Assembly: GCA_947632485.1 (NCBI GenBank)
Contig: CANRPJ010000004.1
Span: forward strand, 83,273 to 147,272
Origin: an uncultured Muribaculaceae bacterium
GTDB taxonomy: Bacteria; Bacteroidota; Bacteroidia; Bacteroidales; Muribaculaceae
DNA: 64,000 nucleotides
Reading direction: 5' to 3'
The position numbers were made by a program, and so were the translations under genes. The notes below the pieces were generated by a model that searched no databases, had not been told where the DNA came from, and saw only the letters and a list, made by a program, of their open reading frames with translations. Positions 1 to 64,000 of the stretch are shown in pieces. Each line of letters begins with the position of its first letter. The first letter of the stretch is position 1.

Positions 1-712
1 AGAGCGCCTCTTTAAGCCTCGGGAAATCAGGACATAAAGGAAAAATAGAAGCTTCAAAATCATTGCTGATTCGGCCTCTCCACTCCTCTACCGGTAGCTT
101 TATTAGCTCTCTCAGATCCTCCCTGCCGCCACATGGCCTCACTCCGGCAAAAGCCTCTCTGGTGCTGACAGCGAAATCCGGTTTCACCACCAGAAGCCAT
201 CTTCCTGTCAGCGATAGCTCTACAGGCTGCAGCCGCTCACCCACCCCCTCGGCATAGGCGGCCTCATTTCTTATGAATACGGGACAATCCGCACCGAGCG
301 TCAATGCCAAAGCCTCAAGTTCCTCCAATGAAAACGGATTGCCGTTCAGCTCATTAAGAAGCCGAAGAGTAAAGGCTGCATCGGCCGATCCTCCACCGAG
401 ACCTGCCTGATCGGGAAGATGCTTCTCAAGCACTACCATCTGCCCGCATTCCCTTCCGAATCTCTCCTCAAAAAGTCTTACAGCTTTAGTAACCAGGTTT
501 TTCTCAACCGGACAATCCATCTTCCGCCCAAGAAACCGGATTCCCGAACCGGGCACAGCCTCCAGCACATCGCAGAAAGCTGCCGGATTCTGAGGCGAGC
601 CGGCATAGACGCCTACCGGATAGAAAACCGTCTCCAGATCGTGATAACCGTCAGGCCGCTTCCTAATTATGTGAAGGCCGATATTAATTTTTGCATTTAC
701 AAAGCTTATCAT
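1..712 (-). CDS. ispE: 4-diphosphocytidyl-2-C-methyl-D-erythritol kinase, partial
   Basis: Cytosolic GHMP-family kinase that phosphorylates CDP-methylerythritol with ATP in the non-mevalonate (MEP) isoprenoid pathway. Read on the minus strand from the ATG at 712, the frame stays open for 237 codons and runs off the left edge, so the C-terminal part is missing (family usually about 260-290 residues). Visible signatures are the N-terminal MISFVNAKINIGLH, the early DGYHDLETV segment, and the glycine-rich ATP loop LPDQAGLGGGSADAA at residues ~99-113. The gene starts 15 nt after the stop of the MATE exporter, so the two are probably cotranscribed; the functional link is unclear. Identity is secure from the GHMP loop plus the N-terminus. 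Only the length and C-terminus cannot be judged. Confidence 0.93.
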   Translation of the reverse strand, partial: MISFVNAKINIGLHIIRKRPDGYHDLETVFYPVGVYAGSPQNPAAFCDVLEAVPGSGIRFLGRKMDCPVEKNLVTKAVRLFEERFGRECGQMVVLEKHLPDQAGLGGGSADAAFTLRLLNELNGNPFSLEELEALALTLGADCPVFIRNEAAYAEGVGERLQPVELSLTGRWLLVVKPDFAVSTREAFAGVRPCGGREDLRELIKLPVEEWRGRISNDFEASIFPLCPDFPRLKEAL

Positions 713-727
713 TTGCAGTAGAGATTT

Positions 728-2059
728 TTATGAGTCAATAGGCAACGGCACCCGAGCCCGGATCACTCTCGGCGCCATACAGCCGAGAATCACCCCGCGG
801 AGAGTCACATAGCTCAAAAAAGCTGTCCAAAGCCTGATATTTCTTTCCCATATAGTCGCTTCCGGAAGTGGTATCGCTATCACCAGAAAGAAAACTGCGG
901 CCGACAAAGACGTGGCTATAAGCATCTTCCGTGTAGCGGTGAGGCCTATGAAAATACCATCGAATATGAAAGCGGCAGTAGTGAGAACCGGAATCAGGCA
1001 AAGCACGCCCCGATAGCGCATCGCCTCTGCCACCACCTCAGCCTCCGAAGTGATGAGATTCAATATCGTCTTGGCGCCAAAAGAATATACTACCAACAGC
1101 ACCACGGCAAAACAGCCGGCCCAGACAAAAAGATGCTTCACCGCCCTACGCAGTTGCGAATGGTCGCCGCTACCCGCAAACCGCCCGCACAGAGCCTCGC
1201 CGGTAAAAGCAAACCCGTCCATAAAATATGAAAACACATGGAAAAACTGCATCATTACGGCATTCGCGGCGAGCACCAGGCCTCCGATCCTCGCACCGAT
1301 AGCCGGAACAGCCATCGACACCGCCATAATGCAGGCTGAACGGAGTAGAATATCAGTGTTTACCGTAAAGAATCGCTTCGCCTCACCCTTGCGCCGAAGC
1401 ACTCCCAGACTTACCCACAGGCCACGCCAGCCGCAAAACCTCAGCGCAAGCAACAGCGCGAGACCGAGCCCCAGCCAGTTGGCACAGAGGGTGCCGAGCG
1501 CCACGCCACGAAATCCCATCTCAAGCGGAAATACAAATATGAGACTCAGGATTATATTGCAGACATTGACCGAGATAGTTATGACCATCGGCCAAAGGGT
1601 GGTCTGCATTCCAAGAAACCAACCGATTACGCTCATCGTGGCCAGCAAAGCCGGAGCGCTCAGGATTGCGGTCAGAAAATATTCGGCTGCCGCCTCTCTC
1701 ACCTCACCTTCAGGCACCATCAGCGAACTCAGCAGCGAGCACAGAGGATTGCGCAGAATCACAAACAGCAGACCGATAGCCATAGCTATCAGAAATGCCT
1801 CGGTAAACACTGCCTGAGCCTTCTCCCGGTCGCCTGAGCCGTAAGCCTGGGCGGCAAGGCCGGTGGTGCCCATGCGCAGAAAGCCAAACAGCCAGAACGC
1901 CGCATTGACCATCATGCTCCCGATCGCTATGGCACCGAGATACACCGGGCTATCCATGTGGCCCGATATGGCGGTATCCGAAAGCCCAAGAAGCGGCACC
2001 GACAGATTGCTCACTATCGCCGGCACACTAAGACGCAAAATTTCTCTGTCAAGATTCAT
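728..2059 (-). CDS. MATE-family efflux transporter (DinF-like)
   Basis: Inner-membrane exporter of the MATE family, which uses a sodium or proton gradient to expel cationic drugs or metabolites. The 443-residue length is normal and hydrophobic segments run throughout, consistent with 12 membrane helices. The N-terminus (REILRLSVPAIVSNLSVPLL followed by GLSDTAISGHM) is the hallmark MATE entry, and a second such repeat begins near the middle of the protein. The start is supported by a TAnnTTTG promoter box only 8 nt upstream, which would leave almost no leader. It precedes ispE by 15 nt in the same direction. Substrate cannot be predicted. The resemblance is closest to the DinF branch, but that sub-assignment is inference. 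Confidence 0.9.
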   Translation of the reverse strand: MNLDREILRLSVPAIVSNLSVPLLGLSDTAISGHMDSPVYLGAIAIGSMMVNAAFWLFGFLRMGTTGLAAQAYGSGDREKAQAVFTEAFLIAMAIGLLFVILRNPLCSLLSSLMVPEGEVREAAAEYFLTAILSAPALLATMSVIGWFLGMQTTLWPMVITISVNVCNIILSLIFVFPLEMGFRGVALGTLCANWLGLGLALLLALRFCGWRGLWVSLGVLRRKGEAKRFFTVNTDILLRSACIMAVSMAVPAIGARIGGLVLAANAVMMQFFHVFSYFMDGFAFTGEALCGRFAGSGDHSQLRRAVKHLFVWAGCFAVVLLVVYSFGAKTILNLITSEAEVVAEAMRYRGVLCLIPVLTTAAFIFDGIFIGLTATRKMLIATSLSAAVFFLVIAIPLPEATIWERNIRLWTAFLSYVTLRGVILGCMAPRVIRARVPLPIDS

Positions 2060-2067
2060 CGCCGCTG

Positions 2068-2075
2068 CAAAGTTA
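2068..2075 (-). promoter_or_regulatory. -7 box for the MATE/ispE transcript
   Basis: The minus strand reads TAACTTTG, an exact match to the Bacteroidota -7 consensus TAnnTTTG. It ends 8 nt before the MATE start codon, so the transcript would be nearly leaderless. No convincing -33 TTTG is visible at the usual spacing. It is divergent from the box at 2099-2106. Confidence 0.6.
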
Positions 2076-2098
2076 CGGATTATATGGTGAAAATTTAG

Positions 2099-2106
2099 TA
2101 GCTTTG
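2099..2106 (+). promoter_or_regulatory. -7 box for DUF3822-rsmD-ribBA
   Basis: TAGCTTTG matches TAnnTTTG. A possible TTG start codon at 2104 lies inside this box, which argues that translation begins at the ATG at 2128 instead, leaving a leader of roughly 15 nt. Confidence 0.6.
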
Positions 2107-2127
2107 CATCGTATAAGAAGCCCCGAC

Positions 2128-2949
2128 ATGGCCGACAACGATATCATCACGACCCCTGTTTTCATGGATCTGGCTGACTGGCGCCTGATAATTTATCTGG
2201 CGCCGGGGCGCCTTCAGGCCTATCTGAAAAGCACAGTCGATGCCGAAGCGCCGCTACGTGCAGCCTGCGATGCCTCATGGGAGGCCGCTGACGCCTCCGC
2301 CATGCTGCGCGGACTCGAAACCTCCGTCTACGACCGCCCCTCTCTTCTCGATGACTATGAGGCCGATATAATTATCGAGACGCCGGCTACGCTTTTCGTG
2401 CCTTCCGAGGCTATCGAGGAGCCGGGAGATGCTGAAACCCTCTACTCCACCTTCTTCGAGGCTACCGAGGCTGATATCTTCATCGACCGGATCGGACCGG
2501 AATGTTGCCTCTACTCCCCTGCGCAGCGCATGAAACCATTTCTGGAGCGCACATTCCCGGGAGCACGAATTTCGAGCGCGCTATCGATGCTCGTATCGAA
2601 ATTCCGCAGTTCGGGAGAGGGACGCCGAATTCACGCGCATCTACATGGTAAAGAGGCAGATGTGATTGCTTTCGATGGCGAAAGATTGCTCTGTGCTGCT
2701 TCTCATACCGCTTCTGATACCACTGAGGCCGCTTACCATATAGCCCTTGCTCGCGCCACCTACGGGCTCACCACCCCCTCCGACAAGGTCTGGCTCTCAG
2801 GCCCTTCTGAAGCGAGGGAAGCCGTAGCCGCGATCCTCAACTCAGCAGGAGTAGCCACTGAGGAGGCGTCTCTGCCGCGTCTGGCCGAAGGAGGACTGCC
2901 TCTGGCGGCAGCTTTCTGTGCCGACCGCCCCATAAAAAGACAGCAATGA
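2128..2949 (+). CDS. DUF3822 family protein
   Basis: Conserved Bacteroidales protein of unknown role, 273 residues from the ATG at 2128. The frame extends further up to a TTG at 2104, but that codon is part of the promoter box, so the ATG is preferred. It has an N-terminal part beginning MADNDIITTPVF and a C-terminal part with regular alternating strands and helices. The family is thought to have an actin/HSP70-like ATPase fold, which is a recollection about the family and not visible here. The stop overlaps the rsmD start by 4 nt (ATGA), the common pairing of this family with rsmD, which suggests a translationally coupled unit. No signal peptide or membrane segment is seen, so it is presumably cytosolic. 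I do not assign a function. Confidence 0.75.
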   Translation: MADNDIITTPVFMDLADWRLIIYLAPGRLQAYLKSTVDAEAPLRAACDASWEAADASAMLRGLETSVYDRPSLLDDYEADIIIETPATLFVPSEAIEEPGDAETLYSTFFEATEADIFIDRIGPECCLYSPAQRMKPFLERTFPGARISSALSMLVSKFRSSGEGRRIHAHLHGKEADVIAFDGERLLCAASHTASDTTEAAYHIALARATYGLTTPSDKVWLSGPSEAREAVAAILNSAGVATEEASLPRLAEGGLPLAAAFCADRPIKRQQ

Positions 2950-3518
2950 GAATAATAAGAGGAAAATACGGACGTCGCCGGTTCGACGTGCCACGCAATA
3001 TCACAGCGCGCCCTACTACCGATTTCGCGCGGGAGAACATCTTCAACGTGATGGAGAATCTCGTTGACTTCGAGGGCAAGCGCGGCCTCGATCTCTTTGC
3101 CGGCACCGGGGCCATAAGCCTTGAGATGCTCTCGCGGGGGTGCTCGTCGGTCACGGCTGTGGAATCGGCCAAGACTCAGGCCGATTTCATAAAAAGCGTG
3201 GCCGCAAAACTCGGCGACCCGCACCTGAAGGTGATTCGAGGCGACGTATTCCGCTTTCTCTCCTCTCCGCAAGGCAGTTACGATATTGTATTCGCCGACC
3301 CCCCTTACGATCATGAGCGCTTTGAGGAGGTGCCCCGCATGGTGCTGGAAAGCGGTATCCTTGCGCCGGGAGCCTTGTTCGTGCAGGAGCATTCCAAGAA
3401 GCATGATTTCAGCTCGCTGCCCTTTTTTCTGGAGCACCGGGCCTATGGCAGCGTGAATTTCTCAATATTCCGAATGCCTTATAATGAGGAATCTAATACA
3501 GAAAACACTGATGAATGA
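2946..3518 (+). CDS. rsmD: 16S rRNA (guanine-966 N2) methyltransferase
   Basis: SAM-dependent methyltransferase that modifies G966 of 16S rRNA in the assembling 30S subunit. At 190 residues it has the full family length. It opens with [13 protein letters not shown], typical of RsmD, followed by the [13 protein letters not shown] segment. The SAM-binding loop [13 protein letters not shown] (~residues 49-61) and the catalytic DPPY motif (~residues 118-121) are intact. It overlaps the upstream DUF3822 gene by 4 nt and the downstream ribBA by 8 nt if the inner ATG is used, so the three genes probably form one operon from the promoter at 2099. Confidence 0.93.
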
Positions 3519-4755
3519 TAAAATCCGCCTCGACTCTATCGAAGAGGCTATAGAAGACTTCCGGCAAGGGAAGTTCATAGTAGTGGTCGATGATGAAGAC
3601 CGTGAAAATGAGGGCGACCTCATAGTGGCGGCAGAGACGATCACCCCCGAGCAGGTAAATTTCATGCTCAAGAATGCCAGAGGAGTGCTGTGTGTGCCCC
3701 TCACGATCCAGCGCTGCGAGGAGCTGAAGCTGAACCGTCAGGTAGAAGACAATACCTCGGTGCTCGGCACCCCCTTCACCGTCACCGTCGATAAGCTCGA
3801 AGGCTGCAGCACAGGCGTTTCCATCGCCGACCGCGCTGCTACGATCCGCGCACTGGCAGACCCCGCTTCCAAGCCGGAGACCTTCGGCCGACCCGGCCAT
3901 ATCAACCCGCTCTATGCCCAGCCGCGCGGCGTGCTGAAGAGATCGGGCCATACGGAGGCTGCCGTAGATTTCGCCCGCCTCGCCGGAATGCAGCCGGCCG
4001 CCGCCCTCATGGAGATAATGAGCGATGATGGCACGATGGCGCGTCTGCCGGAGCTGCGCCGCAAAGCCGATGAATGGGGGCTGAAGCTTGTATCAATAGC
4101 CGACCTGATAAAATACCGTCTCCGCCACGACTCTCTTATAAAGCGCGGAGAGGAGGTGAATATGCCCACCGCCTACGGTCATTTCCGCCTCGTGCCCTTC
4201 CAGGAAGTCGATACTGGCCTGGAGCATATAGCTCTGATTAAGGGAGATATTACGACTGATGAGCCGGTGCTCGTAAGAATGCACTCCAGCTGCATGACCG
4301 GCGATATCTTCGGCTCAAAGCGCTGCGAATGCGGCGAGCAGCTCCATCTCGCCATGCAGATGATTGAGAAGGAGGGCCGGGGTGCCGTGATCTATCTCAA
4401 CCAGGAAGGGCGCGGCATCGGCCTGATGGATAAGATACGCGCCTATAAGCTCCAGGAAAACGGCCTGGATACCGTCGACGCCAACCTCCATCTCGGACAT
4501 AAGGCCGACGAACGCGACTACGGCGTAGGCGCCAACATTCTGCACGATCTCGGAATCCGCCGCATGAAGCTCCTGACCAACAATCCGGTGAAGAGAATCG
4601 GCCTCGAGGGCTACGGTCTGCAGGTCGATGAGATTGTGCCTTTGGAGGTTGAGCCCAACGAATACAACCGCTTCTATATGCTCACAAAAAAGGAGCGAAT
4701 GGGTCATTCGCTCCATAAGATCGACTTGGGAATCAAACCGGAGGAAAAATCCTGA
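3511..4755 (+). CDS. ribBA: Bifunctional 3,4-dihydroxy-2-butanone 4-phosphate synthase / GTP cyclohydrolase II
   Basis: Makes both precursors of riboflavin: the N-terminal RibB domain (~1-200) converts ribulose 5-phosphate to dihydroxybutanone phosphate, and the C-terminal RibA domain (~205-410) opens the ring of GTP. RibB shows the acidic metal site [15 protein letters not shown]. RibA shows the zinc cysteines in [15 protein letters not shown] and the [11 protein letters not shown] loop. I place the start at the ATG at 3511 (414 residues), which overlaps the rsmD stop by 8 nt. An earlier ATG at 3484 would add nine residues. No riboflavin riboswitch is visible upstream. The stop is separated by a single base from the stop of the convergent asparaginase gene. 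Confidence 0.95.
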
Positions 4756-4756
4756 G

Positions 4757-5827
4757 TCAGTTTAGGTTGCAGGTCATCTCTCCGCAAAGCGAATAGGCCA
4801 TATATTTCTTCACCTCGCGGCTCGTGAGCCCGCGTCCGAAGAGCGACATCAGCTTCGTCAGGGCAGCCTCGCAGGTGAGGTCGTGGCCGCATACCACGCC
4901 CGTCTCCGACAGCGCGCGACCCGCCTCATACCTCTTGGGAAGCACGCTGCCGTTGGAGCACTGGGTGATATTTACCACCACTACTCCGCGGGCTACTGCC
5001 TCGCTCACAGCCTCCGTAAGCCATTTCGCCGTAGGAGCATTGCCGGCGCCATAGGTGCGGATCACTACGCCCTTCACATCGGGCGTGCCGAGAATATGGC
5101 GCACCGTCGCCTCATTGATGCCGGGGAAAAGATCGAGCGTCACCACGCTTGGGTCCATGCCATAGTGCACCCTCAGAGGACCCGACACCGGCCGCCGCCA
5201 GAGAGCGTCGTTATTATAGGAGATGCTCAGACCCACCTCTGCAAGCTCGGGATAATTGTTGGAGAAGAAGGCATTGAAATCATCGGCGCTCCGCTTGGTG
5301 CTACGGTTGCCGCGCCAAAGATAGTTCTCAAACAGAATCGCCACCTCTCTTACCATCGCGCCCCCGTGCGGATCCTTCTCCGCAGCAATCTGAAGGGCCG
5401 TGATCAGATTCTCCTCGCCGTCGGTGCGCACCTCTCCGATAGGCAGCTGCGAACCGGTGATTATCACCGGCTTGGCAAGATTTTCAAGCATGAAGCTGAG
5501 CGCCGAAGCGGTGTAGGCCATCGTATCGGTGCCATGAAGCACCACGAATCCGTCATAATCGTCATAGCGCTCCTCTATCACCCTCGCTATCTCGTTCCAG
5601 TGAGCCGGATCCATATCCGACGAATCTATCGGCTTCTCAAACTGATAATGGTCTATATCAAAATCGAGCATCTTGATTTTGGGCACATTATCAATCAGAT
5701 GGTCAAAGTTGAAAGGCACCAGGGCCTTTGTGGCAGGATCTTCGATCATGCCTATGGTTCCTCCTGTATAGATTATGAGGATCCGGGTGCGCGGTTCTGT
5801 TTTCATCGGTTTCAATGTTATATGCAT
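4757..5827 (-). CDS. ansA: Type I (cytoplasmic) L-asparaginase
   Basis: Hydrolyses asparagine to aspartate and ammonia. The 356-residue protein has the two signature threonine motifs of the family, YTGGTIGM near the N-terminus and HGTDTMAYTASALSF around residue 100, followed by ITGSQLPIGEVRTDG. No signal peptide is present, which supports the cytosolic type I form rather than the periplasmic type II. The ATG overlaps the stop of the upstream fcl gene (TGATG). A second Met seven residues in (MKTEPRTR) is an equally good start. It is the last gene of a five-gene minus-strand unit with gmd and fcl. The metabolic reason for that grouping is not evident. Confidence 0.92.
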   Translation of the reverse strand: MHITLKPMKTEPRTRILIIYTGGTIGMIEDPATKALVPFNFDHLIDNVPKIKMLDFDIDHYQFEKPIDSSDMDPAHWNEIARVIEERYDDYDGFVVLHGTDTMAYTASALSFMLENLAKPVIITGSQLPIGEVRTDGEENLITALQIAAEKDPHGGAMVREVAILFENYLWRGNRSTKRSADDFNAFFSNNYPELAEVGLSISYNNDALWRRPVSGPLRVHYGMDPSVVTLDLFPGINEATVRHILGTPDVKGVVIRTYGAGNAPTAKWLTEAVSEAVARGVVVVNITQCSNGSVLPKRYEAGRALSETGVVCGHDLTCEAALTKLMSLFGRGLTSREVKKYMAYSLCGEMTCNLN

Positions 5828-6897
5828 CAGTTGCTCAGATACCAGTCGTAGAGGCGCTTCACTCCCTCTTCAAGCTCTACCTTATGGCGCCAGCCAAGAT
5901 TGCGGAGACGCCCCACATCGCAGAGCTTCCTCATCGTGCCGTCGGGTTTGGAAGAGTCCCAGAGAATTTCTCCGTTGAAGCCCACGGCATTAGCTACCAT
6001 CGCCGCAGTTCCGCCTATGGTGTGCTCGATACCAGTACCTATATTAATATGGCAGTTGCGTACCTCCGGGCCATCTCCCTTCAGATCCGAGAAATCCACA
6101 TTCTCCATTATATAGACCGAGGCATCGGCCATATCCTCGCTCCAGAGGAACTCGCGCAGAGGCTTTCCGGAGCCCCAGAGCGTGAGTTGCCCGGGCCGGA
6201 TACCTTTTGAAGCCAGAAAGCTCTCTATCTCAGCATCGGAGGCTCTCTCGCTCAGTCCCTCGGCTGGACGCTTGGCGAAATCCGCCCGGATAGCTGCGAA
6301 ATTGCCCTCGGTAAGAAGCCGCGCGAGATGCACCTTACGGATCATTGCCGGGAGCACATGGCTCTTGTCAAGATCAAAATTATCGCCGGGGCCGTAGAGG
6401 TTGGTGGGCATCACGGCTATATAGTTGGTGCCATGCTGCAGGTTGAAGCTCTCACACATCTTCAGACCCGCTATCTTCGCAATGGCGTAAGGTTCATTAG
6501 TATATTCCAGCGGCGAGGTGAGCAGGGAGTCTTCCTTTATCGGCTGCGGAGCCTCGCGCGGATAGATGCAGGTGCTTCCGAGAAACAATAGTTTCTTCAC
6601 TCCGTGGCGGAAACTCTCGCCTATCACATTCTGCTGAATCTGAAGATTCTGCCATATAAAATCGGCGCGATAGAGGGAATTTGCCATGATGCCGCCTACA
6701 TGAGCTGCCGCAAGAACCACATGGTCAGGTCTTTCCTCGTCGAAAAACCTGCGCACGGCGGCTCCATCGAGCAGATCAAGCTCCGAATGGGTTCGGCCTA
6801 TGAGGTTTGTATAGCCTTTATCCCGCAGATTCCGCATGATGGCGGACCCTACAAGCCCCCGATGGCCGGCCACATAGATCTTATCCGTTTTCTCCAT
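5827..6897 (-). CDS. fcl: GDP-L-fucose synthase
   Basis: Short-chain dehydrogenase that epimerises and reduces GDP-4-keto-6-deoxymannose to GDP-L-fucose with NADPH. The N-terminal nucleotide-binding loop is [10 protein letters not shown], and the catalytic Tyr-Lys pair sits in [10 protein letters not shown]. The segment [15 protein letters not shown] is characteristic of the family. At 356 residues it is somewhat longer than the roughly 320-residue enterobacterial enzymes, as is common in Bacteroidales. Its first 17 nt overlap the end of gmd, which supplies its substrate, and its stop overlaps the ansA start. The product feeds fucosylation of surface glycans and glycoproteins. Confidence 0.94.
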
Positions 6898-7972
6898 CTG
6901 ATACGATTTTTCCGTCGGCCACCAGTTTCAGGTCAGCCTCTACCATTATTCTCACCAGATCGGCAAACTGCGTCTTTGTCGGATTCCAGCCGAGCTGACG
7001 CCGCGCTTTCGTAGGATCGCCGAGGAGGGTAGCCACTTCTGCGGGACGGAAATATTTCGGATCTACCTCTACGATCACGCGTCCCGAAGCTGTATCTATT
7101 CCCTTCTCCTCGATGCCCTCGCCCTCCCATCTCAGATCGATGCCGGCATGCCGGAAAGCAAGCGTAGTAAACTCGCGCACACTGTGTTGCTCACCGGTAG
7201 CTATCACATAATCGTCGGCCTCCGGCTGCTGCATTATCAGCCACATGCACTCTACATAATCCTGCGCATAGCCCCAGTCGCGCAGTGCGTCGAGATTTCC
7301 CAGATAGAGCTTATCCTGCTGCCCGGCCTTGATGCGGGCGGCTGCAAGGGTGATCTTTCGGGTCACGAAGGTCTCGCCCCGCCGCTCGCTCTCATGGTTG
7401 AAGAGGATACCGTTGGCGGCATACATTCCGTAGCTCTCCCGGTAATTCTTCATTATCCAGTAGGCATAGAGCTTGGCGCAGGCATAGGGGCTGCGCGGAT
7501 AGAAAGGAGTAGATTCGCGCTGGGGCACCTCCTGCACCAGGCCGAACAGCTCGCTCGTGCTCGCCTGATAGATGCGTGTCGACTTCTCGCGGTGAAGGAT
7601 TCTTACAGCCTCCAGGAGTCGGAGCGCTCCTAAAGCGTCGGCATCGGCCGTATATTCAGGCACCTCGAAGCTCACCTTCACGTGGCTCATAGCCGCGAGG
7701 TTATAAATTTCAGTCGGTTGCGTCTCCTCTATTATCCTTATAAGCGAGGAGGAATCCGTCATGTCGCCGTAATGGAGGTTCACGAGGCGGCGGCGCTTCA
7801 TATCGCGCACCCACTCATCGAAATAAAGATGCTCGATTCTGCCGGTGTTGAAACTTGAGCTGCGGCGCAGAATGCCGTGCACCTCATAACCCTTTTCCAG
7901 CAGAAATTCCGCCAGAAACGACCCGTCCTGGCCCGTTATGCCCGTGATCAGAGCTACTTTATTATCGGCCAT
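6881..7972 (-). CDS. gmd: GDP-mannose 4,6-dehydratase
   Basis: First step of GDP-fucose synthesis: NADP-dependent dehydration of GDP-mannose to the 4-keto-6-deoxy sugar. The protein has the Rossmann loop [15 protein letters not shown], the [15 protein letters not shown] segment and the active-site [11 protein letters not shown], all typical of Gmd. I start it at the ATG at 7972 (363 residues). The frame could begin at a TTG at 7987, but this overlaps the upstream HAD stop and adds only five residues. It overlaps fcl by 17 nt. manA, located about 3 kb away, supplies the upstream mannose-6-phosphate branch of the same pathway. Confidence 0.95.
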
Positions 7973-7983
7973 ATATCTGAAAT

Positions 7984-8643
7984 TCAATCTTTTATTATTA
8001 ATGGCAAAATCTCGGGAAGCCTATCTACGCTAATCTGCGGATCTCCTCCCGCCGTCTGCCCGAAATCCTGACTATGTATATTGCCCGCGTCGCCGGTCAG
8101 GCAAATCGTGGTCCAGCCCATTCGGTTAGGCACCACAAAATCTTTTGCAGGATCATCGCCTACGAAAAAGAAACCGGAAGCCTCGGGATAGCGGCTAACT
8201 ATCGCCCGCAGAGCCTTTCCGCCGGTCTTCGGCTCGCCTACCTCTTCCGAAATAAAGATCATATCGGGAGCCACATACCTCTCCAGTCCTAACGCCTTGA
8301 GCTTCTGGCGCTGACTGACAGAGCGCCCGTCGGTCACAATCGCCATGGCCACTCCCGACTCCCTAAGCACCCTCAGAGTCTCCTCAGCCCCCGGCCGGAG
8401 GCTGATTTCCGGAAAATGACTGCGGTAATGACCCAGGAGCCTCGCGGTCTCCTCCCCATCAGCTCCGATCGCAGCGTATGGATCTTTACCTGTCTCCCAG
8501 GAAGATATCATCTTCTCAGCGGCTTCGTCACTATCGAGAAAAGCGCCGACAGCCCGGAATCCCGAGAGCACATAATCGCGCTCGGAATAAAGGGTATCGT
8601 CAAGGTCGAATACCACAACCGGACGGCGAAACTCCTCGTTCAT
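7984..8643 (-). CDS. HAD-superfamily phosphatase
   Basis: Predicted soluble phosphohydrolase of 219 residues. All four HAD motifs are present: the nucleophile motif [10 protein letters not shown] near residue 13, IVTDGRS in the middle, the lysine in [10 protein letters not shown] and the acidic motif FVGDDPAKD. The helical insert between motifs I and II marks a HAD subclass IA enzyme, a group that includes phosphoglycolate phosphatase and pyrimidine nucleotidases. The specific substrate is not readable from sequence. It lies 2 nt downstream of the DUF1460 gene and 11 nt upstream of gmd, so it is probably cotranscribed with the GDP-fucose genes and might act on a sugar phosphate. That last point is only inference from position. 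Confidence 0.85.
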
Positions 8644-8645
8644 TA

Positions 8646-9491
8646 TCAGTCTTCTATCCTGATTATTCGGTAGCCCGGAATGTTCTTACCGCCATGGCGG
8701 AAATAATCGTCAATCGTCTTCGGCTCCTTTACCACCGATCCCGCCTCCTTCGAGGCATGAATCAGATAAGCCTTGCCACCATCGATCGTTATGAATCCCA
8801 CATGGTCGGCATCTGTATCGCGCTCTTTGGTGAGCATCACGATGATATCGCCATCGTGCAGATCCTTCGAAAGCCGGTTGATCGATTCCTTCGGCAGATA
8901 AGGCACCCTGATAGAGCGCAATCCCATCTCTACAAACTTCATACGCTCGAGCGTAGCGGAATCCTTCAAAGCCGGGTGGAGATCAATCTCATGGGTTATG
9001 CGGTCGAGACTCTTCTGAGTGGAGCGCGCGGAAGGAAGACCGTCAGTCAGCTCCTTCACATTTCCTTTATACGTATTGTCGGAAATCCAGTCTGCCATAT
9101 AATGCAGTCTCGAGGCGAAGTCGCTGCGCTCACCCTTACGGTAGCGCACATTCTCCAGGTTTCTTACAAAGTCACGCCAGTCTGGATTCGGAGATACGAG
9201 CGTGCGCTTCATAGCCACCACATTATCGAGAAGCGTCCGGTCATTGACCTCGTCAACATTGATCACCAGAGCCTCATTCTCGCCCTCCTGCGATTCATCG
9301 CTGTAACTACAACCCATAAACTCATTGATTATCGCCATTGTAGCCTCTGCTCCACTCAGACCTTTCGCCTTGTCGAGAATCTCGATTACCCTTACCGTAT
9401 CCTTATCGCAATGAAAAATCAAAGGCCCCTGGGCTGCGGCAAAGCCGCATCCCACACACACAAGCAGCACAAAAAAAACAAATTTCTTCAT
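8646..9491 (-). CDS. DUF1460 family exported protein, probably lacking the catalytic cysteine
   Basis: Exported 281-residue protein resembling the DUF1460 (N-acetylmuramoyl-L-alanine amidase-like) family. I start it at the ATG at 9491 because it opens a signal peptide (MKKFVFFVLLVCVGCGFAAA) and lies 30 nt after a promoter box. A longer frame reaching 9542 begins upstream of that box. The conserved C-terminal half is recognisable, including DADHVGFITI and LIHASKEAGSV. From memory of the family, the nucleophile lies in a motif like LDCTTFVE. Here the aligned segment reads VNDRTLLD, placing aspartate where cysteine is expected. It may therefore be a non-catalytic member or a divergent relative. 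It is the first gene of the HAD-gmd-fcl-ansA unit. Confidence 0.72.
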   Translation of the reverse strand: MKKFVFFVLLVCVGCGFAAAQGPLIFHCDKDTVRVIEILDKAKGLSGAEATMAIINEFMGCSYSDESQEGENEALVINVDEVNDRTLLDNVVAMKRTLVSPNPDWRDFVRNLENVRYRKGERSDFASRLHYMADWISDNTYKGNVKELTDGLPSARSTQKSLDRITHEIDLHPALKDSATLERMKFVEMGLRSIRVPYLPKESINRLSKDLHDGDIIVMLTKERDTDADHVGFITIDGGKAYLIHASKEAGSVVKEPKTIDDYFRHGGKNIPGYRIIRIED

Positions 9492-9520
9492 GGTATCAAT
9501 CTCCCACATTTTCACAATCG

Positions 9521-9528
9521 CAAAGATA
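9521..9528 (-). promoter_or_regulatory. -7 box for the DUF1460-HAD-gmd-fcl-ansA transcript
   Basis: The minus strand reads TATCTTTG, an exact TAnnTTTG match 30 nt upstream of the ATG at 9491. It decides that start over a frame that begins upstream of the box. No clear -33 TTTG is seen. Confidence 0.6.
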
Positions 9529-9611
9529 CCAATAATCCGCAATTATTCAGCAATCCGCTCCCCATCTTTCCCATTTCCCCTCCTAATCGACCAATCTTTT
9601 CTCTCTGCTTC

Positions 9612-9697
9612 AATCCCGCTTAATCCCAATAAATCAAGTTTAATCCCGATAAATCAGGCTCAATCCCGCTCAATCCTGTTCAATCCCGATAATCAGG
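9612..9697. repeat. Decamer array D1
   Basis: More than eight consecutive 10-bp units, each beginning AATC, with forms such as AATCCCGCTC, AATCCCGATA and AATCAGGCTC. The period is exactly 10 bp for the first eight units, then slips by one base. No spacer-like unique sequence separates the units. Confidence 0.88.
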
Positions 9698-9830
9698 CCT
9701 TCCGTTACCCTCCTCCGGGTTAAAAAGAGCATCAGCTTAATTTTGTCCAAGCCCTTGAGCTTCAGCTCAAAGCCCGTCCCTACCTGATTCCTCTGCTCCC
9801 CGCTCCCTCCGATAGCTCTGGTGCAGCTTC

Positions 9831-9956
9831 CCGCAGAGCGCCGCGAGGCGCGAGGATATAGGGAAACCGGGCATGAGCGAAGCGAGTGCCCGGACGAAAG
9901 CCCATCTACACGAAAGAGTGCCGGAGGCACGGGCGCATAAATCCCGATAAATCAGG
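9831..9956 (+). repeat. A-unit repeat, copy A1
   Basis: GC-rich unit containing a chain of perfect stem-loops: GCGCC-GCGA-GGCGC, CCGGGCA...TGCCCGG and GTGCC-GGA-GGCAC. Copies A2 (10237-10361) and A3 (10777-10914) are nearly the same, and an inverted copy, A4, lies 14 kb away at 24672-24792. Confidence 0.88.
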
Positions 9957-9999
9957 ATCAATCAGGATAAATCAGGATAAATCCCGCTTAATCCTGCCT
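9940..9999. repeat. Decamer array D2
   Basis: Six 10-bp units in register, such as AATCCCGATA, AATCAGGATC and AATCAGGATA. It starts inside the end of A1, so the A unit and the decamers are physically joined. Confidence 0.85.
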
Positions 10000-10236
10000 T
10001 CCGTCACCCTCCCCCCGGATTAAAAGAGCATCAGCTTTATTTTGTCCAAGCCTTTGAGCTTCAGCTCACCCCCCCGTCTTCTCTGCTCCCTCCGATTATA
10101 GAAGCATCAGCTTTATTTTGTCCAAGCCCTTGAGCTTCAGCTCAAAGCCCCAATTCCTCTGCTCCCTCCGATAGCTCTGGCTCCTCTTCCCGCAGAGCGC
10201 CGCGAGGTGCGCATGCCCATACGAAGGCTCCTATCT

Positions 10237-10361
10237 GCAGAGCGCCGCGAGGCGCGAGGATATAGGGAAACCGGGCATGAGCGAAGCGAGTGCCCGGATG
10301 AGAATCCTCTCTCTGTAAAAGAGTGCCGGAGGCACGGGCGCATAAATCCCGATAAATCAGG
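10237..10361 (+). repeat. A-unit repeat, copy A2
   Basis: Same stem-loop chain as A1. It is preceded at 10190-10230 by a partial extra head containing GCGCCGCGAGGTGCGC, so the first hairpin word is duplicated here. Confidence 0.86.
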
Positions 10362-10394
10362 ATCAATCCCGCTCAATCCTGCTTAATCCTGCCT
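10345..10394. repeat. Decamer array D3
   Basis: Five 10-bp AATC units in register (AATCCCGATA, AATCAGGATC, AATCCCGCTC and two AATCCTG forms), again fused to the end of an A unit. Confidence 0.85.
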
Positions 10395-10776
10395 TCCGTT
10401 ACCCTCCCCCAGTTAAAAGAGCATCAGCGTTTTGTCCAAGCCTTTGAGCTTCAGCTCAAACCTCCAATTCCTCTGCTCCCTCCGATTATAGAAGCACCAG
10501 CTTTATTTTTGTCCAAGCCCTTGAGCTTCAGCTCAAAGCTCCAATTCCTCTGCTCCCCCGATTATAGAAGCATCAGCCAATTTTTGTCCAAGCCCTTGAG
10601 CTTCAGCTCAAATCCCCGTCTTCCCCGCTCCCTCCGATTATAGAAGCATCAGCCAATTTTTGTCCAAGCCCTTGAGCTTCAGCTCAAACCGCCAATTCCT
10701 CTGCTCCCCCCGATAGCTCTGGTGCAGCTTCCCGCAGAGCGCCGCGAGGCGCGCATGCCCATACGAAGGCAGCTAT

Positions 10777-10914
10777 CCGCAGAGCGCCGCGAGGCGCGAG
10801 GATATGGAGAAACCGGGTATGAGCGGCTGCGCAGCAGGCGCGAGTGCCCGGACGAAAGCCCATCTCCGCGAAAGAGTGCCGGAGGCACGGGCGCATAAAT
10901 CCCGATAAATCAGG
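10777..10914 (+). repeat. A-unit repeat, copy A3
   Basis: Same stem-loop chain with an insertion (GGCTGCGCAGCAGGCGC) in the middle stem region. Like A2 it is preceded by an extra head, from about 10731. Confidence 0.86.
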
Positions 10915-10957
10915 CTCAATCCCGCTCAATCCTGTTTAATCCCGCTCAATCCTGCTT
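10898..10957. repeat. Decamer array D4
   Basis: Six 10-bp AATC units in register, including AATCCCGATA, AATCAGGCTC and AATCCCGCTC. Confidence 0.85.
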
Positions 10958-11134
10958 TCAGTTACCCTCCCTCGGATTAAAAGAGCATCAGCTTTATTTT
11001 GTCCAAGCCCTTGAGCTTCAGCTCACCCCCCGTCTTCCCCGCTCCCTCCGATTATAGAAGTATCAGCTTTATTTTGTCCAAGCCTTTGAGCTTCAGCTCA
11101 AAGCCCCGATCTCCAGAAATTTCTCCTTTAAAAA

Positions 11135-11166
11135 TTTGGATATTTCAAAATTTAGCCTTAACTTTG
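11135..11166 (+). promoter_or_regulatory. Consensus promoter reading antisense into manA
   Basis: TTTG at 11135-11138, a 20-bp spacer, and TAACTTTG at 11159-11166 form a full Bacteroidota promoter on the plus strand. The only downstream start is an ATG at 11204 (MKANKSLQRRWRRTQSMIRK...), whose frame runs straight into the reverse strand of manA. No sense gene is present. It is either the remnant of a lost gene's promoter or a source of antisense RNA. It sits at the right border of repeat cluster R1. Confidence 0.6.
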
Positions 11167-11269
11167 CAGCAGAATTTCAAAACAACCATTAAATTTTATC
11201 AAGATGAAAGCAAACAAATCCTTGCAGCGCCGGTGGCGCCGCACCCAAAGCATGATCCGCAAAGGCCGA

Positions 11270-12232
11270 TCAGCAAATGTAAGTCTCTACCGCCTCAATA
11301 TGGCCGTTGGGCACGATCTCCAGACCCTCCTCCTCTGCCGCGATAAGCACAGTAGTGCCCGCTTCCACCTCCAGAGTGCGCTTAGAAGTGGTAAGGGTGC
11401 CTCCGCCAGACGTAACGATAAGAACCACAAACGAATCCCACTCAGAATAGTTGCGCCGCATAGGGCGGTCAGCCGTAAGGATATTGGTGGTGAAGTATGG
11501 CGTGGTTACCACCCGCACGGGAATCCCCGCACAGGGCTGATAGACCACGGCCTGACCCGACGTATCGTTGAAATCGATGGCGGCATAGGCATCGTCGGTA
11601 TGCAGCTCCCGCTCGCGACCGTCGGAATCCTTCCGATGATAGTCGAAGATACGGTAGGTGACGTTACTGGTCTGCTGAATCTCAGCAAGAAACGCGCCCG
11701 CGCCAATAGCGTGAACCCTACCCGCCGGAATAAAGAACACGTCGCCCTTATGGATCGGCTCCTGACGGAGCACATTAGTAAAGGTGCCGTCGGCCACCAT
11801 ACCGCGGTAATCAAGCGGGCTGATAGGAGAAGAGAAGCCGCTTATGAGCGTCGCACCCTTACGCGCGTCGAGCACATACCACATCTCCGTCTTGCCGTTC
11901 TCGAATCCGCGTTTGCGGGCAAGGACGTCGTCGGGGTGAACCTGCACGGAAAGGTCATCGCGCGCATCAATAAATTTGATGAGCAGAGGAAAGCGCGTGC
12001 CGAAACGCTCGAAATTGCGTTTGCCGAGAAGGCGCGCGCCGTATTTCTCCACAAGCTGCGTAAGCGTAAGCCCTACGTGAGGGCCGGAGGCTACGACCGA
12101 CTCGTCGCCCTCCACGGCAGAAAGCTCCCAGCTCTCGCCTACCCGCTCCATATCCGTTTCAATGCCTTTGAAGGAAGCAATTCGGTCGCCGCCCCAGATT
12201 GTCGTCTTAAGGATAGGTTCAAACGTCCACAT
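11270..12232 (-). CDS. manA: Mannose-6-phosphate isomerase, class I
   Basis: Zinc-dependent cytosolic isomerase that interconverts fructose 6-phosphate and mannose 6-phosphate, the entry to GDP-mannose and so to the gmd/fcl products. The 320-residue protein is the short bacterial form. The cupin metal ligands are visible in QVHPDD and in FIPAGRVHAIGAG, with GKTEMWYVLDA and EIQQTSNVTYRIFDY typical of the family. It begins 13 nt after the valS stop on the same strand and is probably transcribed from the valS promoter. A consensus promoter at 11135-11166 points into its 3' end from the other strand. Confidence 0.93.
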   Translation of the reverse strand: MWTFEPILKTTIWGGDRIASFKGIETDMERVGESWELSAVEGDESVVASGPHVGLTLTQLVEKYGARLLGKRNFERFGTRFPLLIKFIDARDDLSVQVHPDDVLARKRGFENGKTEMWYVLDARKGATLISGFSSPISPLDYRGMVADGTFTNVLRQEPIHKGDVFFIPAGRVHAIGAGAFLAEIQQTSNVTYRIFDYHRKDSDGRERELHTDDAYAAIDFNDTSGQAVVYQPCAGIPVRVVTTPYFTTNILTADRPMRRNYSEWDSFVVLIVTSGGGTLTTSKRTLEVEAGTTVLIAAEEEGLEIVPNGHIEAVETYIC

Positions 12233-12245
12233 AGACCTCTGCTGT

Positions 12246-14873
12246 TTAACGGTTTTGCAATGCCTTCATCGCAGCGTCGATCGCCTCCAGTTTGGCTGTC
12301 GCGTCAGCCTCTTTCTTGCGCTCCAGAGCCACCACCGCCTCAGGCGCGTTGGCCACGAATCGCTCGTTGGCAAGTTTCTTCTTCACTCCGACCAGGAAGC
12401 CCTCATAATGCTTGCGGTCGGCCTCCAGTTTGCAGAGCTCCTCCTCAGGATCAACCTGCTCGGAGAGAGGTACACTGTATTGGGTAGCGCCTACGCGGAA
12501 TGCCATCGCCGTAGGATTCTTCTCAGCCACCTTCTCCACCTCCTGCAGGTTCGCCATCTTCTCAATTACCGGAAGCATACCTTCCGGCAGAGAGCCCTCT
12601 ACATTGAGAGTAAGAGGCGTCTTATTGGCAATCTGCTTCTTAAGGCGGATTGTGCGCACACCGGCTATTATCTCCTTAGCCTCTTCGAAGCGGGCGAGAA
12701 GAGTCTCGTCTACGCTCCCGGGTTTCGGTAGCTCGGCTATCATTATGCTCTCGCCCTCCTCTCGGGCTGACAGATGCTGCCAGAGCTCCTCGGTAATGAA
12801 AGGCATAAAGGAGTGAAGCAGGCGCAGAAGGGTGTCGAAATAGTCCAGAGTGGCCTTATAGGTGGTCTGATCCATCGGAGAGCCGTAGGCAGGCTTCACG
12901 ATTTCGAGATACCAGCTTGAGAACTCGTCCCAGAAGAGTTTATATACCGCCATCAGAGCCTCTGAGATGCGGAACTTGCCCATAAGATCGTCGACCTCGG
13001 CAAGCGTACGGTTAAGCATGCTGCCGAACCAGTCTACGGCCAGACGTGCTGACTCCGGCTGCTCCTTATCGGCTGTATCCCAACCTTTCACGAGGCGTAA
13101 GGCATTCCAGATCTTGTTGCAGAAATTGCGTCCTTGCTCGCAGAGGCTGTCGTCATACATGATATCGTTGCCGGCGGGAGCCGCAAGCATTAGACCCATG
13201 CGCACGCCATCGGCACCGAAACGGTCTATCAGATCGAGCGGATCGGGCGAATTGCCAAGAGATTTTGACATCTTGCGACCGATCTTATCGCGCACGATGC
13301 CGGTGAAATATACGTTGTGGAAAGGCTCCTTGCCCATAAACTCGTAGCCGGCCATGATCATGCGGGCCACCCAGAAGAAGATGATATCCGGAGCGGTAAC
13401 AAGGTCGGTAGTAGGATAATAGTAGCGGATCTCCTCATTATCAGGCTCCAGAATGCCGTTGAAAAGCGAAATCGGCCATAACCATGAGCTGAACCAGGTG
13501 TCGAGGCAATCGGGATCCTGCTTCAGGTCGGCAAGGGTCAGGGAAGCGTCGTTCGTCTTCTCTATAGCCTTTACGAGAGCATCTTCCTCGGTCTCGGCCA
13601 CGACGTAGCTCCCATCGGGAAGATACCACGCGGGGATCTGATGGCCCCACCAGAGCTGGCGCGATATGCACCAGTCCTTGATATTGGTCATCCAGTGGCG
13701 GTAGAGATTCTTGAACTTGGAAGGCACATACTTGATATCGTCTTTCTCCACTCCTTCGAGAGCGGGCTTGGCGAGATCTTCCATCTTCACGAACCATTGC
13801 GTGGAGAGCTTCGGCTCGATCACCGCATCAGTGCGCTCCGAATGGCCTACCTTGTTCACATAGTCTTCCACCTTCTCCACCAGGTCGGCTGCCTTGAGAT
13901 CCTCCATGATCTTGCGGCGCACGTCGAATCTGTCCATACCGACAAACATTCCTCCCGCCTCGGCTATCGTGCCGTCGGGATTGAAAATGTCGATTGAGGG
14001 GAGATTATATTTCTCGCCGAGCATATAGTCGTTCACATCGTGAGCCGGCGTAACCTTGAGGCAACCGGTTCCGAAGTCCATCTCTACGTATTCGTCCATG
14101 ATGATGGGCACAGAGCGGCCTACCAGAGGCACGATCACGCGCTTGCCCTTCAGCCAGGAATAGCGCTCGTCGTTAGGGTTCACGCATACTGCCGTATCGC
14201 CAAGGATTGTTTCCGGACGCGTCGTGGCCACCACGATGTAGCGTCCCGGCTCGCCCTCCACCATATAGCGAAGATAGAAGAGATGACTCTGCTCCTCCTT
14301 GTAGATCACCTCCTCGTCGGATAGTGCGGTGAGAGCCTTCGGATCCCAATTCACCATTCTCACTCCGCGGTAGATAAGGCCCTTCTCGAAGAGCTTCACG
14401 AACACGCGGATCACTGAGCGCGAGCGCACATCGTCCATAGTGAATGCCGTGCGCTCCCAGTCGCACGAAGCGCCGAGCTTCTTGAGCTGCTCGAGAATGA
14501 TGCCTCCGTAGCGGTGCGTCCAGTCCCAGGCGTGCTTGAGAAACTCTTCACGCGTGAGATCGGTCTTGGCTACTCCTTCCGATGCGAGTTTAGCCACCAC
14601 CTTTGCTTCCGTAGAGATTGCCGCATGGTCAGTGCCAGGCACCCACAAGGCATTCTTACCCTGCATTCTTGCGCGGCGCACGAGGATATCCTGGATCGTA
14701 TTGTTGAGCATGTGGCCCATGTGAAGAACTCCGGTCACATTCGGCGGCGGGATCACTATGCAGAAAGGCTCCCGGCCATCAGGTTCGGAGTGGAAGAGAC
14801 GATGCTCCATCCAGTAGGCATACCATTTCGACTCTACTTCAGAGGGGTCGTATTTCGTGGCTAATTCGCTCAT
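12246..14873 (-). CDS. valS: Valyl-tRNA synthetase
   Basis: Class I aminoacyl-tRNA synthetase that charges tRNA-Val and edits misactivated threonine. At 875 residues it has the normal length. The HIGH motif appears as HMGH at residues 51-54 and the KMSKS loop as [14 protein letters not shown] in the second half. The C-terminal ~70 residues form the expected charged coiled-coil tail. I start it at the ATG at 14873 ([17 protein letters not shown]). A longer frame could begin at a TTG at 14906, but that codon lies inside the promoter box at 14904-14911. It is the first gene of a valS-manA unit. Confidence 0.97.
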
Positions 14874-14903
14874 TGCTGTACAGATTAATTTGCGTTGTAA
14901 GCG

Positions 14904-14911
14904 CAAAATTA
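14904..14911 (-). promoter_or_regulatory. -7 box for valS-manA
   Basis: The minus strand reads TAATTTTG (TAnnTTTG). It lies 30 nt upstream of the ATG at 14873 and decides that start over the TTG at 14906. Confidence 0.6.
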
Positions 14912-14939
14912 CGAAAAACTTCCGGTAACGTCAGCACCT

Positions 14940-14971
14940 TTTGGCAGAAGGCTGATAATTACCTAATTTTG
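14940..14971 (+). promoter_or_regulatory. Promoter for tcdA-lolD-lipoprotein
   Basis: TTTG at 14940-14943, a 20-bp spacer and TAATTTTG at 14964-14971 give a full consensus promoter. The leader to the ATG at 15005 is about 28 nt. It is divergent from the valS promoter. Confidence 0.68.
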
Positions 14972-15004
14972 CAGTGAAGGAAAATCAGCAAAAAAGGACC
15001 GATT

Positions 15005-15739
15005 ATGACCCCGCTTACTGAAAATTGCGAGAGTTGGGACGACAGAACCGTGGCTTTGCTCGGAGCTGAAGCGGCCGCGTTGCTGCGCCGTTCGAAGGTG
15101 CTCGTGGTGGGAGTAGGTGGCGTAGGGGGCTACGCGGCAGAGATGCTTTGCCGCGCAGGAGTGGGCGAAATGCATCTGCTTGATGCCGACCTTGTAAGCG
15201 TTACAAACCTCAACCGGCAGATTATGGCTACCCTCGACTCGCTCGGGAAGCCGAAAGCGGCTGTGCTCGCGGAGCGCTTCCGCTCCATCAACCCTGATGC
15301 CAGAATCGAGGCGGTCTGCGAATATCTTAAGGCAGAGGCTGTTGCGCCGCTGCTTGATCAGAGCTTCGATTTCGTGATCGATGCCATCGACAGCGTGGGG
15401 CCAAAGGTGGCTCTGCTGGCGGAGTGTATCGCCCGGAAGCAGCCGGTGATATCGTCGATGGGCGCAGGAGGGAGAATTGATCCTTCGCAGGTAGGTTATA
15501 TGGACCTCTGGCAGACGCGAGACGACGGTCTGGCAAAGGCCGTGAGACAAGGACTGAAGAAAGGGGGACTGAAGAACCGCCGGCTTCCGGTGGTAGCCAG
15601 CACCGAAAGGCCAGGCGGACTGATTCTTGGCGACAACTTCCCCGGCAAGCGCACATCGAGAGGCACTTTGGCCACGATTCCTGCTCTATTCGGAATTTTT
15701 CTTGCTAACTTTGCTATCAGAAAGATTACCGGCCTATGA
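15005..15739 (+). CDS. tcdA: tRNA threonylcarbamoyladenosine dehydratase (ThiF/E1-like)
   Basis: Cytosolic E1-like enzyme that uses ATP to cyclise threonylcarbamoyladenosine at position 37 of ANN-decoding tRNAs. The 244-residue protein has the adenylate-binding Rossmann loop VVGVGGVGGYAAEML (~residues 34-48), the acidic motif LLDADLVSVTNLNRQI, and a hydrophobic C-terminus (ALFGIFLANFAIRKITG) like the membrane-associating tail of E. coli TcdA. It is shorter and simpler than ubiquitin-type E1 proteins, and no partner ThiS or MoaD is nearby, which favours the tRNA role over thiamine or molybdopterin synthesis. Its stop overlaps the ABC transporter gene by 4 nt. Confidence 0.85.
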   Translation: MTPLTENCESWDDRTVALLGAEAAALLRRSKVLVVGVGGVGGYAAEMLCRAGVGEMHLLDADLVSVTNLNRQIMATLDSLGKPKAAVLAERFRSINPDARIEAVCEYLKAEAVAPLLDQSFDFVIDAIDSVGPKVALLAECIARKQPVISSMGAGGRIDPSQVGYMDLWQTRDDGLAKAVRQGLKKGGLKNRRLPVVASTERPGGLILGDNFPGKRTSRGTLATIPALFGIFLANFAIRKITGL

Positions 15740-16431
15740 TTGAGCTGCGACATATCAACAAAAGTTTCGGAAACCTCCAGGTGCTCCGCAATATCGATCT
15801 CACTATCGATGAGGGATCGGTTACCGCGGTGGTCGGTGCGAGCGGTGCCGGTAAAACCACGCTGCTGCAGGTGGCCGGCACTCTGTTGCGGCCCGACAGC
15901 GGAGAGGTGGTGTTCGATGGCACCGAAGTGAGCCGATGGAAAGACCGTCGCCTTTCAGCATTCCGCAACAAGAGCGTTGGATTCGTGTTTCAGTTTCATC
16001 AGCTCTTAGCTGAGTTTTCAGCCCTTGAAAATGTGATGCTGCCGGCCCTGATTGCAGGCCAGTCGAAAAGCAAAGCGAAAAAAGCGGCGTCAGAACTTCT
16101 TGAGGTGCTCGGAGTGGCAGACCGCGCCTCCCATAAGCCGGCAGAGCTCTCGGGAGGCGAAAGGCAGCGTATTGCGATTGCCCGGGCGCTTGTGAACAGA
16201 CCCCGGATCGTATTTGCCGACGAACCGACCGGCAGCCTCGATTCCCGCAACCGCGATGAGATCCGGAGCCTCATAACCGAAATGCGCAGCCGCTTCCGGC
16301 AGACCTTCCTGATCGTGACCCACGACCCTACGGTAGCCTCGGTGGCCGATAAGGTCGTGACGATGGCCGATGGCCGGATAACCGGAGTGGAAGACCTCTC
16401 CATAACGCCCCAACCGATATGTGCCGACTGA
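15736..16431 (+). CDS. ABC transporter ATP-binding protein (LolD/MacB type)
   Basis: ATPase subunit of an exporter of the LolD/MacB type, 231 residues. It has Walker A (GASGAGKTT, ~34-42), the Q-loop in FVFQFHQLL, the signature motif LSGGERQRIAIARAL and Walker B with FADEPTGSLDS. The GSLDS ending is typical of LolD/MacB/FtsE enzymes. No permease gene is adjacent, so if it is LolD the LolC/E partner must be elsewhere. The start overlaps the tcdA stop (ATGA), and it overlaps the lipoprotein gene that follows by 13 nt, so all three are probably coupled. Confidence 0.88.
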   Translation: MIELRHINKSFGNLQVLRNIDLTIDEGSVTAVVGASGAGKTTLLQVAGTLLRPDSGEVVFDGTEVSRWKDRRLSAFRNKSVGFVFQFHQLLAEFSALENVMLPALIAGQSKSKAKKAASELLEVLGVADRASHKPAELSGGERQRIAIARALVNRPRIVFADEPTGSLDSRNRDEIRSLITEMRSRFRQTFLIVTHDPTVASVADKVVTMADGRITGVEDLSITPQPICAD

Positions 16432-17033
16432 CCCTTCTGATTCCGCTGCTCTCACTGCTCGCGGCCTGTTCTTCTGATGAGCCGCAGCAGCCTACACCCG
16501 TGAACCGTATTGATATCGTGACCCTTGAAAGCACAGATCCGGTAGCCCGGTTCATACTATACTCTCCCGGCGACCGAGGCCAGAAAACCTTGATAGCCTC
16601 GCAGCCCTTAGGGGAAGAGATCGACAGAGGCGCGCGACTGCTAATTGACTATGACGCAGCCGTGGGCGACACTGCGCGCGCCGAGGTGCCGATAGAGCTC
16701 AACGGTTTCTACGTTGTATTAACCCCACCCGTTGAGCTTGCGCCTCACATTGTGATTGCGGATCTGCCTTCCGGCGAAGCTTCAATCATAAGCCAGTGGC
16801 GCACAGGGGAATGGATCAATGTAAAACTGGAAGCCGCCTACAACGGCACTTCGAGAAGCATTGGTCTGACGGCTGATGAATCTACTTTGGACGACGCCAC
16901 GGTGAAATGCTATATCTACAATCCCGGCGATCCTGTAGGCCCTAACAGCGTGGGGCGCACTGCCTACGCCTCCTTCTTCATCGGCGCCCTCAACCTGCGG
17001 CCCGACCAGAAAGTCGAAATCCTCGTGAAATAA
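16419..17033 (+). CDS. Predicted lipoprotein of unknown function
   Basis: 204-residue protein with a lipoprotein signal peptide (LLIPLLSLLAACSSDE; cysteine near residue 17), so it is probably exported and lipidated. The mature part is strand-rich, with no catalytic motif I recognise. Its overall plan, a short N-terminal beta domain then a C-terminal beta domain ending in RPDQKVEILVK, resembles the NigD-like lipoproteins of Bacteroidales, but I cannot confirm this. It overlaps the end of the ABC ATPase gene by 13 nt and is the last gene of the tcdA unit. Adjacency of a LolD-like ATPase and a lipoprotein may be coincidental. Confidence 0.7.
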   Translation: MCRLTLLIPLLSLLAACSSDEPQQPTPVNRIDIVTLESTDPVARFILYSPGDRGQKTLIASQPLGEEIDRGARLLIDYDAAVGDTARAEVPIELNGFYVVLTPPVELAPHIVIADLPSGEASIISQWRTGEWINVKLEAAYNGTSRSIGLTADESTLDDATVKCYIYNPGDPVGPNSVGRTAYASFFIGALNLRPDQKVEILVK

Positions 17034-17115
17034 CCTCCCCCGGTTTTTATTTCAAAGCGATTTCAGCCTGCAAAAATCTGCAGCTCTGTCATTTCTTCAA
17101 ATGATAGATTTTATG

Positions 17116-17123
17116 TAACTTTG
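17116..17123 (+). promoter_or_regulatory. -7 box for the AAA+ ATPase gene
   Basis: TAACTTTG, an exact TAnnTTTG match, about 50 nt upstream of the ATG at 17173. No -33 TTTG at consensus spacing. Confidence 0.55.
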
Positions 17124-17172
17124 CTTCGCTTTCCAAAAAGCAAAAATATTGAAGTTTGGAAAACAAAGCGAT

Positions 17173-18369
17173 ATGAAATTAATAGACAGACACCTATATA
17201 TAAACCAACTAACGATAGTACAAAATACTCCCGAAATAAAGATTATTACCGGAATAAGGCGTTCCGGGAAATCAAAACTTCTGAGTGCTTTCGCCGAGTA
17301 TATAAGGCGAAACGATGACAAAGCAAATATCATAGAGATAGATCTCACAAAGCTCCGATATGAAAAGCTGAAAGAATACCACGCACTCAATGACTATGTA
17401 GAAGCTCATTATAAGGAAGGAGTCAGAAATTATCTGATGATAGACGAAGTACAATTGTGCTCAGGTTTTGAGCTTGCAATCAACAGTCTACATTCAGACG
17501 AGAAATTTGATATCTACCTCACCGGCTCCAATGCTTTCCTACTGAGTAGCGATCTTGCTACTCTTTTCACAGGACGCCATATTGAAATTCATGTTTTCCC
17601 TTTCAGCTTCAAGGAGTATTGCGAATATTTCAACGTGGCTGCAACCGATGCGCAGGAAGCCTTCACCGATTATATTCAGGCAGGAGGGCTCGCAGGTTCT
17701 TATCCTTACGCCAGGACAGCTGACAGGGCTAAGTATGTCAGAGATATTTATGAAACAATCCTGATCCGCGATCTTGTAGATAAGTATAAACTTGGCAATC
17801 CTACAATGATGAAACGCGTAAGCCACTATCTCATGGACAATGTCAGCAATATCACTTCTTCACGAAACATTAGCAGCGCCTTAACAGATATCGGAATAGC
17901 TACCAACCACATGACAGTAGGCAGTTATATCGGCTATCTCTGCAACGCTTTCGTATTTTATGAGGCGAAACGCTACGATGTGAAAGGTAAAACATATCTG
18001 CAATCATTAAGCAAATATTATCTCGCTGACACCGGAATACGTTTCGCAGAACTCGGCAAACGGAATATGGACTGGGGGCGAATGCTTGAAAATATCGTAT
18101 ATATCGAGCTCTTAAGACGAGGATACGAGGTCTATATCGGCAAACTATACCAAAAGGAAATCAATTTTGTAGCGATGAAGGGTGGGGAAAAAATCTACCT
18201 TCAGGTAAGCGATGACATATCAGGAGAAGCTACTTTCCAACGAGAGACCGAGCCGCTACTTAAAATACGCGATGCATACCCGAAGCTTCTTCTTGCGCGC
18301 ACACACAATGAAGAGACTGATTACGAAGGCATTCGGATACTCGATATCCCGCGGTGGCTGTTAGAATGA
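17173..18369 (+). CDS. AAA+ ATPase with C-terminal DUF4143
   Basis: Stand-alone ATPase of 398 residues. The N-terminal AAA_14 domain has Walker A (GIRRSGKSKLL, ~25-35) and Walker B (YLMIDEVQ, ~88-95), and a sensor-like segment YLTGSNAFLLSS. The C-terminal DUF4143 region has a restriction-endonuclease-like layout (residues ~200-390). These proteins are common as single genes in Bacteroidales with no settled role. I start at the ATG at 17173. A TTG eight codons upstream is less likely. Base composition is more AT-rich than the flanking genes, in line with a mobile accessory gene with its own promoter. It is convergent with the next minus-strand gene, 8 nt apart. Confidence 0.87.
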   Translation: MKLIDRHLYINQLTIVQNTPEIKIITGIRRSGKSKLLSAFAEYIRRNDDKANIIEIDLTKLRYEKLKEYHALNDYVEAHYKEGVRNYLMIDEVQLCSGFELAINSLHSDEKFDIYLTGSNAFLLSSDLATLFTGRHIEIHVFPFSFKEYCEYFNVAATDAQEAFTDYIQAGGLAGSYPYARTADRAKYVRDIYETILIRDLVDKYKLGNPTMMKRVSHYLMDNVSNITSSRNISSALTDIGIATNHMTVGSYIGYLCNAFVFYEAKRYDVKGKTYLQSLSKYYLADTGIRFAELGKRNMDWGRMLENIVYIELLRRGYEVYIGKLYQKEINFVAMKGGEKIYLQVSDDISGEATFQRETEPLLKIRDAYPKLLLARTHNEETDYEGIRILDIPRWLLE

Positions 18370-18377
18370 AGTCCGGA

Positions 18378-18959
18378 TTATTGGCGGCGGGGGGCGAACT
18401 CGGGCGGAAGAATCCGGGAGGCATCGGCGGTATCTACGGCTGTCACAATCACCCGGCTTGCACCGCGCCAGGGCACCGTGGCATGATACATCTTATACTC
18501 CACCTTCACCGGGGTGCCTGAATCCTGCATGCGCCTGAGCTGGGCGCCGATCTTGCCGTCGGCTGCCGTAAACATGAAGTCGCGCTGATATAGGCGCGTG
18601 GTATCCATCAGCTCCTTGTAAGGTATCAGCACTCCTTCGAAGGTCTTGAAAACGGTGCCACGCTTCTCGATATGCTCCACGTAGCCATATTGCACGGCTT
18701 CTTCCACATAGGGACTGAAATAGCGCAACCAGATGGCCAGCAGAAGCGCCACTACGACAAATGCTCCTCCGAGCCACCACCAGACAGATTTTACGCGCCT
18801 GGGCTTCAGATGCTCCCATGGCGACTCCTCACGCTCCCAATATGCCGGGTCCTCAGGATCCGGCAGCGGTTCTTTCGGTTTCTGAGGCTCTTCCGGAGCA
18901 TCGCTGTCGAAGAAATCTTCCTTTTCGTCGTCTTTCTCGTATCTGTCGTAGGAAATCAT
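18378..18959 (-). CDS. Small bitopic membrane protein, unknown function
   Basis: 193-residue protein from the ATG at 18959. A strongly acidic, proline-rich N-terminal tail (EEPQKPKEPLPDPEDP) is followed by one membrane helix (SVWWWLGGAFVVVALLLAIW, ~residues 57-76) and a C-terminal domain of about 110 residues that contains GYVEHIEKRGTVFKTFEGVL. That domain would be periplasmic by the positive-inside rule (PRRVKS precedes the helix). Similar small proteins occur in Bacteroidales next to housekeeping genes, and I do not know a function. A promoter box 6 nt upstream of the start lies within the end of the preceding gene, so it could be transcribed alone with almost no leader, or as the last gene of the DUF1573-meaB train. 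Confidence 0.75.
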   Translation of the reverse strand: MISYDRYEKDDEKEDFFDSDAPEEPQKPKEPLPDPEDPAYWEREESPWEHLKPRRVKSVWWWLGGAFVVVALLLAIWLRYFSPYVEEAVQYGYVEHIEKRGTVFKTFEGVLIPYKELMDTTRLYQRDFMFTAADGKIGAQLRRMQDSGTPVKVEYKMYHATVPWRGASRVIVTAVDTADASRILPPEFAPRRQ

Positions 18960-18964
18960 ATCCG

Positions 18965-18972
18965 CAAAGTTA
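18965..18972 (-). promoter_or_regulatory. -7 box, nearly leaderless, for the small membrane protein
   Basis: The minus strand reads TAACTTTG and ends 6 nt before the ATG at 18959, overlapping the 3' end of the upstream gene. Transcription would start at or next to the start codon. Confidence 0.5.
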
Positions 18973-20022
18973 CAATTTTGATGCCATTTCAGCGGCATCT
19001 CCCTCCGTTTTCTTACGCCCGGAGGCGATATAGGCCATCGTGAATATGCCGAGGATTATGAGCATGAGGGTCTCTGAGCTCCATACGAGCATCGAGAAGG
19101 CAGTAGCCTCGGTAGTGCCCACGCCGTAGACGGCCAGTCCGAAGATCACTCCCAGGTTCCAGGGGCCAAGACCTCCGTTGGAAGGCACGGCCATTCCTAT
19201 AGTGCTCAGAATCCAGGCTACCAGGCATGGCTCCAGTCCCCAGCCCAATCCCGGCGCGGCGCACAGCGCCCGCGTAGCGGGGAAGGCGAAGAAGGCTATA
19301 TATAGCTGCAGGAAATAGCAACCCCAGATTCCGGCGGTTAGAAGCGCAAACCTGCCTTTACCAGGCATTCTGCCCACTACCGCAAATCCCTGCCAGAGCC
19401 TTCCGATCTCCTGGCGCAAGCGCGCTATGGGAGCGCAGTGCCTACCCAGCCGGAAGAGCAGCAGCACAGCAACCACGCACCCGGCCGCAGCGAGCCAGAA
19501 CCACCATGAACCGACGATCCTTACTATATCCTGCCCTACCGGATAGCGGGAAAGGAATGAGTTGATGGCAGGAGTAGCTACCGCGAAGGTGAGCAGAAAC
19601 AGGAAGCCTACGGTGATGGTATCGCTCAGTCGGTCGGCCACCATCGATCCGAGCACGGTGGTAAACGAGGCGTGCTCGCGGCGCGAGATATAGGTGCATC
19701 GCCACACCTCTCCGAGCCGCGGAAATACGAGATTCAGTGCGTAAGTGCCGAAAATAGAGCAGCATAATGCCATATACGGAGCATCGACCCCGAGAGCTCT
19801 CAGCTGAAGCCTCCAGCGCGAAGCCCTCACCATATGGCTCACTACGCTGAGCCCCATCGCCAGAAGAATCCACCAATAGTCGACCCCCTGGCCCAGAATC
19901 CGCATCATGTCGGCGAAATCGACCTTGCGGAACATATAGGCCACCAGAAGCACCGTGAAGACCAGCGGCACGAGATACCGCACCGCCGCTTTCAGAATGC
20001 TGCTGCCCGACGCTCTGGTCAT
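18970..20022 (-). CDS. Flippase-like membrane protein (lysylphosphatidylglycerol synthase TM domain family)
   Basis: 350-residue inner-membrane protein with about eight hydrophobic helices, matching the stand-alone transmembrane domain of the LPG synthase/YbhN family. Recognisable family segments are SVVSHMVRASRWRLQL, LNLVFPRLGEVWRC and the late AVPSNGGLGPWN, all in the expected order. Proteins of this type lack the cytosolic aminoacyl-transfer domain and are thought to move lipids or lipid-linked compounds across the membrane. The substrate here is unknown. The ATG overlaps the meaB stop by 4 nt, so the two are translationally coupled, though the metabolic connection is unclear. Confidence 0.88.
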   Translation of the reverse strand: MTRASGSSILKAAVRYLVPLVFTVLLVAYMFRKVDFADMMRILGQGVDYWWILLAMGLSVVSHMVRASRWRLQLRALGVDAPYMALCCSIFGTYALNLVFPRLGEVWRCTYISRREHASFTTVLGSMVADRLSDTITVGFLFLLTFAVATPAINSFLSRYPVGQDIVRIVGSWWFWLAAAGCVVAVLLLFRLGRHCAPIARLRQEIGRLWQGFAVVGRMPGKGRFALLTAGIWGCYFLQLYIAFFAFPATRALCAAPGLGWGLEPCLVAWILSTIGMAVPSNGGLGPWNLGVIFGLAVYGVGTTEATAFSMLVWSSETLMLIILGIFTMAYIASGRKKTEGDAAEMASKL

Positions 20023-21125
20023 CGCTGATTATTGCGGATACGGTCGAAATAGAAGTCGAGCACGTCTTTCGCGGCAGTAAACGACGACTGCTCGTTATTG
20101 AGCACCCGGATCTCCTTCTGCTCCAGAAGAGCCTTCACCTCAGGCAGATGGTAGAAGCTGGCGCGAAGCTGCTCGTCGATGGTCTCCCTCATCCAATATT
20201 TCGCCTGCTCGTTGCGCTTACGCTCGAAATAGCCGTTGGCGCGCACATATTCGAAATAGCGGTCGATCATATCCCACACCTCGGCGATTCCGAGTTCGTA
20301 GTAGCCGCTGTAGGTCAGCACCTCCGGCACCCATTTGCTGGGCGTAGGCGGAAAGAGATGGAGGGCGTTGCGGAATTGAGCCGCGGCGAGTTTGGCGCGC
20401 TCTATATTGTCGCCATCGCATTTATTGATCACGATGCCATCGGCCATCTCCATGATACCGCGCTTAATGCCCTGGAGCTCGTCGCCGGTGCCCGCCAGCT
20501 GGATAAGCAGGAAGAAATCGACCATCGAATGCACGGCGGTCTCGCTCTGACCCACGCCTACGGTCTCTACGAACACCGTATCATATCCGGCGGCTTCGCA
20601 GAGCACGATCGTTTCACGCGTCTTGCGCGCCACTCCTCCAAGCGACCCTGCGCTCGGGGAAGGCCGGATAAAGGCATCTTTCTCCTGCGAGAGTTTCTCC
20701 ATGCGCGTCTTGTCGCCGAGAATAGAGCCGCGGGTGCGCTCGCTCGAGGGGTCGATAGCGAGCACCGCCAGTTTATGGCCCTGCCTGAGCACGTGGAGGC
20801 CAAACACGTCGATACTCGTAGACTTTCCCGCACCGGGCACTCCCGTAATACCGATTCTGCGCGAATTGCCGGTATAAGGCAGGCATTTCTCTATCACCTC
20901 CTGAGCCAGAGCCTGGTGGGCGTCGGCTGTGCTCTCGATCAGGGTCACGGCACGTCCGAGCACGCTGACATCGCCTTTGCGGATTCCCTCCACATAATCG
21001 TTAACGCTCAGGGAGGGCACGCGGCGCCTTCCCGCCACGCGATAGGGGTTTACCGTGGGCTGGCTCGCCACTCCGCTGTTCACCTGAAGACCTTTATAAT
21101 CGGCTGAATTCTCTGGATGCTCCAT
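20019..21125 (-). CDS. meaB: Methylmalonyl-CoA mutase-associated GTPase
   Basis: G3E-family GTPase that chaperones methylmalonyl-CoA mutase, gating delivery of adenosylcobalamin and protecting the mutase from inactivation. The 368-residue protein shows the P-loop GITGVPGAGKSTSIDVFG (~94-111), AVLAIDPSSERTRGSILGDK, the switch region VETVGVGQSE, and the base-specificity motif NKCDGDN. The mutase genes are not in this window, which is not unusual. It starts 30 nt after the DUF1573 gene and overlaps the next gene by 4 nt, placing it in the middle of a minus-strand train. In Bacteroidales it serves the succinate-propionate pathway. Confidence 0.94.
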   Translation of the reverse strand: MEHPENSADYKGLQVNSGVASQPTVNPYRVAGRRRVPSLSVNDYVEGIRKGDVSVLGRAVTLIESTADAHQALAQEVIEKCLPYTGNSRRIGITGVPGAGKSTSIDVFGLHVLRQGHKLAVLAIDPSSERTRGSILGDKTRMEKLSQEKDAFIRPSPSAGSLGGVARKTRETIVLCEAAGYDTVFVETVGVGQSETAVHSMVDFFLLIQLAGTGDELQGIKRGIMEMADGIVINKCDGDNIERAKLAAAQFRNALHLFPPTPSKWVPEVLTYSGYYELGIAEVWDMIDRYFEYVRANGYFERKRNEQAKYWMRETIDEQLRASFYHLPEVKALLEQKEIRVLNNEQSSFTAAKDVLDFYFDRIRNNQR

Positions 21126-21155
21126 AATATGCTGTTTGAGAGAGTTTTTCTTTTA

Positions 21156-22229
21156 TTATCGCTTAATTTCTCCGCTCACCCTCACGCTTTTCACAGGGCT
21201 CACGGGATCGTCGGTTATCATATCTACCAGAAGCCCAAACGCCTTCCCCTTCTGAACCTCCACATCTACAACTCCTTCTACCTTAGCTTTCTTACCGGGG
21301 GCGAGACGCGTAGGATAACTGGTAACGGTCACTCCCGGCGCGCGGGAGTAAATCCGGTGGATATTGAGTTCCGACTTACCGGAGTTGGAGATAGTGTAGC
21401 TGAATTTCTTTTTCTCATCGGCCTTGCACACTCCAACCGGAATAATTTCCGGATCGGCCTCAAGCCGGGGAGCTTTCGCGAGGGCTTCGGGGGTGGTCTT
21501 CGACAGGTCGGGCGTCACATTGGCGGTAAATGTCAGTTTATGGGGAGCTCCCGTAGCATCTCCATCGGGATAGAGATCCACTTCGGCAGTAGTGAATCCA
21601 AGCTCGCCGCTTTCCCGCGAGTTGAAATATACGCTGAAGGTCACGATCTCACCGGGAGCCACCTTATCATCGGAAATACCTACCGTAAGGGCGGGCGACA
21701 GCGACTTCCATACGGGGCGGATAGTATCGGAGCTCTGGTTATAGCCATTGATCATCACATGCTTACCTCCTCCGTAGACCACTTCTCCTCCAATCAGCTG
21801 ATCGTGGGAGAGGCGCAGCGGCCCGGCCTCTACGGGGTAAGCTGGTGCGAGGGTCTCTGACGTGCCGAGCACGGTACCCTTTATTCGCAATATGGTAAGC
21901 CGGTCGCCAGGATCTACATTAACCTTCACATTCTTCACAAATCTTCCCGGGCGGCCTGCAGGATTGTAGGTGAAGCTCACCGCTGCGGTGTCGCCTGGCT
22001 GAATCTCACCTTCAGTAAAGCTCGCCGCGGTGCAGCCACAGGTAGTGCGCACCCGGCGGATAGCCACCGGGTCAGGTCCTTCGTTCACGAAGCGGAGGGT
22101 ACCGGTCTGCTTTCCGGTCGCCTCCTTGATCACGCCGAAATCATATTCGGTGGCGAGCCAGCGGATATCGGCAGAAGCCTGCAGCGCCGCTACCGCGGTT
22201 ACCACAGTGAGAACCAGGCGCTTCATCAT
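21156..22229 (-). CDS. DUF1573 repeat protein, exported
   Basis: 357-residue exported protein with an N-terminal signal peptide (MMKRLVLTVVTAVAALQASA). It carries several immunoglobulin-like beta domains. The first is a standard DUF1573 unit with EYDFGVIKEATGKQ and the conserved TTCGCTAASF, and a later one shows FSYTISNSGKSELNIHRI. Function of the family is unknown. In Bacteroidales these proteins are abundant and surface-directed or periplasmic. The start overlaps the stop of the smaller DUF1573 gene by 4 nt, so the two are coupled and probably act together. Confidence 0.88.
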   Translation of the reverse strand: MMKRLVLTVVTAVAALQASADIRWLATEYDFGVIKEATGKQTGTLRFVNEGPDPVAIRRVRTTCGCTAASFTEGEIQPGDTAAVSFTYNPAGRPGRFVKNVKVNVDPGDRLTILRIKGTVLGTSETLAPAYPVEAGPLRLSHDQLIGGEVVYGGGKHVMINGYNQSSDTIRPVWKSLSPALTVGISDDKVAPGEIVTFSVYFNSRESGELGFTTAEVDLYPDGDATGAPHKLTFTANVTPDLSKTTPEALAKAPRLEADPEIIPVGVCKADEKKKFSYTISNSGKSELNIHRIYSRAPGVTVTSYPTRLAPGKKAKVEGVVDVEVQKGKAFGLLVDMITDDPVSPVKSVRVSGEIKR

Positions 22230-22615
22230 TTCTTGGGGGTGACGGTGCCGCGGATCTTCACACGCAGTTTCTTAGGAGAGCCGTTGGTCTTGATAGTCAC
22301 AGTCTTATCAAACGGCCCGGGGCGTCCGAGCGGATTGTAGGTCACCTTCACCTTTCCTTTCTTGCCCGGGGCTATGGGATTCTTCGGATATTCCGGACGG
22401 GTGCAGCCGCATTCAGCCGTGGCGTCGAAGATAAGAAGCGGAGCATTTCCCTGATTCTCAAACTCAAATTCGCATACTGCCGGCCCTCCATTCTCCTTGA
22501 TGGTACCGAAATCGTGCACCGTTTCAGCCAGCTTCATGCGCGATTCCCCCTTATCCGCTCCCGCCGGAATAGCGAAAATGGCGATCAGGGCTGCTATAGC
22601 TATAATTTTTCTCAT
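22226..22615 (-). CDS. Single-domain DUF1573 protein, exported
   Basis: 129-residue exported protein: signal peptide (IIAIAALIAIFAIPAGA), then one DUF1573 domain with VHDFGTIKENGGP, the ECGCTRPEYPK cysteine motif and VTYNPLGRPGPFDKTV. It is the first gene of the train DUF1573-DUF1573-meaB-flippase. A promoter box lies 26 nt upstream. The paired large DUF1573 protein repeats the same motif order, so the two are probably products of an old duplication. Confidence 0.9.
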   Translation of the reverse strand: MRKIIAIAALIAIFAIPAGADKGESRMKLAETVHDFGTIKENGGPAVCEFEFENQGNAPLLIFDATAECGCTRPEYPKNPIAPGKKGKVKVTYNPLGRPGPFDKTVTIKTNGSPKKLRVKIRGTVTPKK

Positions 22616-22641
22616 CTTGGTTCAAGTTGTTATATCAACTG

Positions 22642-22649
22642 CAAAGGTA
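22642..22649 (-). promoter_or_regulatory. -7 box for the DUF1573-meaB gene train
   Basis: The minus strand reads TACCTTTG, an exact TAnnTTTG match 26 nt upstream of the ATG at 22615. Divergent from the promoter at 22698-22729. Confidence 0.6.
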
Positions 22650-22697
22650 GCAAATCTTTTGCTTCTCCGACCAATTTTCCCGCTGATAGCGCCGCTA

Positions 22698-22729
22698 TTT
22701 GGCGATTCGGGCTATAAGCATTACATTTG
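22698..22729 (+). promoter_or_regulatory. Promoter for the TPR/HTH regulator
   Basis: TTTG at 22698-22701, a 20-bp spacer, and TACATTTG at 22722-22729 give a full consensus promoter, 22 nt upstream of the ATG at 22752. Confidence 0.65.
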
Positions 22730-22751
22730 CAGATAAATAGCTGATTCCTTA

Positions 22752-24404
22752 ATGCGCGCGCCGCTTCGCTACATACCGATGCTTCTACTTGCCGGCCTTT
22801 TGTGGGCCTGCGGCGGCGACCGCGCGCTGCAGTCTGCCCTTGACCGCGCCGACGAGCTGATGGAAGCTCACCCCGACTCTGCGCTTGCCTTGCTAAAGCC
22901 CTACGACGGCGCGCAGATCAAATCCGAGGCTCAGCGCGCCCGCTTCGCACTCCTCTACTCCATGGCGCTCGATAAGAACTACATAGACCGCAAGGATTTC
23001 GAGGTGCTGCAGCCGGCGCTCGACTACTACCCCGCCCACGGCACCGATGCCGACAAGATCCGCACCCTATATTATGCCGGTTGTATCTATCAGAATGGCA
23101 AAAGAATAGATAAGGCAATGGAGGCTTGGGCCGCAGGGCTTCAATACCGCGGTCAGAACACCGATTCACTCACGCTTGCGCGCCTTTTAGTAAATCAAGG
23201 TAATGAGTACTACCGGCTCTATCAATTTGAAAAGTTTGTAGAGAATCAACGTCAGGCTGAGGAAATATATCGCTCTATTGGCCGAAAAGACCTTGCCGAC
23301 AAGGCTTTCCTTAATCAATTCGAACTTTCGCTTAACCGTGACTCAACATTTGCAATAAACAATATAAGCAGGGTAGATCAGCTAAGTCTTGATTTCTTAT
23401 CTCCCATTGCAGAGGTAGCTCGCTCAAATGCTCTTCAATATGAGATGCATTTCGGCACCCCCGAGTCACTCGACGCCCGATTAAAGAAGTATGAGGGGTT
23501 AAAGATGGATAGTATTGTTCTTACGCAGGCGCTTCTTAACTTAGGTAGAATCAGCGAGGCGGAAAGCGTATTTCAATCTGTACGGCCTAGAACAGACACC
23601 CGGATATCCTATCTGCTTAAGAAAATGCGTCTTGAGAAAGCGAAAGGCAATTTCGAGGAGGCGCTAAAGAGCAGCGAGCAGGTTCTGAAAACCTTTGACC
23701 AGGAGCAATCAGCCGTGATCGAAGGAGGCAGCCAGTTCGCCGAAGAGCGGTTCCAGTGGCGCAGCGAAGTAGAGAAACATAAAAGAGCCGAAAAGAAGGC
23801 ACAGACATTCGGCCTAATAGTATTTTTTGTGCTGGTCATTGCAGTGAGTATCTTTATTCACCGCTTCCGGATCAGACGCATAAGGGAGGAGCAACGCATA
23901 GGGGGCATCGTAGCTGAGCGCACAGCTGAACTGATGCAGAAAATCAGCGTGCTCGAAAATGAGAAATCAAGTCTTTCCGAGCTCCTCGCTAAAGCATCAG
24001 AACCTTCAGAACTTCCTCAGGTGATCAAGGAGAAGATCGCCTTGATCGACTCCCTTATCCGAGATTCGCTGACCAGTACCGTAAGAATAAAGGGTGAGCC
24101 GTCGGTGCCGCTCAGCAACATCATGACCGACTCCCGCCATTTTCTTGAAAGCCAGGGAAAACTTCTGGAGATCCTATATCCCAAGAATACAGCCGGTCTA
24201 ATCGAGAAAGGCCTATCGTATAGGGAGCTCGGGTTCGTTTACCTTTATCTTATAGGACTCAACGTAAAAGAGATCGGCATTCTGCTGAGGCAGACCAATA
24301 GTTATAAGATCAGCAGCACCATCAGGAAAAAGTTAGGTCTGGAAAATTCCGACGCGTATCTGGATCGCGTAGTCCGCAAGATGTTCAAAGAGTCACAGAT
24401 CTGA
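22752..24404 (+). CDS. Membrane-anchored TPR protein with C-terminal HTH (DUF6377-like regulator)
   Basis: 550-residue one-component-regulator candidate. It has a lipoprotein-type signal (LLLAGLLWACGG), a TPR-like helical sensor region (~30-340), one membrane helix (~354-372), a coiled-coil segment rich in charged residues (~375-430), and a C-terminal LuxR/GerE-like helix-turn-helix (~495-530, KEIGILLRQTNSYKISSTIRK). The layout matches the Bacteroidales DUF6377-type family, in which an outward sensor is joined to a cytosolic DNA-binding domain. That role is inferred from architecture. GC content falls sharply between roughly 23,150 and 23,620, inside the sensor, then rises again, suggesting exchange of the sensor segment. 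A regulated-looking promoter lies just downstream and may be its target. Confidence 0.78.
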   Translation: MRAPLRYIPMLLLAGLLWACGGDRALQSALDRADELMEAHPDSALALLKPYDGAQIKSEAQRARFALLYSMALDKNYIDRKDFEVLQPALDYYPAHGTDADKIRTLYYAGCIYQNGKRIDKAMEAWAAGLQYRGQNTDSLTLARLLVNQGNEYYRLYQFEKFVENQRQAEEIYRSIGRKDLADKAFLNQFELSLNRDSTFAINNISRVDQLSLDFLSPIAEVARSNALQYEMHFGTPESLDARLKKYEGLKMDSIVLTQALLNLGRISEAESVFQSVRPRTDTRISYLLKKMRLEKAKGNFEEALKSSEQVLKTFDQEQSAVIEGGSQFAEERFQWRSEVEKHKRAEKKAQTFGLIVFFVLVIAVSIFIHRFRIRRIREEQRIGGIVAERTAELMQKISVLENEKSSLSELLAKASEPSELPQVIKEKIALIDSLIRDSLTSTVRIKGEPSVPLSNIMTDSRHFLESQGKLLEILYPKNTAGLIEKGLSYRELGFVYLYLIGLNVKEIGILLRQTNSYKISSTIRKKLGLENSDAYLDRVVRKMFKESQI

Positions 24405-24498
24405 CTCCTTTAGGCCAGTCCCCATAAAGTGGGAAACACAGACCCCCACGAAGGATATCTTGCCCTATTTTAACTTCTTTTCGGCAATTTACGCCAAT

Positions 24499-24583
24499 GG
24501 GAAGACTTTTAAGGAGCAAGGGAAGACTTTGAAAAAAATCTCATCTGATTATCAGATTATTGCAAGCAGATAAGGAAGACTTT
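24499..24583 (+). promoter_or_regulatory. Three phased direct repeats, candidate operator
   Basis: GGGAAGACTTT at 24499-24509 and 24520-24530, and AGGAAGACTTT at 24573-24583. The start-to-start distances are 21 and 53 bp, about two and five helical turns, so all three would lie on one face of the DNA. The last copy abuts the -33 element of the next promoter, the position of an activator site. The nearby HTH regulator is the obvious candidate to bind; this is inference. Confidence 0.5.
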
Positions 24584-24586
24584 TTA

Positions 24587-24619
24587 TTTGCAAGGAATAT
24601 GGCTTGTTTTCTACCTTTG
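24587..24619 (+). promoter_or_regulatory. Orphan promoter followed by a 15-codon open frame
   Basis: TTTG at 24587-24590, a 21-bp spacer and TACCTTTG at 24612-24619. The next ATG (24625) opens METDKSVKIERISCS and stops at 24672, exactly where the inverted A repeat begins. It looks like the promoter and first codons of a gene whose body was replaced by repeats, although a short leader peptide cannot be excluded. Confidence 0.55.
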
Positions 24620-24671
24620 CAATAATGGAAACCGATAAATCAGTAAAGATTGAGAGAATCTCATGCTCATA

Positions 24672-24792
24672 GATGCACCCGTACCTCCGGCACTCTGATG
24701 TCAGGGTCTTCGTTGTCCGGACACTCGCTTCCGCTTCGCGGTCGCTCATGCCCGGTTTCTGATGCATTCGCGCCTCGCGGCGCTCTCCCGCA
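24672..24792 (-). repeat. A-unit repeat, inverted copy A4
   Basis: Read on the minus strand this matches A1-A3 of cluster R1: AGAGCGCCGCGAGGCGCGA, then AAACCGGGCATGAGCG, AGCGAGTGTCCGGAC and AGTGCCGGAGGTACGGG in the same order. It is the only copy outside R1 in this window and lies in the opposite orientation. Confidence 0.82.
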
Positions 24793-25500
24793 ATATGTAC
24801 GAGGATATGAAAGTAGGGTAGGTGTGGCTTAGTGAGCCGCGAAGCGGTGAGATTGTGGTAAACCGTGGGTGGAGCAAAGCGGAGCCCGCGGACCAGCCAA
24901 CCCATAAAACATGAGCAGCGGAGCTGCGATGTTATAGTAGCCTGTGTTTGAGCAGAGAGCAAAGAAGATTCTGACCGCATCATCTGCTTTCGGGCAGACA
25001 GTGGTTAGTGGAAACGTGGCAACTATGCTGCCGTAGGTAGCATTTATAGTAAACCTCACGCTCGCAGCCAACGCCGCAGCGTGAGGGAAAGAGAGTCAAA
25101 AAATGATATTGACCTCGAAAGAGGTCATTTACAATAGATAATGCATAAGGCATTTCATATGAGAGTCTCATATTTACATGATGACCTCTTGCGAGGTCAG
25201 GTTTGTACATGCATCTGTGACCTCACGCTGCGGCAGAGCCGCGAGCGTGAGGCTTACCACGAACGCAGCCTTCGGCAGCGGTATCTAACCTCTACCTCGT
25301 GTCTTGGAGAGGTGACTGCTCATGAAGGGATTGCGAAAGAGGCACCCACGCTGTGGGTTTATTATGAAGGGCGGCGTTGTGCCGCGGGTTCGCACCCGCG
25401 GTTACCGTCAGAAGCCCATGCCATGGGCTTTTACAGCAAGAGAACTCTAATACTCAAAGAGTCGCGGAGCGATGAGGCTATTAGGGGGCTTTTTCGGAAA
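24672..25500. repeat. Palindrome-rich cluster R2
   Basis: About 830 bp with no supportable gene, made of A4 followed by many short perfect inverted repeats with 3-5 nt loops. Examples: GCAGC-GGA-GCTGC, CCGC-GAA-GCGG, GACCTC-GAAA-GAGGTC, CCCAC-GCT-GTGGG, CCGCGGGT-TCGC-ACCCGCGG and AAGCCCAT-GCC-ATGGGCTT. The stems differ from each other in sequence while the form is constant. Apparent open frames here change with the repeats and have no family resemblance. Confidence 0.8.
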
Positions 25501-25523
25501 AATTGAAAAAGTTGGGGTAGGAG

Positions 25524-25549
25524 TGTCACAAATCAGGCATTTCTCCGTC
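25524..25549 (+). promoter_or_regulatory. ECF-sigma-like promoter for the TonB-dependent barrel
   Basis: TGTCAC at 25524-25529, a 16-bp spacer and CGTC at 25546-25549, 40 nt before the ATG at 25590. The CGTC element with an upstream TGTNAC resembles extracytoplasmic-function sigma promoters, and no TAnnTTTG box is present here. No ECF sigma gene lies in the window. Moderate to low confidence. Confidence 0.35.
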
Positions 25550-25589
25550 ATGTATATAAAGGACTATAAACAAGAATAAACTTAGAATC

Positions 25590-27899
25590 ATGAAAACTCT
25601 TATTTCAATTCTATATTTATTGCTCGGAATCACCTCAGTTTCAGCGCAGACGACGGTTAGCGGCAGTGTGGCGAACAAGGCAGGTGAGGCACTCGCGGGC
25701 AGTACGGTGCTTTTCATGCAGGCTGATACGGTTGCCGGCGGTACCGTAACCGATAGCAAAGGCCGCTTCGAGCTGCAGGGGCTTCCTAAAGGCGACTACG
25801 AATGCCAGGTTTCGATGCTCGGATATAAGTCTGCCTCGAAGAAGTTTGCCCTTACAGAGAAAACGAGGCTTCCCAAATTCGAGCTTGAGGAGGACGCTAC
25901 GATGCTTGGCGAGGTAACGGTGACCGGCGATGCGCGCAAGATAACGAAGGAATTGGCCGGTATGTCAATCTACTATCTTACAGATCGCGCAAAGAAAGAG
26001 CCGAATGCCTATATGGCGCTCCAAGAGATTCCGCGCCTGATAATAAATCCGGTAGAAAGAAAGATTAAACTTGACAATGGCACCGCTCCCTTGATTCTGG
26101 TCAATGGCGTAAGAAAGCCTATCGACGTGTTGAGTCCAGAATTTATAGAGTCCGTAGAGGTTATTGATAATCCTTCGGCGCGATATCGTGGCGACTCAGA
26201 AGTTGCCTCTGTACTTAATATTAAGTTAAAAAAGGAAGGAATCAAGCCTTATCTGCGAGGTGATTTGGGAGTTAATTCTATGCTGAATGTCAACGCGTTC
26301 TACGCAAGTGGGTCATTTGAAACTGGTACAGCTACATCTTCGCTTTACTTAAATGCAGGATATATGCAGAACAGAAATACTGATTCTGACAACTATTCCA
26401 TAATCAAGCAAGGCGATCTGCTGAGAGTACTGCAATCATATAGCAATAGTTACTTCCGTAATCCATTTTTTATTGTGGGAGGAGACAAAGAATTTTCCAA
26501 GAAAAATTACATGGCATTTAGCGTAAAGTATTTTCCAAACCCACAAGGCACCAGAACCTTAACAGAGGGTGAAATAACTGATGTGGAAGCCGCTATAACT
26601 TCCCCATTATCTTCTGTTAATAATACAAAAACACGCTATCATGAATTAGCCGGGAATATCTATTACAAGCATTCATTCACTGAGAATCGTGTTATTGAAA
26701 TAACAGGTAATTATTACTACTCTCTCAACGGTAATACCAGCAATTACGAAGAAAATAGTAATCTGATAAGCTATGAGAGTGCAATAGACCTGGATAATAG
26801 CCGCCACATGGGTAAGCTTGATGCGAACTACTCAGACATGCTCACGGAGTCAATACACCTTGAAGCCGGAGCTAACACGGAATATTCAGTAACCAATATT
26901 GATAACCGACTCGAACAGTGGCCAAATTTCCGTTATCATAGGACACGTGAATTCGTCTATGCAGGAATTGACAATAATAGATCTCAAAGTAAATTCAACT
27001 ATGTATTATCGCTTGGGCTTGATATGGTATTTTCTGACGCTGCTGGTGTGAATAATTCTTATGTTGATTTAGTGCCTTCTGCTTCATTTGCTTATAAGCT
27101 AACCAAACAGCATAGTCTATTACTTAATTACAACCGCAGTCGCCAGATGCCAAGTGCAGGAAATCTGAATCCACAAAACACGTCAACTAATCTTCTTATA
27201 GTGAGCAAAGGTAACCCATTGTTGAAACCGAGTCATACCGACAAGGTAAGATTCGGTTATGTATTCAGCAATGGAAAGATAAGGATAAACCCCTATTTAG
27301 AATATAATTATTACTCAGATTTAGTAACACCTTATGGTTATCTTGAAGAGGATAACGTATATGTCAGTACCCTTCAGAATTTTGGTCATTTTAGCCAATT
27401 ACAAACAGGAGCAGTTATAAGTTACATTTTTCCTCATAAAAATGGTTTCTACGGAAATCTTTATGGCTCTGTCTTTTATGATAAAAAATACATGAAGGGA
27501 ATGTCCTTCAGAGGTTCCTCGGTAAATGCCTTCATCCAGGGTTTTGTTGGCTATAAGCGCGTTTCTCTTAATACATATCTCGGTTATTATGGCAATACCT
27601 ACACTCTCTATGCAAAAGGAGGTGATAGTTACTATTCAAATTTCAACTTAAACTGGGGTGTCACAAATTCCTTAAGATTAGTTTTAGCGGGAGAATCATT
27701 TATTTGTCCAAGGAGGCCTATAAAGAGTTGGCTCGTAAATGGGGATTACGAAAGTATCTCCAGTTATAAACGTAAGAGTCTTGCTCCTAAGATTCAGATA
27801 GGAGTCTGGTATACTTTTCAGACCAAGAATTTCAAATGGCGCAACAAGAAGCAGTTCAACGGCAGCGACAACGAACTCCAGACTATTAAGACAAACTAA
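25590..27899 (+). CDS. TonB-dependent outer-membrane beta-barrel protein
   Basis: 769-residue outer-membrane receptor-like protein. In order: signal peptide (LISILYLLLGITSVSA), a carboxypeptidase-regulatory-like beta domain (~21-100; GGTVTDSKGRFELQGLP is its core), a plug domain (~115-215, with PLILVNGVRKPID and VEVIDNPSARYRG), and a long barrel of aromatic-rich strands to the C-terminus. This plan matches the Bacteroidota outer-membrane beta-barrel family related to TonB-dependent receptors. No SusD partner follows, so it is not a standard Sus-type pair. Substrate is unknown. The first ~400 bp are GC-rich like the core genome and the barrel is clearly AT-richer, a mosaic similar to the neighbouring regulator. 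Confidence 0.87.
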   Translation: MKTLISILYLLLGITSVSAQTTVSGSVANKAGEALAGSTVLFMQADTVAGGTVTDSKGRFELQGLPKGDYECQVSMLGYKSASKKFALTEKTRLPKFELEEDATMLGEVTVTGDARKITKELAGMSIYYLTDRAKKEPNAYMALQEIPRLIINPVERKIKLDNGTAPLILVNGVRKPIDVLSPEFIESVEVIDNPSARYRGDSEVASVLNIKLKKEGIKPYLRGDLGVNSMLNVNAFYASGSFETGTATSSLYLNAGYMQNRNTDSDNYSIIKQGDLLRVLQSYSNSYFRNPFFIVGGDKEFSKKNYMAFSVKYFPNPQGTRTLTEGEITDVEAAITSPLSSVNNTKTRYHELAGNIYYKHSFTENRVIEITGNYYYSLNGNTSNYEENSNLISYESAIDLDNSRHMGKLDANYSDMLTESIHLEAGANTEYSVTNIDNRLEQWPNFRYHRTREFVYAGIDNNRSQSKFNYVLSLGLDMVFSDAAGVNNSYVDLVPSASFAYKLTKQHSLLLNYNRSRQMPSAGNLNPQNTSTNLLIVSKGNPLLKPSHTDKVRFGYVFSNGKIRINPYLEYNYYSDLVTPYGYLEEDNVYVSTLQNFGHFSQLQTGAVISYIFPHKNGFYGNLYGSVFYDKKYMKGMSFRGSSVNAFIQGFVGYKRVSLNTYLGYYGNTYTLYAKGGDSYYSNFNLNWGVTNSLRLVLAGESFICPRRPIKSWLVNGDYESISSYKRKSLAPKIQIGVWYTFQTKNFKWRNKKQFNGSDNELQTIKTN

Positions 27900-28067
27900 T
27901 TCAAAGTTGCAGAAAGGTTAGTAAATAGATTTCATCGGGAGATGAAGGGGCTCGGGGTAAGGAGCCTGATGGGATAGGCGGCTCCTCGAAGGGGTCGCCC
28001 CCTGTACGTCAGCATGGTTGGGCAAACATGTGGGCACCTCAGATTATGGAATTTGCGGGAAAAAAGC

Positions 28068-28075
28068 TAAATTTG
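28068..28075 (+). promoter_or_regulatory. -7 box for the glyS operon
   Basis: TAAATTTG matches TAnnTTTG and lies 30 nt upstream of the ATG at 28106. No -33 TTTG at the consensus distance. The 168 nt before it (27900-28067) hold no gene, only a few short GC-rich inverted repeats. Confidence 0.55.
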
Positions 28076-28105
28076 CAAGCTGAACCTCTTTATAAGGAAT
28101 AGAAT

Positions 28106-29650
28106 ATGGCAAAACAGGAAGATGTCTTCAAGACGATAGTGGCCCACGCGAAGGAGTATGGCTTCGTGTTCCAATCAAGCGAGATCTACGATGGTCTGTC
28201 GGCCGTGTATGACTACGGCCAGAATGGCGTGGAGCTGAAAAACAATATAAAGCGCTACTGGTGGGAGGCGATGACGATGCTTCATGATAATATCGTGGGC
28301 ATCGATTCCGCTATCTTCATGCACCCAACGATCTGGAAGGCATCAGGTCACGTAGATGCTTTCAATGACCCTCTGATTGATAACCGCGATTCGAAAAAGA
28401 GATATCGCGCCGACGTATTGATTGAAGATGAGATCGCTAAGATCGACGATAAGATAAATAAGGAGGTGGCGAAGGCTGCGAAGCGCTTTGGCGAGAGCTT
28501 CGACGAGGCGATGTTCCGGCAGACTAACCCGCGGGTGAAAGAGCATCAGGAGAAGCGCGACGCGCTGCATGAGCGCTACTCCAACGCGATGAATGCCAAC
28601 GATCTGGCTGAGCTGAAGCAGATAATATTGGACTGCGAGATAGCGGATCCGATCAGCGGCACGCGAAACTGGACGGACGTGAGGCAGTTTAACCTGATGT
28701 TTAAGACTGAGATGGGCTCCACGGCCGACGGTGCGATGGAGGTGTATCTGCGTCCGGAGACGGCTCAGGGTATTTTCGTGAACTATCTTAATGTGCAGAA
28801 AACTGGTCGCATGCGTCTGCCTTTCGGTATCGCTCAGATAGGCAAGGCTTTCCGCAACGAGATAGTGGCCCGCCAGTTTATTTTCCGCATGAGGGAGTTC
28901 GAGCAGATGGAGATGCAATTTTTCGTGCGCCCGGGCGAGGAACTGAAATGGTTTGATTTCTGGAGGCAGACGCGCCTGAAATGGCACAAAGCGCTGGGAC
29001 TTGGTGACCAGAAATATCGCTTCCACGACCATGAGAAGCTGGCTCACTACGCCAACGCGGCTACGGATATTGAGTTTGAGATGCCGTTTGGCTTCAAGGA
29101 GGTGGAGGGAATCCACTCGCGCACGAATTTCGACCTTTCGCAGCATGAGAAATTCTCGGGCAAGAAGATACAGTATTTCGACCCTGAATTGAACGAGGGC
29201 TATGTGCCCTACGTGATCGAGACCTCGATCGGCGTGGACAGAATGTTTCTGTCGGTGCTCTGCAGCGCCTACGAGGATCAGAAGCTCGAGGGCGGCGACA
29301 GCCGCGTAGTGCTTCATTTCCCGGCGGCTCTGGCTCCGGTGAAATGCTGCGTGATGCCGCTGGTGAAGAAAGATGGTCTTCCGGAGAAGGCTCGCGAAAT
29401 CCAGCACAGGCTGCGGTTTGACTTCACCTGCCAGTATGACGAGAAAGATTCAATCGGAAAGCGCTACCGTCGGCAGGACGCCATAGGAACCCCCTACTGC
29501 ATCACGGTAGACCATCAGACGCTTGAAGACGGCACGGTGACGCTCCGCCATCGCGACACGATGGAGCAGCAGCGTGTGGCAGCGGCCGACCTGGAGAGCC
29601 TGCTGCGCGACAGCGTGAGCCTCAACAGCCTGCTGAAGAAACTGTTGTAA
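28106..29650 (+). CDS. glyS: Glycyl-tRNA synthetase, single-chain alpha2 type
   Basis: Class II synthetase that charges tRNA-Gly. This is the 514-residue single-chain form shared by Bacteroidota, archaea and eukaryotes, rather than the two-subunit GlyQ/GlyS of most bacteria. Features: the N-terminal QSSEIYDGLSAVYDYG, the long RPETAQGIFVNYLNVQ segment containing motif 2 neighbours (FRNEI), EMQFFVRPGEE, and the C-terminal anticodon-binding domain from about residue 405. It is the first gene of a plus-strand operon with lemA, a FKBP lipoprotein, an S9 peptidase and a cyclophilin lipoprotein (gaps 20, 5, 48 and 20 nt). Confidence 0.96.
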   Translation: MAKQEDVFKTIVAHAKEYGFVFQSSEIYDGLSAVYDYGQNGVELKNNIKRYWWEAMTMLHDNIVGIDSAIFMHPTIWKASGHVDAFNDPLIDNRDSKKRYRADVLIEDEIAKIDDKINKEVAKAAKRFGESFDEAMFRQTNPRVKEHQEKRDALHERYSNAMNANDLAELKQIILDCEIADPISGTRNWTDVRQFNLMFKTEMGSTADGAMEVYLRPETAQGIFVNYLNVQKTGRMRLPFGIAQIGKAFRNEIVARQFIFRMREFEQMEMQFFVRPGEELKWFDFWRQTRLKWHKALGLGDQKYRFHDHEKLAHYANAATDIEFEMPFGFKEVEGIHSRTNFDLSQHEKFSGKKIQYFDPELNEGYVPYVIETSIGVDRMFLSVLCSAYEDQKLEGGDSRVVLHFPAALAPVKCCVMPLVKKDGLPEKAREIQHRLRFDFTCQYDEKDSIGKRYRRQDAIGTPYCITVDHQTLEDGTVTLRHRDTMEQQRVAAADLESLLRDSVSLNSLLKKLL

Positions 29651-29670
29651 GACCCTAAAAGAGATTAAAG

Positions 29671-30258
29671 ATGAAGATATTTAAGAAGATATTGATAGCC
29701 CTCACGGCTATCGCGGCTTGCGGAGGACTCACCTCCTGCAATTATAACTCGCTGGTGGAGAAGCAGCAGGGAGTGGATCAGGCATGGGCTCAGGTAGAGA
29801 ATCAGTATCAGCGACGCGCTGACCTGATTCCGAATCTGGTAAACACGGTGAAGGGTTATGCCGCTCATGAGAGCTCCACCTTCGAGAAGGTGACGGAGGC
29901 GCGCGCAAAGGCCACTTCCATCACAATCAACGCTGACGACCTCAACGAAGAGACGCTGGCAAAATATCAGGCGGCTCAAAACGAACTCAGCCAGGCGCTT
30001 AAATCGCTACTGGCGGTATCGGAGGCATATCCGGACCTGAAGGCTAACGAGAATTTCATGAATCTTCAGGCTCAGCTTGAGGGCACGGAAAACCGTATAG
30101 CCACGGAACGAATGCGCTACACTGAGAGCGTGCGCGACTATAATACGGCGATTAAGAAATTCCCTACAGTGATCTATGCCGGCTGGTTCGGTTTCAAGGA
30201 GAAACCCCAGTTTAAGGCGGAGGCCGGCGCAGAGAAAGCTCCCGAAGTGAAATTCTGA
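29671..30258 (+). CDS. LemA family protein
   Basis: 195-residue LemA-family protein with a lipoprotein-like N-terminus (ALTAIAACGGLTSCNYNSLV) and the family core VDQAWAQVENQYQRRADLIP followed by LVNTVKGYAAHE. The rest is alpha-helical. LemA proteins are membrane-tethered and of unknown biochemical function. The cysteine in LTSCNYN suits lipid attachment. It begins 20 nt after glyS and ends 5 nt before the FKBP gene, so it belongs to the same transcript. Family assignment is firm and function is not. Confidence 0.92.
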   Translation: MKIFKKILIALTAIAACGGLTSCNYNSLVEKQQGVDQAWAQVENQYQRRADLIPNLVNTVKGYAAHESSTFEKVTEARAKATSITINADDLNEETLAKYQAAQNELSQALKSLLAVSEAYPDLKANENFMNLQAQLEGTENRIATERMRYTESVRDYNTAIKKFPTVIYAGWFGFKEKPQFKAEAGAEKAPEVKF

Positions 30259-30263
30259 CAACC

Positions 30264-30821
30264 ATGAACATCAGATTCCGACACTTATGCGCAGCTCTTG
30301 CGCTGCCGCTTCTGGCTCTGACCGGCTGCGGCATGGACGATAACGACGACAGTGTGCTGCAGGACACCAAGGAGTGGCACGCGAAAAATACGGCTTATCT
30401 GCTCGAGGCGGAAAACGAAACGCAGGGCGGCACGAAGGTATATGAGAAGGTCTCGCCGTCGTGGATGCCAACGGGGTATGTGCTGATGAAGTGGCACAAC
30501 GACCGCGAGCTGACGAAAGATAACCTGACTCCGCTCTATAACTCTACGGTCGAGATGATCTACGACGGCAAACTGGTAGACGGCACCGTGTTTGACCGCT
30601 CCTCTGACCATTTCGCCGATGCTATCTTCACTGCTCAGCCGAGCCAGAACATTATAGGCATGGCTATTGCGCTGACAAATATGCACGTAGGCGACAGCGT
30701 GACGGTTGTGATTCCCTATGAGCTGGGCTACGGAGTATCAGGCTCGGGCTCCATACGAGGCTTCTCCACGCTGATTTTCGACCTGCGCCTGAAAGGGATT
30801 TCCGCCTACGAGAAGAACTGA
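30264..30821 (+). CDS. FKBP-type peptidyl-prolyl isomerase, lipoprotein
   Basis: 185-residue exported isomerase. The lipoprotein signal (ALALPLLALTGCGMDD) puts it on a membrane facing the periplasm or surface. The FKBP fold is suggested by VEMIYDGKLVDGTVFDRSS, by IIGMAIALTNMHVGDSVTV, and by the closing YELGYGVSGSGSIRGFSTLI then FDLRLKGI. Compared with classical FKBPs (VIPGW...IPxxLAYG) several active-site positions are changed, for example GMAIAL replaces the usual Trp region, so catalytic power is uncertain. It sits in the glyS operon 5 nt after lemA, a common neighbour in Bacteroidales. Confidence 0.85.
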   Translation: MNIRFRHLCAALALPLLALTGCGMDDNDDSVLQDTKEWHAKNTAYLLEAENETQGGTKVYEKVSPSWMPTGYVLMKWHNDRELTKDNLTPLYNSTVEMIYDGKLVDGTVFDRSSDHFADAIFTAQPSQNIIGMAIALTNMHVGDSVTVVIPYELGYGVSGSGSIRGFSTLIFDLRLKGISAYEKN

Positions 30822-30869
30822 ACCGGGCGCCAAAGGTAAACGGTAGACTATAACCTGCAATCAAATATC

Positions 30870-33383
30870 ATGAAACTAAACAGATTCTGGCTTGCCGCCG
30901 CGCTGGCGGCAACCACCGCGGCGGGAGCGATGGCAATCGTGGTCCCGACCTACAGGCTTACCGGTCCGCGCGCGATTAAATCTCCTCTGCTTGTAGACTC
31001 ACTTAACGCCACCGGAGGGAAATATGATGCGTCGGAGCTTCTGAAGGCCTCGCTGCGCCACAATCCGCAGGGAGCAATCGTGACAGCGGATCAGGAAGGC
31101 GCGCTGAAGCTCACCAAGGAAGGCGAAAATACGCTCTATTCGCTCTCTACGCGGCTACGCTCAGAGCGCTATTCAAAGGGACAACTGAAGGTAACCAGCC
31201 CGAACCGCTTTGAGCTTTACCTGAATGGCGAATCGAAGCTGAAAAAGATCACGGCAGAGGCAGCCGATACGCTGGCGCAGATGCAGCAGATTCCGCTGGA
31301 GCTCTGGCCGGAAGAGGCGGGCGACATAACGGTGAAGATACTCTCAACATCGGAAACGGGCGAGCCGCAGATAAAGATAGAGTATGTGCCGGAGCAGGAG
31401 TTTGAAGATGTGCTGCTGTTTGCCGGAGCCGACGTGAAGCGTCACATGGTGCTCCTCGATAATTCTGCCGGCGAGCGCGTGAGCGGCGCTTATCTCTCGC
31501 CCGATGGCAAATATATGCTCACCTACTACCGCTACGCCTGGAGCGAGAAAGACAGCCGCTCCTGGATCGTGCTCTCGGAGACGGCCACGGGTAGGGTGAT
31601 CAACGGCAATATGCAGTATATGTACTGGATGCCGAAGGGAAGCCGCCTCTACTATACAGTGCAGGCCAAGGAGGGCTATGACCTCTATATCTACGACCCG
31701 AAGACGGGAGCTACCACGCTATTCGCCAAGGGAGTGCCTACCAACTACATGACATGGAGCCCTAACGAGGATTATATAATCTATTCCGGGAATGACGAAG
31801 GCCCCAAAGAGACGGGTCCGCTGCGCCGTCATCTTGATCCCGATGACCGAGAAGCCGGCAAACGCGACCGCAGCTTCGTGAAGATGTATGATTTCGCTAC
31901 CGGCACCGAAACGGCGCTCACGTATGGTCGCTACAGCACTTACCTCAACGATCTCTCCCACGACGGAAAGAAAGCGCTCCTGAGCATAAGCGACTACGAC
32001 TCTACGAAATGGCCGTTTTATTTCAGCACTCTCGTAGAGATGGATCTCGCCACCTTGAAGGTGGATACCCTCGTGAACCATGACGGTGCTTTCAAAAGCG
32101 CCCTCTACTCGCCCGATGATAAAAAGGCATTCATACTCGCCGGACCGGATTTCGCCGACGGAATAGGCCGAAATATAGGGAATAACGAGATAGCCAACGA
32201 CTACGACATGCAGGGCTTCATCATGGATATAGCCTCGCGTAAGGTGGAGGCGATGACGAAGGATTTCGATCCTTCGATAAGCAATGCAAGCTGGAACTGC
32301 TCTGACGGACTGATTTATCTGGGAGCTGAAGAGGGTTTCCACAACAACGTATATACCCTCGACCCGGTTAAGAAGACATTCAGGAAACTACCGACCCAGG
32401 TGGAGAATACCTACAGTTTCTCAGTAGGCGACTATGAGAACCGCTATATGGCCTACACCGGAGGGGGTAACAACTACACGGGCCGCTGCTATCTGATGGA
32501 TCTAAAGACGGGTCAGAATACCCTTATCGGCGATCCGATGGCGGAGAGTCTGGCCGACGTGGATTTCGGACCGATGGAGAAATGGAGCTTCAAGAACTCG
32601 CAGGGCGATGAGATAGACTGCCGCTTCTTCCTTCCGCCGAGCTTTGACGCGACGAAGAAATATCCGATGATAGTATATTACTACGGAGGCACAAGCCCCT
32701 CTACATCAGGCATGACGAGTCCTTATAGCCCTCAGCTGTTTGCGGCGAAGGATTATGTGGTGCTCGTGATCAATCCTTCCGGCACGACGGGCTATGGGCA
32801 GGAGTTTTCCGCACGCCACGTAAACGCCTGGGGCAAGCGGACCTCCGATGATATCATCGAGGGAGTGAAGGAGTTCTGCCACCAGCACCCGTACGTGAAC
32901 GATAAGAAGATAGGTTGCATCGGCGCCAGCTACGGCGGCTTCATGACGCAGTATCTCGTGAGCCATACGGATATATTCGCGGCAGCCGTGAGCCACGCCG
33001 GAATATCTAACGTGACAAGCTATTGGGGCGAGGGCTACTGGGGCTACAGCTACAATGCCGTGGCAGCTGCCAAATCATATCCGTGGAATAATCCTGACCT
33101 CTTCACCAAGCAGAGCTCGCTCTTCAATGCCGACAAGATCCACACTCCCCTGCTGCTCTTCCACGGCACGGCAGATGAAAATGTGCCCATCGGCGAGAGC
33201 GTCCAGCTATTTAATGCCCTGAAGATTCTGGGTCGTGAGGTAGAATTCATCAGCGTAGATGATCAGCATCATTTCGTGCTCGATGACCCTCATAAGAAAC
33301 TTTGGAACGCTACCACGATGGCCTGGTTTGCAAAATGGCTGCAAGACGACCCGCGCTGGTGGAATGCTCTCTATGGTAAATAA
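30870..33383 (+). CDS. S9-family serine peptidase (prolyl oligopeptidase / dipeptidyl peptidase IV type)
   Basis: 837-residue exported peptidase with a signal peptide (MKLNRFWLAAALAATTAAGA). The N-terminal two thirds is a beta-propeller-like region (repeats such as YLSPDGKYMLTYYR and YSPDDKKAFILAG), and the C-terminal ~250 residues form an alpha/beta hydrolase with a complete catalytic triad: Ser687 in GASYGGF, Asp769 in GTADENVP, and His800 or 801 in DDQHHFVLDDP. It would trim proline-containing peptides in the periplasm, relevant for an amino-acid fermenting or host-protein-using gut bacterium. Part of the glyS operon, 48 nt after the FKBP gene. Confidence 0.93.
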   Translation: MKLNRFWLAAALAATTAAGAMAIVVPTYRLTGPRAIKSPLLVDSLNATGGKYDASELLKASLRHNPQGAIVTADQEGALKLTKEGENTLYSLSTRLRSERYSKGQLKVTSPNRFELYLNGESKLKKITAEAADTLAQMQQIPLELWPEEAGDITVKILSTSETGEPQIKIEYVPEQEFEDVLLFAGADVKRHMVLLDNSAGERVSGAYLSPDGKYMLTYYRYAWSEKDSRSWIVLSETATGRVINGNMQYMYWMPKGSRLYYTVQAKEGYDLYIYDPKTGATTLFAKGVPTNYMTWSPNEDYIIYSGNDEGPKETGPLRRHLDPDDREAGKRDRSFVKMYDFATGTETALTYGRYSTYLNDLSHDGKKALLSISDYDSTKWPFYFSTLVEMDLATLKVDTLVNHDGAFKSALYSPDDKKAFILAGPDFADGIGRNIGNNEIANDYDMQGFIMDIASRKVEAMTKDFDPSISNASWNCSDGLIYLGAEEGFHNNVYTLDPVKKTFRKLPTQVENTYSFSVGDYENRYMAYTGGGNNYTGRCYLMDLKTGQNTLIGDPMAESLADVDFGPMEKWSFKNSQGDEIDCRFFLPPSFDATKKYPMIVYYYGGTSPSTSGMTSPYSPQLFAAKDYVVLVINPSGTTGYGQEFSARHVNAWGKRTSDDIIEGVKEFCHQHPYVNDKKIGCIGASYGGFMTQYLVSHTDIFAAAVSHAGISNVTSYWGEGYWGYSYNAVAAAKSYPWNNPDLFTKQSSLFNADKIHTPLLLFHGTADENVPIGESVQLFNALKILGREVEFISVDDQHHFVLDDPHKKLWNATTMAWFAKWLQDDPRWWNALYGK

Positions 33384-33403
33384 TTACTAAAACCAATCAC
33401 AAT

Positions 33404-34261
33404 ATGAAGCGACTTATCTATTCATCAATGCTGGCTCTTTCGACGCTTGCGATAACCGGTTGCGCAGGCAATAAGGCGGAATCCGGCACCGACACCACCG
33501 CGACCGGAACAGACCAGAAAACCTACGTAACCGTAAGCACCAATAAGGGCGACTTCACGCTCTGGCTATATGATGACACCCCGCTGCATCGCGATAATTT
33601 TATCCGCCTGTGCAACGACAGTACTTATAACGGAGTGCTCTTCCACAGGGTAATCAAAGATTTCCTGATTCAGGGAGGCGACCCGCAGAGTAAGGAGCGT
33701 AAACCCGGAGTAGCGTATGGCGATGGCGACGGCGGCTATGTAGTATATTCAGAGATCAAGCCGGAGCATTTCTGCAAGCGCGGTGCCCTTATCGATGCAA
33801 AGCTCGGCGACTATGTGAACCCGACCCGTATGTCGGCCGGAACACAGTTCTGCGTTGTAGAGGGAAAGGTGTTTACCGATGAAGAGCTCGATGCTACTGA
33901 AAAGCGCATGAACACATGGCATAAAAACTATCTCTATCATCGCGCCCGCTACGAGCTGATGCTTGAGGATCCCTCGCTGACCGAGATAGAAAATGGTGAC
34001 CTCCTCAACACCAAGGCCCGCGAACTCGCCGATAAATGGTATAAGGAGCAGGGTCCGGTTAAGATCACGCCGGAGCAGCGGGAAGTATATAAAACTATAG
34101 GCGGAACTCCGCACCTCGACGGTACGGTCACGGTATTCGGAGAGCTCGTAGAGGGTCAGGATATCGTGAAGAATATCACTCTTATGGAAACGGACAAAGA
34201 AAAGGGCGATCGTCCGGTTGAAGATGTGGTGATTCTTTCTACTAAGGTCTGGAAGAAATAG
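33404..34261 (+). CDS. Cyclophilin-type peptidyl-prolyl isomerase, lipoprotein
   Basis: 285-residue exported isomerase. The lipoprotein signal is MLALSTLAITGCAGNK. The cyclophilin core is clear at the N-terminal half (NFIRLCNDSTYNGVLFHRVI and DFLIQGGDPQSK) and at the C-terminal end (VTVFGELVEGQDIVKNI). Between these lies an insert of about 70 residues (roughly 150-220) that is helical and charged, unlike minimal cyclophilins. The catalytic arginine of the FHRVI motif is present. It closes the glyS operon and is followed 20 nt later by a strong intrinsic terminator. Confidence 0.92.
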   Translation: MKRLIYSSMLALSTLAITGCAGNKAESGTDTTATGTDQKTYVTVSTNKGDFTLWLYDDTPLHRDNFIRLCNDSTYNGVLFHRVIKDFLIQGGDPQSKERKPGVAYGDGDGGYVVYSEIKPEHFCKRGALIDAKLGDYVNPTRMSAGTQFCVVEGKVFTDEELDATEKRMNTWHKNYLYHRARYELMLEDPSLTEIENGDLLNTKARELADKWYKEQGPVKITPEQREVYKTIGGTPHLDGTVTVFGELVEGQDIVKNITLMETDKEKGDRPVEDVVILSTKVWKK

Positions 34262-34280
34262 TAACCGCATATCAGCACAG

Positions 34281-34322
34281 TCAACCCGAGAGCCTTAATA
34301 CAGCCCACGGGTTGATTTTTTT
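34281..34322 (+). terminator. Intrinsic terminator of the glyS operon
   Basis: Perfect 8-bp stem TCAACCCG (34281-34288) and CGGGTTGA (34308-34315), followed directly by seven T (34316-34322). Confidence 0.85.
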
Positions 34323-34434
34323 ATTTCCCGATAAAGGCATTTTCAAGGAAGAAGGCAGCAAACAATTCCGAAGTCAATTCTTTATGAGTAGAGGTAACTA
34401 ACTTAAAACGTTCCACTCAATAACTTTATGACAG

Positions 34435-35676
34435 ATGACTTATATAAAAGTAAAGTACCGTAGTTCCTCAGTAATAGGAAAAGAGGGAGTGATCTACTAT
34501 CAGATAATCCACAACAGAGCGATCCGGCAGGTTGCGACCGGCTACCATATCCGAACAGATGAATGGGACGAAAAGCGCTCGACGGTAGTAACCAATGACG
34601 AGAGTCGCAAAGCATGGATTCTCACTGTGCGCGAAAATATGCGTTGCGACCTGGAACGCATAAACAGGATAATTGCGCGACTTACGAAGAACGTAATTAA
34701 TTTCACATCTAATGATATAGCGGAAGAGTTTAAGCTCTATAAGAAGAGATACTCTTTTATACATTATATGGGGGATATAATCAACAATCTTAAACTGAAT
34801 AATAAGACAGGAACTGCTGAAAACTATCGGTCGGCTCTCAATAGCTTTATGAGATTTCAGATGCGACTGGAATCAGAATACGGAATGTCGCTAAAAGAAG
34901 ATATAATGCTTGACTGCATTTCGTCGGAACTGATGGAAAGATATGAATCCTGGCAGAAGAAAATAGGGAATGTGCCCAATACGATATCTTTCTATATAAG
35001 AATATTCCGCGCGGTTTACATGAGAGCGGTGGAGGAAGGGATCATTGACGACAAAAAGCCTTTCAAGCGCGTATACACGGGAGTAGACAAAACCGGAAAG
35101 CGTGCCTTACCGCTAAAAACGATACGGGAAATAAAGTCACTTGATCTATCGCTGAGACCTAAACTGGATCATGCAAGAGACATATTTTTCCTCAGCTTCT
35201 TTCTACGCGGAATGAGTTTCGTAGATCTATGCTTCCTACGAAAAACTGATTTGAAAGCTGGGAAAATCACTTACCGCCGGCGTAAAACCGGGCAGCAGCT
35301 TACTATAGCGTGGACAAAAGATATGCAGCAGATTCTTGACAAATATCCCTCCAACAAGAGTGACTATCTGCTGCCGATAATAACGAAGAATTATAGTAAT
35401 GAACGATGCGCCTATAAGAACGCCGGCTACAGAATAAACCGGAACCTGAAGAAGATTGGGGAGATGGTGGGCGCACCGGATTATGCTGGGTGGAGCCTCT
35501 ATAACGCGCGCCACTCATGGGCATCATTAGCCAAGGAAAAGGGTATACCGATAAGCGTGATCAGCGAGGCGTTAGGCCACGACAATGAGAAAACTACACA
35601 GATATATCTCGCTTCGCTTGAGAAATCCGTAATCGATCAGGCAAACGACCTGGTGATCTCCCTGTTAGAATCCTGA
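34435..35676 (+). CDS. Tyrosine recombinase / integrase (Bacteroidales type)
   Basis: 413-residue site-specific recombinase of the tyrosine family. An N-terminal arm-binding region starts MTYIKVKYRSSSVIGKEG, a SAM-like core-binding domain spans ~110-200, and the C-terminal catalytic domain has the first arginine in FFLRGMSFVDLC, a lysine in RRKTGQQL, the second arginine in YNARHSWAS, the histidine in LGHDNEKTTQ and the nucleophile Tyr391 in TTQIYLAS. It stands at the left border of the capsule region, next to a bidirectional terminator. Such enzymes either integrate mobile elements or invert promoters in Bacteroidales. It is the only complete recombinase in the window and thus the nearest candidate invertase for the switch at 48919-49201. 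That link is inference. Confidence 0.93.
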   Translation: MTYIKVKYRSSSVIGKEGVIYYQIIHNRAIRQVATGYHIRTDEWDEKRSTVVTNDESRKAWILTVRENMRCDLERINRIIARLTKNVINFTSNDIAEEFKLYKKRYSFIHYMGDIINNLKLNNKTGTAENYRSALNSFMRFQMRLESEYGMSLKEDIMLDCISSELMERYESWQKKIGNVPNTISFYIRIFRAVYMRAVEEGIIDDKKPFKRVYTGVDKTGKRALPLKTIREIKSLDLSLRPKLDHARDIFFLSFFLRGMSFVDLCFLRKTDLKAGKITYRRRKTGQQLTIAWTKDMQQILDKYPSNKSDYLLPIITKNYSNERCAYKNAGYRINRNLKKIGEMVGAPDYAGWSLYNARHSWASLAKEKGIPISVISEALGHDNEKTTQIYLASLEKSVIDQANDLVISLLES

Positions 35677-35711
35677 ATGATTAGTTGGTTTACATAAATA
35701 AGTTCAAAGTG

Positions 35712-35750
35712 TTATTGGGCTAGGAAACTAGTAGTTTCCTAGCCCAATAA
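35712..35750. terminator. Bidirectional hairpin terminator at the left border of the capsule region
   Basis: Perfect 18-bp stem (TTATTGGGCTAGGAAACT and its complement) with a 3-nt loop. A-rich and T-rich flanks let it end both the plus-strand recombinase transcript and the minus-strand capsule operon, which converge here. The 3-nt loop marks it as a terminator rather than an inversion site. Confidence 0.82.
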
Positions 35751-35854
35751 AATATCAAAATTACTATGAGTCAGCTATTCTACTAAAATATAGAGATATA
35801 TACTCGATTTCACCTATGCTAATATTTTGTTTAGTTATCTATTTACAATCCTAT

Positions 35855-37027
35855 TTATTTAGTATTATTATTTATCCTCCCCTCATAGATTTCAAGATAC
35901 TTTTTTACCATTAAATCTGTGGAAAATTGAGTAGTGACTCGATTATAAGCCGCTTCGCCCATATCTTTTCTCTTTTGTTTATCTTTAATCAAAGATAACA
36001 AGTTGTGAGTGAAGCCTTCAACATCATTTGGATTGCTTAGCAATCCTGTTTTTTCATTCTCCACTACTTCAGGAATACCTTCAACATTGGTAGATACAGC
36101 AGGAAGATGATAAAATCCAGCCTCAAGAAATATTAATCCAAATGCTTCGTATAAAGATGGTATAGCCAATATGTCATGTGTGGAGTAGAATTTAGACACG
36201 TTATTTTGCCAACCAACAAGGATCACATTGTCAGATAGGCCATGTTTCTCTATATAATTCTTACAATCATTTAGATACTCTCCGTCTCCCACTATAGTAA
36301 AACGTACATTACCATTCTTTTGTAATATTTTTTTTGCTGCTTTTAAAAGCATTAAGGGATTTTTTTGTACATCTAAGCGACCCACAAACAATACGCGAAC
36401 TAAGTCATCATTCTCCTTTTCCCGTTGACCTTGTGTTTTAAAATTATTTAAGTCTAAACCGTTGTATATTACCGTAATTTTATTCTTACACCATTTAAAA
36501 TATCTTGTATAATATCTATTTACAATTATAACTTTATTACAGAATAATGTAGCTATCATCTCACAAGCCCAATAGAAAATCCATTTAGGCCGACTGACAA
36601 ATTTGTGAAACGCTAAACCATGAATAGTATGTACTATATATGGAACGTTAGCTAAGGTCGCAGCTATTCTTCCAATGATACCTGGTTTAGTTGAGTTAGT
36701 GTGTACGATATCGAACCGTTCCTTTTTACATAATTGATAAATTTCCTTAAATGCTTTCCAGTCTTTACTACAAATTTCTCTTTTAAGATTTTTGGAAAAA
36801 ATTATTTTTGCTCCAGTTGCTTCAAATTCAGATATACACTCGTTAACATCTCCGACATCGGAATCGACACTAAACATAATATACTTATCATATTTTTCCG
36901 GCAGATTTTTGAATATTTCAAGTGATACCTTCTGTACACCGGAGAGTTTTGGCAAAACCTGTATATGAAGGATTTTGACCCTTTTATGAGAGTCAATTAT
37001 TCTCTGTTTGTGTTCTTTTAAGCACAT
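35855..37027 (-). CDS. Glycosyltransferase family 4 (operon M, last gene)
   Basis: 390-residue retaining glycosyltransferase with two Rossmann-like domains. The C-terminal nucleotide-sugar domain has VLFVGRLDVQKNPLMLLKA, the glycine-rich FTIVGDGEYLND and the E-x7-E motif in PSLYEAFGLIFLEAG. The N-terminal acceptor domain contains KILHIQVLPKLSGVQKVSL. It is the last of the twelve genes transcribed leftward from the invertible promoter, 7 nt after licD, and ends before the hairpin terminator. Sugar donor and linkage cannot be read. The gene is AT-rich compared with the core genome, as is usual in capsule loci. Confidence 0.9.
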   Translation of the reverse strand: MCLKEHKQRIIDSHKRVKILHIQVLPKLSGVQKVSLEIFKNLPEKYDKYIMFSVDSDVGDVNECISEFEATGAKIIFSKNLKREICSKDWKAFKEIYQLCKKERFDIVHTNSTKPGIIGRIAATLANVPYIVHTIHGLAFHKFVSRPKWIFYWACEMIATLFCNKVIIVNRYYTRYFKWCKNKITVIYNGLDLNNFKTQGQREKENDDLVRVLFVGRLDVQKNPLMLLKAAKKILQKNGNVRFTIVGDGEYLNDCKNYIEKHGLSDNVILVGWQNNVSKFYSTHDILAIPSLYEAFGLIFLEAGFYHLPAVSTNVEGIPEVVENEKTGLLSNPNDVEGFTHNLLSLIKDKQKRKDMGEAAYNRVTTQFSTDLMVKKYLEIYEGRINNNTK

Positions 37028-37034
37028 TGAATAA

Positions 37035-37976
37035 TTACGTTACTTTACCCGTAAATTTCGGTAGTGAAAATTGATATACAAAATGTCTTTCACGCTTACT
37101 TTCTGGAGGAAGTTGCATGTAATTAGCTCCATATAGTCCACGCAAATAACTATCATAGTCTCTCGGTATGCTAACTTTTCTTCCTTCAAAATCAACTTCA
37201 ATAGTTTGGAGAAAGACGTTTGTTGGCTGCAACTCACCGAGATAATGGTTTCGTCCGGTTGGAATAGTAGCATATCCTCCCGGGACACATTTACTTTTTA
37301 CAAATTTATCAAACATACGCACCCATATTCCGTGGGGTAAAACTGACAGAATATGTCCAACCAATTTCTTTCGCTTTACAGACCGTCGAAGCAGAGGATT
37401 GGATGCAGCATATGTATCGAATACAGATCCAGAAAATTTGTAATATGCCACACAAGTGCCTGCGCTTCGCAAGAAGAATGAAATCATTCCTTTGAATTTC
37501 TGTAGAGACCTATTTTTCGGTGCGCCTTCGATCGGAAAGATATCCAGAAAAATACCCTTAGGAAAAGGAGAATCAGCTGTCATTATCTCAACATCCAAGG
37601 AATTGCGAAGATAGATTTTCAAAAAATGTGTTGGGCCGTCTGAATCTTTACTTGGATATGCGAACTCATATTTTTTCGGATTAAGCATCCCTTTTTCCAG
37701 CAAACTTAGAAGAATATCGTAATCCTGACGAGGCATCATAAGATCAAGATCATCGTCCCATGGTATAAACCCTTTATGCCGAACTGCACCAAGACAAGAG
37801 CCACCACCCAACATTAAGGTCAGACATTCTTGCTTACATAGATTTGCAAGATCTTCATACATTCCGAGTAATACAGTCCTTAATCCCTTTCGTTCTTCTT
37901 CAGTAAGAGGATGTAATACTGATGAATCACTTGCCACCTTATTCATCAATCCTTTATCAGAGTAATTAAACTTCAT
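37035..37976 (-). CDS. LicD-family phosphotransferase
   Basis: 313-residue nucleotidyltransferase-fold protein of the LicD/fukutin group, which transfers phosphocholine or similar phospho-alcohols from CDP carriers onto glycans. The hallmark is LGGGSCLGAVRHKGFIPWDD followed by DLDLMM (residues ~55-80). The C-terminal half holds GAPKNRSLQKFKGMISFF and the basic YLRGLYGANYMQLPP segment. It follows, in the same operon, an IspD-like cytidylyltransferase and an SDR enzyme, which would supply the CDP-linked donor. I therefore infer that the operon-M polysaccharide carries a phospho-linked substituent. No choline kinase is present. Confidence 0.88.
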   Translation of the reverse strand: MKFNYSDKGLMNKVASDSSVLHPLTEEERKGLRTVLLGMYEDLANLCKQECLTLMLGGGSCLGAVRHKGFIPWDDDLDLMMPRQDYDILLSLLEKGMLNPKKYEFAYPSKDSDGPTHFLKIYLRNSLDVEIMTADSPFPKGIFLDIFPIEGAPKNRSLQKFKGMISFFLRSAGTCVAYYKFSGSVFDTYAASNPLLRRSVKRKKLVGHILSVLPHGIWVRMFDKFVKSKCVPGGYATIPTGRNHYLGELQPTNVFLQTIEVDFEGRKVSIPRDYDSYLRGLYGANYMQLPPESKRERHFVYQFSLPKFTGKVT

Positions 37977-38038
37977 TGCTACATTTATTCTGAATAATAT
38001 TGTATAGAAATTATTCGATATAATGACAAATCAAATAA

Positions 38039-39070
38039 TTAATTCCTGAGCCTATCAATTGTTCTTCTCATCTTTTCCTCCATCGTACCTGATACAATCC
38101 AACCTAATGCTTTTATTCTATCCCCTGAAAATATAGATTTGTGAACTACATTATATCCTTTCCTTTCTTCACTATCTGCATCGCATACTCTAACTTCACA
38201 ATCCCCTATTGCGCCAACCATTTCTGCAAGATTACGTATGCTTATATTTGAGCTTTCATCTGCTATATTATATGGCTGTCCCTTTTCTCCTTTAAGTAGA
38301 ATATACAGTAATGCTGCGACACAATCTACGACATAGCACCAGGAGCGAAATTGCTCTCCGGTACTTTTCATGACTATGTCTTCCTTATTGAGGACATTTC
38401 TAATAAACTGCGCATAAACCCGATTATCTGATTCTGAAAAATTCGGACCATAAATATGGCATGGTCTTGCTATCACAATGTCAGCGTTATATTCAGAAGC
38501 ATATGCTATACAAAGTGTTTCAGCTGCCCTCTTAGAAGATGGGTAACAGGCACGTACCGTAGCGCAATTTACATATCCGCTATAATCTTCAGTAAAAATA
38601 CGACCATCTCCTTCTCCGTAAATCTCTCCAGATGAAACATAAAGAAAGCGTTTCATGCCATGACTAATTCCATATTCAAGCAAGTTGGAGACCCCGTCAA
38701 TATTTGCTTTTATGACTTCGACAGGATTATTAACGAAATAATTTGGACTCGCGTTGCTTGCGGCATGAATGATGTATTGAAAGTTAACTTCGGTCGATAG
38801 CGGCTTTGTTACGTCATACTCAATAAAATGGAAAGACCTATCGTTTGTGTACTCACGGAATATTTTTTCAGCTCTCTTTATATTTCGACCTGATGCATAA
38901 ACCTGATAGTCCTTATTAGGATTATTCATTAATACATCAACCAGACAATTTCCGATAAGGCCGGTTGCACCCGTAACAAGGATATTACAATCTGATAATT
39001 TTTCCCAAGGCAAATCGGCCTTAGATACTTGTAGTATATCTTGATTGTATGAAGATATTATTTCAGCCAT
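38039..39070 (-). CDS. Extended SDR (NAD-dependent epimerase/dehydratase), CDP-alditol cassette
   Basis: 343-residue extended short-chain dehydrogenase. It binds NAD(P) through LVTGATGLIGNCLVDVL (~30-46), and the catalytic Tyr-Lys is in CYPSSKRAAETL. ARPCHIYGPNFSESDNR is in the position typical of UDP-sugar epimerases and decarboxylases. It overlaps the IspD-like gene by 13 nt and precedes licD by 62 nt, forming a three-gene cassette. Comparable neighbour pairs make CDP-activated alditols or related sugars for streptococcal and Haemophilus surface polymers, but the exact product is not deducible. Alternative: it acts on an ordinary UDP or dTDP sugar of the repeat unit. Confidence 0.82.
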   Translation of the reverse strand: MAEIISSYNQDILQVSKADLPWEKLSDCNILVTGATGLIGNCLVDVLMNNPNKDYQVYASGRNIKRAEKIFREYTNDRSFHFIEYDVTKPLSTEVNFQYIIHAASNASPNYFVNNPVEVIKANIDGVSNLLEYGISHGMKRFLYVSSGEIYGEGDGRIFTEDYSGYVNCATVRACYPSSKRAAETLCIAYASEYNADIVIARPCHIYGPNFSESDNRVYAQFIRNVLNKEDIVMKSTGEQFRSWCYVVDCVAALLYILLKGEKGQPYNIADESSNISIRNLAEMVGAIGDCEVRVCDADSEERKGYNVVHKSIFSGDRIKALGWIVSGTMEEKMRRTIDRLRN

Positions 39071-39777
39071 GATTCTTTAGAGGTGTGCATAAGAGCTTTA
39101 ATCATCTCTAGGTCCTCCACTGTTGTAATTTTGATATTCTTCTCAGAACCAGGTACTATATGCATTACCCGGTTAGTGCCAAGTTCAGCTATAAGAGTAC
39201 AGGATGCAACGGAATCTGTTATCCCTTTTTCCTTAGCCTCTTCATGCACCTTGATTATATTACTAAGGCGGAAAGTCTGCGGAGTCTGAGTGCGTATCAG
39301 CCTGTCTCTGGGTATGCTGCTTGTTGAAGAAAATCCATCTTCACTCTCAAGAATTGCTTCTCTACATTGTATACCAGTGATAGCATAGCCATATGCTTTA
39401 CATATTGCTATGTTTGAAGAAATAATCTCTTGAGAAAGCAGAGGACGAACAGAATCGTGTATCAATACAAGATCTTCATCATCACAACCAGCTTCTTTAA
39501 GGCCATATATACCATTGTGGATTGATTCCATTCCGCTTTTCCCTCCAGGAAAAATCCATTTTAATTTTTTAATATTAAATTGATTAGCATAACTCTGTAG
39601 AACCGTTTCCCAGCCTTTGAGACACACTACAGCAATCACATCAATATCCGGATGCCTTTCGAAAGCCTGTAACGTAAGGATTATTACCGGAGCTCCGTCA
39701 ACATGCATAAATTGCTTAGGTATATCCTGACCCATTCTGTTGCCAGATCCACCTGCAATTATTAAGCCTATATTCAT
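39058..39777 (-). CDS. IspD/TarI-type cytidylyltransferase
   Basis: 239-residue CTP transferase. The N-terminal nucleotide loop LIIAGGSGNRMGQDIPKQF, the HDSVRPLLSQE acidic motif, and RTQTPQTFRL are those of the IspD/TarI superfamily. Placement in a capsule operon next to an SDR and LicD favours a TarI-like role, making a CDP-alditol or related activated alcohol, over the isoprenoid role of IspD. An isoprenoid gene (ispE) is at the other end of the window, unrelated in position. The gene overlaps the downstream SDR by 13 nt. Substrate remains inference. Confidence 0.85.
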   Translation of the reverse strand: MNIGLIIAGGSGNRMGQDIPKQFMHVDGAPVIILTLQAFERHPDIDVIAVVCLKGWETVLQSYANQFNIKKLKWIFPGGKSGMESIHNGIYGLKEAGCDDEDLVLIHDSVRPLLSQEIISSNIAICKAYGYAITGIQCREAILESEDGFSSTSSIPRDRLIRTQTPQTFRLSNIIKVHEEAKEKGITDSVASCTLIAELGTNRVMHIVPGSEKNIKITTVEDLEMIKALMHTSKESWLK

Positions 39778-39819
39778 GATAACATTATATCTTAGGTTTA
39801 TTATGAAGTCTTTAAAGTT

Positions 39820-40725
39820 CTAACCTTTAAGTCCCTTCCTATGAATACTTCTCCAAAATCGGAGCTCGTCATAAGAATTTTTTAGTCGCCCTATTATAGA
39901 GTTACGTCTTAAATTCCAAGCGAGAGCTTCATCAAGCAATTTTTGTGATGGTTGTGGTAGTAGGCCACTCATCCTTTCACTCATAACCATAAGTAGCTCA
40001 CCTCTATGGTTTACAGAACCTGGTTTTACTATGTGTCCGAACAATGTGCGTAATGGGCTATGGTGTAAAAGATTGTTAGTAGCATTTCTCCCATGACGAC
40101 GCCATAATGAGATTATTTCTGGATTATAGCCCAATACACCCAATAATGAAGCACTCAGAGTAAACCAGACATCATAGATGTAAGCAGACTTGGGCAGCGG
40201 CAAGGCAATATTTAGAAATTCCTTTCTAATCATCATTGATGCGCCTTGAAATGGATTCATATACCCACAAGCAAATTTAAAAACTTCTATGTTAGTAGTA
40301 TCTGGAGTCCAGAGGAAATTCCGCGTTTGAGCCATTGTAAGCTCTGACAAACTATTACCATTTACATCAATAAATTTTGTACCTCCAACTCCGAGCCAGG
40401 CACCCGAATCTAACAACTCACTCAACACTTTAAGATGATTTGGAAGCCAAATATCGTCTTGATCGCACAAAGCAATATAGACTCCTTCACATAGTCCAAT
40501 TGCTTTCTGAAAGTTTTTATTGAAACCGAGATTCTTCTCGTTTACATAAATTTTAATCCTATGATCATTCTTTGCATATCGCTCAAGAATCTCTAACGTA
40601 TTATCATTTGAGCAATCATCGCAAATTATTAGCTCCTCAAATGGTACAGTCTGAGACAACAACGAATCAAGTTGTTCACCTAAATATCTGGCACCATTAT
40701 AGGTAGCCATTGCGATCGAAATCAT
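39820..40725 (-). CDS. Glycosyltransferase family 2 (operon M)
   Basis: 301-residue inverting glycosyltransferase with a GT-A fold. Key parts are the N-terminal MISIAMATYNGARYLGEQL, DDCSNDNTLEILERY for nucleotide binding, and ALCDQDDIWLPNHLK for the metal-binding DxD. These features are close to rhamnosyl- and related transferases of O-antigen clusters. No membrane helix is apparent, so it probably acts at the cytosolic face of the membrane on lipid-linked intermediates. It lies 12 nt after the polymerase gene. Donor sugar unknown. Confidence 0.9.
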   Translation of the reverse strand: MISIAMATYNGARYLGEQLDSLLSQTVPFEELIICDDCSNDNTLEILERYAKNDHRIKIYVNEKNLGFNKNFQKAIGLCEGVYIALCDQDDIWLPNHLKVLSELLDSGAWLGVGGTKFIDVNGNSLSELTMAQTRNFLWTPDTTNIEVFKFACGYMNPFQGASMMIRKEFLNIALPLPKSAYIYDVWFTLSASLLGVLGYNPEIISLWRRHGRNATNNLLHHSPLRTLFGHIVKPGSVNHRGELLMVMSERMSGLLPQPSQKLLDEALAWNLRRNSIIGRLKNSYDELRFWRSIHRKGLKG

Positions 40726-40737
40726 TACTTGGAATTA

Positions 40738-41919
40738 TCAGCTTATAAGATTCAGTCTTTTTATATAGACCGGATTATTCTCGTCGAATATTGATGTATA
40801 AGGAAAATAGCGGACATCATATCCCCCAGTTGGGTATCCAAATTCTTCTGATGAAGTGTACTGCTTCACAGAATAGAAGGAAAAAGACAAGTACACCACA
40901 GCCATAGTTAGGTATAAAGGCTTATTTGTCTTTATTTTAAGATATTTAAAAATAAAATTTGAAGCGGCGATTGTAAAAATCGGTAATAAATAGATTGCCA
41001 GTCGAGTAAGAATATACAATATAGGTTGTAATGCGGATATTATTAAGTAAAGGAAGCATATTCCACAAAAAATATTGTTATTTCTCTCTTTAATTAACCA
41101 GTTTGTAACTATTAATGGCATCGCTATATATTTAAATATATTGTAAAAAAGACGACTTAGCGAATAAGATGTGATAACATTACCGTAGTTTTCATTTGAC
41201 TGATAGGCTTTCATCAAATTAGCGTTATCTTCTGAAAAAATATTTACTATGCTAACTATGTCAGCCATATATTTGGCTATAAGTTGCCCCATTATAAATA
41301 TAAGTAAGGGTATAAGTAGCATCCATCTTTTCACATTTATAAATGAAAAAAGGTATATAGCAATTAATATCAATATCCCTGTCTTATGAAATATTACACA
41401 TGGCCATGCTCTAATCAAAAAACCCTTTCTATTGTCACTAAATAATGAAAAGCATCCCCAAAGCACAAAACTCATTGCTACATCTTGACGTAATATTTCG
41501 AAACTCACACCAAAGAAAAATGATATGAAATAAAGTAATTGGCAAAGAAACGGCGCCTTAGAGTATCTATAAAAGAAAATACAAATAAGAATATTAATAG
41601 GTAGAACTGCTATCAGCTTTAGAAAGAAGAAATCTCCGAAAATTGTTTTTACTAATACCATCAGAACCGTCCACCCAGGTTCAAAACGATAAACATCCCA
41701 ATAAGCGAACTCAAAGTTAGCAAGTGTGAACGACTGATTGAAATATCTCATATAGCGTTGAGTATCAATACCCATTCTATATGATAAAACAGCAGTCACT
41801 ACTAAAAGTAATGAAGTAAAGATGTATAGAATTTTTTTTTGATTATTCTGAGACTTATGAAAATCACAGAATATTGAAGACAGAATCAATAATACAAGTA
41901 TGAAAACATAGACTCCCAT
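40738..41919 (-). CDS. EpsG-like polysaccharide polymerase (Wzy), operon M
   Basis: 393-residue integral membrane protein with about ten to twelve hydrophobic helices and the EpsG-family opening: an early helix followed by SYRMGIDTQRYMRYF and FEPGWTVLMVLVKTIFGDFF. Such proteins link repeat units at the periplasmic face (Wzy). Sequence conservation in polymerases is low, so the assignment rests on topology, length and the motif GIDTQRYMRYF (compare YDVGNDYDNYFYG in the plus operon). It lies between two family 2 glycosyltransferase genes. Confidence 0.8.
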   Translation of the reverse strand: MGVYVFILVLLILSSIFCDFHKSQNNQKKILYIFTSLLLVVTAVLSYRMGIDTQRYMRYFNQSFTLANFEFAYWDVYRFEPGWTVLMVLVKTIFGDFFFLKLIAVLPINILICIFFYRYSKAPFLCQLLYFISFFFGVSFEILRQDVAMSFVLWGCFSLFSDNRKGFLIRAWPCVIFHKTGILILIAIYLFSFINVKRWMLLIPLLIFIMGQLIAKYMADIVSIVNIFSEDNANLMKAYQSNENYGNVITSYSLSRLFYNIFKYIAMPLIVTNWLIKERNNNIFCGICFLYLIISALQPILYILTRLAIYLLPIFTIAASNFIFKYLKIKTNKPLYLTMAVVYLSFSFYSVKQYTSSEEFGYPTGGYDVRYFPYTSIFDENNPVYIKRLNLIS

Positions 41920-42013
41920 AATTGCTCAGTCTGTACCCTGTATCTCTGAGATAAGGAAAGATAATTTAATAATAGTTATTAGATGAGTATAAATCTATAT
42001 CAAATAATTGCCA

Positions 42014-42961
42014 TTATTTTAGCTTATGCCGATAAATGAAATCTATAAGTGGAAACATGCAAAGTCTACTAAGTGTATACTTTACCCTTATCTTCAGATT
42101 CTTTTTCGTAATTTTTTTATAGGCATCAATGATATGAATCTGCGATTTGTGAACCACGGCGGAGTTAAATAGTAATATGCTTTGATTCTGTTCTAATGCC
42201 TTTTGTTCTATTCCTTTGTATTTGTCATTAAACCATGTTCTGATATCATGAAAGGATTGTAGAAACACTAATGATTTCTCTATATTCTTAGAGTGCGATG
42301 CTGAGTCTTCCAATACCCTGTATACGCCTGTTATTGTATTTATAAACTTAATTTTGCTTTTAAGAGCAAAATATAGCCATAGCGGATAGTCACCCATTTT
42401 CCAATCCTGAATAGAAGGCTGAACGTCGTTTAAATAATCGATATATAGTTCCCTTCTAAAAACAGTTGTTAAGGTTGGTATAGTATTTTTTTTAAGTAAC
42501 TCTTCGAATGACGTATATGTGCCACCCCACTCATCAATAACTTTACCTGATTTCTGATCTAAACGTTTCACCTTTGTATAGCACATGCCATAATCAGGAT
42601 GTGATTCTAAGAAATCAACTTGTATTTGAAGTTTATATGGATCAGTCCAGTAATCATCACCTTCGCATAATGCTATGTACTTTCCACGGGCTCGAGGTAA
42701 GTTCCATATAGCACTACCTGAAGGAACTCCCAAACTAAATTGATTTACCTCTTCAAAGATTGGGAAAATTATATCAGGGTATTTTTTAGCATAATCTTTG
42801 ATTATTTCGGTAGTTCCGTCAGTCGAACAATCATCATGTATTAATATCTCAAAAGAAAAAGATGTCTTTTGTGATAAAAAACCATCTATGGTTTTTTTGA
42901 TAAATGAGGCGTGATTATAAGTTATACAACTTATAGAAACGAAAGGGTTTTCTAAGCCCAT
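42014..42961 (-). CDS. Glycosyltransferase family 2 (operon M)
   Basis: 315-residue GT-A enzyme: SISCITYNHASFIKKTIDGF at the start, EILIHDDCSTDGTTEIIKDY, and LCEGDDYWTDPYKL for the DxD-like metal site. Later, GVYRVLEDSASHSKN resembles acceptor-region motifs of similar Bacteroidales proteins. It ends 94 nt before the polymerase gene in the transcript, and 44 nt separate it from the preceding SDR gene. It would add one sugar of the repeat unit. Donor not predictable. Confidence 0.88.
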   Translation of the reverse strand: MGLENPFVSISCITYNHASFIKKTIDGFLSQKTSFSFEILIHDDCSTDGTTEIIKDYAKKYPDIIFPIFEEVNQFSLGVPSGSAIWNLPRARGKYIALCEGDDYWTDPYKLQIQVDFLESHPDYGMCYTKVKRLDQKSGKVIDEWGGTYTSFEELLKKNTIPTLTTVFRRELYIDYLNDVQPSIQDWKMGDYPLWLYFALKSKIKFINTITGVYRVLEDSASHSKNIEKSLVFLQSFHDIRTWFNDKYKGIEQKALEQNQSILLFNSAVVHKSQIHIIDAYKKITKKNLKIRVKYTLSRLCMFPLIDFIYRHKLK

Positions 42962-43005
42962 ATGATTTGCTAGTATTATTCGGAGGAGACTTATAGGAGT
43001 CCCTG

Positions 43006-44016
43006 TTAATAATCAGAAGACTGACCCCAAAGTAACTTTAAAGGCTCCTCCATCATTTCTCTTTTTATCTCTTTACATGCATCAACCCATGAATATTTCG
43101 GAGTCCAACCAAGGATATCTCTAGCTTTTCTCGAGTCAAGAAGATTCTGAGGAGTGTTAGATTTTTCGGGACAATATTTCTTAATGGACTTGTTAGCAGT
43201 ATTAGAAAAAACTTCAATTATACCATCAATCTGATCTTCCAATGAATAGGGTTGATAGCCAGAGAGATTAAAGATTCCTTCAACACCAGTCTTCAGCGCC
43301 ATTTCAATAGCATAAGAAAAATCGGCTATATAGAGGAGTTCTTTCAGTCTAGAAGGATTGCCCCAAACTTCAATTTCTTTACCTTCAATAGCATTGTCAA
43401 TGATCTGACGCCATGGTAATTTCTTTTTAAAACCATTCAGATAATAATATGGGTTAGGGTGATATCCATAAACAGTCAAATGACGAAAAACACAGCTACT
43501 TATTCCATCTGAATATTTGTATGATTCCAAAATATCAACAGCTGCATTCTTTGCAATTGCGTAAATGGCATGATCACCTCCATCTTTAGGGAATGATCTT
43601 GGGGAATCGTCTGGAACAGGCATAGCTGAACCAAAGAAAGCACAAACATCTGAGGGTGTAGTATTGAAGATTACTCTTTTGCACTTAGTTTTATTTTTTA
43701 GCCATTCACACAGATTAACCATTCCTACAATAATACTTTGTATGTATGGCATTGGGTTAGCATCCGCATGTGCAGGCATTGTTCCAGCCATATGTACCAC
43801 AGCATCTATATCGGTTGGAAGTTTTATATAATCAGATGGATTCTCCAAAGAGAATCCACCAATATAATCTATTGATTTCGTATTAAAAAAACCATTATCT
43901 GTTGTACGATGTCCTACAGCAACAATATCATATCCTATATCTTTAAGATGCAAGGCCGCATAGGCTCCCAATTGTCCTGTCGCTCCAAGAACGAGAATTT
44001 TATTTATTTTTTTCAT
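43006..44016 (-). CDS. NAD-dependent epimerase/dehydratase (operon M)
   Basis: Extended short-chain dehydrogenase of 336 residues from the ATG at 44016; a GTG immediately before it could also serve. The nucleotide loop is ILVLGATGQLGAYAALHL, and the catalytic Tyr-Lys is in IYAIAKNAAVD. GNPSRLKELLYIADFSYAIE resembles the C-terminal part of sugar epimerases. It follows the ATP-grasp gene with a 17-nt overlap, so the aminotransferase, the ATP-grasp enzyme and this protein form a coupled trio that probably builds a modified amino sugar. The actual reaction is not readable. Confidence 0.83.
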   Translation of the reverse strand: MKKINKILVLGATGQLGAYAALHLKDIGYDIVAVGHRTTDNGFFNTKSIDYIGGFSLENPSDYIKLPTDIDAVVHMAGTMPAHADANPMPYIQSIIVGMVNLCEWLKNKTKCKRVIFNTTPSDVCAFFGSAMPVPDDSPRSFPKDGGDHAIYAIAKNAAVDILESYKYSDGISSCVFRHLTVYGYHPNPYYYLNGFKKKLPWRQIIDNAIEGKEIEVWGNPSRLKELLYIADFSYAIEMALKTGVEGIFNLSGYQPYSLEDQIDGIIEVFSNTANKSIKKYCPEKSNTPQNLLDSRKARDILGWTPKYSWVDACKEIKREMMEEPLKLLWGQSSDY

Positions 44017-45223
44017 CACTAACTACATTAATATTACACCATTTAGATATTGACTTGAGTACATTATCAAGAATTGATTGGGAGGGAAATTTTAATACCA
44101 ATGTCCCAATCGCATCATTAGCTCCACGAAACGAATGAACAATTTCTCCCGGAACTACCCAAAGATCGATTTCATGCACATATTTTTCGTACTCTGGCGA
44201 GATGCTGATAGACTCGAATTTTCCTTCGGAATCACTGTGGAGTATCACTTCTGCCCAGTGACCATCATACGTTACTGTTTTTAGCTCTCCTATTTCATCT
44301 CCCACAGCAGCGCGAACACACGCTGTAATCATATCCTCCTTAGTGGCATAGCGAATCATTTCCGCCAAACGATTACCGCCTCCTCTAGGGGAGAGTTCCA
44401 TTATATACGGCTTACCGTTCTTTCCGATGCGGGTTTCAATATTGTAAATTGACGTCTTCAGATTAAGTAGAGTTATCAAACGTTGCAATTCTGAAGTCAG
44501 ATACTGCTCTTGCTCGAGCGTGAAAGTTGAAGGCCAACTATATGCACTTGGCGTGTAAGGATTAGCTGCTTCATTATCAAACCGTTGAGCGGAAAAGGTT
44601 GTTAACACTAACTTTCCTTTTATAGAAAAGCAATCAGTATCTGAAGAACAACCTTCTTTTTCTATGAATTCTTCTATTATTACTTTTCCTGAAATAGAAT
44701 TATCCAGTGCATGGGCAAATGCTTTGGGTAATTCGCAGGGAGAATCGATTCTCATTACTCCTTTACTTCCTGCAGAATCCGTGGGCTTAACTATTAAAGG
44801 AAATGAAAATCGTTTCAAGTCTTTAACTGCGGTCTCGAAGTCTGCATAACCTCCGGAAACAGGCACATTAAAATTATTCTTTGTGAGGAAATCTCTAAAC
44901 AAGTCTTTATTCTGCAGAATTTTTACTGATTCATAAGAACCAGCAAACGGTAATCTCATTTTTTCTGCAACATAAGCGGCTGTCACAACACCAGGATCAA
45001 CAGCGAACGACAATATTCCATCAATTTTGAGTTCTTGGGCTTTTTTGAGAACAGCTTCTTTGTCGATAATACTTACATTACAGTACTCATCAGAAAACTG
45101 ATGTGCTATATTATCGGGTAGATAGTCGCATGTAATGACATAATATCCCTCTTTATGAGCTGCTTCGATAACAGGTAATAGATATCGAAGTCCTCCGAGG
45201 AGCATTAATCTTTTTTGTTTCAT
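44000..45223 (-). CDS. ATP-grasp ligase (operon M)
   Basis: 407-residue ATP-grasp protein. The N-terminal pre-grasp domain (LMLLGGLRYLLPVIEAAHKE) is followed by the ATP-binding core: FPLIVKPTDSAGSKGVMRID, KVIIEEFIEKEGCSSDTDC, and IMELSPRGGGNRLAEMI for the metal-binding end. Such enzymes couple a carboxylate to an amine through an acyl phosphate. Because its ATG overlaps the DegT aminotransferase stop by 4 nt, a plausible role is joining an amino acid or similar carboxylate to the amino sugar produced by that aminotransferase. This is inference. Confidence 0.85.
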   Translation of the reverse strand: MKQKRLMLLGGLRYLLPVIEAAHKEGYYVITCDYLPDNIAHQFSDEYCNVSIIDKEAVLKKAQELKIDGILSFAVDPGVVTAAYVAEKMRLPFAGSYESVKILQNKDLFRDFLTKNNFNVPVSGGYADFETAVKDLKRFSFPLIVKPTDSAGSKGVMRIDSPCELPKAFAHALDNSISGKVIIEEFIEKEGCSSDTDCFSIKGKLVLTTFSAQRFDNEAANPYTPSAYSWPSTFTLEQEQYLTSELQRLITLLNLKTSIYNIETRIGKNGKPYIMELSPRGGGNRLAEMIRYATKEDMITACVRAAVGDEIGELKTVTYDGHWAEVILHSDSEGKFESISISPEYEKYVHEIDLWVVPGEIVHSFRGANDAIGTLVLKFPSQSILDNVLKSISKWCNINVVSDEKNK

Positions 45224-46329
45224 TTTTTAACTAATGCAACTATTAGGTCAACATCTTCGGTGTTTAATGCATGATGCATTGGCAAGCAGAGCACTGTCTC
45301 GGCAAGTTTGTATGCCTCTGGAAGATTTTCGCGTGTGGCTGAAGGGAGTCCACGATATGTTGAGAATTCGCTGATTAGGGGATAGAAGTAACGGCGTCCA
45401 AGCACGTTGGCAGCTTTCATCTCTTCATAGAGCTCGTCGCGGGATCTTCCGAATTTCTCGGCGTCAACAAATATCGGGAAATAGCTGTAGTTGCTACGAA
45501 CGCCAGGCATCTCATCAAAGAAAGTGATACCCGGCACATCACGTAGGGCTGCGCGGTATGCTTCTGCAACTTTTCGACGCGCTTCTATGGCTGCATCAAC
45601 CTGACGAAGATTTAAAATACCGTAGGCTGCACGCACTTCGTCCATCTTGGAATTGATGCCGGGAGCAACTACTGTTGTCTCGTTGGCGAAACCGAAGTTT
45701 TTCAGATAATCAATTCTCTTCTTCGTCTGTTCATCTTTCATCACCATAGCTCCGCCTTCAATGGTATTGTATACCTTCGTGGCATGGAAAGAGAGTGTTG
45801 AAATGTCACCTTCATTCAGGATTGACTTGCCATTCACTTCCACTCCGAAAGCATGAGCCGCATCATAAATTACTTTAAGCCCGTATTTATCCGCTATTTC
45901 CTGAATTGCCTTGGTATCGCATGGCTTACCATAGCAGTGTACAGGCATTATAGCTGTAGTCTTAGGTGTAATGGCTGCCTCGATCTTAGCCGGGTTGATG
46001 CCGCAGTTAGAGGGATCGATGTCGACGAAGACAGGCTTTATACCGTTCCACCATAGTGCATGTGTAGTTGCCACGAAACTATAGGGTGTAGTGATCACTT
46101 CACCTGTGATTCGCAGCGCCTGAAGTGAGGTTATAAGGGGTAGTGTACCATTTGTGAAGAGACTCAGATAAGGTACCTTAAGATATTCGGCTAGCTCCTT
46201 TTCAAGCTGCTTATGAAAGGATCCGTTGTTAGTGACCCACTTACTATCCCAGATTTCTTTGAGCATCTGCTGAAACTCATCAAGATCAGGGAGTAGTGGA
46301 GATGTAACGGTTATTTGATTATCAGCCAT
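45220..46329 (-). CDS. DegT/DnrJ/EryC1-type sugar aminotransferase
   Basis: 369-residue PLP enzyme that transfers an amino group to a nucleotide-linked keto sugar. The PLP lysine is Lys185 in SFHATKVYNTIEGGA, the early NGTLPLITSLQAL and TPYSFVATTHALWW are typical, and IYDAAHAFGV carries the aspartate that contacts the pyridine nitrogen. It is closest in feel to the VioA/FdtB branch that makes 3- or 4-amino-deoxy sugars, but that is a weak impression. GC content is visibly higher than in neighbouring operon-M genes, which suggests a separate origin. It is third in the operon, after the flippase. Confidence 0.88.
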   Translation of the reverse strand: MADNQITVTSPLLPDLDEFQQMLKEIWDSKWVTNNGSFHKQLEKELAEYLKVPYLSLFTNGTLPLITSLQALRITGEVITTPYSFVATTHALWWNGIKPVFVDIDPSNCGINPAKIEAAITPKTTAIMPVHCYGKPCDTKAIQEIADKYGLKVIYDAAHAFGVEVNGKSILNEGDISTLSFHATKVYNTIEGGAMVMKDEQTKKRIDYLKNFGFANETTVVAPGINSKMDEVRAAYGILNLRQVDAAIEARRKVAEAYRAALRDVPGITFFDEMPGVRSNYSYFPIFVDAEKFGRSRDELYEEMKAANVLGRRYFYPLISEFSTYRGLPSATRENLPEAYKLAETVLCLPMHHALNTEDVDLIVALVKK

Positions 46330-46353
46330 TAATTTCGATTTATTGAAAGTCTG

Positions 46354-47796
46354 TTATTTTCTTCTGGCCTCCTTGAGAAAACCAATTGCATCGCGCAAGT
46401 CGCGAGAGCCGGTAATTCGTGTAATTGTGATGAAAAAGAGAATTCCTACCGCAATACCCAGAATCAGTTGGAGCCAGAGATTGGAGAGAATATTAACGAT
46501 TCCCCAAACTAAAGCACCTGTAAGGAAGCTATAAATAAGAATAGGAATTAAATCCTGCATCTGAGTAAAGAATCCCACTTGAATAAGCTTTCCCGTGTAA
46601 TGAGTGTTTATAACAAGGGCTATGATCGAACTTATAAGTGCACCCCAGCATATAGCCACAAGTCCCATAGGTACAGTCACACATAAGATACCCACTCCCA
46701 TAAGCTTTTTCCAAATTTCAAGTTTTAGAAAAAGATCACTACGTCCTTTGACCTGAAGAAGATTGAGATTTATGGCATGAACTGGATACCACATCATATT
46801 CAAACATATAATCTGAAGAAGAATTACAGAAAAAGCCCACTTTTTAGTCAGTACAAGTATTATTAGAGGGTGAGCGACAGCGGCCAGACCAATCATTAGT
46901 GGAAAAATAACAAATGCTGACAAACGAAGAAATCGCCTATAGACGTCGCGGAGCCTGTCATCATCATTTTGGATAGTGCACAATAAAGGAAAGGTCACTC
47001 TTTGAATTATACTCGTGACATTGGAGGAAGGAAAATTGGCAAACTGATGTGCACGAGTATAATACCCTAAATCTGAAGCACTGAAAACTTTACCAATTAC
47101 TATGAGATAAACATTATCATAAATTGTACTGATGATTCCAGACAAAGCCAGTTTGGAACCGAATCCGAAAAGCTCTCTAAACGATCTCCAAGAATATAAC
47201 CACTTGGGTCTCCACTTAGAGAACAACCATAGTAATCCTACATTGACAGCGAGATTCGTGAGTTGATACCAGACAATTGCCCATACACCGAATCCAGTGT
47301 AAGCCATGAGAACGCCAACGACACCAGATATAACAGATGCCGACAATGATGCTTTCGCCTGAGTCTTAAAATCAATTTTGATTATGAACAGAGCTCTCTG
47401 AACCACCACAAATGAGTTTATCAGTACACTAAGCGAAATCAGGCGTGTGAGAGGCGTGAGAATCGACTCTTTGTAAAAACTTGCAATAAGTGGGGCACTA
47501 AAAAACAATATCAAATAAATGATTATCCCGACACCAATGTTAAAGAAGAACACAGTAGAGTTATCGAGCTCAGATCGGTCTTGTTTCCTTATCAAGGCCT
47601 GGGAAAAACCGCTGTCGACAAGTGATTGCGATACAGCAATAAACACAGTCAGCATACCTACCAGGCCATAGTCGTCTGGGGTAAGGATTCGAGCCATGAT
47701 TATCATTACCAGAAAAGAAACTCCCTGAACTGAGAAACGCTCGACTACGCTCCATATAGTTCCCCTAAAGGTCTTATGTTTTAATGATTCTGCCAA
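46354..47796 (-). CDS. Oligosaccharide flippase (Wzx), operon M
   Basis: 480-residue polytopic membrane protein of the PST/MATE-like flippase group, which moves lipid-linked repeat units to the periplasmic face. It has 12-14 hydrophobic helices and the family N-terminus SVVERFSVQGVSFLVMIIMA followed by RILTPDDYGLVGMLTVF, with GFSQALIRKQDRSELDNSTV close behind. This order is nearly identical to the plus-operon flippase (RLLTPDDFGIMVTAIMVISF, GFQKYIIQQ). It is the second gene of operon M, 15 nt after upxY. Two separate flippases in one locus mark two independent Wzx/Wzy pathways. Confidence 0.9.
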   Translation of the reverse strand: MAESLKHKTFRGTIWSVVERFSVQGVSFLVMIIMARILTPDDYGLVGMLTVFIAVSQSLVDSGFSQALIRKQDRSELDNSTVFFFNIGVGIIIYLILFFSAPLIASFYKESILTPLTRLISLSVLINSFVVVQRALFIIKIDFKTQAKASLSASVISGVVGVLMAYTGFGVWAIVWYQLTNLAVNVGLLWLFSKWRPKWLYSWRSFRELFGFGSKLALSGIISTIYDNVYLIVIGKVFSASDLGYYTRAHQFANFPSSNVTSIIQRVTFPLLCTIQNDDDRLRDVYRRFLRLSAFVIFPLMIGLAAVAHPLIILVLTKKWAFSVILLQIICLNMMWYPVHAINLNLLQVKGRSDLFLKLEIWKKLMGVGILCVTVPMGLVAICWGALISSIIALVINTHYTGKLIQVGFFTQMQDLIPILIYSFLTGALVWGIVNILSNLWLQLILGIAVGILFFITITRITGSRDLRDAIGFLKEARRK

Positions 47797-47811
47797 GTAA
47801 AAGGCTCCGGA

Positions 47812-48831
47812 TTAGTTACCGTCTAAATAATAATCATATTCGGTCAGAAGCTCACGCTGGGATTTGGAGGGAGTAGCTTCCTCTTCGGCTCCTGACTTTA
47901 GCAATTCGTAAGTTGTCCTTAATGAATCAAACTCGTTTGTTGACACTCCTAAGAGGAGTTCGATTAGAGCTTTGGTCCAGGGATTTGTCACTGTGGAGCG
48001 AAGTTTCTCGAATCGTGCGGAGGAGAGACGATAGCCTGACACATCGCCCAATATTGTCTGAACGCACATCAAGGTCGCGAGCAATTTCGCCTCGAGTTTC
48101 TGATTAGAAGGACTCACTACGCACATGCGCTGGTTGAATACTGTCAGAATCGAACGCTCCTTTTCTGTCAGCGTTTCACCAGCGTGGTATTTTCGAAGTA
48201 TAGGAAATAATTTTGGAATAAATGATTCCAGAATGTCGTATTGGCGGCGAGTGTCACGTGCGAATTGAAGAATACGGATATACTTAGCATCTACGTCCCA
48301 AAGGACGGCTCCCATCTGAGCTGTGGCAGCTATTACCAGATTCCCTTTCGCGCTACGCGGTTTTGGCAAATAAGTTCCTCTCAGACCAGCAAATTCTCCG
48401 CTTACCACTTCCACCTCATCGCCCGCTTCAAGATCAATATCGCTGATATTGAAGAAGGGAATGGTATTAGTATGAGCCCTTGAGATGATCTTGAAGTTCT
48501 CCATCTCCTGATCGCTAAGAATGCCATATCGCCTTTCCGAACCACGATCCAGCATCATACTCAGATCATTGTAAGGACTCGAACACAGCTTCTTAACATC
48601 GTCAAGAACGCCATTTACGAACACATAATAATAGGTAAGCAGTTGATCTCTATAGACTACTTTTCCCTTTACGATATGCGCCGGACGGATTATCGGAGCA
48701 AACAATTCAAGACGCTTCTCCCCTTTGTTGAAATCTTCAATTTCTTTCTGCGGAGATGGACGACCTGAACGCCTGATAAAGTTCAGCACATACCAATGTC
48801 TATCACCCTGACCCGATGACTGCGGTACCAC
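47812..48831 (-). CDS. UpxY-like (NusG-type) capsule antiterminator, operon M
   Basis: First gene of the minus capsule operon. The N-terminal NusG domain begins with WYVLNFI at residues ~13-19 and shows LLTYYYVFVNGVLDDVK. A KOW-like segment follows at ~135-165 (LEAGDEVEVVSGEFAGLRGT). Then comes a helical C-terminal extension of ~150 residues with no domain I recognise; UpxY of Bacteroides fragilis is only about 170 residues. UpxY proteins keep RNA polymerase going through their own capsule operon. The start is odd: only a GTG at 48831 is in frame, while an ATG at 48874 is one frame off (see findings). The active promoter lies at 48993-49023. Confidence 0.85.
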   Translation of the reverse strand: MVPQSSGQGDRHWYVLNFIRRSGRPSPQKEIEDFNKGEKRLELFAPIIRPAHIVKGKVVYRDQLLTYYYVFVNGVLDDVKKLCSSPYNDLSMMLDRGSERRYGILSDQEMENFKIISRAHTNTIPFFNISDIDLEAGDEVEVVSGEFAGLRGTYLPKPRSAKGNLVIAATAQMGAVLWDVDAKYIRILQFARDTRRQYDILESFIPKLFPILRKYHAGETLTEKERSILTVFNQRMCVVSPSNQKLEAKLLATLMCVQTILGDVSGYRLSSARFEKLRSTVTNPWTKALIELLLGVSTNEFDSLRTTYELLKSGAEEEATPSKSQRELLTEYDYYLDGN

Positions 48832-48923
48832 AAAATTGGTAATTGGGTAATCCTTCAGTTGGCCCTTCTTTCATCAAACAAGCTGATAACAAGAGACTTG
48901 AATGACTAAAAAGAGCTTAACTA

Positions 48924-48982
48924 CCGAAAACTTTCCGGTGGAATCTCTATGTTTCAGTAAGTATCTCTTAGCAAGAGTTACT
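48924..48982 (+). repeat. Inverted repeat, left arm (IRL)
   Basis: 59 bp beginning CCGAAAACTTTCCGG, identical to the reverse complement of 49138-49196 except at 48939 (T against A). It includes most of the dyad recombination site. Confidence 0.95.
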
Positions 48983-48985
48983 TAC
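48957..48985. repeat. 29-bp dyad, candidate recombinase crossover site (left)
   Basis: GTAAGTATCTC, a 7-bp core TTAGCAA, then GAGTTACTTAC. The two 11-bp half sites are inverted with one mismatch. The 11-7-11 geometry is that of tyrosine recombinase sites. Inversion between the centres (48971 and 49149) would flip about 178 bp. Confidence 0.6.
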
Positions 48986-48992
48986 TTTAGTG

Positions 48993-49023
48993 CAAAGGTA
49001 ATAAAAAACCTTGATTCACCAAA
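48993..49023 (-). promoter_or_regulatory. Invertible promoter, now driving operon M
   Basis: Minus strand: TTTG (49023-49020), 19-bp spacer, TACCTTTG (49000-48993), the exact Bacteroidota consensus. Transcription should begin near 48987 and run through the left repeat arm into upxY. Inverted, the -7 box would map to about 49120-49127 on the plus strand, giving a ~95-nt leader to the ATG at 49229. Confidence 0.82.
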
Positions 49024-49134
49024 AGTAACGGAGAAAGTATTTGAAGGGTGAATGGGGGGCGAATTTTGAGTAATGGTTAGTTTAGCTCTTAATAGTTCTT
49101 GATAATTTGCTAAATTCCAGCTATTTATACTCAG

Positions 49135-49163
49135 GGTAGTAACTCTTGCTAAGAGATACTTAC
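49135..49163. repeat. 29-bp dyad, candidate recombinase crossover site (right)
   Basis: Inverted partner of 48957-48985 with the core TTGCTAA at 49146-49152. The outer half site is identical. The inner half site differs at two or three terminal bases where the repeat ends. Confidence 0.58.
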
Positions 49164-49196
49164 TGAAACATAGAGATTCCTCCGGAAAGTTTTCGG
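49138..49196 (-). repeat. Inverted repeat, right arm (IRR)
   Basis: Reverse complement of 48924-48982 with one mismatch in 59 bp. It ends 32 bp before the ATG of upxY of operon P. Confidence 0.95.
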
Positions 49197-49228
49197 AAGT
49201 TTGGCTCGTGCAAAGCTAAAACCTCTTA

Positions 49229-50293
49229 ATGGTCAGCGCTTTACCCAAATACGAGCCAAATAAAATTATACTCCATCAGGTTATGGCGCCTGTAGTAGCT
49301 ACTTCTTCTGCTTCGTCATGGTATGTGCTGAATTATATCGGCGGATCAAGTCACGAAACGGCGCAAAAGGCTGTAGACCGGTTCAATACGAAAGCGCAAA
49401 AGGATCTTGAGATCTTTGCACCTACGTATGTAATTAAAGATGACAGTGATGGGGAAATCCGCTTCAAGACGGTTCGGCTGACGTTTCACTACGTGTTCGT
49501 TAGAGGCGCTTTTCAAGATATAAAAGAACTATGCGGCCAGCCAAACGGTTTTTCATTTCTCCTCTCACGAGGCAGCGCTGAGCGTTATGCAACAGTTGAT
49601 GACCGCGCAATGGCCAATTTCCAGAATATAGCCCGCGCTTATAAAAACTGTCTCCCCTACTTCTCCTTGGAAGACATTGATCTCGAGGAGGGTGACTTAG
49701 TTGAAGTGGTCAAAGGTGACTTCCCTGGCCTGGTCGGCACCTATATTCCGACTCCGCGGAGCAAGAGCGGCAACATCGTGCTTAACATATATAATAATGT
49801 GGGCACCATAGCCTTCAATGTAAAAGCCTCAGATATCAGGATCCTGGAGTTTTCCCGTAAAAGTACGCGTGCCAACGACCAGCTTGATGCCTTCCTGCCC
49901 CATCTTCTAAGCGCTCTGCGTTACTACTATCGTGGTGAGCCTCTTCCCGCCTCTCTGGCAGCAAAGCTATCCGTATTCGTTGGCCGTATGGGCGTTGCCA
50001 AGTTACCGAGCCGTAAACTTGACGCTCGCCTACAGATGTTACTCTACGCCTCCAATCAGATAATCGGTAACGCAGCTGAAGCTAATCGAGCTTACACAAA
50101 ATATGAGCAGATCAAGGATTCCATAACAAACGTCTGGACACAGGCCGCCCACACATTGATTACATCGGTATTGAATAATGATAAATCCCTTCTTGCTCAA
50201 ACTTATAGAGAACTGCATCAAATAGAGAATCCGTCCAAACTGCAGCAATTCACCATTTGCGAATACGGTTATTATATGCTATCCTTACCATAA
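49229..50293 (+). CDS. UpxY-like (NusG-type) capsule antiterminator, operon P
   Basis: First gene of the plus operon, 354 residues from the ATG at 49229, and clearly a paralog of the upxY across the switch. It has SWYVLNYIGG at ~31-40, RLTFHYVFVRGAFQDIKELC, the KOW-like DIDLEEGDLVEVVKGDFPGL, and a similar helical C-terminal extension of ~150 residues. The N-terminal leader of ~30 residues (MVSALPKYEPNKIILHQV) has a weak counterpart in the out-of-frame leader of the other copy. In the sequenced orientation no promoter points at it. UpxY proteins act on their own operon, so each operon would need this gene in order to be read through. Confidence 0.87.
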   Translation: MVSALPKYEPNKIILHQVMAPVVATSSASSWYVLNYIGGSSHETAQKAVDRFNTKAQKDLEIFAPTYVIKDDSDGEIRFKTVRLTFHYVFVRGAFQDIKELCGQPNGFSFLLSRGSAERYATVDDRAMANFQNIARAYKNCLPYFSLEDIDLEEGDLVEVVKGDFPGLVGTYIPTPRSKSGNIVLNIYNNVGTIAFNVKASDIRILEFSRKSTRANDQLDAFLPHLLSALRYYYRGEPLPASLAAKLSVFVGRMGVAKLPSRKLDARLQMLLYASNQIIGNAAEANRAYTKYEQIKDSITNVWTQAAHTLITSVLNNDKSLLAQTYRELHQIENPSKLQQFTICEYGYYMLSLP

Positions 50294-50348
50294 CAAGAAT
50301 ACTTAAGCCCATAACTATTTAATCACTTCCAAGTACAATAAAGTAAAT

Positions 50349-51248
50349 ATGACCAAAGATATAATCAAAAGATGGGCTAAACACCCTTCAATTTTTATAA
50401 GTGCTGTTTTAGTCAAGTTTGGTAAGTATTTTCCTGATAAACTATATCTTAAGCTAAAATATTATTCAGTCTTTGGAAAGAAACTTAATCTTAAGAATCC
50501 TCAGACCTTCAACGAAAAACTACAATGGCTTAAACTCTACGACCGAAAGCCTGAATACACTACTATGGTAGATAAAGTTGAGGCGAAAATATGGGTCGCA
50601 GAGCGAATTGGTGAGGAATATGTAATTCCTACTCTCGGGGTGTGGGATCGTGCTGAAGATATTGATTTCGATTCATTGCCCGATCAATTCGTACTAAAGA
50701 CCAACCACGACAGTGGCGGCATTATAATTTGCAAAGACAAGTCGAATCTTGATAAGGAAGCAGCAAGAAAGAAACTTAATTCATCACTAAAAAGAAATTT
50801 CTACGAATTTGGCAGAGAATGGCCCTATAAAAGCGTACAACCTAAGGTGTTAGCTGAGAGAATACTCCTGTCAGATTCTGAAGACGGGGACATCCCCGAT
50901 TATAAATTTATGTGCTTTAACGGCAAAGTAGAATGCTGTTTTATTGTGACGGAACGACATTCTGACACGGGAATAAAAGTTACTTTTTTAGATAAGGACT
51001 GGAATAGAATGCCCTTTACTAGACACTATCCAGCGGCCGATAGAGTATTAGCTAGACCTGTAAACTACGATGTAATGGTAAATCTGGCAGAAAGACTTTC
51101 TGCAGGTACAAAATTTTTAAGAGTTGACTTTTACGAAGTTAACAATAAAATCTATTTTGGAGAACTAACCTTTTTCCCCGGCTGCGGTTACGAAGAATTC
51201 TCTCCCGAAGAATGGGATTATAGACTAGGTAACCTGATTAAACTTTAG
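50349..51248 (+). CDS. TupA-like ATP-grasp protein (operon P)
   Basis: 299-residue protein of the TupA-like ATP-grasp family common in capsule and teichuronic acid clusters. Family segments are NPQTFNEKLQWLKLYDRKP near the N-terminus, YTTMVDKVEAKIWVAERIG, FVLKTNHDSGGIIICKDKS for ATP binding, and FGELTFFPGCGYEEFSPEEW at the C-terminus. Its precise reaction is unsettled; it may ligate an amino acid to a uronic acid or act as a glycosyltransferase-like enzyme. Uronic acid genes (epimerase and Ugd) at the end of the operon fit such a role. Second in operon P, 55 nt after upxY. Confidence 0.87.
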   Translation: MTKDIIKRWAKHPSIFISAVLVKFGKYFPDKLYLKLKYYSVFGKKLNLKNPQTFNEKLQWLKLYDRKPEYTTMVDKVEAKIWVAERIGEEYVIPTLGVWDRAEDIDFDSLPDQFVLKTNHDSGGIIICKDKSNLDKEAARKKLNSSLKRNFYEFGREWPYKSVQPKVLAERILLSDSEDGDIPDYKFMCFNGKVECCFIVTERHSDTGIKVTFLDKDWNRMPFTRHYPAADRVLARPVNYDVMVNLAERLSAGTKFLRVDFYEVNNKIYFGELTFFPGCGYEEFSPEEWDYRLGNLIKL

Positions 51249-51354
51249 TCGGAGAAAGTTTTTATAAACGAATAAAGAAAGCAAAAGGTTCACATGCAAT
51301 AGGTATCGAAAACATCTTATAATCTATTGTTCCTTTATTCCGTGCAAAAACAAT

Positions 51355-52800
51355 ATGACTGAACTGAGACAGCAAGTCATAAGCGCCACTAAATGGTCAA
51401 CACTCACAGAGGTTATAGCAAAGCTTGTTACCCCAATTACGTCTATCGTATTAGCTCGCTTGCTAACACCTGATGACTTCGGTATAATGGTGACCGCAAT
51501 AATGGTCATTAGTTTTGCTGAAATATTTACTGATGCAGGATTTCAAAAATATATTATTCAACAGCCCTTCGAAAACGAGTTAGATCTCTATCGTGCTACT
51601 AACGTGGCATTTTTGTCAAATTTAATTCTATCAATCACAATATGGGTTATTATTATTATATTTTGCCAACCTATTGCAGAATTGGTTGGTAATAAGGGTC
51701 ACGGAGATGTTATAGCAATTTCTTGTGTATGTATTCCGCTTAGTTCATTTTCAAGTATTCAAATGTCTCTTTTTAAGCGGGCACTAAATTTCAAATTACT
51801 ATTTTGGGCTAAGTCAATCGGCATTTTAGTACCAATAGTTGCAACAATACCAATAGCATTTGTAACTCGTAGCTATTGGGCACTAATTATTGGTATGATA
51901 GCTCAACAATTATCAAACGCTATTATTTTAACCGCTAAATCTCCCTGGAAACCCTACTTATGGTATAGTTGGTTTAATTTCAAACAGATGTTTTCTTTTA
52001 GTGCTTGGTCAATGCTTGAAGCACTTAGCATTTGGCTAACAGGTTATTGTGACGTGTTTATTATTAGCACGGTTCTCAATGACTACTATTTAGGAATATA
52101 CAGAACTTCCATAACAACCGTAGGCCAAATCTTAGGTATTATAACCACCGCTACTACATCGGTCTTATTTAGCTCCCTATCTAAAGCGCAAAATGATGAA
52201 AATCAGTTTGCAAAAATTCTCTTCAAATTTCAAAAAACAGTTGGCCTTGTTCTTTTACCTTTATCAATTGGTATATTCGTTTTCAGGTCCTTAATTACAG
52301 ATATACTTTTAGGATCGCAATGGCAAGAGGCAACTTGGTTTATTGGAATTTGGGGACTTTCAAGTGGAATAACAATATTATTATCTCATTATTGCAGCGA
52401 AGTATTACGTGCCAAAGGCAAACCAAAATTATCTACTTTATCTCAGGTCATTAATATCTTTATCTTAATACCTCTTATTCTTTATGCTGTGCATCAGCCA
52501 TTTAACGTACTCTGCGACATAAAGGCAGCCTCAAGGGTTTTCTTAATAATTTCTACACTTATTATTACGTACTTATATGTAAAAATATCACCATGGAAAA
52601 TGATTTCGAATATTAAACTTCCTCTTCTGTCAGCCATTATAATGGGAGTAATAGGCTATTTTCTCACTATTAGCTATACAGGAGTAATTGCTTACATATT
52701 GGAAATTGCTCTTTGTAGTCTTACATATATTTTACTCATTATTCTGTTTCCGTCTACCAGAGGAGAATTAAAAAATTTAAGAAAATTTATTTTCAAATGA
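51355..52800 (+). CDS. Oligosaccharide flippase (Wzx), operon P
   Basis: 481-residue polytopic flippase of the PST family that exports lipid-linked repeat units. N-terminal signature: KWSTLTEVIAKLVTPITSIV then LARLLTPDDFGIMVTAIMVI, with GFQKYIIQQPFENELDLYRA close behind, then 12-14 hydrophobic helices. It is a distant homolog of the operon-M flippase. Very AT-rich, unlike the core genome. The end overlaps the CapA-like gene by 4 nt (ATGA), so translation is coupled. Confidence 0.9.
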   Translation: MTELRQQVISATKWSTLTEVIAKLVTPITSIVLARLLTPDDFGIMVTAIMVISFAEIFTDAGFQKYIIQQPFENELDLYRATNVAFLSNLILSITIWVIIIIFCQPIAELVGNKGHGDVIAISCVCIPLSSFSSIQMSLFKRALNFKLLFWAKSIGILVPIVATIPIAFVTRSYWALIIGMIAQQLSNAIILTAKSPWKPYLWYSWFNFKQMFSFSAWSMLEALSIWLTGYCDVFIISTVLNDYYLGIYRTSITTVGQILGIITTATTSVLFSSLSKAQNDENQFAKILFKFQKTVGLVLLPLSIGIFVFRSLITDILLGSQWQEATWFIGIWGLSSGITILLSHYCSEVLRAKGKPKLSTLSQVINIFILIPLILYAVHQPFNVLCDIKAASRVFLIISTLIITYLYVKISPWKMISNIKLPLLSAIIMGVIGYFLTISYTGVIAYILEIALCSLTYILLIILFPSTRGELKNLRKFIFK

Positions 52801-53918
52801 ACATTATAATTGCAGGTGACTACTACCCACAGGGGCTTTTTAATTGGGATCCAGAAATCGAATCAATAGTAAAGTCATCAGATTACTCTATTATTAATTT
52901 CGAATCTCCAATAATTAGCAATGGTAGCACACCAATTATAAAATTTGGTCCCAATCTTCACTCTACAACGGACTCCATTGATTCACTACAAAGATTAGGA
53001 TTTTCATGTGTTACGTTAGCTAATAATCACATAATGGACTTTGGCTCAGATTCTTTACTTAATACAATTGAGATACTAAATGAGCGAAAGGTTGACTACG
53101 TGGGAGCAGGAGAAAGTAGTAAAAATGCAGCGAAGCCTATTATAAAGCAACTTGGTAACAAAAAGATTGGTATTATAAATTGTTGTGAACATGAATTTTC
53201 CGTAACCGATAGAGAGAGTCCAGGTGCAAATCCATTAGACCCAATTTCACAATACAATTCCATAAAGGCTATTAAAAATAGCACTGACTATATTATCGTA
53301 ATAGTTCATGGAGGACCAGAAGGATTTCAGCTGCCTTCGACAAGAATGCAAGATAATTATAGGTTTCTTATTGATGCCGGTGCTAACATAGTCATAAACC
53401 ACCATCAACACTGTTACAGTGGTTATGAAAACTATAATAACGGACTTATTTTCTATGGATTAGGCAACTTTTTCTTTCCAAAAACCTCTGTTGTTAATAC
53501 TTCATTATGGGAAGAGGGGATTTTTCTAAAGTTACATTTTGAAAACTCAAAAATACATTATCATATCTATCCCTATAAACAAGACTCGCTACAAAGGCGA
53601 ATCGAATTAATGGACGAAAAAGGAATCCAAAACTTTAATAATCGAATTGCATACTTAAATTCTATAATAAAAGATAGGGATAGGTTAGAGAAGGAAAATC
53701 GCCTATGGAGATTAGAAACTGAAACCCAATATAAGAGCAGCCTTTCTCCATACAACAACAGATATCTAACAAAACTTTGGCTTAAGAAATGGCTCCCATG
53801 CAATATAGGCAGGATTAGGCTAACAAAACTCATAAATTTTATAGAATGCGAATCTCATAGAGAAAGATATATATCTTATCTAAAGAATCTATTAAAAGAA
53901 GAGAACTCTATAAATTAA
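52797..53918 (+). CDS. CapA-like metallophosphatase-fold protein (operon P)
   Basis: 373-residue protein of the PGA_cap/CapA family, related to the CapA proteins of poly-gamma-glutamate capsules and to calcineurin-like phosphoesterases. Metal-binding motifs are the early IIIAGDYYPQ, INFESPIIS, VTLANNHIMDFGSDSL, IVIVHGGPEGFQLPS and VINHHQHCYSGYENY in family order. No signal peptide is seen, so it would work in the cytosol here. In capsule clusters its role is undefined. Alternatives are a phosphatase on lipid-linked sugars or an anchoring factor. Confidence 0.86.
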   Translation: MNIIIAGDYYPQGLFNWDPEIESIVKSSDYSIINFESPIISNGSTPIIKFGPNLHSTTDSIDSLQRLGFSCVTLANNHIMDFGSDSLLNTIEILNERKVDYVGAGESSKNAAKPIIKQLGNKKIGIINCCEHEFSVTDRESPGANPLDPISQYNSIKAIKNSTDYIIVIVHGGPEGFQLPSTRMQDNYRFLIDAGANIVINHHQHCYSGYENYNNGLIFYGLGNFFFPKTSVVNTSLWEEGIFLKLHFENSKIHYHIYPYKQDSLQRRIELMDEKGIQNFNNRIAYLNSIIKDRDRLEKENRLWRLETETQYKSSLSPYNNRYLTKLWLKKWLPCNIGRIRLTKLINFIECESHRERYISYLKNLLKEENSIN

Positions 53919-53987
53919 TCAAAATTAAAGAATTACATCAATGGTGACTATAAATATTAAAAGTCATAGATTATTTGTATAGCAACA

Positions 53988-54758
53988 ATGACAACGTTAA
54001 ACAAAATAGTAATATATACGAGCTTAACCGGAGGTTACGATAATCTACCGGAATATAAAGCAATCGACAAAGAATGTTCTTACATTTGCTTTTCAAATGA
54101 TTATCCGGCTAACAGTAAAATTGGAAATTGGACAATCAAACCAATCCCTATGATTAGTAATGATTTAATTCGAACCTCTAGATATGCTAAACTCCAACCT
54201 CATAAATTATTAAGCGATTATGATTATTCAGTTTGGCTTGACTCTAATTTGATTATTTCAGATAAATGCTTCTATGATCACATAAAACAAACAATTTCTA
54301 CTCATAACAATGGGTGGCTTGGAATCCGTCATCCAAATTGCGATTGTATCTATGAAGAAGCAGAACGATGTGTAAGTCTACGAAGAGAGAGATTCATTAG
54401 TATATATCCATTAATTAGAAAATTAAAACGAGAAAAATATCCTCGGCATAACGGATTATTCGAAAATAATCTAATACTAAGAGCACATAATAATAAGCAA
54501 ATAGCTCATTTATGCGATAGCTGGTGGGAAATTTATAATCATTATTGTAAACGTGATCAACTAAGTCTCTTTTATATCTTTTGGAAATCAAATTTTACAC
54601 CAGAACTATTATATCACAACGGCCTTTCGACATATAACATTCCAGGAATAGAAAGGCTAAAGCATAAAAGAATTCATAAAAACAAATTCTCTCTTATAGA
54701 TAATTTACTAAAGAAGAGAAATAAACTTTTTATAAAGCTCATTCACCCTTTTAGTTAG
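53988..54758 (+). CDS. DUF616/TOD1-like glycosyltransferase domain protein (operon P)
   Basis: 256-residue protein of the glycosyltransferase-like group defined by DUF616. Its start, KIVIYTSLTGGYDNLPEY, and DYDYSVWLDSNLIISDKCFY (a DxD-like site) match this family. HNGLFENNLILRAHNNKQI and WWEIYNHYCKRDQLSLFYI close the domain. Such proteins probably add a sugar to the growing repeat unit; no biochemistry is known to me for the bacterial members. It is AT-rich and lies 1 nt upstream of the polymerase gene. Confidence 0.82.
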   Translation: MTTLNKIVIYTSLTGGYDNLPEYKAIDKECSYICFSNDYPANSKIGNWTIKPIPMISNDLIRTSRYAKLQPHKLLSDYDYSVWLDSNLIISDKCFYDHIKQTISTHNNGWLGIRHPNCDCIYEEAERCVSLRRERFISIYPLIRKLKREKYPRHNGLFENNLILRAHNNKQIAHLCDSWWEIYNHYCKRDQLSLFYIFWKSNFTPELLYHNGLSTYNIPGIERLKHKRIHKNKFSLIDNLLKKRNKLFIKLIHPFS

Positions 54759-54759
54759 A

Positions 54760-55875
54760 ATGGCTATATATTTATTAGTATACTCAATAACCCTACTATG
54801 TTTTATATCAAAGAAAAAGATATTACAAAATGTAGGATTTATAGTTTTATGTTTATTTACAGTTCTTAGATACGACGTCGGTAATGATTATGACAACTAC
54901 TTCTACGGTATTGAATCTACTGCAAATAGCTTCAGAGAACATCATTACCTTGACGCAATAATTCATTGTAGGGATCTTGCTTCGATCATAATAATATTTC
55001 TTTGTCAATACTTTCCAAAACCCCAACTTTTTGTAATCGGCATCTATGGGGTATTAAGTTTAATTCTCTTTCGGAAATCACTATTTCTATTACCCGGAGA
55101 AAAAAACTTAAACCTATTCTGGGGTTTCTTAGGCATTTATCTTCTAACAATATATCCCTATTCGTTGAATGCGATAAGGCAATCTGTATCCATTGGCGCC
55201 TTTTGCGTATCAATAAAATACATACAAAAAGCAAACATAAAAAGATATCTTAGTCTTATACTAATAGCATTTGCCTTCCATACCTCTGCAATCATATTAT
55301 TTCCACTTTACCTAATCAGAAAGTTCAAAATTGGTATTATATTAAAGAGTGTAGTACTTATCATCTTAACTTTGGGAGCTTTTACTGGTTCTTGGAGTCC
55401 CCTCTTTGAGAAAATAAAATACTTCTCCGTATTTTATGAAGGAATGTCTGATACCTATCTAAATGCTGTAGAAATGAACTCCGGCCTAGGGTTCCTCTTA
55501 AAAGTAATATTATATTTCTCGATAATTTTAGTATGTCAAAAGAAATTCCCAATTATTAGCAACATAATATTCATAAGCCTTTGTTTATACTTGTTTTCTT
55601 CATCGGTAGCAATTTTCGAAAGAATAGCATTCTATCTCATGTTCGTATCATATTTAGCTATTCCACTTATAATGGAAAGAAGAAACATAAGCACACAAAT
55701 TATATTTCAAAAATATTTCATTTCTCTTACATTATTAATATACGGTGGTTATGAGACGTACAAAGGGGCTTATGGTATATTACCCTATAAAACAATTTTT
55801 TCGCGAGAAATTGAATATCATAATTTCAAAATAAGAGATTATAGAAATAGTATCAACATCCATTTAGGAAGATAA
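54760..55875 (+). CDS. EpsG-like polysaccharide polymerase (Wzy), operon P
   Basis: 371-residue integral membrane protein with about ten helices. RYDVGNDYDNYFYG near residue 45 and the surrounding pattern are typical of EpsG-family polymerases, as is IYPYSLNAIRQSVSIGAFC. It would join repeat units at the outer face of the inner membrane. Low conservation makes the call depend on topology and the GNDYDNY motif, which parallels GIDTQRY in operon M. It follows the DUF616 gene by 1 nt and precedes a family 2 glycosyltransferase by 7 nt. GC content is very low. Confidence 0.82.
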   Translation: MAIYLLVYSITLLCFISKKKILQNVGFIVLCLFTVLRYDVGNDYDNYFYGIESTANSFREHHYLDAIIHCRDLASIIIIFLCQYFPKPQLFVIGIYGVLSLILFRKSLFLLPGEKNLNLFWGFLGIYLLTIYPYSLNAIRQSVSIGAFCVSIKYIQKANIKRYLSLILIAFAFHTSAIILFPLYLIRKFKIGIILKSVVLIILTLGAFTGSWSPLFEKIKYFSVFYEGMSDTYLNAVEMNSGLGFLLKVILYFSIILVCQKKFPIISNIIFISLCLYLFSSSVAIFERIAFYLMFVSYLAIPLIMERRNISTQIIFQKYFISLTLLIYGGYETYKGAYGILPYKTIFSREIEYHNFKIRDYRNSINIHLGR

Positions 55876-55882
55876 ATTTAAT

Positions 55883-56758
55883 ATGATAGTAGATGTATTA
55901 CTAGCAACATACAATGGAGAGCAATTCATTGAGAATCAGATACTCTCTATACTAATGCAAACTAATGACGAATGGAGACTATTAGTGCACGATGATGGCT
56001 CTACTGATAAGACATTGGAAATAATAAAAAAATTCGAATCGGTAGATTCAAGAATAATATTAATAGACGATGGTATCACTGGTTTAGGCCCAGCAGGAAA
56101 TTTCATGCATCTACTGAAATATGCGACTTCAGACTTTATTTGTTTTTGTGATCAGGATGATATCTGGTTAGAGAATAAAATTCAAAAACAATTAGAAGCA
56201 ATACTCCGTAAAGATAATTCCAAACCACAAGTAGTGTTTTGTAACAAATACATTTGGGAAAAGGGGGAAATTAGAAAATATCCACTTCGGAAATATTACA
56301 GGTTCTCTGAGATTCTTTTTCAAAATGGTGGTGCACAAGGCTGTTGTGCAATATTTAATAAAGAGTTGCTCACACGTATGCAAAAGGAGTATGATTTTGT
56401 AGCAATGCATGATCATTTGTTGACTCTATGTGCGATTATGGAAAATGGTATCAACTACCAAAACGATAGACTAATACTTTACAGAAGGCACGCTAATAAC
56501 GTTACTCAAATTAAGAGAAGTTTTCTTGAGCGCATGAAGAAAAAAAGCCCCTTAATAGAACCAAAATACTATAGGGGCATTAAAGCATTTTATAAAACAA
56601 ATTCTGAATATATTGATCAAAAACAAAAAAGGGAAATTTACGACTATTTATATTTTCCCAAAGCTAATAAGTTATATCAGTTAACATCTATTCTAAAACA
56701 CGGATATTCAATATATAAAAGTAAGACTAGATTTCTATTAAAGTGGGTCATACATTAA
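55883..56758 (+). CDS. Glycosyltransferase family 2 (operon P)
   Basis: 291-residue inverting GT-A enzyme: VDVLLATYNGEQFIENQIL, VHDDGSTDKTLEIIKKF and FICFCDQDDIWLENKI contain the canonical nucleotide- and metal-binding positions. It closely parallels in layout the operon-M enzyme at 39820-40725. Near the C-terminus, ILYRRHANNVTQIKRSF is a recurrent motif of rhamnosyltransferase-like proteins. Donor and linkage are unknown. Confidence 0.9.
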   Translation: MIVDVLLATYNGEQFIENQILSILMQTNDEWRLLVHDDGSTDKTLEIIKKFESVDSRIILIDDGITGLGPAGNFMHLLKYATSDFICFCDQDDIWLENKIQKQLEAILRKDNSKPQVVFCNKYIWEKGEIRKYPLRKYYRFSEILFQNGGAQGCCAIFNKELLTRMQKEYDFVAMHDHLLTLCAIMENGINYQNDRLILYRRHANNVTQIKRSFLERMKKKSPLIEPKYYRGIKAFYKTNSEYIDQKQKREIYDYLYFPKANKLYQLTSILKHGYSIYKSKTRFLLKWVIH

Positions 56759-56823
56759 TATGTCTATATAGCATATTATAAATAATTAACAACTACAGGA
56801 TCACTAATAACACAATTGCACGT

Positions 56824-57885
56824 ATGAAAATTCTACATATAATCTCATCATTGGAAACTGGAGGAGCACAAAAATTATTATCCGAACTGGTTCCGGTCCA
56901 AATATCATTAGGTAACATTGTTGAAATCCTCGTCTACAAAAATTGTAAATCAAAAATAGAAGAAGATCTTATCAAATCAGGTGTTACCATTCACTCACTG
57001 CAAGTACAAAATATTAAGTCTCTGAACATTTTTGGAAAAATACGAAAATATATTTCACTATTCGATATCATTCACGTTCACTTATTTCCAACACTATACC
57101 AAGTAGCAATAGCAAATTTCAGAGGTAGAGATAAATTGATATATACAGAACACAGCACCTATAATAGAAGAAGGAAATATAAAGTTCTAAGATTCTTTGA
57201 AAAATTAATATATAATCGTTATGCTAAGATAATAGCAATTAGTCATAAAACAAAGGAAAACTTAGTAATCTGGTTGGGTATTAATGATCAAATAAATAAT
57301 AAAATAGGAGTAATTACCAATGGGATTAATCTCAAACTATTTTCATCAAATTCTGATATTCACGATGAGCGATTTATACTGATGGTTTCACGATTTACGG
57401 CCGCAAAGGATCAATCAACTCTAATTCGCGCGATTCCTTACATAAAAGATAAAAGAATAAAAATAAAATTTGCAGGAGAAGGACCGACTTTGGAAGCTTG
57501 CAAAAAATTGGTATCAGAATTAAGGCTTGAAGACAGATGCGTTTTTCTAGGAAATAGATCTGATATCCCCGACTTAGTTAAAGCATCGTATTTAGGAGTA
57601 CAATCCTCTCATTGGGAGGGCTTTGGACTTACAGCTGTTGAATTTATGGCTGCGAGAAAACCTATCATTGCTTCAGATGTAGAGGGATTAAGCCAGATAG
57701 TAGAAGGAGCTGGATTATTATTTCCGAAGGGTAATCATAAATCTCTAGCACAAAAAATTAATGATTTAATGATAGACACCGATAAATATGAACTCATCGC
57801 TAACAGATGTTTTGCCAAAGCAAAAGAGTTCGATATTATTCAAATGGCACAGAAATACAACAACTTATATAAAAGCATATTGTAA
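56824..57885 (+). CDS. Glycosyltransferase family 4 (operon P)
   Basis: 353-residue retaining transferase with two Rossmann-like domains. The N-terminal ILHIISSLETGGAQKLLSEL is a GT4 acceptor-domain motif. The C-terminal domain has ILMVSRFTAAKDQSTLIRA, KFAGEGPTLEACKKLV, and the E-x7-E motif in SSHWEGFGLTAVEFMA. It ends 2 nt before the next GT4 gene, so the two are almost certainly translated together and may add adjacent sugars. Confidence 0.9.
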   Translation: MKILHIISSLETGGAQKLLSELVPVQISLGNIVEILVYKNCKSKIEEDLIKSGVTIHSLQVQNIKSLNIFGKIRKYISLFDIIHVHLFPTLYQVAIANFRGRDKLIYTEHSTYNRRRKYKVLRFFEKLIYNRYAKIIAISHKTKENLVIWLGINDQINNKIGVITNGINLKLFSSNSDIHDERFILMVSRFTAAKDQSTLIRAIPYIKDKRIKIKFAGEGPTLEACKKLVSELRLEDRCVFLGNRSDIPDLVKASYLGVQSSHWEGFGLTAVEFMAARKPIIASDVEGLSQIVEGAGLLFPKGNHKSLAQKINDLMIDTDKYELIANRCFAKAKEFDIIQMAQKYNNLYKSIL

Positions 57886-57887
57886 TT

Positions 57888-59018
57888 ATGCCTAAAATAT
57901 TTATGGTCGTCAACGAAGATCGCTTTTTTCTTTCACACCGTAAACCGATAGCAATATCCGCAAAACAGGCAGGATTTGATGTCGTAATTGTTGCCAAAGA
58001 CACCGGACAAAGAAAAATCGTTGAAAATATGGGTTTTGGATTCATTGACCTACCAATTGAACCAACTGGTATGAATCCAATAAAGGAAACTCGGACACTG
58101 ATTTTCTTGTGTAATATCTATAAAAAAGAAAAACCTGACATAGTTCACCATGTAGGTCTAAAAAATATTCTTTGGGGTGGTTTAGCTGCAAAAATTACAA
58201 AAATTAAAGGAGTCGTAAATGCAGTAAGTGGCCTTGGAGGACTATTCAATGGTAATAGACTATCATTTACAACCAAAATGATTTTATGGATAATAGGAGA
58301 AGCAAATAATCGGAAAGGAGTAAGAGTTATTTTCCAAAATAACGATGATATAAACATATGTAAAAAAGAATCTGCTGTAAAACAAGAGCAAATTAGATAT
58401 ACTAAAGGCTCAGGTATAGACTTAAATGAATATCACTATATACCGGAATTAAAATCCGACAGAATACAGATAATTTTTACTGGCCGAATGGTAAAGGAGA
58501 AAGGAGTAGAAGATTTAATATCAGCTGCTGAAATCCTTAAGAAGGAGTACTCTAATCAGGTTAGATTCATCTTGTGTGGGCGACTAGTTCCAAATAAGAC
58601 AGGTATTAGCAAAGATTATCTAGAACAACATTGCGATGGAAATTACATTTGTTGGTTAGGAGAAAGAAATGACATAAAATCCCTATTAGAACAAAGTCAT
58701 ATTATGGCCTTTCCATCATATTACCGAGAGGGAGTACCAAAATCATTAATCGAAGCATCAGCTATTGGAAGACCCATTGTAACGTGCGAATCTGTAGGTT
58801 GTAAAGATGTAGTTGATGACTGGAAAAACGGCTTTCTGGTTCCCCCACAAAATCCTCAAAAACTTGCATTAGCACTAAAACGTTTAATCGAGAATAAGAA
58901 CTTAAGATGTCAAATGGGGAAAGAAGCCAGAAAAAAAGCAGAAAAAGATTTTTCGATATCTAACGTCATCCAAACACATCTTAATATATATTTTGAATTA
59001 GTTAAAATTGATATATGA
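57888..59018 (+). CDS. Glycosyltransferase family 4 (operon P)
   Basis: 376-residue GT4 enzyme. The N-terminal MPKIFMVVNEDRFFLSHRKP and DIVHHVGLKNILWGGLAAK, plus AVSGLGGLFNG, are typical of the PglA/WbpJ-like branch that adds hexosamine or uronic acid to lipid-linked acceptors. The C-terminal domain has IIFTGRMVKEKGVEDLISAA and the E-x7-E motif within PSYYREGVPKSLIEASA. Its end overlaps the following epimerase by 4 nt (ATGA). The branch assignment is an impression and not proven. Confidence 0.89.
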   Translation: MPKIFMVVNEDRFFLSHRKPIAISAKQAGFDVVIVAKDTGQRKIVENMGFGFIDLPIEPTGMNPIKETRTLIFLCNIYKKEKPDIVHHVGLKNILWGGLAAKITKIKGVVNAVSGLGGLFNGNRLSFTTKMILWIIGEANNRKGVRVIFQNNDDINICKKESAVKQEQIRYTKGSGIDLNEYHYIPELKSDRIQIIFTGRMVKEKGVEDLISAAEILKKEYSNQVRFILCGRLVPNKTGISKDYLEQHCDGNYICWLGERNDIKSLLEQSHIMAFPSYYREGVPKSLIEASAIGRPIVTCESVGCKDVVDDWKNGFLVPPQNPQKLALALKRLIENKNLRCQMGKEARKKAEKDFSISNVIQTHLNIYFELVKIDI

Positions 59019-60079
59019 AAATACTGGTTACTGGAGCTGCCGGATTCATTGGTTCTGCAGTTGTTAAACGGCTTGTGGAGAAAGGAGACCATGTTGTTGG
59101 TCTTGATAACATCAATGACTATTATGAACAGAGTCTGAAACTTGATCGACTTAAAGAATGTGGCATATACGCAACCGATGATCCCCTACAATTTCCTTGG
59201 TATAAGTTTATCGATTCGGTAAAGTATAGTAGCTATCGCTTTATCCGTATGAATCTTGAAGATACCAAGGCAATTACTATGTTAATGGCTAATGAGGAAT
59301 TTGACGTAGTGGTAAATCTCGGTGCTCAGGCGGGAGTACGCTATTCAATCTCTAATCCGCACGCTTATATTGAAAGTAATATTGATGGATTTATCAATAT
59401 TCTGGAAGGTTGCCGCAACTATAAGGTAAAACATCTTGTTTACGCCTCCTCTTCAAGCGTATACGGCTTAAATGGCAAGGTACCGTTTTCTGAGCATGAC
59501 GGAATAGCTCACCCCGTGAGTCTTTATGCAGCCACTAAAAAGAGTAATGAACTTATGGCTCACGCATATTCCAAACTATATGGCCTCCCTACCACCGGAC
59601 TTAGATTCTTCACTGTTTACGGCCCCTGGGGACGCCCGGATATGTCTCCTTTCCTTTTTATGGACGCTATTTTACATGATAGACCCTTAAGAGTGTTTAA
59701 TAACGGTGATATGCTCCGGGACTTCACTTATATTGATGATATTGTGGAGGGAATTGTAAGAATTATAGACGTAACTCCACGCAGTAACCCCAATTGGAAT
59801 GAAACGACACCTGATCCGGCCACATCTCCAGCCCCTTACCGGATTTACAATATAGGCAATCAGCAACCTACAAAACTTATGGATTATATCCAGTGTATTG
59901 AGACAGCAATTGGACGGGAAGCGAAGAAAGAATATCTGCCTATGCAACCAGGAGATGTATATCAAACTTATGCAGACTCATCGGCCTTAGCTGAGGCCAC
60001 TGGATTCAAACCGAATACAGAGCTACAGGAAGGTATAAATCGTACAGTAAATTGGTTTAAGGATTACTATAATCTCTAA
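59015..60079 (+). CDS. UDP-glucuronate 4-epimerase
   Basis: 354-residue extended SDR of the CapI/LspL type that converts UDP-glucuronate to UDP-galacturonate. The N-terminal loop is ILVTGAAGFIGSAVVKRLVE followed by GLDNINDYYEQSLKLDRL, the latter characteristic of this enzyme. NLGAQAGVRYSISNPHAY and SLYAATKKSNELMAHAYSKL give the catalytic Tyr-Lys. The next gene, a UDP-glucose dehydrogenase, makes its substrate, so the two together supply an acidic sugar. GC content rises here compared with the glycosyltransferase genes. Confidence 0.92.
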   Translation: MKILVTGAAGFIGSAVVKRLVEKGDHVVGLDNINDYYEQSLKLDRLKECGIYATDDPLQFPWYKFIDSVKYSSYRFIRMNLEDTKAITMLMANEEFDVVVNLGAQAGVRYSISNPHAYIESNIDGFINILEGCRNYKVKHLVYASSSSVYGLNGKVPFSEHDGIAHPVSLYAATKKSNELMAHAYSKLYGLPTTGLRFFTVYGPWGRPDMSPFLFMDAILHDRPLRVFNNGDMLRDFTYIDDIVEGIVRIIDVTPRSNPNWNETTPDPATSPAPYRIYNIGNQQPTKLMDYIQCIETAIGREAKKEYLPMQPGDVYQTYADSSALAEATGFKPNTELQEGINRTVNWFKDYYNL

Positions 60080-60092
60080 AGCTTAGGCATTT

Positions 60093-61409
60093 ATGAAAAA
60101 GTATAATATTGCGGTAGCGGGTACTGGCTACGTGGGATTGTCGATTGCTACGCTATTGGCACAGTATAACCATGTAACGGCGGTTGATGTGGTGCCGGAA
60201 AAAGTTGAGTTGATTAACCGGAGGAAGTCGCCGATTCAAGATGAATATATAGAGAAATATCTCGCTGAAAAGGATCTTGATCTGACGGCGACTTTAGATG
60301 GCGCAGCTACTTACCGCGATGCCGATTTCGTAGTGATAGCCGCACCTACAAACTATGATCCGCAAACTCATTATTTTGATACCCACCATATTGAAGACGT
60401 AATCGATCTGGTACTTTCCGTGAACCCCTCTGCCGTAATGGTAATAAAGTCGACAATACCCGTCGGCTACTGTCGCAGTCTCTACGTGAAATACGCGGCA
60501 AAGGACTTTAAGGAGTTCAATCTGCTGTTTTTCCCTGAGTTCTTACGCGAATCGAAGGCGCTATATGATAATCTCTATCCATCGCGCATCATCGCTGGGA
60601 TTCCGAAAATAATTGACTATCCTGAGTTTAGTGATGAGAATGAGGCTATCCTGAAGGTGACGGATCTAACCCGAATAGACAGTGCCGCCAGAGTTTTTGC
60701 TGACTTGCTTGTGCAAGGAGCTTTGAAGACCGATATCGATGTGCTTTTCATGGGAATGAAAGAAGCAGAGGCCGTAAAACTATTTGCTAATACTTATCTG
60801 GCGCTTCGAGTGAGCTACTTCAACGAACTTGATACGTATGCGGAGCTAAAGGGACTCGATTCGCAGTCTATCATCGAGGGCATCGGACTCGATCCGCGTA
60901 TCGGTAAGCATTATAACAATCCATCATTCGGTTATGGAGGTTATTGCCTGCCAAAAGATACAAAGCAGCTTCTGGCGAATTATGCCGATGTGCCGCAAAA
61001 TATGATGTCGGCTATCGTAGAATCAAACCGTACGCGAAAAGACTTCATAGCCGACCGCGTGTTGCGGCTCGCCGGCTGGTACGACTATTCGGGGGTAAAC
61101 GATTATAACGGCCGCGAGGCAGCTCCATGCACGATCGGGGTGTACCGGCTGACAATGAAGTCGAACTCCGATAATTTCCGCCAGTCATCGATTCAAGGCG
61201 TAATGAAGCGTATCAAGGCAAAGGGAGCCGAGGTGATAATCTATGAGCCTACGCTTGAAAACGGTTCCACTTTCTTTGGGTCGCGAATAGTAAACGATCT
61301 CGATGAATTCAAGAGACTATCTCGCGCCATTATTGCGAACCGCTACGACGCAGCGCTCGACGATGTAGCAGACCGTGTCTATACTCGCGACATCTTTCGC
61401 CGCGACTGA
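60093..61409 (+). CDS. ugd: UDP-glucose 6-dehydrogenase
   Basis: 438-residue nucleotide-sugar dehydrogenase that oxidises UDP-glucose to UDP-glucuronate with two NAD+. The NAD loop is [19 protein letters not shown], with [12 protein letters not shown] in the middle and the catalytic Cys285 in [19 protein letters not shown]. The C-terminal domain contains [15 protein letters not shown], which binds UDP. The length is normal. It is the last gene of operon P and is followed by a strong terminator. Its higher GC than the operon's middle genes suggests a conserved end of a cassette whose middle is exchanged. Confidence 0.95.
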
Positions 61410-61433
61410 CAAAGAATTTCAACTTTATAGGCG

Positions 61434-61470
61434 AATCCCGCAAGCGTAATGCCCGCGGGATTTTTCTTTT
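61434..61470 (+). terminator. Intrinsic terminator of operon P
   Basis: Stem AATCCCGC (61434-61441) and GCGGGATT (61455-61462), overlapping a T-rich tract TTTTTCTTTT (61461-61470). It lies 25 nt after the ugd stop. Confidence 0.85.
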
Positions 61471-61496
61471 CTTATAAACCTAAAGTATATCAGAAC

Positions 61497-62090
61497 TTAC
61501 CGAGGTACATTCACTCTTGGGTCGCATATCTGAATTGAGGTTATACCGGCCTCTTTTGCTCCAATGTAACCGGCAATCTCTTCATCACCCCTCCTTATAT
61601 CGAAAGCGTAAAATGGCAGTCCCACACAAAGTGTGTGAAGACCAAAAGTGTCGCCGCTCCTCAATTTGATATTATGGGAGCTTACCACCTTAAACCTCAA
61701 ATCCTGCTGATATTCTAACCGGCACCATTTATCTTCTCCCCAGGCTACGGTAATCTCATCACCTACTGACAATGAAGCGCTGTCGACCAGATAATTGGAA
61801 AAGAACTCAGAAATATCTCCTTCCTCTCCGGATACATGGTCTATCAGATACTCCTCCCAATTTCTGTAGCCATTAAATCTGGCTAAGATATTCAGGGTGG
61901 TAGGCGAAGGGAAACTCTCATAGTTCACATATCCCCAGAGCCTTTTTATCGATGATAGACTAATTGTATCCTTGGTCTTACATTTAATCATCATCGACAG
62001 GGCATTGAAATCCGACGGCGTGCATGGTGTAAACCCGACGTTACGGTTCGTTATCCTTATAAGATTCTTCAGAGCAATTCTCCTTTCCAT
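61497..62090 (-). CDS. HTH-like N-terminal domain protein of unknown function
   Basis: 197-residue protein. The N-terminal ~80 residues contain a pattern widespread in Bacteroidales proteins: DFNALSMMIKCKTKDTISLS, then IKRLWGYVNY, PSPTTLNILARFNGYRNWEE. It is helical and probably DNA- or protein-binding. The C-terminal half is strand-rich (SLSVGDEITVAWGEDKWCRL) and could be a sensor or effector part. No membrane helix. It ends the minus cluster of kinase and LRR genes, 11 nt after the kinase stop. Function unknown. The kinase might act on it, but this is only a guess from position. Confidence 0.72.
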   Translation of the reverse strand: MERRIALKNLIRITNRNVGFTPCTPSDFNALSMMIKCKTKDTISLSSIKRLWGYVNYESFPSPTTLNILARFNGYRNWEEYLIDHVSGEEGDISEFFSNYLVDSASLSVGDEITVAWGEDKWCRLEYQQDLRFKVVSSHNIKLRSGDTFGLHTLCVGLPFYAFDIRRGDEEIAGYIGAKEAGITSIQICDPRVNVPR

Positions 62091-62101
62091 GATTTCTTTC
62101 T

Positions 62102-63016
62102 TTACAGGTTAAAGAGCTTGTAGGATATCAAAGCCACGAGAATCACAATCACACCCGTTAGGACGTAAGTGAGAGACTTTGAATCCATTACCCGCTTTTC
62201 GGCGTCCGGCTTATATCCCTTCTGAGACGGCATTTCAATCTCTGATATTGAAGCCGGCCTTCTATCGGGATCCTCCTGAGCACAGATCCTTGCAAGATTC
62301 TTTAGTTTACCATCGTGGGTTGATAATGAGAGATCGAGCAACGTCTTACCAAAAGAATAAATATCGGTCTTCGGCGAGGCCTGCGCCGCGTCAGCTAATA
62401 ATTCCGGAGCCATATAGTTTTGTGTCCCCGCCGGATTCTTGATTATCACGAAAGAATCACTATCCGACAGGCTAAAATCAATAAGCTTCACATTATCACC
62501 CGCATACGTTATTAAAACGTTTGATGGCTTTATATCCCGGTGCACGACCTGAAGCTTATGGATATAATCCAAAGCCTGAGCCAATTTCTTTGCCACGGTC
62601 CTCGCGTTAGAGCCATTAACATGACCATTTTTCAGAGCGCACTCCAAGGTTTCTCCATCTATATATTCCAGAATGATGGTATCTCCAAGTCCTTCTACAT
62701 TCTCAAAACCGATAGTCCTCCTAATGTAAGGGTGATCGAGAGCTATTCCGATTTCGAACTCCTTCCTCAAAATAGCCCTATAAACCGGATCCTTACTATA
62801 TCTCTCAGTAAGGCATTTCAGAATGTAGCGTTTTCCATACCTTACAGCCGTCAGGATCCTCATCACTCCTGATGCTGACACGTAAAGAGGAGTGATGTTA
62901 CAGAACCGGTCTGATGGAAACTGGTTAAAATTCACATCACCGCCACCCTCTGGCGAAGTAATGAAGACAGAGGTATCCGAATTCATTGTGCTATTTTTGA
63001 GTGAATCTTCAGCCAT
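62102..63016 (-). CDS. Hanks-type Ser/Thr protein kinase with C-terminal membrane anchor
   Basis: 304-residue eukaryotic-like kinase. The ATP lysine is in GKRYILKCLTER, the catalytic loop reads VHRDIKPSNVLI, and the metal motif is DFSLSD where DFG is usual, a notable substitution. The activation segment includes GTQNYMAPELL and the C-lobe DIYSFGKTLLDL. A single membrane helix (VLTGVIVILVALISYKLF) ends the protein, so the kinase domain faces the cytosol with no extracellular sensor. It is 33 nt upstream-separated from the LRR gene in the same direction and could be cotranscribed. Substrate unknown. Confidence 0.9.
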   Translation of the reverse strand: MAEDSLKNSTMNSDTSVFITSPEGGGDVNFNQFPSDRFCNITPLYVSASGVMRILTAVRYGKRYILKCLTERYSKDPVYRAILRKEFEIGIALDHPYIRRTIGFENVEGLGDTIILEYIDGETLECALKNGHVNGSNARTVAKKLAQALDYIHKLQVVHRDIKPSNVLITYAGDNVKLIDFSLSDSDSFVIIKNPAGTQNYMAPELLADAAQASPKTDIYSFGKTLLDLSLSTHDGKLKNLARICAQEDPDRRPASISEIEMPSQKGYKPDAEKRVMDSKSLTYVLTGVIVILVALISYKLFNL

Positions 63017-63048
63017 ATTACTTTATTCTGAATTCTACATATACAGCT

Positions 63049-63693
63049 TCAGATTCCGGAGATATTCCTGAATCTCGACCAGCCATTATGATTCTTGTAG
63101 ATATTTAGCGATGACATCGGCACATGGAGTGTGCAGTTCTCAAACAAATCATCGCCACTGTTCTTAAACGCATCGCTCGACAACACCGGAGGAATCACTG
63201 ATTCAAGATAGATATGCTCAAGCTCACACCCATCAAACACATAGTCACCAATAAACTCGACCGACTTGCCAAACTTTACGATACGCAGCGACATGCACCC
63301 CTGAAACATTCCTTCGGAAATACTCTTAATCCCGTCAGAAAGAGTGATTTCTGCTAAAGAAGATCCGGCAAAAGCACCTCTCGACACGGCCTTCACCGAC
63401 GATGGAAGAATAAGAGACGAGATCTTCGTTCCCAAGAAGGCATTTTCGCCAATTGACGTAACGGTCGAAGGTATGCTGAACTCGCCCTCTTTTCCAAGCG
63501 GAAACCATACAATTTCAGCCATCTCCTTATTAAATACCACTCCTCCATAAGAACTATAACTGGTATTTCCCTCCGACACCTCTATTGCCTTAAGGGAAAC
63601 ACAATCGGCCGATGGGTAGAGTTTGATTACATTTGGAGGCACTGTTATTTCCAATAACCATAGGGATACGTTTGAAATGAAAATAAAATCCAA
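63049..63693 (-). CDS. BspA-like leucine-rich repeat protein, possibly 5'-truncated
   Basis: 214-residue protein with five or so LRR_5 units of the BspA type, each around 23 residues: PSTVTSIGENAFLGTKISSL, PSSVKAVSRGAFAGSSLAEI, SDGIKSISEGMFQGCMSLRI, GKSVEFIGDYVFDGCELEHI and VPMSSLNIYKNHNGWSRFRN closing the solenoid. No typical signal peptide precedes the repeats; the first 20 residues (MDFIFISNVSLWLLEITVPP) are hydrophobic but poor as a signal. Many relatives are larger and surface-exposed, so this one may have lost its N-terminus. No TAnnTTTG promoter was found upstream. Confidence 0.78.
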   Translation of the reverse strand: MDFIFISNVSLWLLEITVPPNVIKLYPSADCVSLKAIEVSEGNTSYSSYGGVVFNKEMAEIVWFPLGKEGEFSIPSTVTSIGENAFLGTKISSLILPSSVKAVSRGAFAGSSLAEITLSDGIKSISEGMFQGCMSLRIVKFGKSVEFIGDYVFDGCELEHIYLESVIPPVLSSDAFKNSGDDLFENCTLHVPMSSLNIYKNHNGWSRFRNISGI

Positions 63694-63834
63694 TTAAGTA
63701 TAGATAAAACGGCTTTATATCAATATTTTAAGTCTATAAAATTTCTTTCAGTTGTTTTCATCTGTTTCTGTCTTTTGGCTCTTTTTCGGTACATTTTTGT
63801 TCCTTGTTTGTTTCTCAATTCCGATTTTTATTCG

Positions 63835-63842
63835 TACATTTG
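63835..63842 (+). promoter_or_regulatory. -7 box for the right-edge integrase
   Basis: TACATTTG, an exact TAnnTTTG match 33 nt upstream of the ATG at 63876. A TTTG at 63807-63810 is 24 bp away, a little too far for the usual -33. No gene is seen between 63694 and 63834. Confidence 0.55.
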
Positions 63843-63875
63843 CATTAGAAAACAACGAGTGAAAAGAATGCAATT

Positions 63876-64000
63876 ATGCCACGAATAAAGAAGCCTAAAA
63901 AAGTAAAGGAACCCATACGTCTCCGGACGAAGGATTTGTCCGATGGCAGTAAGAGTTTGTATCTGGACGTTTACCGTAACGGCAAGCGGACATACGAATA
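63876..64000 (+). CDS. Integrase N-terminal arm domain, partial
   Basis: Open frame from the ATG at 63876 to the right edge (41 complete codons). After a basic start (MPRIKKPKKVKEPIRLR) comes the strand motif SLYLDVYRNGKRTYE, typical of the arm-type DNA-binding domain at the start of Bacteroidales tyrosine integrases. The rest lies outside the window. It may mark the beginning of another mobile element. Confidence 0.7.
   Translation, partial: MPRIKKPKKVKEPIRLRTKDLSDGSKSLYLDVYRNGKRTYE

What the first reader, a model, noticed from the sequence alone, without database searches (positions are those of the whole stretch)
48919..49201. One invertible promoter poised to choose between two complete, divergent capsule operons
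Seen directly: inverted arms of 59 bp (58/59 identical; 62/64 if extended) enclose 155 bp with exactly one consensus promoter, TTTG-N19-TACCTTTG, facing left. On both sides stand paralogous upxY genes pointing away, each heading a full Wzx/Wzy-type operon (12 genes left, 11 right). Known: Bacteroides capsule promoters invert by site-specific recombination, normally turning a single operon on or off. Inference: here inversion would be a toggle, so a cell always expresses one of two glycans and never both or neither from this locus. I do not know a described system with this back-to-back layout, though I cannot search.
Basis: partly seen in the sequence, partly recalled or inferred. Interest (0 to 1): 0.95.

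Follow-up and report, generated by a model that had tools for sequence, protein, structure and literature searches.

The report
Two-way invertible switch between capsule operons
In what is probably a gut bacterium of the family Muribaculaceae, a single predicted promoter sits inside an inverted repeat between two back-to-back operons predicted to make different surface sugars, so flipping it would likely swap one sugar coat for the other instead of merely turning one on or off.

Summary
In detail: arms 48924-48982 and 49138-49196 (58/59 identical) enclose 155 bp with one consensus Bacteroidales promoter, facing left. Two UpxY-like genes (39% identical) point away and head operons of 12 and 11 genes.

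New evidence favours the toggle. (1) Each arm holds a copy of a recurrent site, ATCTCT-N5-AGAGAT. The recombinase family encoded at 34435-35676 lies beside inverted pairs of that site in 11 of 29 relatives' loci examined; 0 of 8 other integrases of this genome do. (2) In relatives, homologous cassettes of this type occur in both orientations, twice within one MAG. (3) A leader-RNA model built from 23 relatives only hits this genome twice: outward on each side of the cassette. (4) In relatives the exact arms are 12-22 bp; here they reach into both leaders. (5) A second back-to-back pair exists in another genus (2 of 22 UpxY-side cassettes).

Against or open: no reads show inversion here; transcription and glycans are untested; a weak rightward promoter-like site (17-bp spacer, one mismatch) leaves "never both" open; the UpxY-like proteins score below the curated cut-off; neither operon has a PF02397 priming enzyme. 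The logic has a precedent in Campylobacter fetus. New variant of a known kind.

The parts
34435..35676 (+). tyrosine recombinase gene, likely invertase of the cassette
   Evidence: PF13102 + PF00589; family beside inverted site pairs in 11 of 29 relatives' loci
35855..37027 (-). left operon: group 1 glycosyltransferase
   Evidence: Pfam
37035..37976 (-). left operon: LicD-family protein
   Evidence: Pfam
38039..39070 (-). left operon: NAD-dependent epimerase/dehydratase
   Evidence: Pfam
39058..39777 (-). left operon: IspD-like cytidylyltransferase
   Evidence: Pfam
39820..40725 (-). left operon: family 2 glycosyltransferase
   Evidence: Pfam
40738..41919 (-). left operon: EpsG-family protein, likely Wzy polymerase
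   Evidence: Pfam
42014..42961 (-). left operon: family 2 glycosyltransferase
   Evidence: Pfam
43006..44019 (-). left operon: epimerase/dehydratase
   Evidence: Pfam
44000..45223 (-). left operon: ATP-grasp protein
   Evidence: Pfam
45220..46329 (-). left operon: DegT-family aminotransferase
   Evidence: Pfam
46354..47796 (-). left operon: Wzx-type flippase
   Evidence: Pfam
47812..48831 (-). left operon: UpxY-like gene (GTG start)
   Evidence: NF033644 60.3 bits, cut-off 100; stops just upstream in frame
48841..48933 (-). left leader RNA
   Evidence: hold-out model R2, 32.8 bits
48924..48982 (.). left arm of the inverted repeat
   Evidence: 58/59 identical to the right arm
48961..48981 (+). 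left copy of the predicted recombination site
48993..49023 (-). invertible promoter TTTG-N19-TACCTTTG, facing left
49139..49159 (-). right copy of the predicted recombination site
49138..49196 (.). right arm of the inverted repeat
49187..49277 (+). right leader RNA
   Evidence: hold-out model R2, 55.8 bits
49283..50293 (+). right operon: UpxY-like gene; probable start 49283 (the ORF opens at 49229)
   Evidence: NF033644 59.3 bits; leader ends at 49277; relatives align from there
50349..51248 (+). right operon: TupA-like ATP-grasp
   Evidence: Pfam
51355..52800 (+). right operon: Wzx-type flippase
   Evidence: Pfam
52797..53918 (+). right operon: CapA-like (PGA_cap)
   Evidence: Pfam
53988..54758 (+). 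right operon: TOD1/MUCI70-type glycosyltransferase-like
   Evidence: Pfam
54760..55875 (+). right operon: EpsG-family protein, likely Wzy polymerase
   Evidence: Pfam
55883..56758 (+). right operon: family 2 glycosyltransferase
   Evidence: Pfam
56824..57885 (+). right operon: group 1 glycosyltransferase
   Evidence: Pfam
57888..59018 (+). right operon: group 1 glycosyltransferase
   Evidence: Pfam
59015..60079 (+). right operon: epimerase/dehydratase
   Evidence: Pfam
60093..61409 (+). right operon: UDP-sugar dehydrogenase
   Evidence: Pfam

Best explanation
One predicted promoter between two inverted copies of a predicted recombination site separates two divergent operons predicted to make surface polysaccharides, and recombination between the sites, likely by the tyrosine recombinase encoded at 34435-35676, would turn the promoter toward one operon or the other. 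In the sequenced orientation the promoter faces the left leader, UpxY-like gene and operon; inverted, it would face the right ones. Each transcript would begin in the arm and run into a conserved leader RNA that the UpxY-like protein likely uses for antitermination. Shown by calls: arms, matched sites, one consensus promoter, both leaders, both operons, the recombinase-site linkage in relatives, and both orientations of homologous cassettes in relatives. Inferred: inversion at this locus, the identity of the invertase, transcription, leader function, the two glycans and exclusivity. The left operon probably came in later, between the recombinase gene and its cassette, because in three relatives recombinase, cassette and UpxY-like gene are adjacent in that order.
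For: Arms and single consensus promoter. Site type in 30 of 111 genus genomes, reversed-pattern control in 5 of 111; 17 of 20 loci then fetched hold two copies 139-368 bp apart. Recombinase family beside inverted pairs in 11 of 29 loci, all 11 pairs with reverse-complementary centres; 0 of 8 other integrases, 0 of 17 UpxY/NusG loci, 0 of 1450 shuffles. Both orientations: 4 of 12 decided cassette pairs are inverted relative to their flanks, two of them within one MAG. Leader model from relatives only hits the genome at the two flanks, outward. Arms extend into both leaders here, in none of nine relatives' cassettes compared. Second back-to-back pair in G303.
Against: No reads or transcripts. 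A plus-strand promoter-like site with a 17-bp spacer and one mismatch lies at 49040-49068. The left leader hit is weaker, with non-standard pairs at three positions of the helix. In G303 the left leader does not match the model and no recombinase of the family was found on the stretches held. 18 of the 29 recombinase loci show no strict site pair within the 1.5 kb or less held on each side. In 8 of 8 UpxY-one-sided cassettes with an exact promoter it faces away from the UpxY-like gene, so the ON orientation itself was not seen. The contig runs through the cassette in one orientation only.
Confidence: 0.76

Rival explanations
1. Ordinary on/off switch of one operon: the cassette serves one operon, and the other is silent, or is driven by a promoter that does not match the consensus.
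For: Most UpxY-side cassettes in hand are one-sided: 20 of 22. A weak rightward site exists in the cassette.
Against: Both sides carry the leader RNA, both operons are open reading frame by reading frame, only 32 bp lie between the right arm and the first possible right start, and no exact consensus promoter other than the invertible one lies in 35855-61409.
Confidence: 0.12
2. False join in the assembly: two separate one-sided loci with a shared cassette were merged into one contig.
For: Inverted repeats are common break points; several relatives' contigs end at or near such cassettes.
Against: The cassette and site occur once in a genome rated 99.78% complete; the two arms differ by one base and flanks differ; a second, unrelated genome has the same layout.
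Confidence: 0.07
3. Relic: the cassette once inverted but no longer does.
For: One half-site departs from the common form (AGAGTT for AGAGAT); one mismatch in the arms; one orientation in the contig.
Against: Both copies carry the same site with matching centres and the recombinase frame is open over its length.
Confidence: 0.05

Closest known systems
Invertible capsule promoters of Bacteroides fragilis (PSA-PSH) and B. intestinalis (PVR7-12)
   Same: Promoter between inverted repeats ahead of UpxY-headed Wzx/Wzy operons; in B. intestinalis the invertible stretch is 183-186 bp and transcription starts inside the proximal repeat (PMC8375218, passages; PMC12632263 and PMC3090145, passages).
   Different: There each promoter is described as ON or OFF for one operon; here a second operon lies on the other side. 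The site and the linked recombinase are of another type than the Mpi serine recombinase.
B. [quoted passage not shown]
   Same: Local tyrosine recombinase next to an invertible promoter of polysaccharide genes (PMC4747536, passages).
   Different: IVp-II inversion did not change the gene pair on its other side (groES/EL) in that paper; here the other side is a second UpxY operon.
Campylobacter fetus sapA S-layer switch
   Same: [quoted passage not shown] only the title of Dworkin and Blaser 1996 was seen, in a reference list; the layout with oppositely oriented genes is recalled.
   Different: S-layer protein genes, a larger segment (recalled), unrelated bacterium; no capsule operons.
LoaP antitermination leader
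   Same: A NusG paralogue acts through a hairpin in the operon leader, of UNCG type (PMC12691694, passages); the leader here has invariant UUUUCGG.
   Different: Binding or antitermination by these UpxY-like proteins on this leader is untested; at E up to 1 the region hit only MIR8562, below its gathering score.

Membership tests
Bacteroidales invertible capsule promoter | Consensus promoter enclosed by inverted repeats | tested here: met
Bacteroidales invertible capsule promoter | Placed ahead of an UpxY-type gene and a Wzx/Wzy operon | tested here: met
   On both sides
Bacteroidales invertible capsule promoter | Both orientations occur in the population | not testable with these tools
   No reads; only homologous cassettes of relatives seen in both orientations
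Bacteroidales invertible capsule promoter | A site-specific recombinase acts on the repeats | tested here: inconclusive
   Linkage of recombinase family and site, no activity test
UpxY antiterminator (NF033644) | Score over the curated cut-off of 100 bits | tested here: not met
   60.3 and 59.3 bits; hence called UpxY-like
UpxY antiterminator (NF033644) | Best family match is UpxY, NusG-like N-terminal half | tested here: met
   E 2.2e-16 and 4.3e-16, best hit of each
Tyrosine recombinase | Phage_integrase catalytic domain over its cut-off | tested here: met
   41.2 bits, cut-off 27.1
Single-promoter two-way inversion switch (C. fetus type) | One promoter that would face either of two divergent targets | tested here: met
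   Layout only; a weak opposed site remains; likeness of logic, no homology claimed

The most novel reading that the evidence does not exclude
Muribaculaceae hold a recurrent class of two-way capsule switches in which the OFF state of phase variation is replaced by a second glycan: a second UpxY operon was captured on the blind side of an invertible promoter at least twice independently, and in this genome the inverted repeats have grown to duplicate the start of a previously undescribed UpxY leader RNA, so either transcript receives the same entry signal for antitermination.
Probability: 0.58. Interest if true: 0.8.

Novelty: new variant of a known kind. Interest (0 to 1): 0.72.

Why it matters
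Phase variation of gut Bacteroidales capsules is usually described as a set of separate on/off switches. One promoter shared by two capsule operons would tie the loss of one coat to the gain of another, so a cell need not go bare at this locus, and phage or immune pressure on one coat would directly select the other. The locus is also a compact test bed: one cassette, one candidate recombinase, one conserved leader RNA, two outcomes, and a second natural case to compare.

Tried and rejected
Rfam at E up to 1 gave only MIR8562 on both strands, 54.5 and 43.3 bits against a gathering score of 211, over the inverted repeat; taken as chance. A literal motif search in relatives' leaders did not find the leader there; reading the leaders showed another conserved core. 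One protein against genome contigs found no relative; an alignment gave 28 loci from 116 stretches, one of them under an Eggerthellaceae title, probably a wrong label. The family-wide search showed only this genome with a divergent pair; that was misleading, because its profile sees long UpxY-like proteins only; a profile with short ones found the G303 pair. The order-wide search (385 of 393 genomes with a match) printed only part of its matches, so other pairs elsewhere in the order are not excluded; among the rows printed I saw none. One search scored 150 of 792 first-look candidates. Literature: ten searches and passages of eleven papers; I saw no description of one invertible promoter between two capsule operons there. 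Jiang et al. 2019 is not held, so this is not proof of absence.

Full report
WHAT IS THERE. The arms are 48924-48982 and 49138-49196, 58 of 59 bases alike, 62 of 64 when extended, with 155 bp between them. The consensus promoter TTTG-N19-TACCTTTG lies on the minus strand, 49023-48993, facing left. It is the only exact match to the loose consensus in 35855-61409, the stretch of both operons; the whole window has 6, with 1.31 expected. With 18-22 bp spacers no plus-strand site with up to two mismatches lies between the two start codons. With 15-25 bp spacers there are two: 49040-49068 (17 bp, one mismatch) and 49065-49100 (24 bp, two mismatches); 452 of 3000 shuffles of the interior have a site as good as the first on one strand. 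Turning the cassette round in a script puts the consensus promoter's first base at 49097, facing right. Cassette and site occur at this place only in the 2.6-Mb genome (up to 3 mismatches).

THE OPERONS. Left, pointing left: UpxY-like, Wzx, DegT, ATP-grasp, epimerase, GT2, EpsG-type, GT2, IspD-like, epimerase, LicD, GT1 (12 genes). Right: UpxY-like, TupA-like ATP-grasp, Wzx, CapA-like, TOD1-like, EpsG-type, GT2, GT1, GT1, epimerase, UDP-sugar dehydrogenase (11 genes). Between the operons, members of shared families are 22-29% identical and the UpxY-like pair 39%. From these families I infer two different glycans, the left one perhaps with a LicD-added phospho group, the right one perhaps with a uronic acid. 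Neither operon has a PF02397 match; the genome's two are at C4:16194-16742, outside the window, and C16:47932-48510. Other kinds of priming enzyme were not searched for genome-wide.

THE REGULATORS. Both proteins hit NF033644 (UpxY) best, at 60.3 and 59.3 bits against a cut-off of 100, so I call them UpxY-like. This longer type was found in 36 of 111 genus genomes at E 1e-3 (two-row profile, weak hits included) and in 45 of 361 family genomes of at least 80% completeness at E 1e-20. Titles of the 28 loci read Muribaculaceae, Bacteroides sp., Bacteroidales, Porphyromonadaceae and once Eggerthellaceae.

THE SITE. Each arm holds GTATCTCTTAGCAAGAGTTAC (48961-48981, and inverted at 49139-49159). 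With up to three mismatches it occurs in 30 of 111 genus genomes, ours included; the reversed pattern occurs in 5 of 111. Of 20 loci fetched around such sites, 17 have two copies 139-368 bp apart. The general form is ATCTCT-N5-AGAGAT.

THE RECOMBINASE. Four of those 20 loci carry a homologue, 52-56% identical, of the tyrosine recombinase at 34435-35676. At E 1e-60 this genome has one member of the family and 74 of 111 genus genomes have at least one. In 29 relatives' loci of the family, 11 have an inverted pair of the strict site within the stretch held; all 11 pairs have reverse-complementary centres and none is direct. Controls: 0 of 8 other integrases of this genome, 0 of 8 UpxY loci of the order, 0 of 9 distant NusG/UpxY loci (83.9 kb together against 108.9 kb), and 0 of 1450 shuffles. 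The other 18 of 29 show no strict pair; two of these (L103, L121) have one with a looser site. Of the 28 loci, 5 carry the recombinase upstream of the UpxY-like gene (L133, L139, L142, L149, L152), in L133, L139 and L142 with a cassette between. Here the left operon lies between recombinase and cassette, so I infer it came in later.

DO SUCH CASSETTES FLIP? I compared 49 cassettes pairwise. Of 26 flank matches, 6 rows (4 pairs) show the interior inverted relative to the flank, 10 rows (8 pairs) the same orientation, and 10 rows were undecided. Two inverted pairs lie within one MAG, G014 C151/C194 and G135 C7/C93; the others are G135/G057 and G005/G014. Identities are 75-98%, so these are haplotypes, paralogues or related species, not one clone. 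G135 C93 and G057 C282 carry a recombinase of the family beside the cassette. Reading one search suggests a further case in G148, which the script did not score. No cassette of these pairs is next to an UpxY-like gene as far as I looked.

THE LEADER RNA. Upstream of most UpxY-like genes lies an element of about 90 nt with TTTTCGG, a long helix and AAGTRAGAG-like bases. I aligned 23 relatives and the two window leaders; L143, L146, L155 (no TTTTCGG found), L150 and L157 were left out. The 8-bp helix, taken from the alignment itself, pairs in 82.5% of cells with 29 doubly changed cells, against 70.8% and 9.1 in shuffles and 20.5-44.1% and 6-13 in slid versions. Two coarser measures are weaker: pairs with a double change 6 against 4.3 (44 of 500 shuffles reach it) and further pair types 17 against 14.3 (21 of 500). 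Without the window's rows: 83.7% and 27 cells against 8.2. The model R2, built from the 23 relatives only, hits the genome at 49187-49277 plus (55.8 bits) and 48933-48841 minus (32.8 bits) and nowhere else at E up to 5, with 150 of 792 first-look candidates scored; the window alone gives two more hits at E 1.4. The first seven to ten bases are inside the arms and so alike; the rest is outside. The left helix has three non-standard positions. The leader ends at 49277, which favours ATG 49283 as the right start.

WHY THE ARMS ARE LONG. In nine cassettes of relatives compared (L131, L136, L139, L140, L142, L144, L151, L155, L158) the two outward sides look unrelated beyond the site; a leader start (GAAAA of CCGAAAA, read inward) lies within 40 bp on the right side in 8 of 9 and on the left in none (read by eye). 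Exact arms measured are 12-22 bp. Here both outward sides run 38 bp further, to the leader start CCGAAAA. The extra arm length is thus a second leader start on the blind side of the switch, which favours a working two-way layout.

A SECOND CASE. In G303, another genus (L151/L213; title Lapin-026, likely rabbit), an UpxY gene (102.2 bits, over the cut-off) points left and a long UpxY-like gene points right, 495 bp apart, around a cassette with one exact promoter and no opposed one at up to one mismatch with 18-22 bp spacers. Left genes include two FdtA, HAD, NTP-transferase, racemase, hexapeptide protein, DegT, Wzx; right genes include NTP-transferase, DegT, epimerases, GT2, Wzx, GT11 and EpsG-type. 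Its exact arms are 22 bp, the left leader does not match the model, and no recombinase of the family was found on G303 C27 5000-43000. Of 99 distinct UpxY/NusG-like ORFs in hand, 76 have at least 60 bits and 1 kb upstream; 25 rows of these have a cassette within 900 bp. After merging one split gene and the two shared cassettes these are 24 genes on 22 cassettes, 2 of them two-sided.

OTHER CASSETTES. Of 46 distinct cassettes, 36 have a neighbour in hand on both sides and 10 have divergent neighbours within 600 bp. Besides the two above, L089, L140 and L144 have an UpxY-type gene on one side and another kind of gene on the other. In 8 of 8 UpxY-one-sided cassettes with an exact promoter it faces away from that gene (L151 would be a ninth but is two-sided). 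So assemblies of relatives show the OFF state, and the two-way layout would turn that state into expression of the other operon. The own genome has another UpxY gene on C16 (123.3 bits) with its own site pair (centre TTAGA) and no exact promoter in it; the one recombinase may act on both.

LIMITS AND NOVELTY. Inversion, transcription and glycans were not observed here. Invertible capsule promoters are well known (PMC3090145, PMC8375218, PMC12632263, passages read). A single promoter on an invertible segment serving several genes is known for C. fetus (title of Dworkin and Blaser 1996 seen; details recalled). In ten searches and the passages read I saw no description of two capsule operons sharing one invertible promoter. 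New variant of a known kind.

Noticed in passing
L103 2810-4229 (G102 C34) and L121 1-1467 (G022 C25): A cassette of the same site type, beside the recombinase, lies between a DUF4007 gene and a gene weakly like a phosphorothioate-DNA restriction protein (33.6 and 27.6 bits, cut-off 180), divergent: perhaps a phase-variable defence locus.
   Followed up: partly
G000 C16, L233 9450-9645 and 9814-10350: Another UpxY gene of the own genome has an inverted site pair upstream; a PF02397 priming gene lies about 16 kb downstream.
   Followed up: partly
window 49187-49277 and 48841-48933; L131-L158: Leader RNA ahead of UpxY-like genes with a covarying helix; no family over its gathering score in the Rfam 15 search of the window stretch.
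   Followed up: yes
L131, L134, L136, L139, L140, L142, L144, L158: In 8 of 8 UpxY-one-sided cassettes with an exact promoter it faces away from the UpxY-like gene. Why OFF prevails in assemblies is unexplained.
   Followed up: no
L087, L088, L089, L093: Cassettes of this type also lie between other divergent genes: FHA protein, AAA-ATPase/PEGA protein, UpxY-type/TPR protein, HAD hydrolase.
   Followed up: no
L111 1773-2357 (G009 C44): A gene with weak sigma-70 family matches lies directly beyond a cassette and recombinase of this type.
   Followed up: no
window 61497-63693: Just after the right operon, on the minus strand: an unmatched 197-aa ORF, a protein-kinase-like gene and a BspA-type leucine-rich repeat gene.
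   Followed up: no
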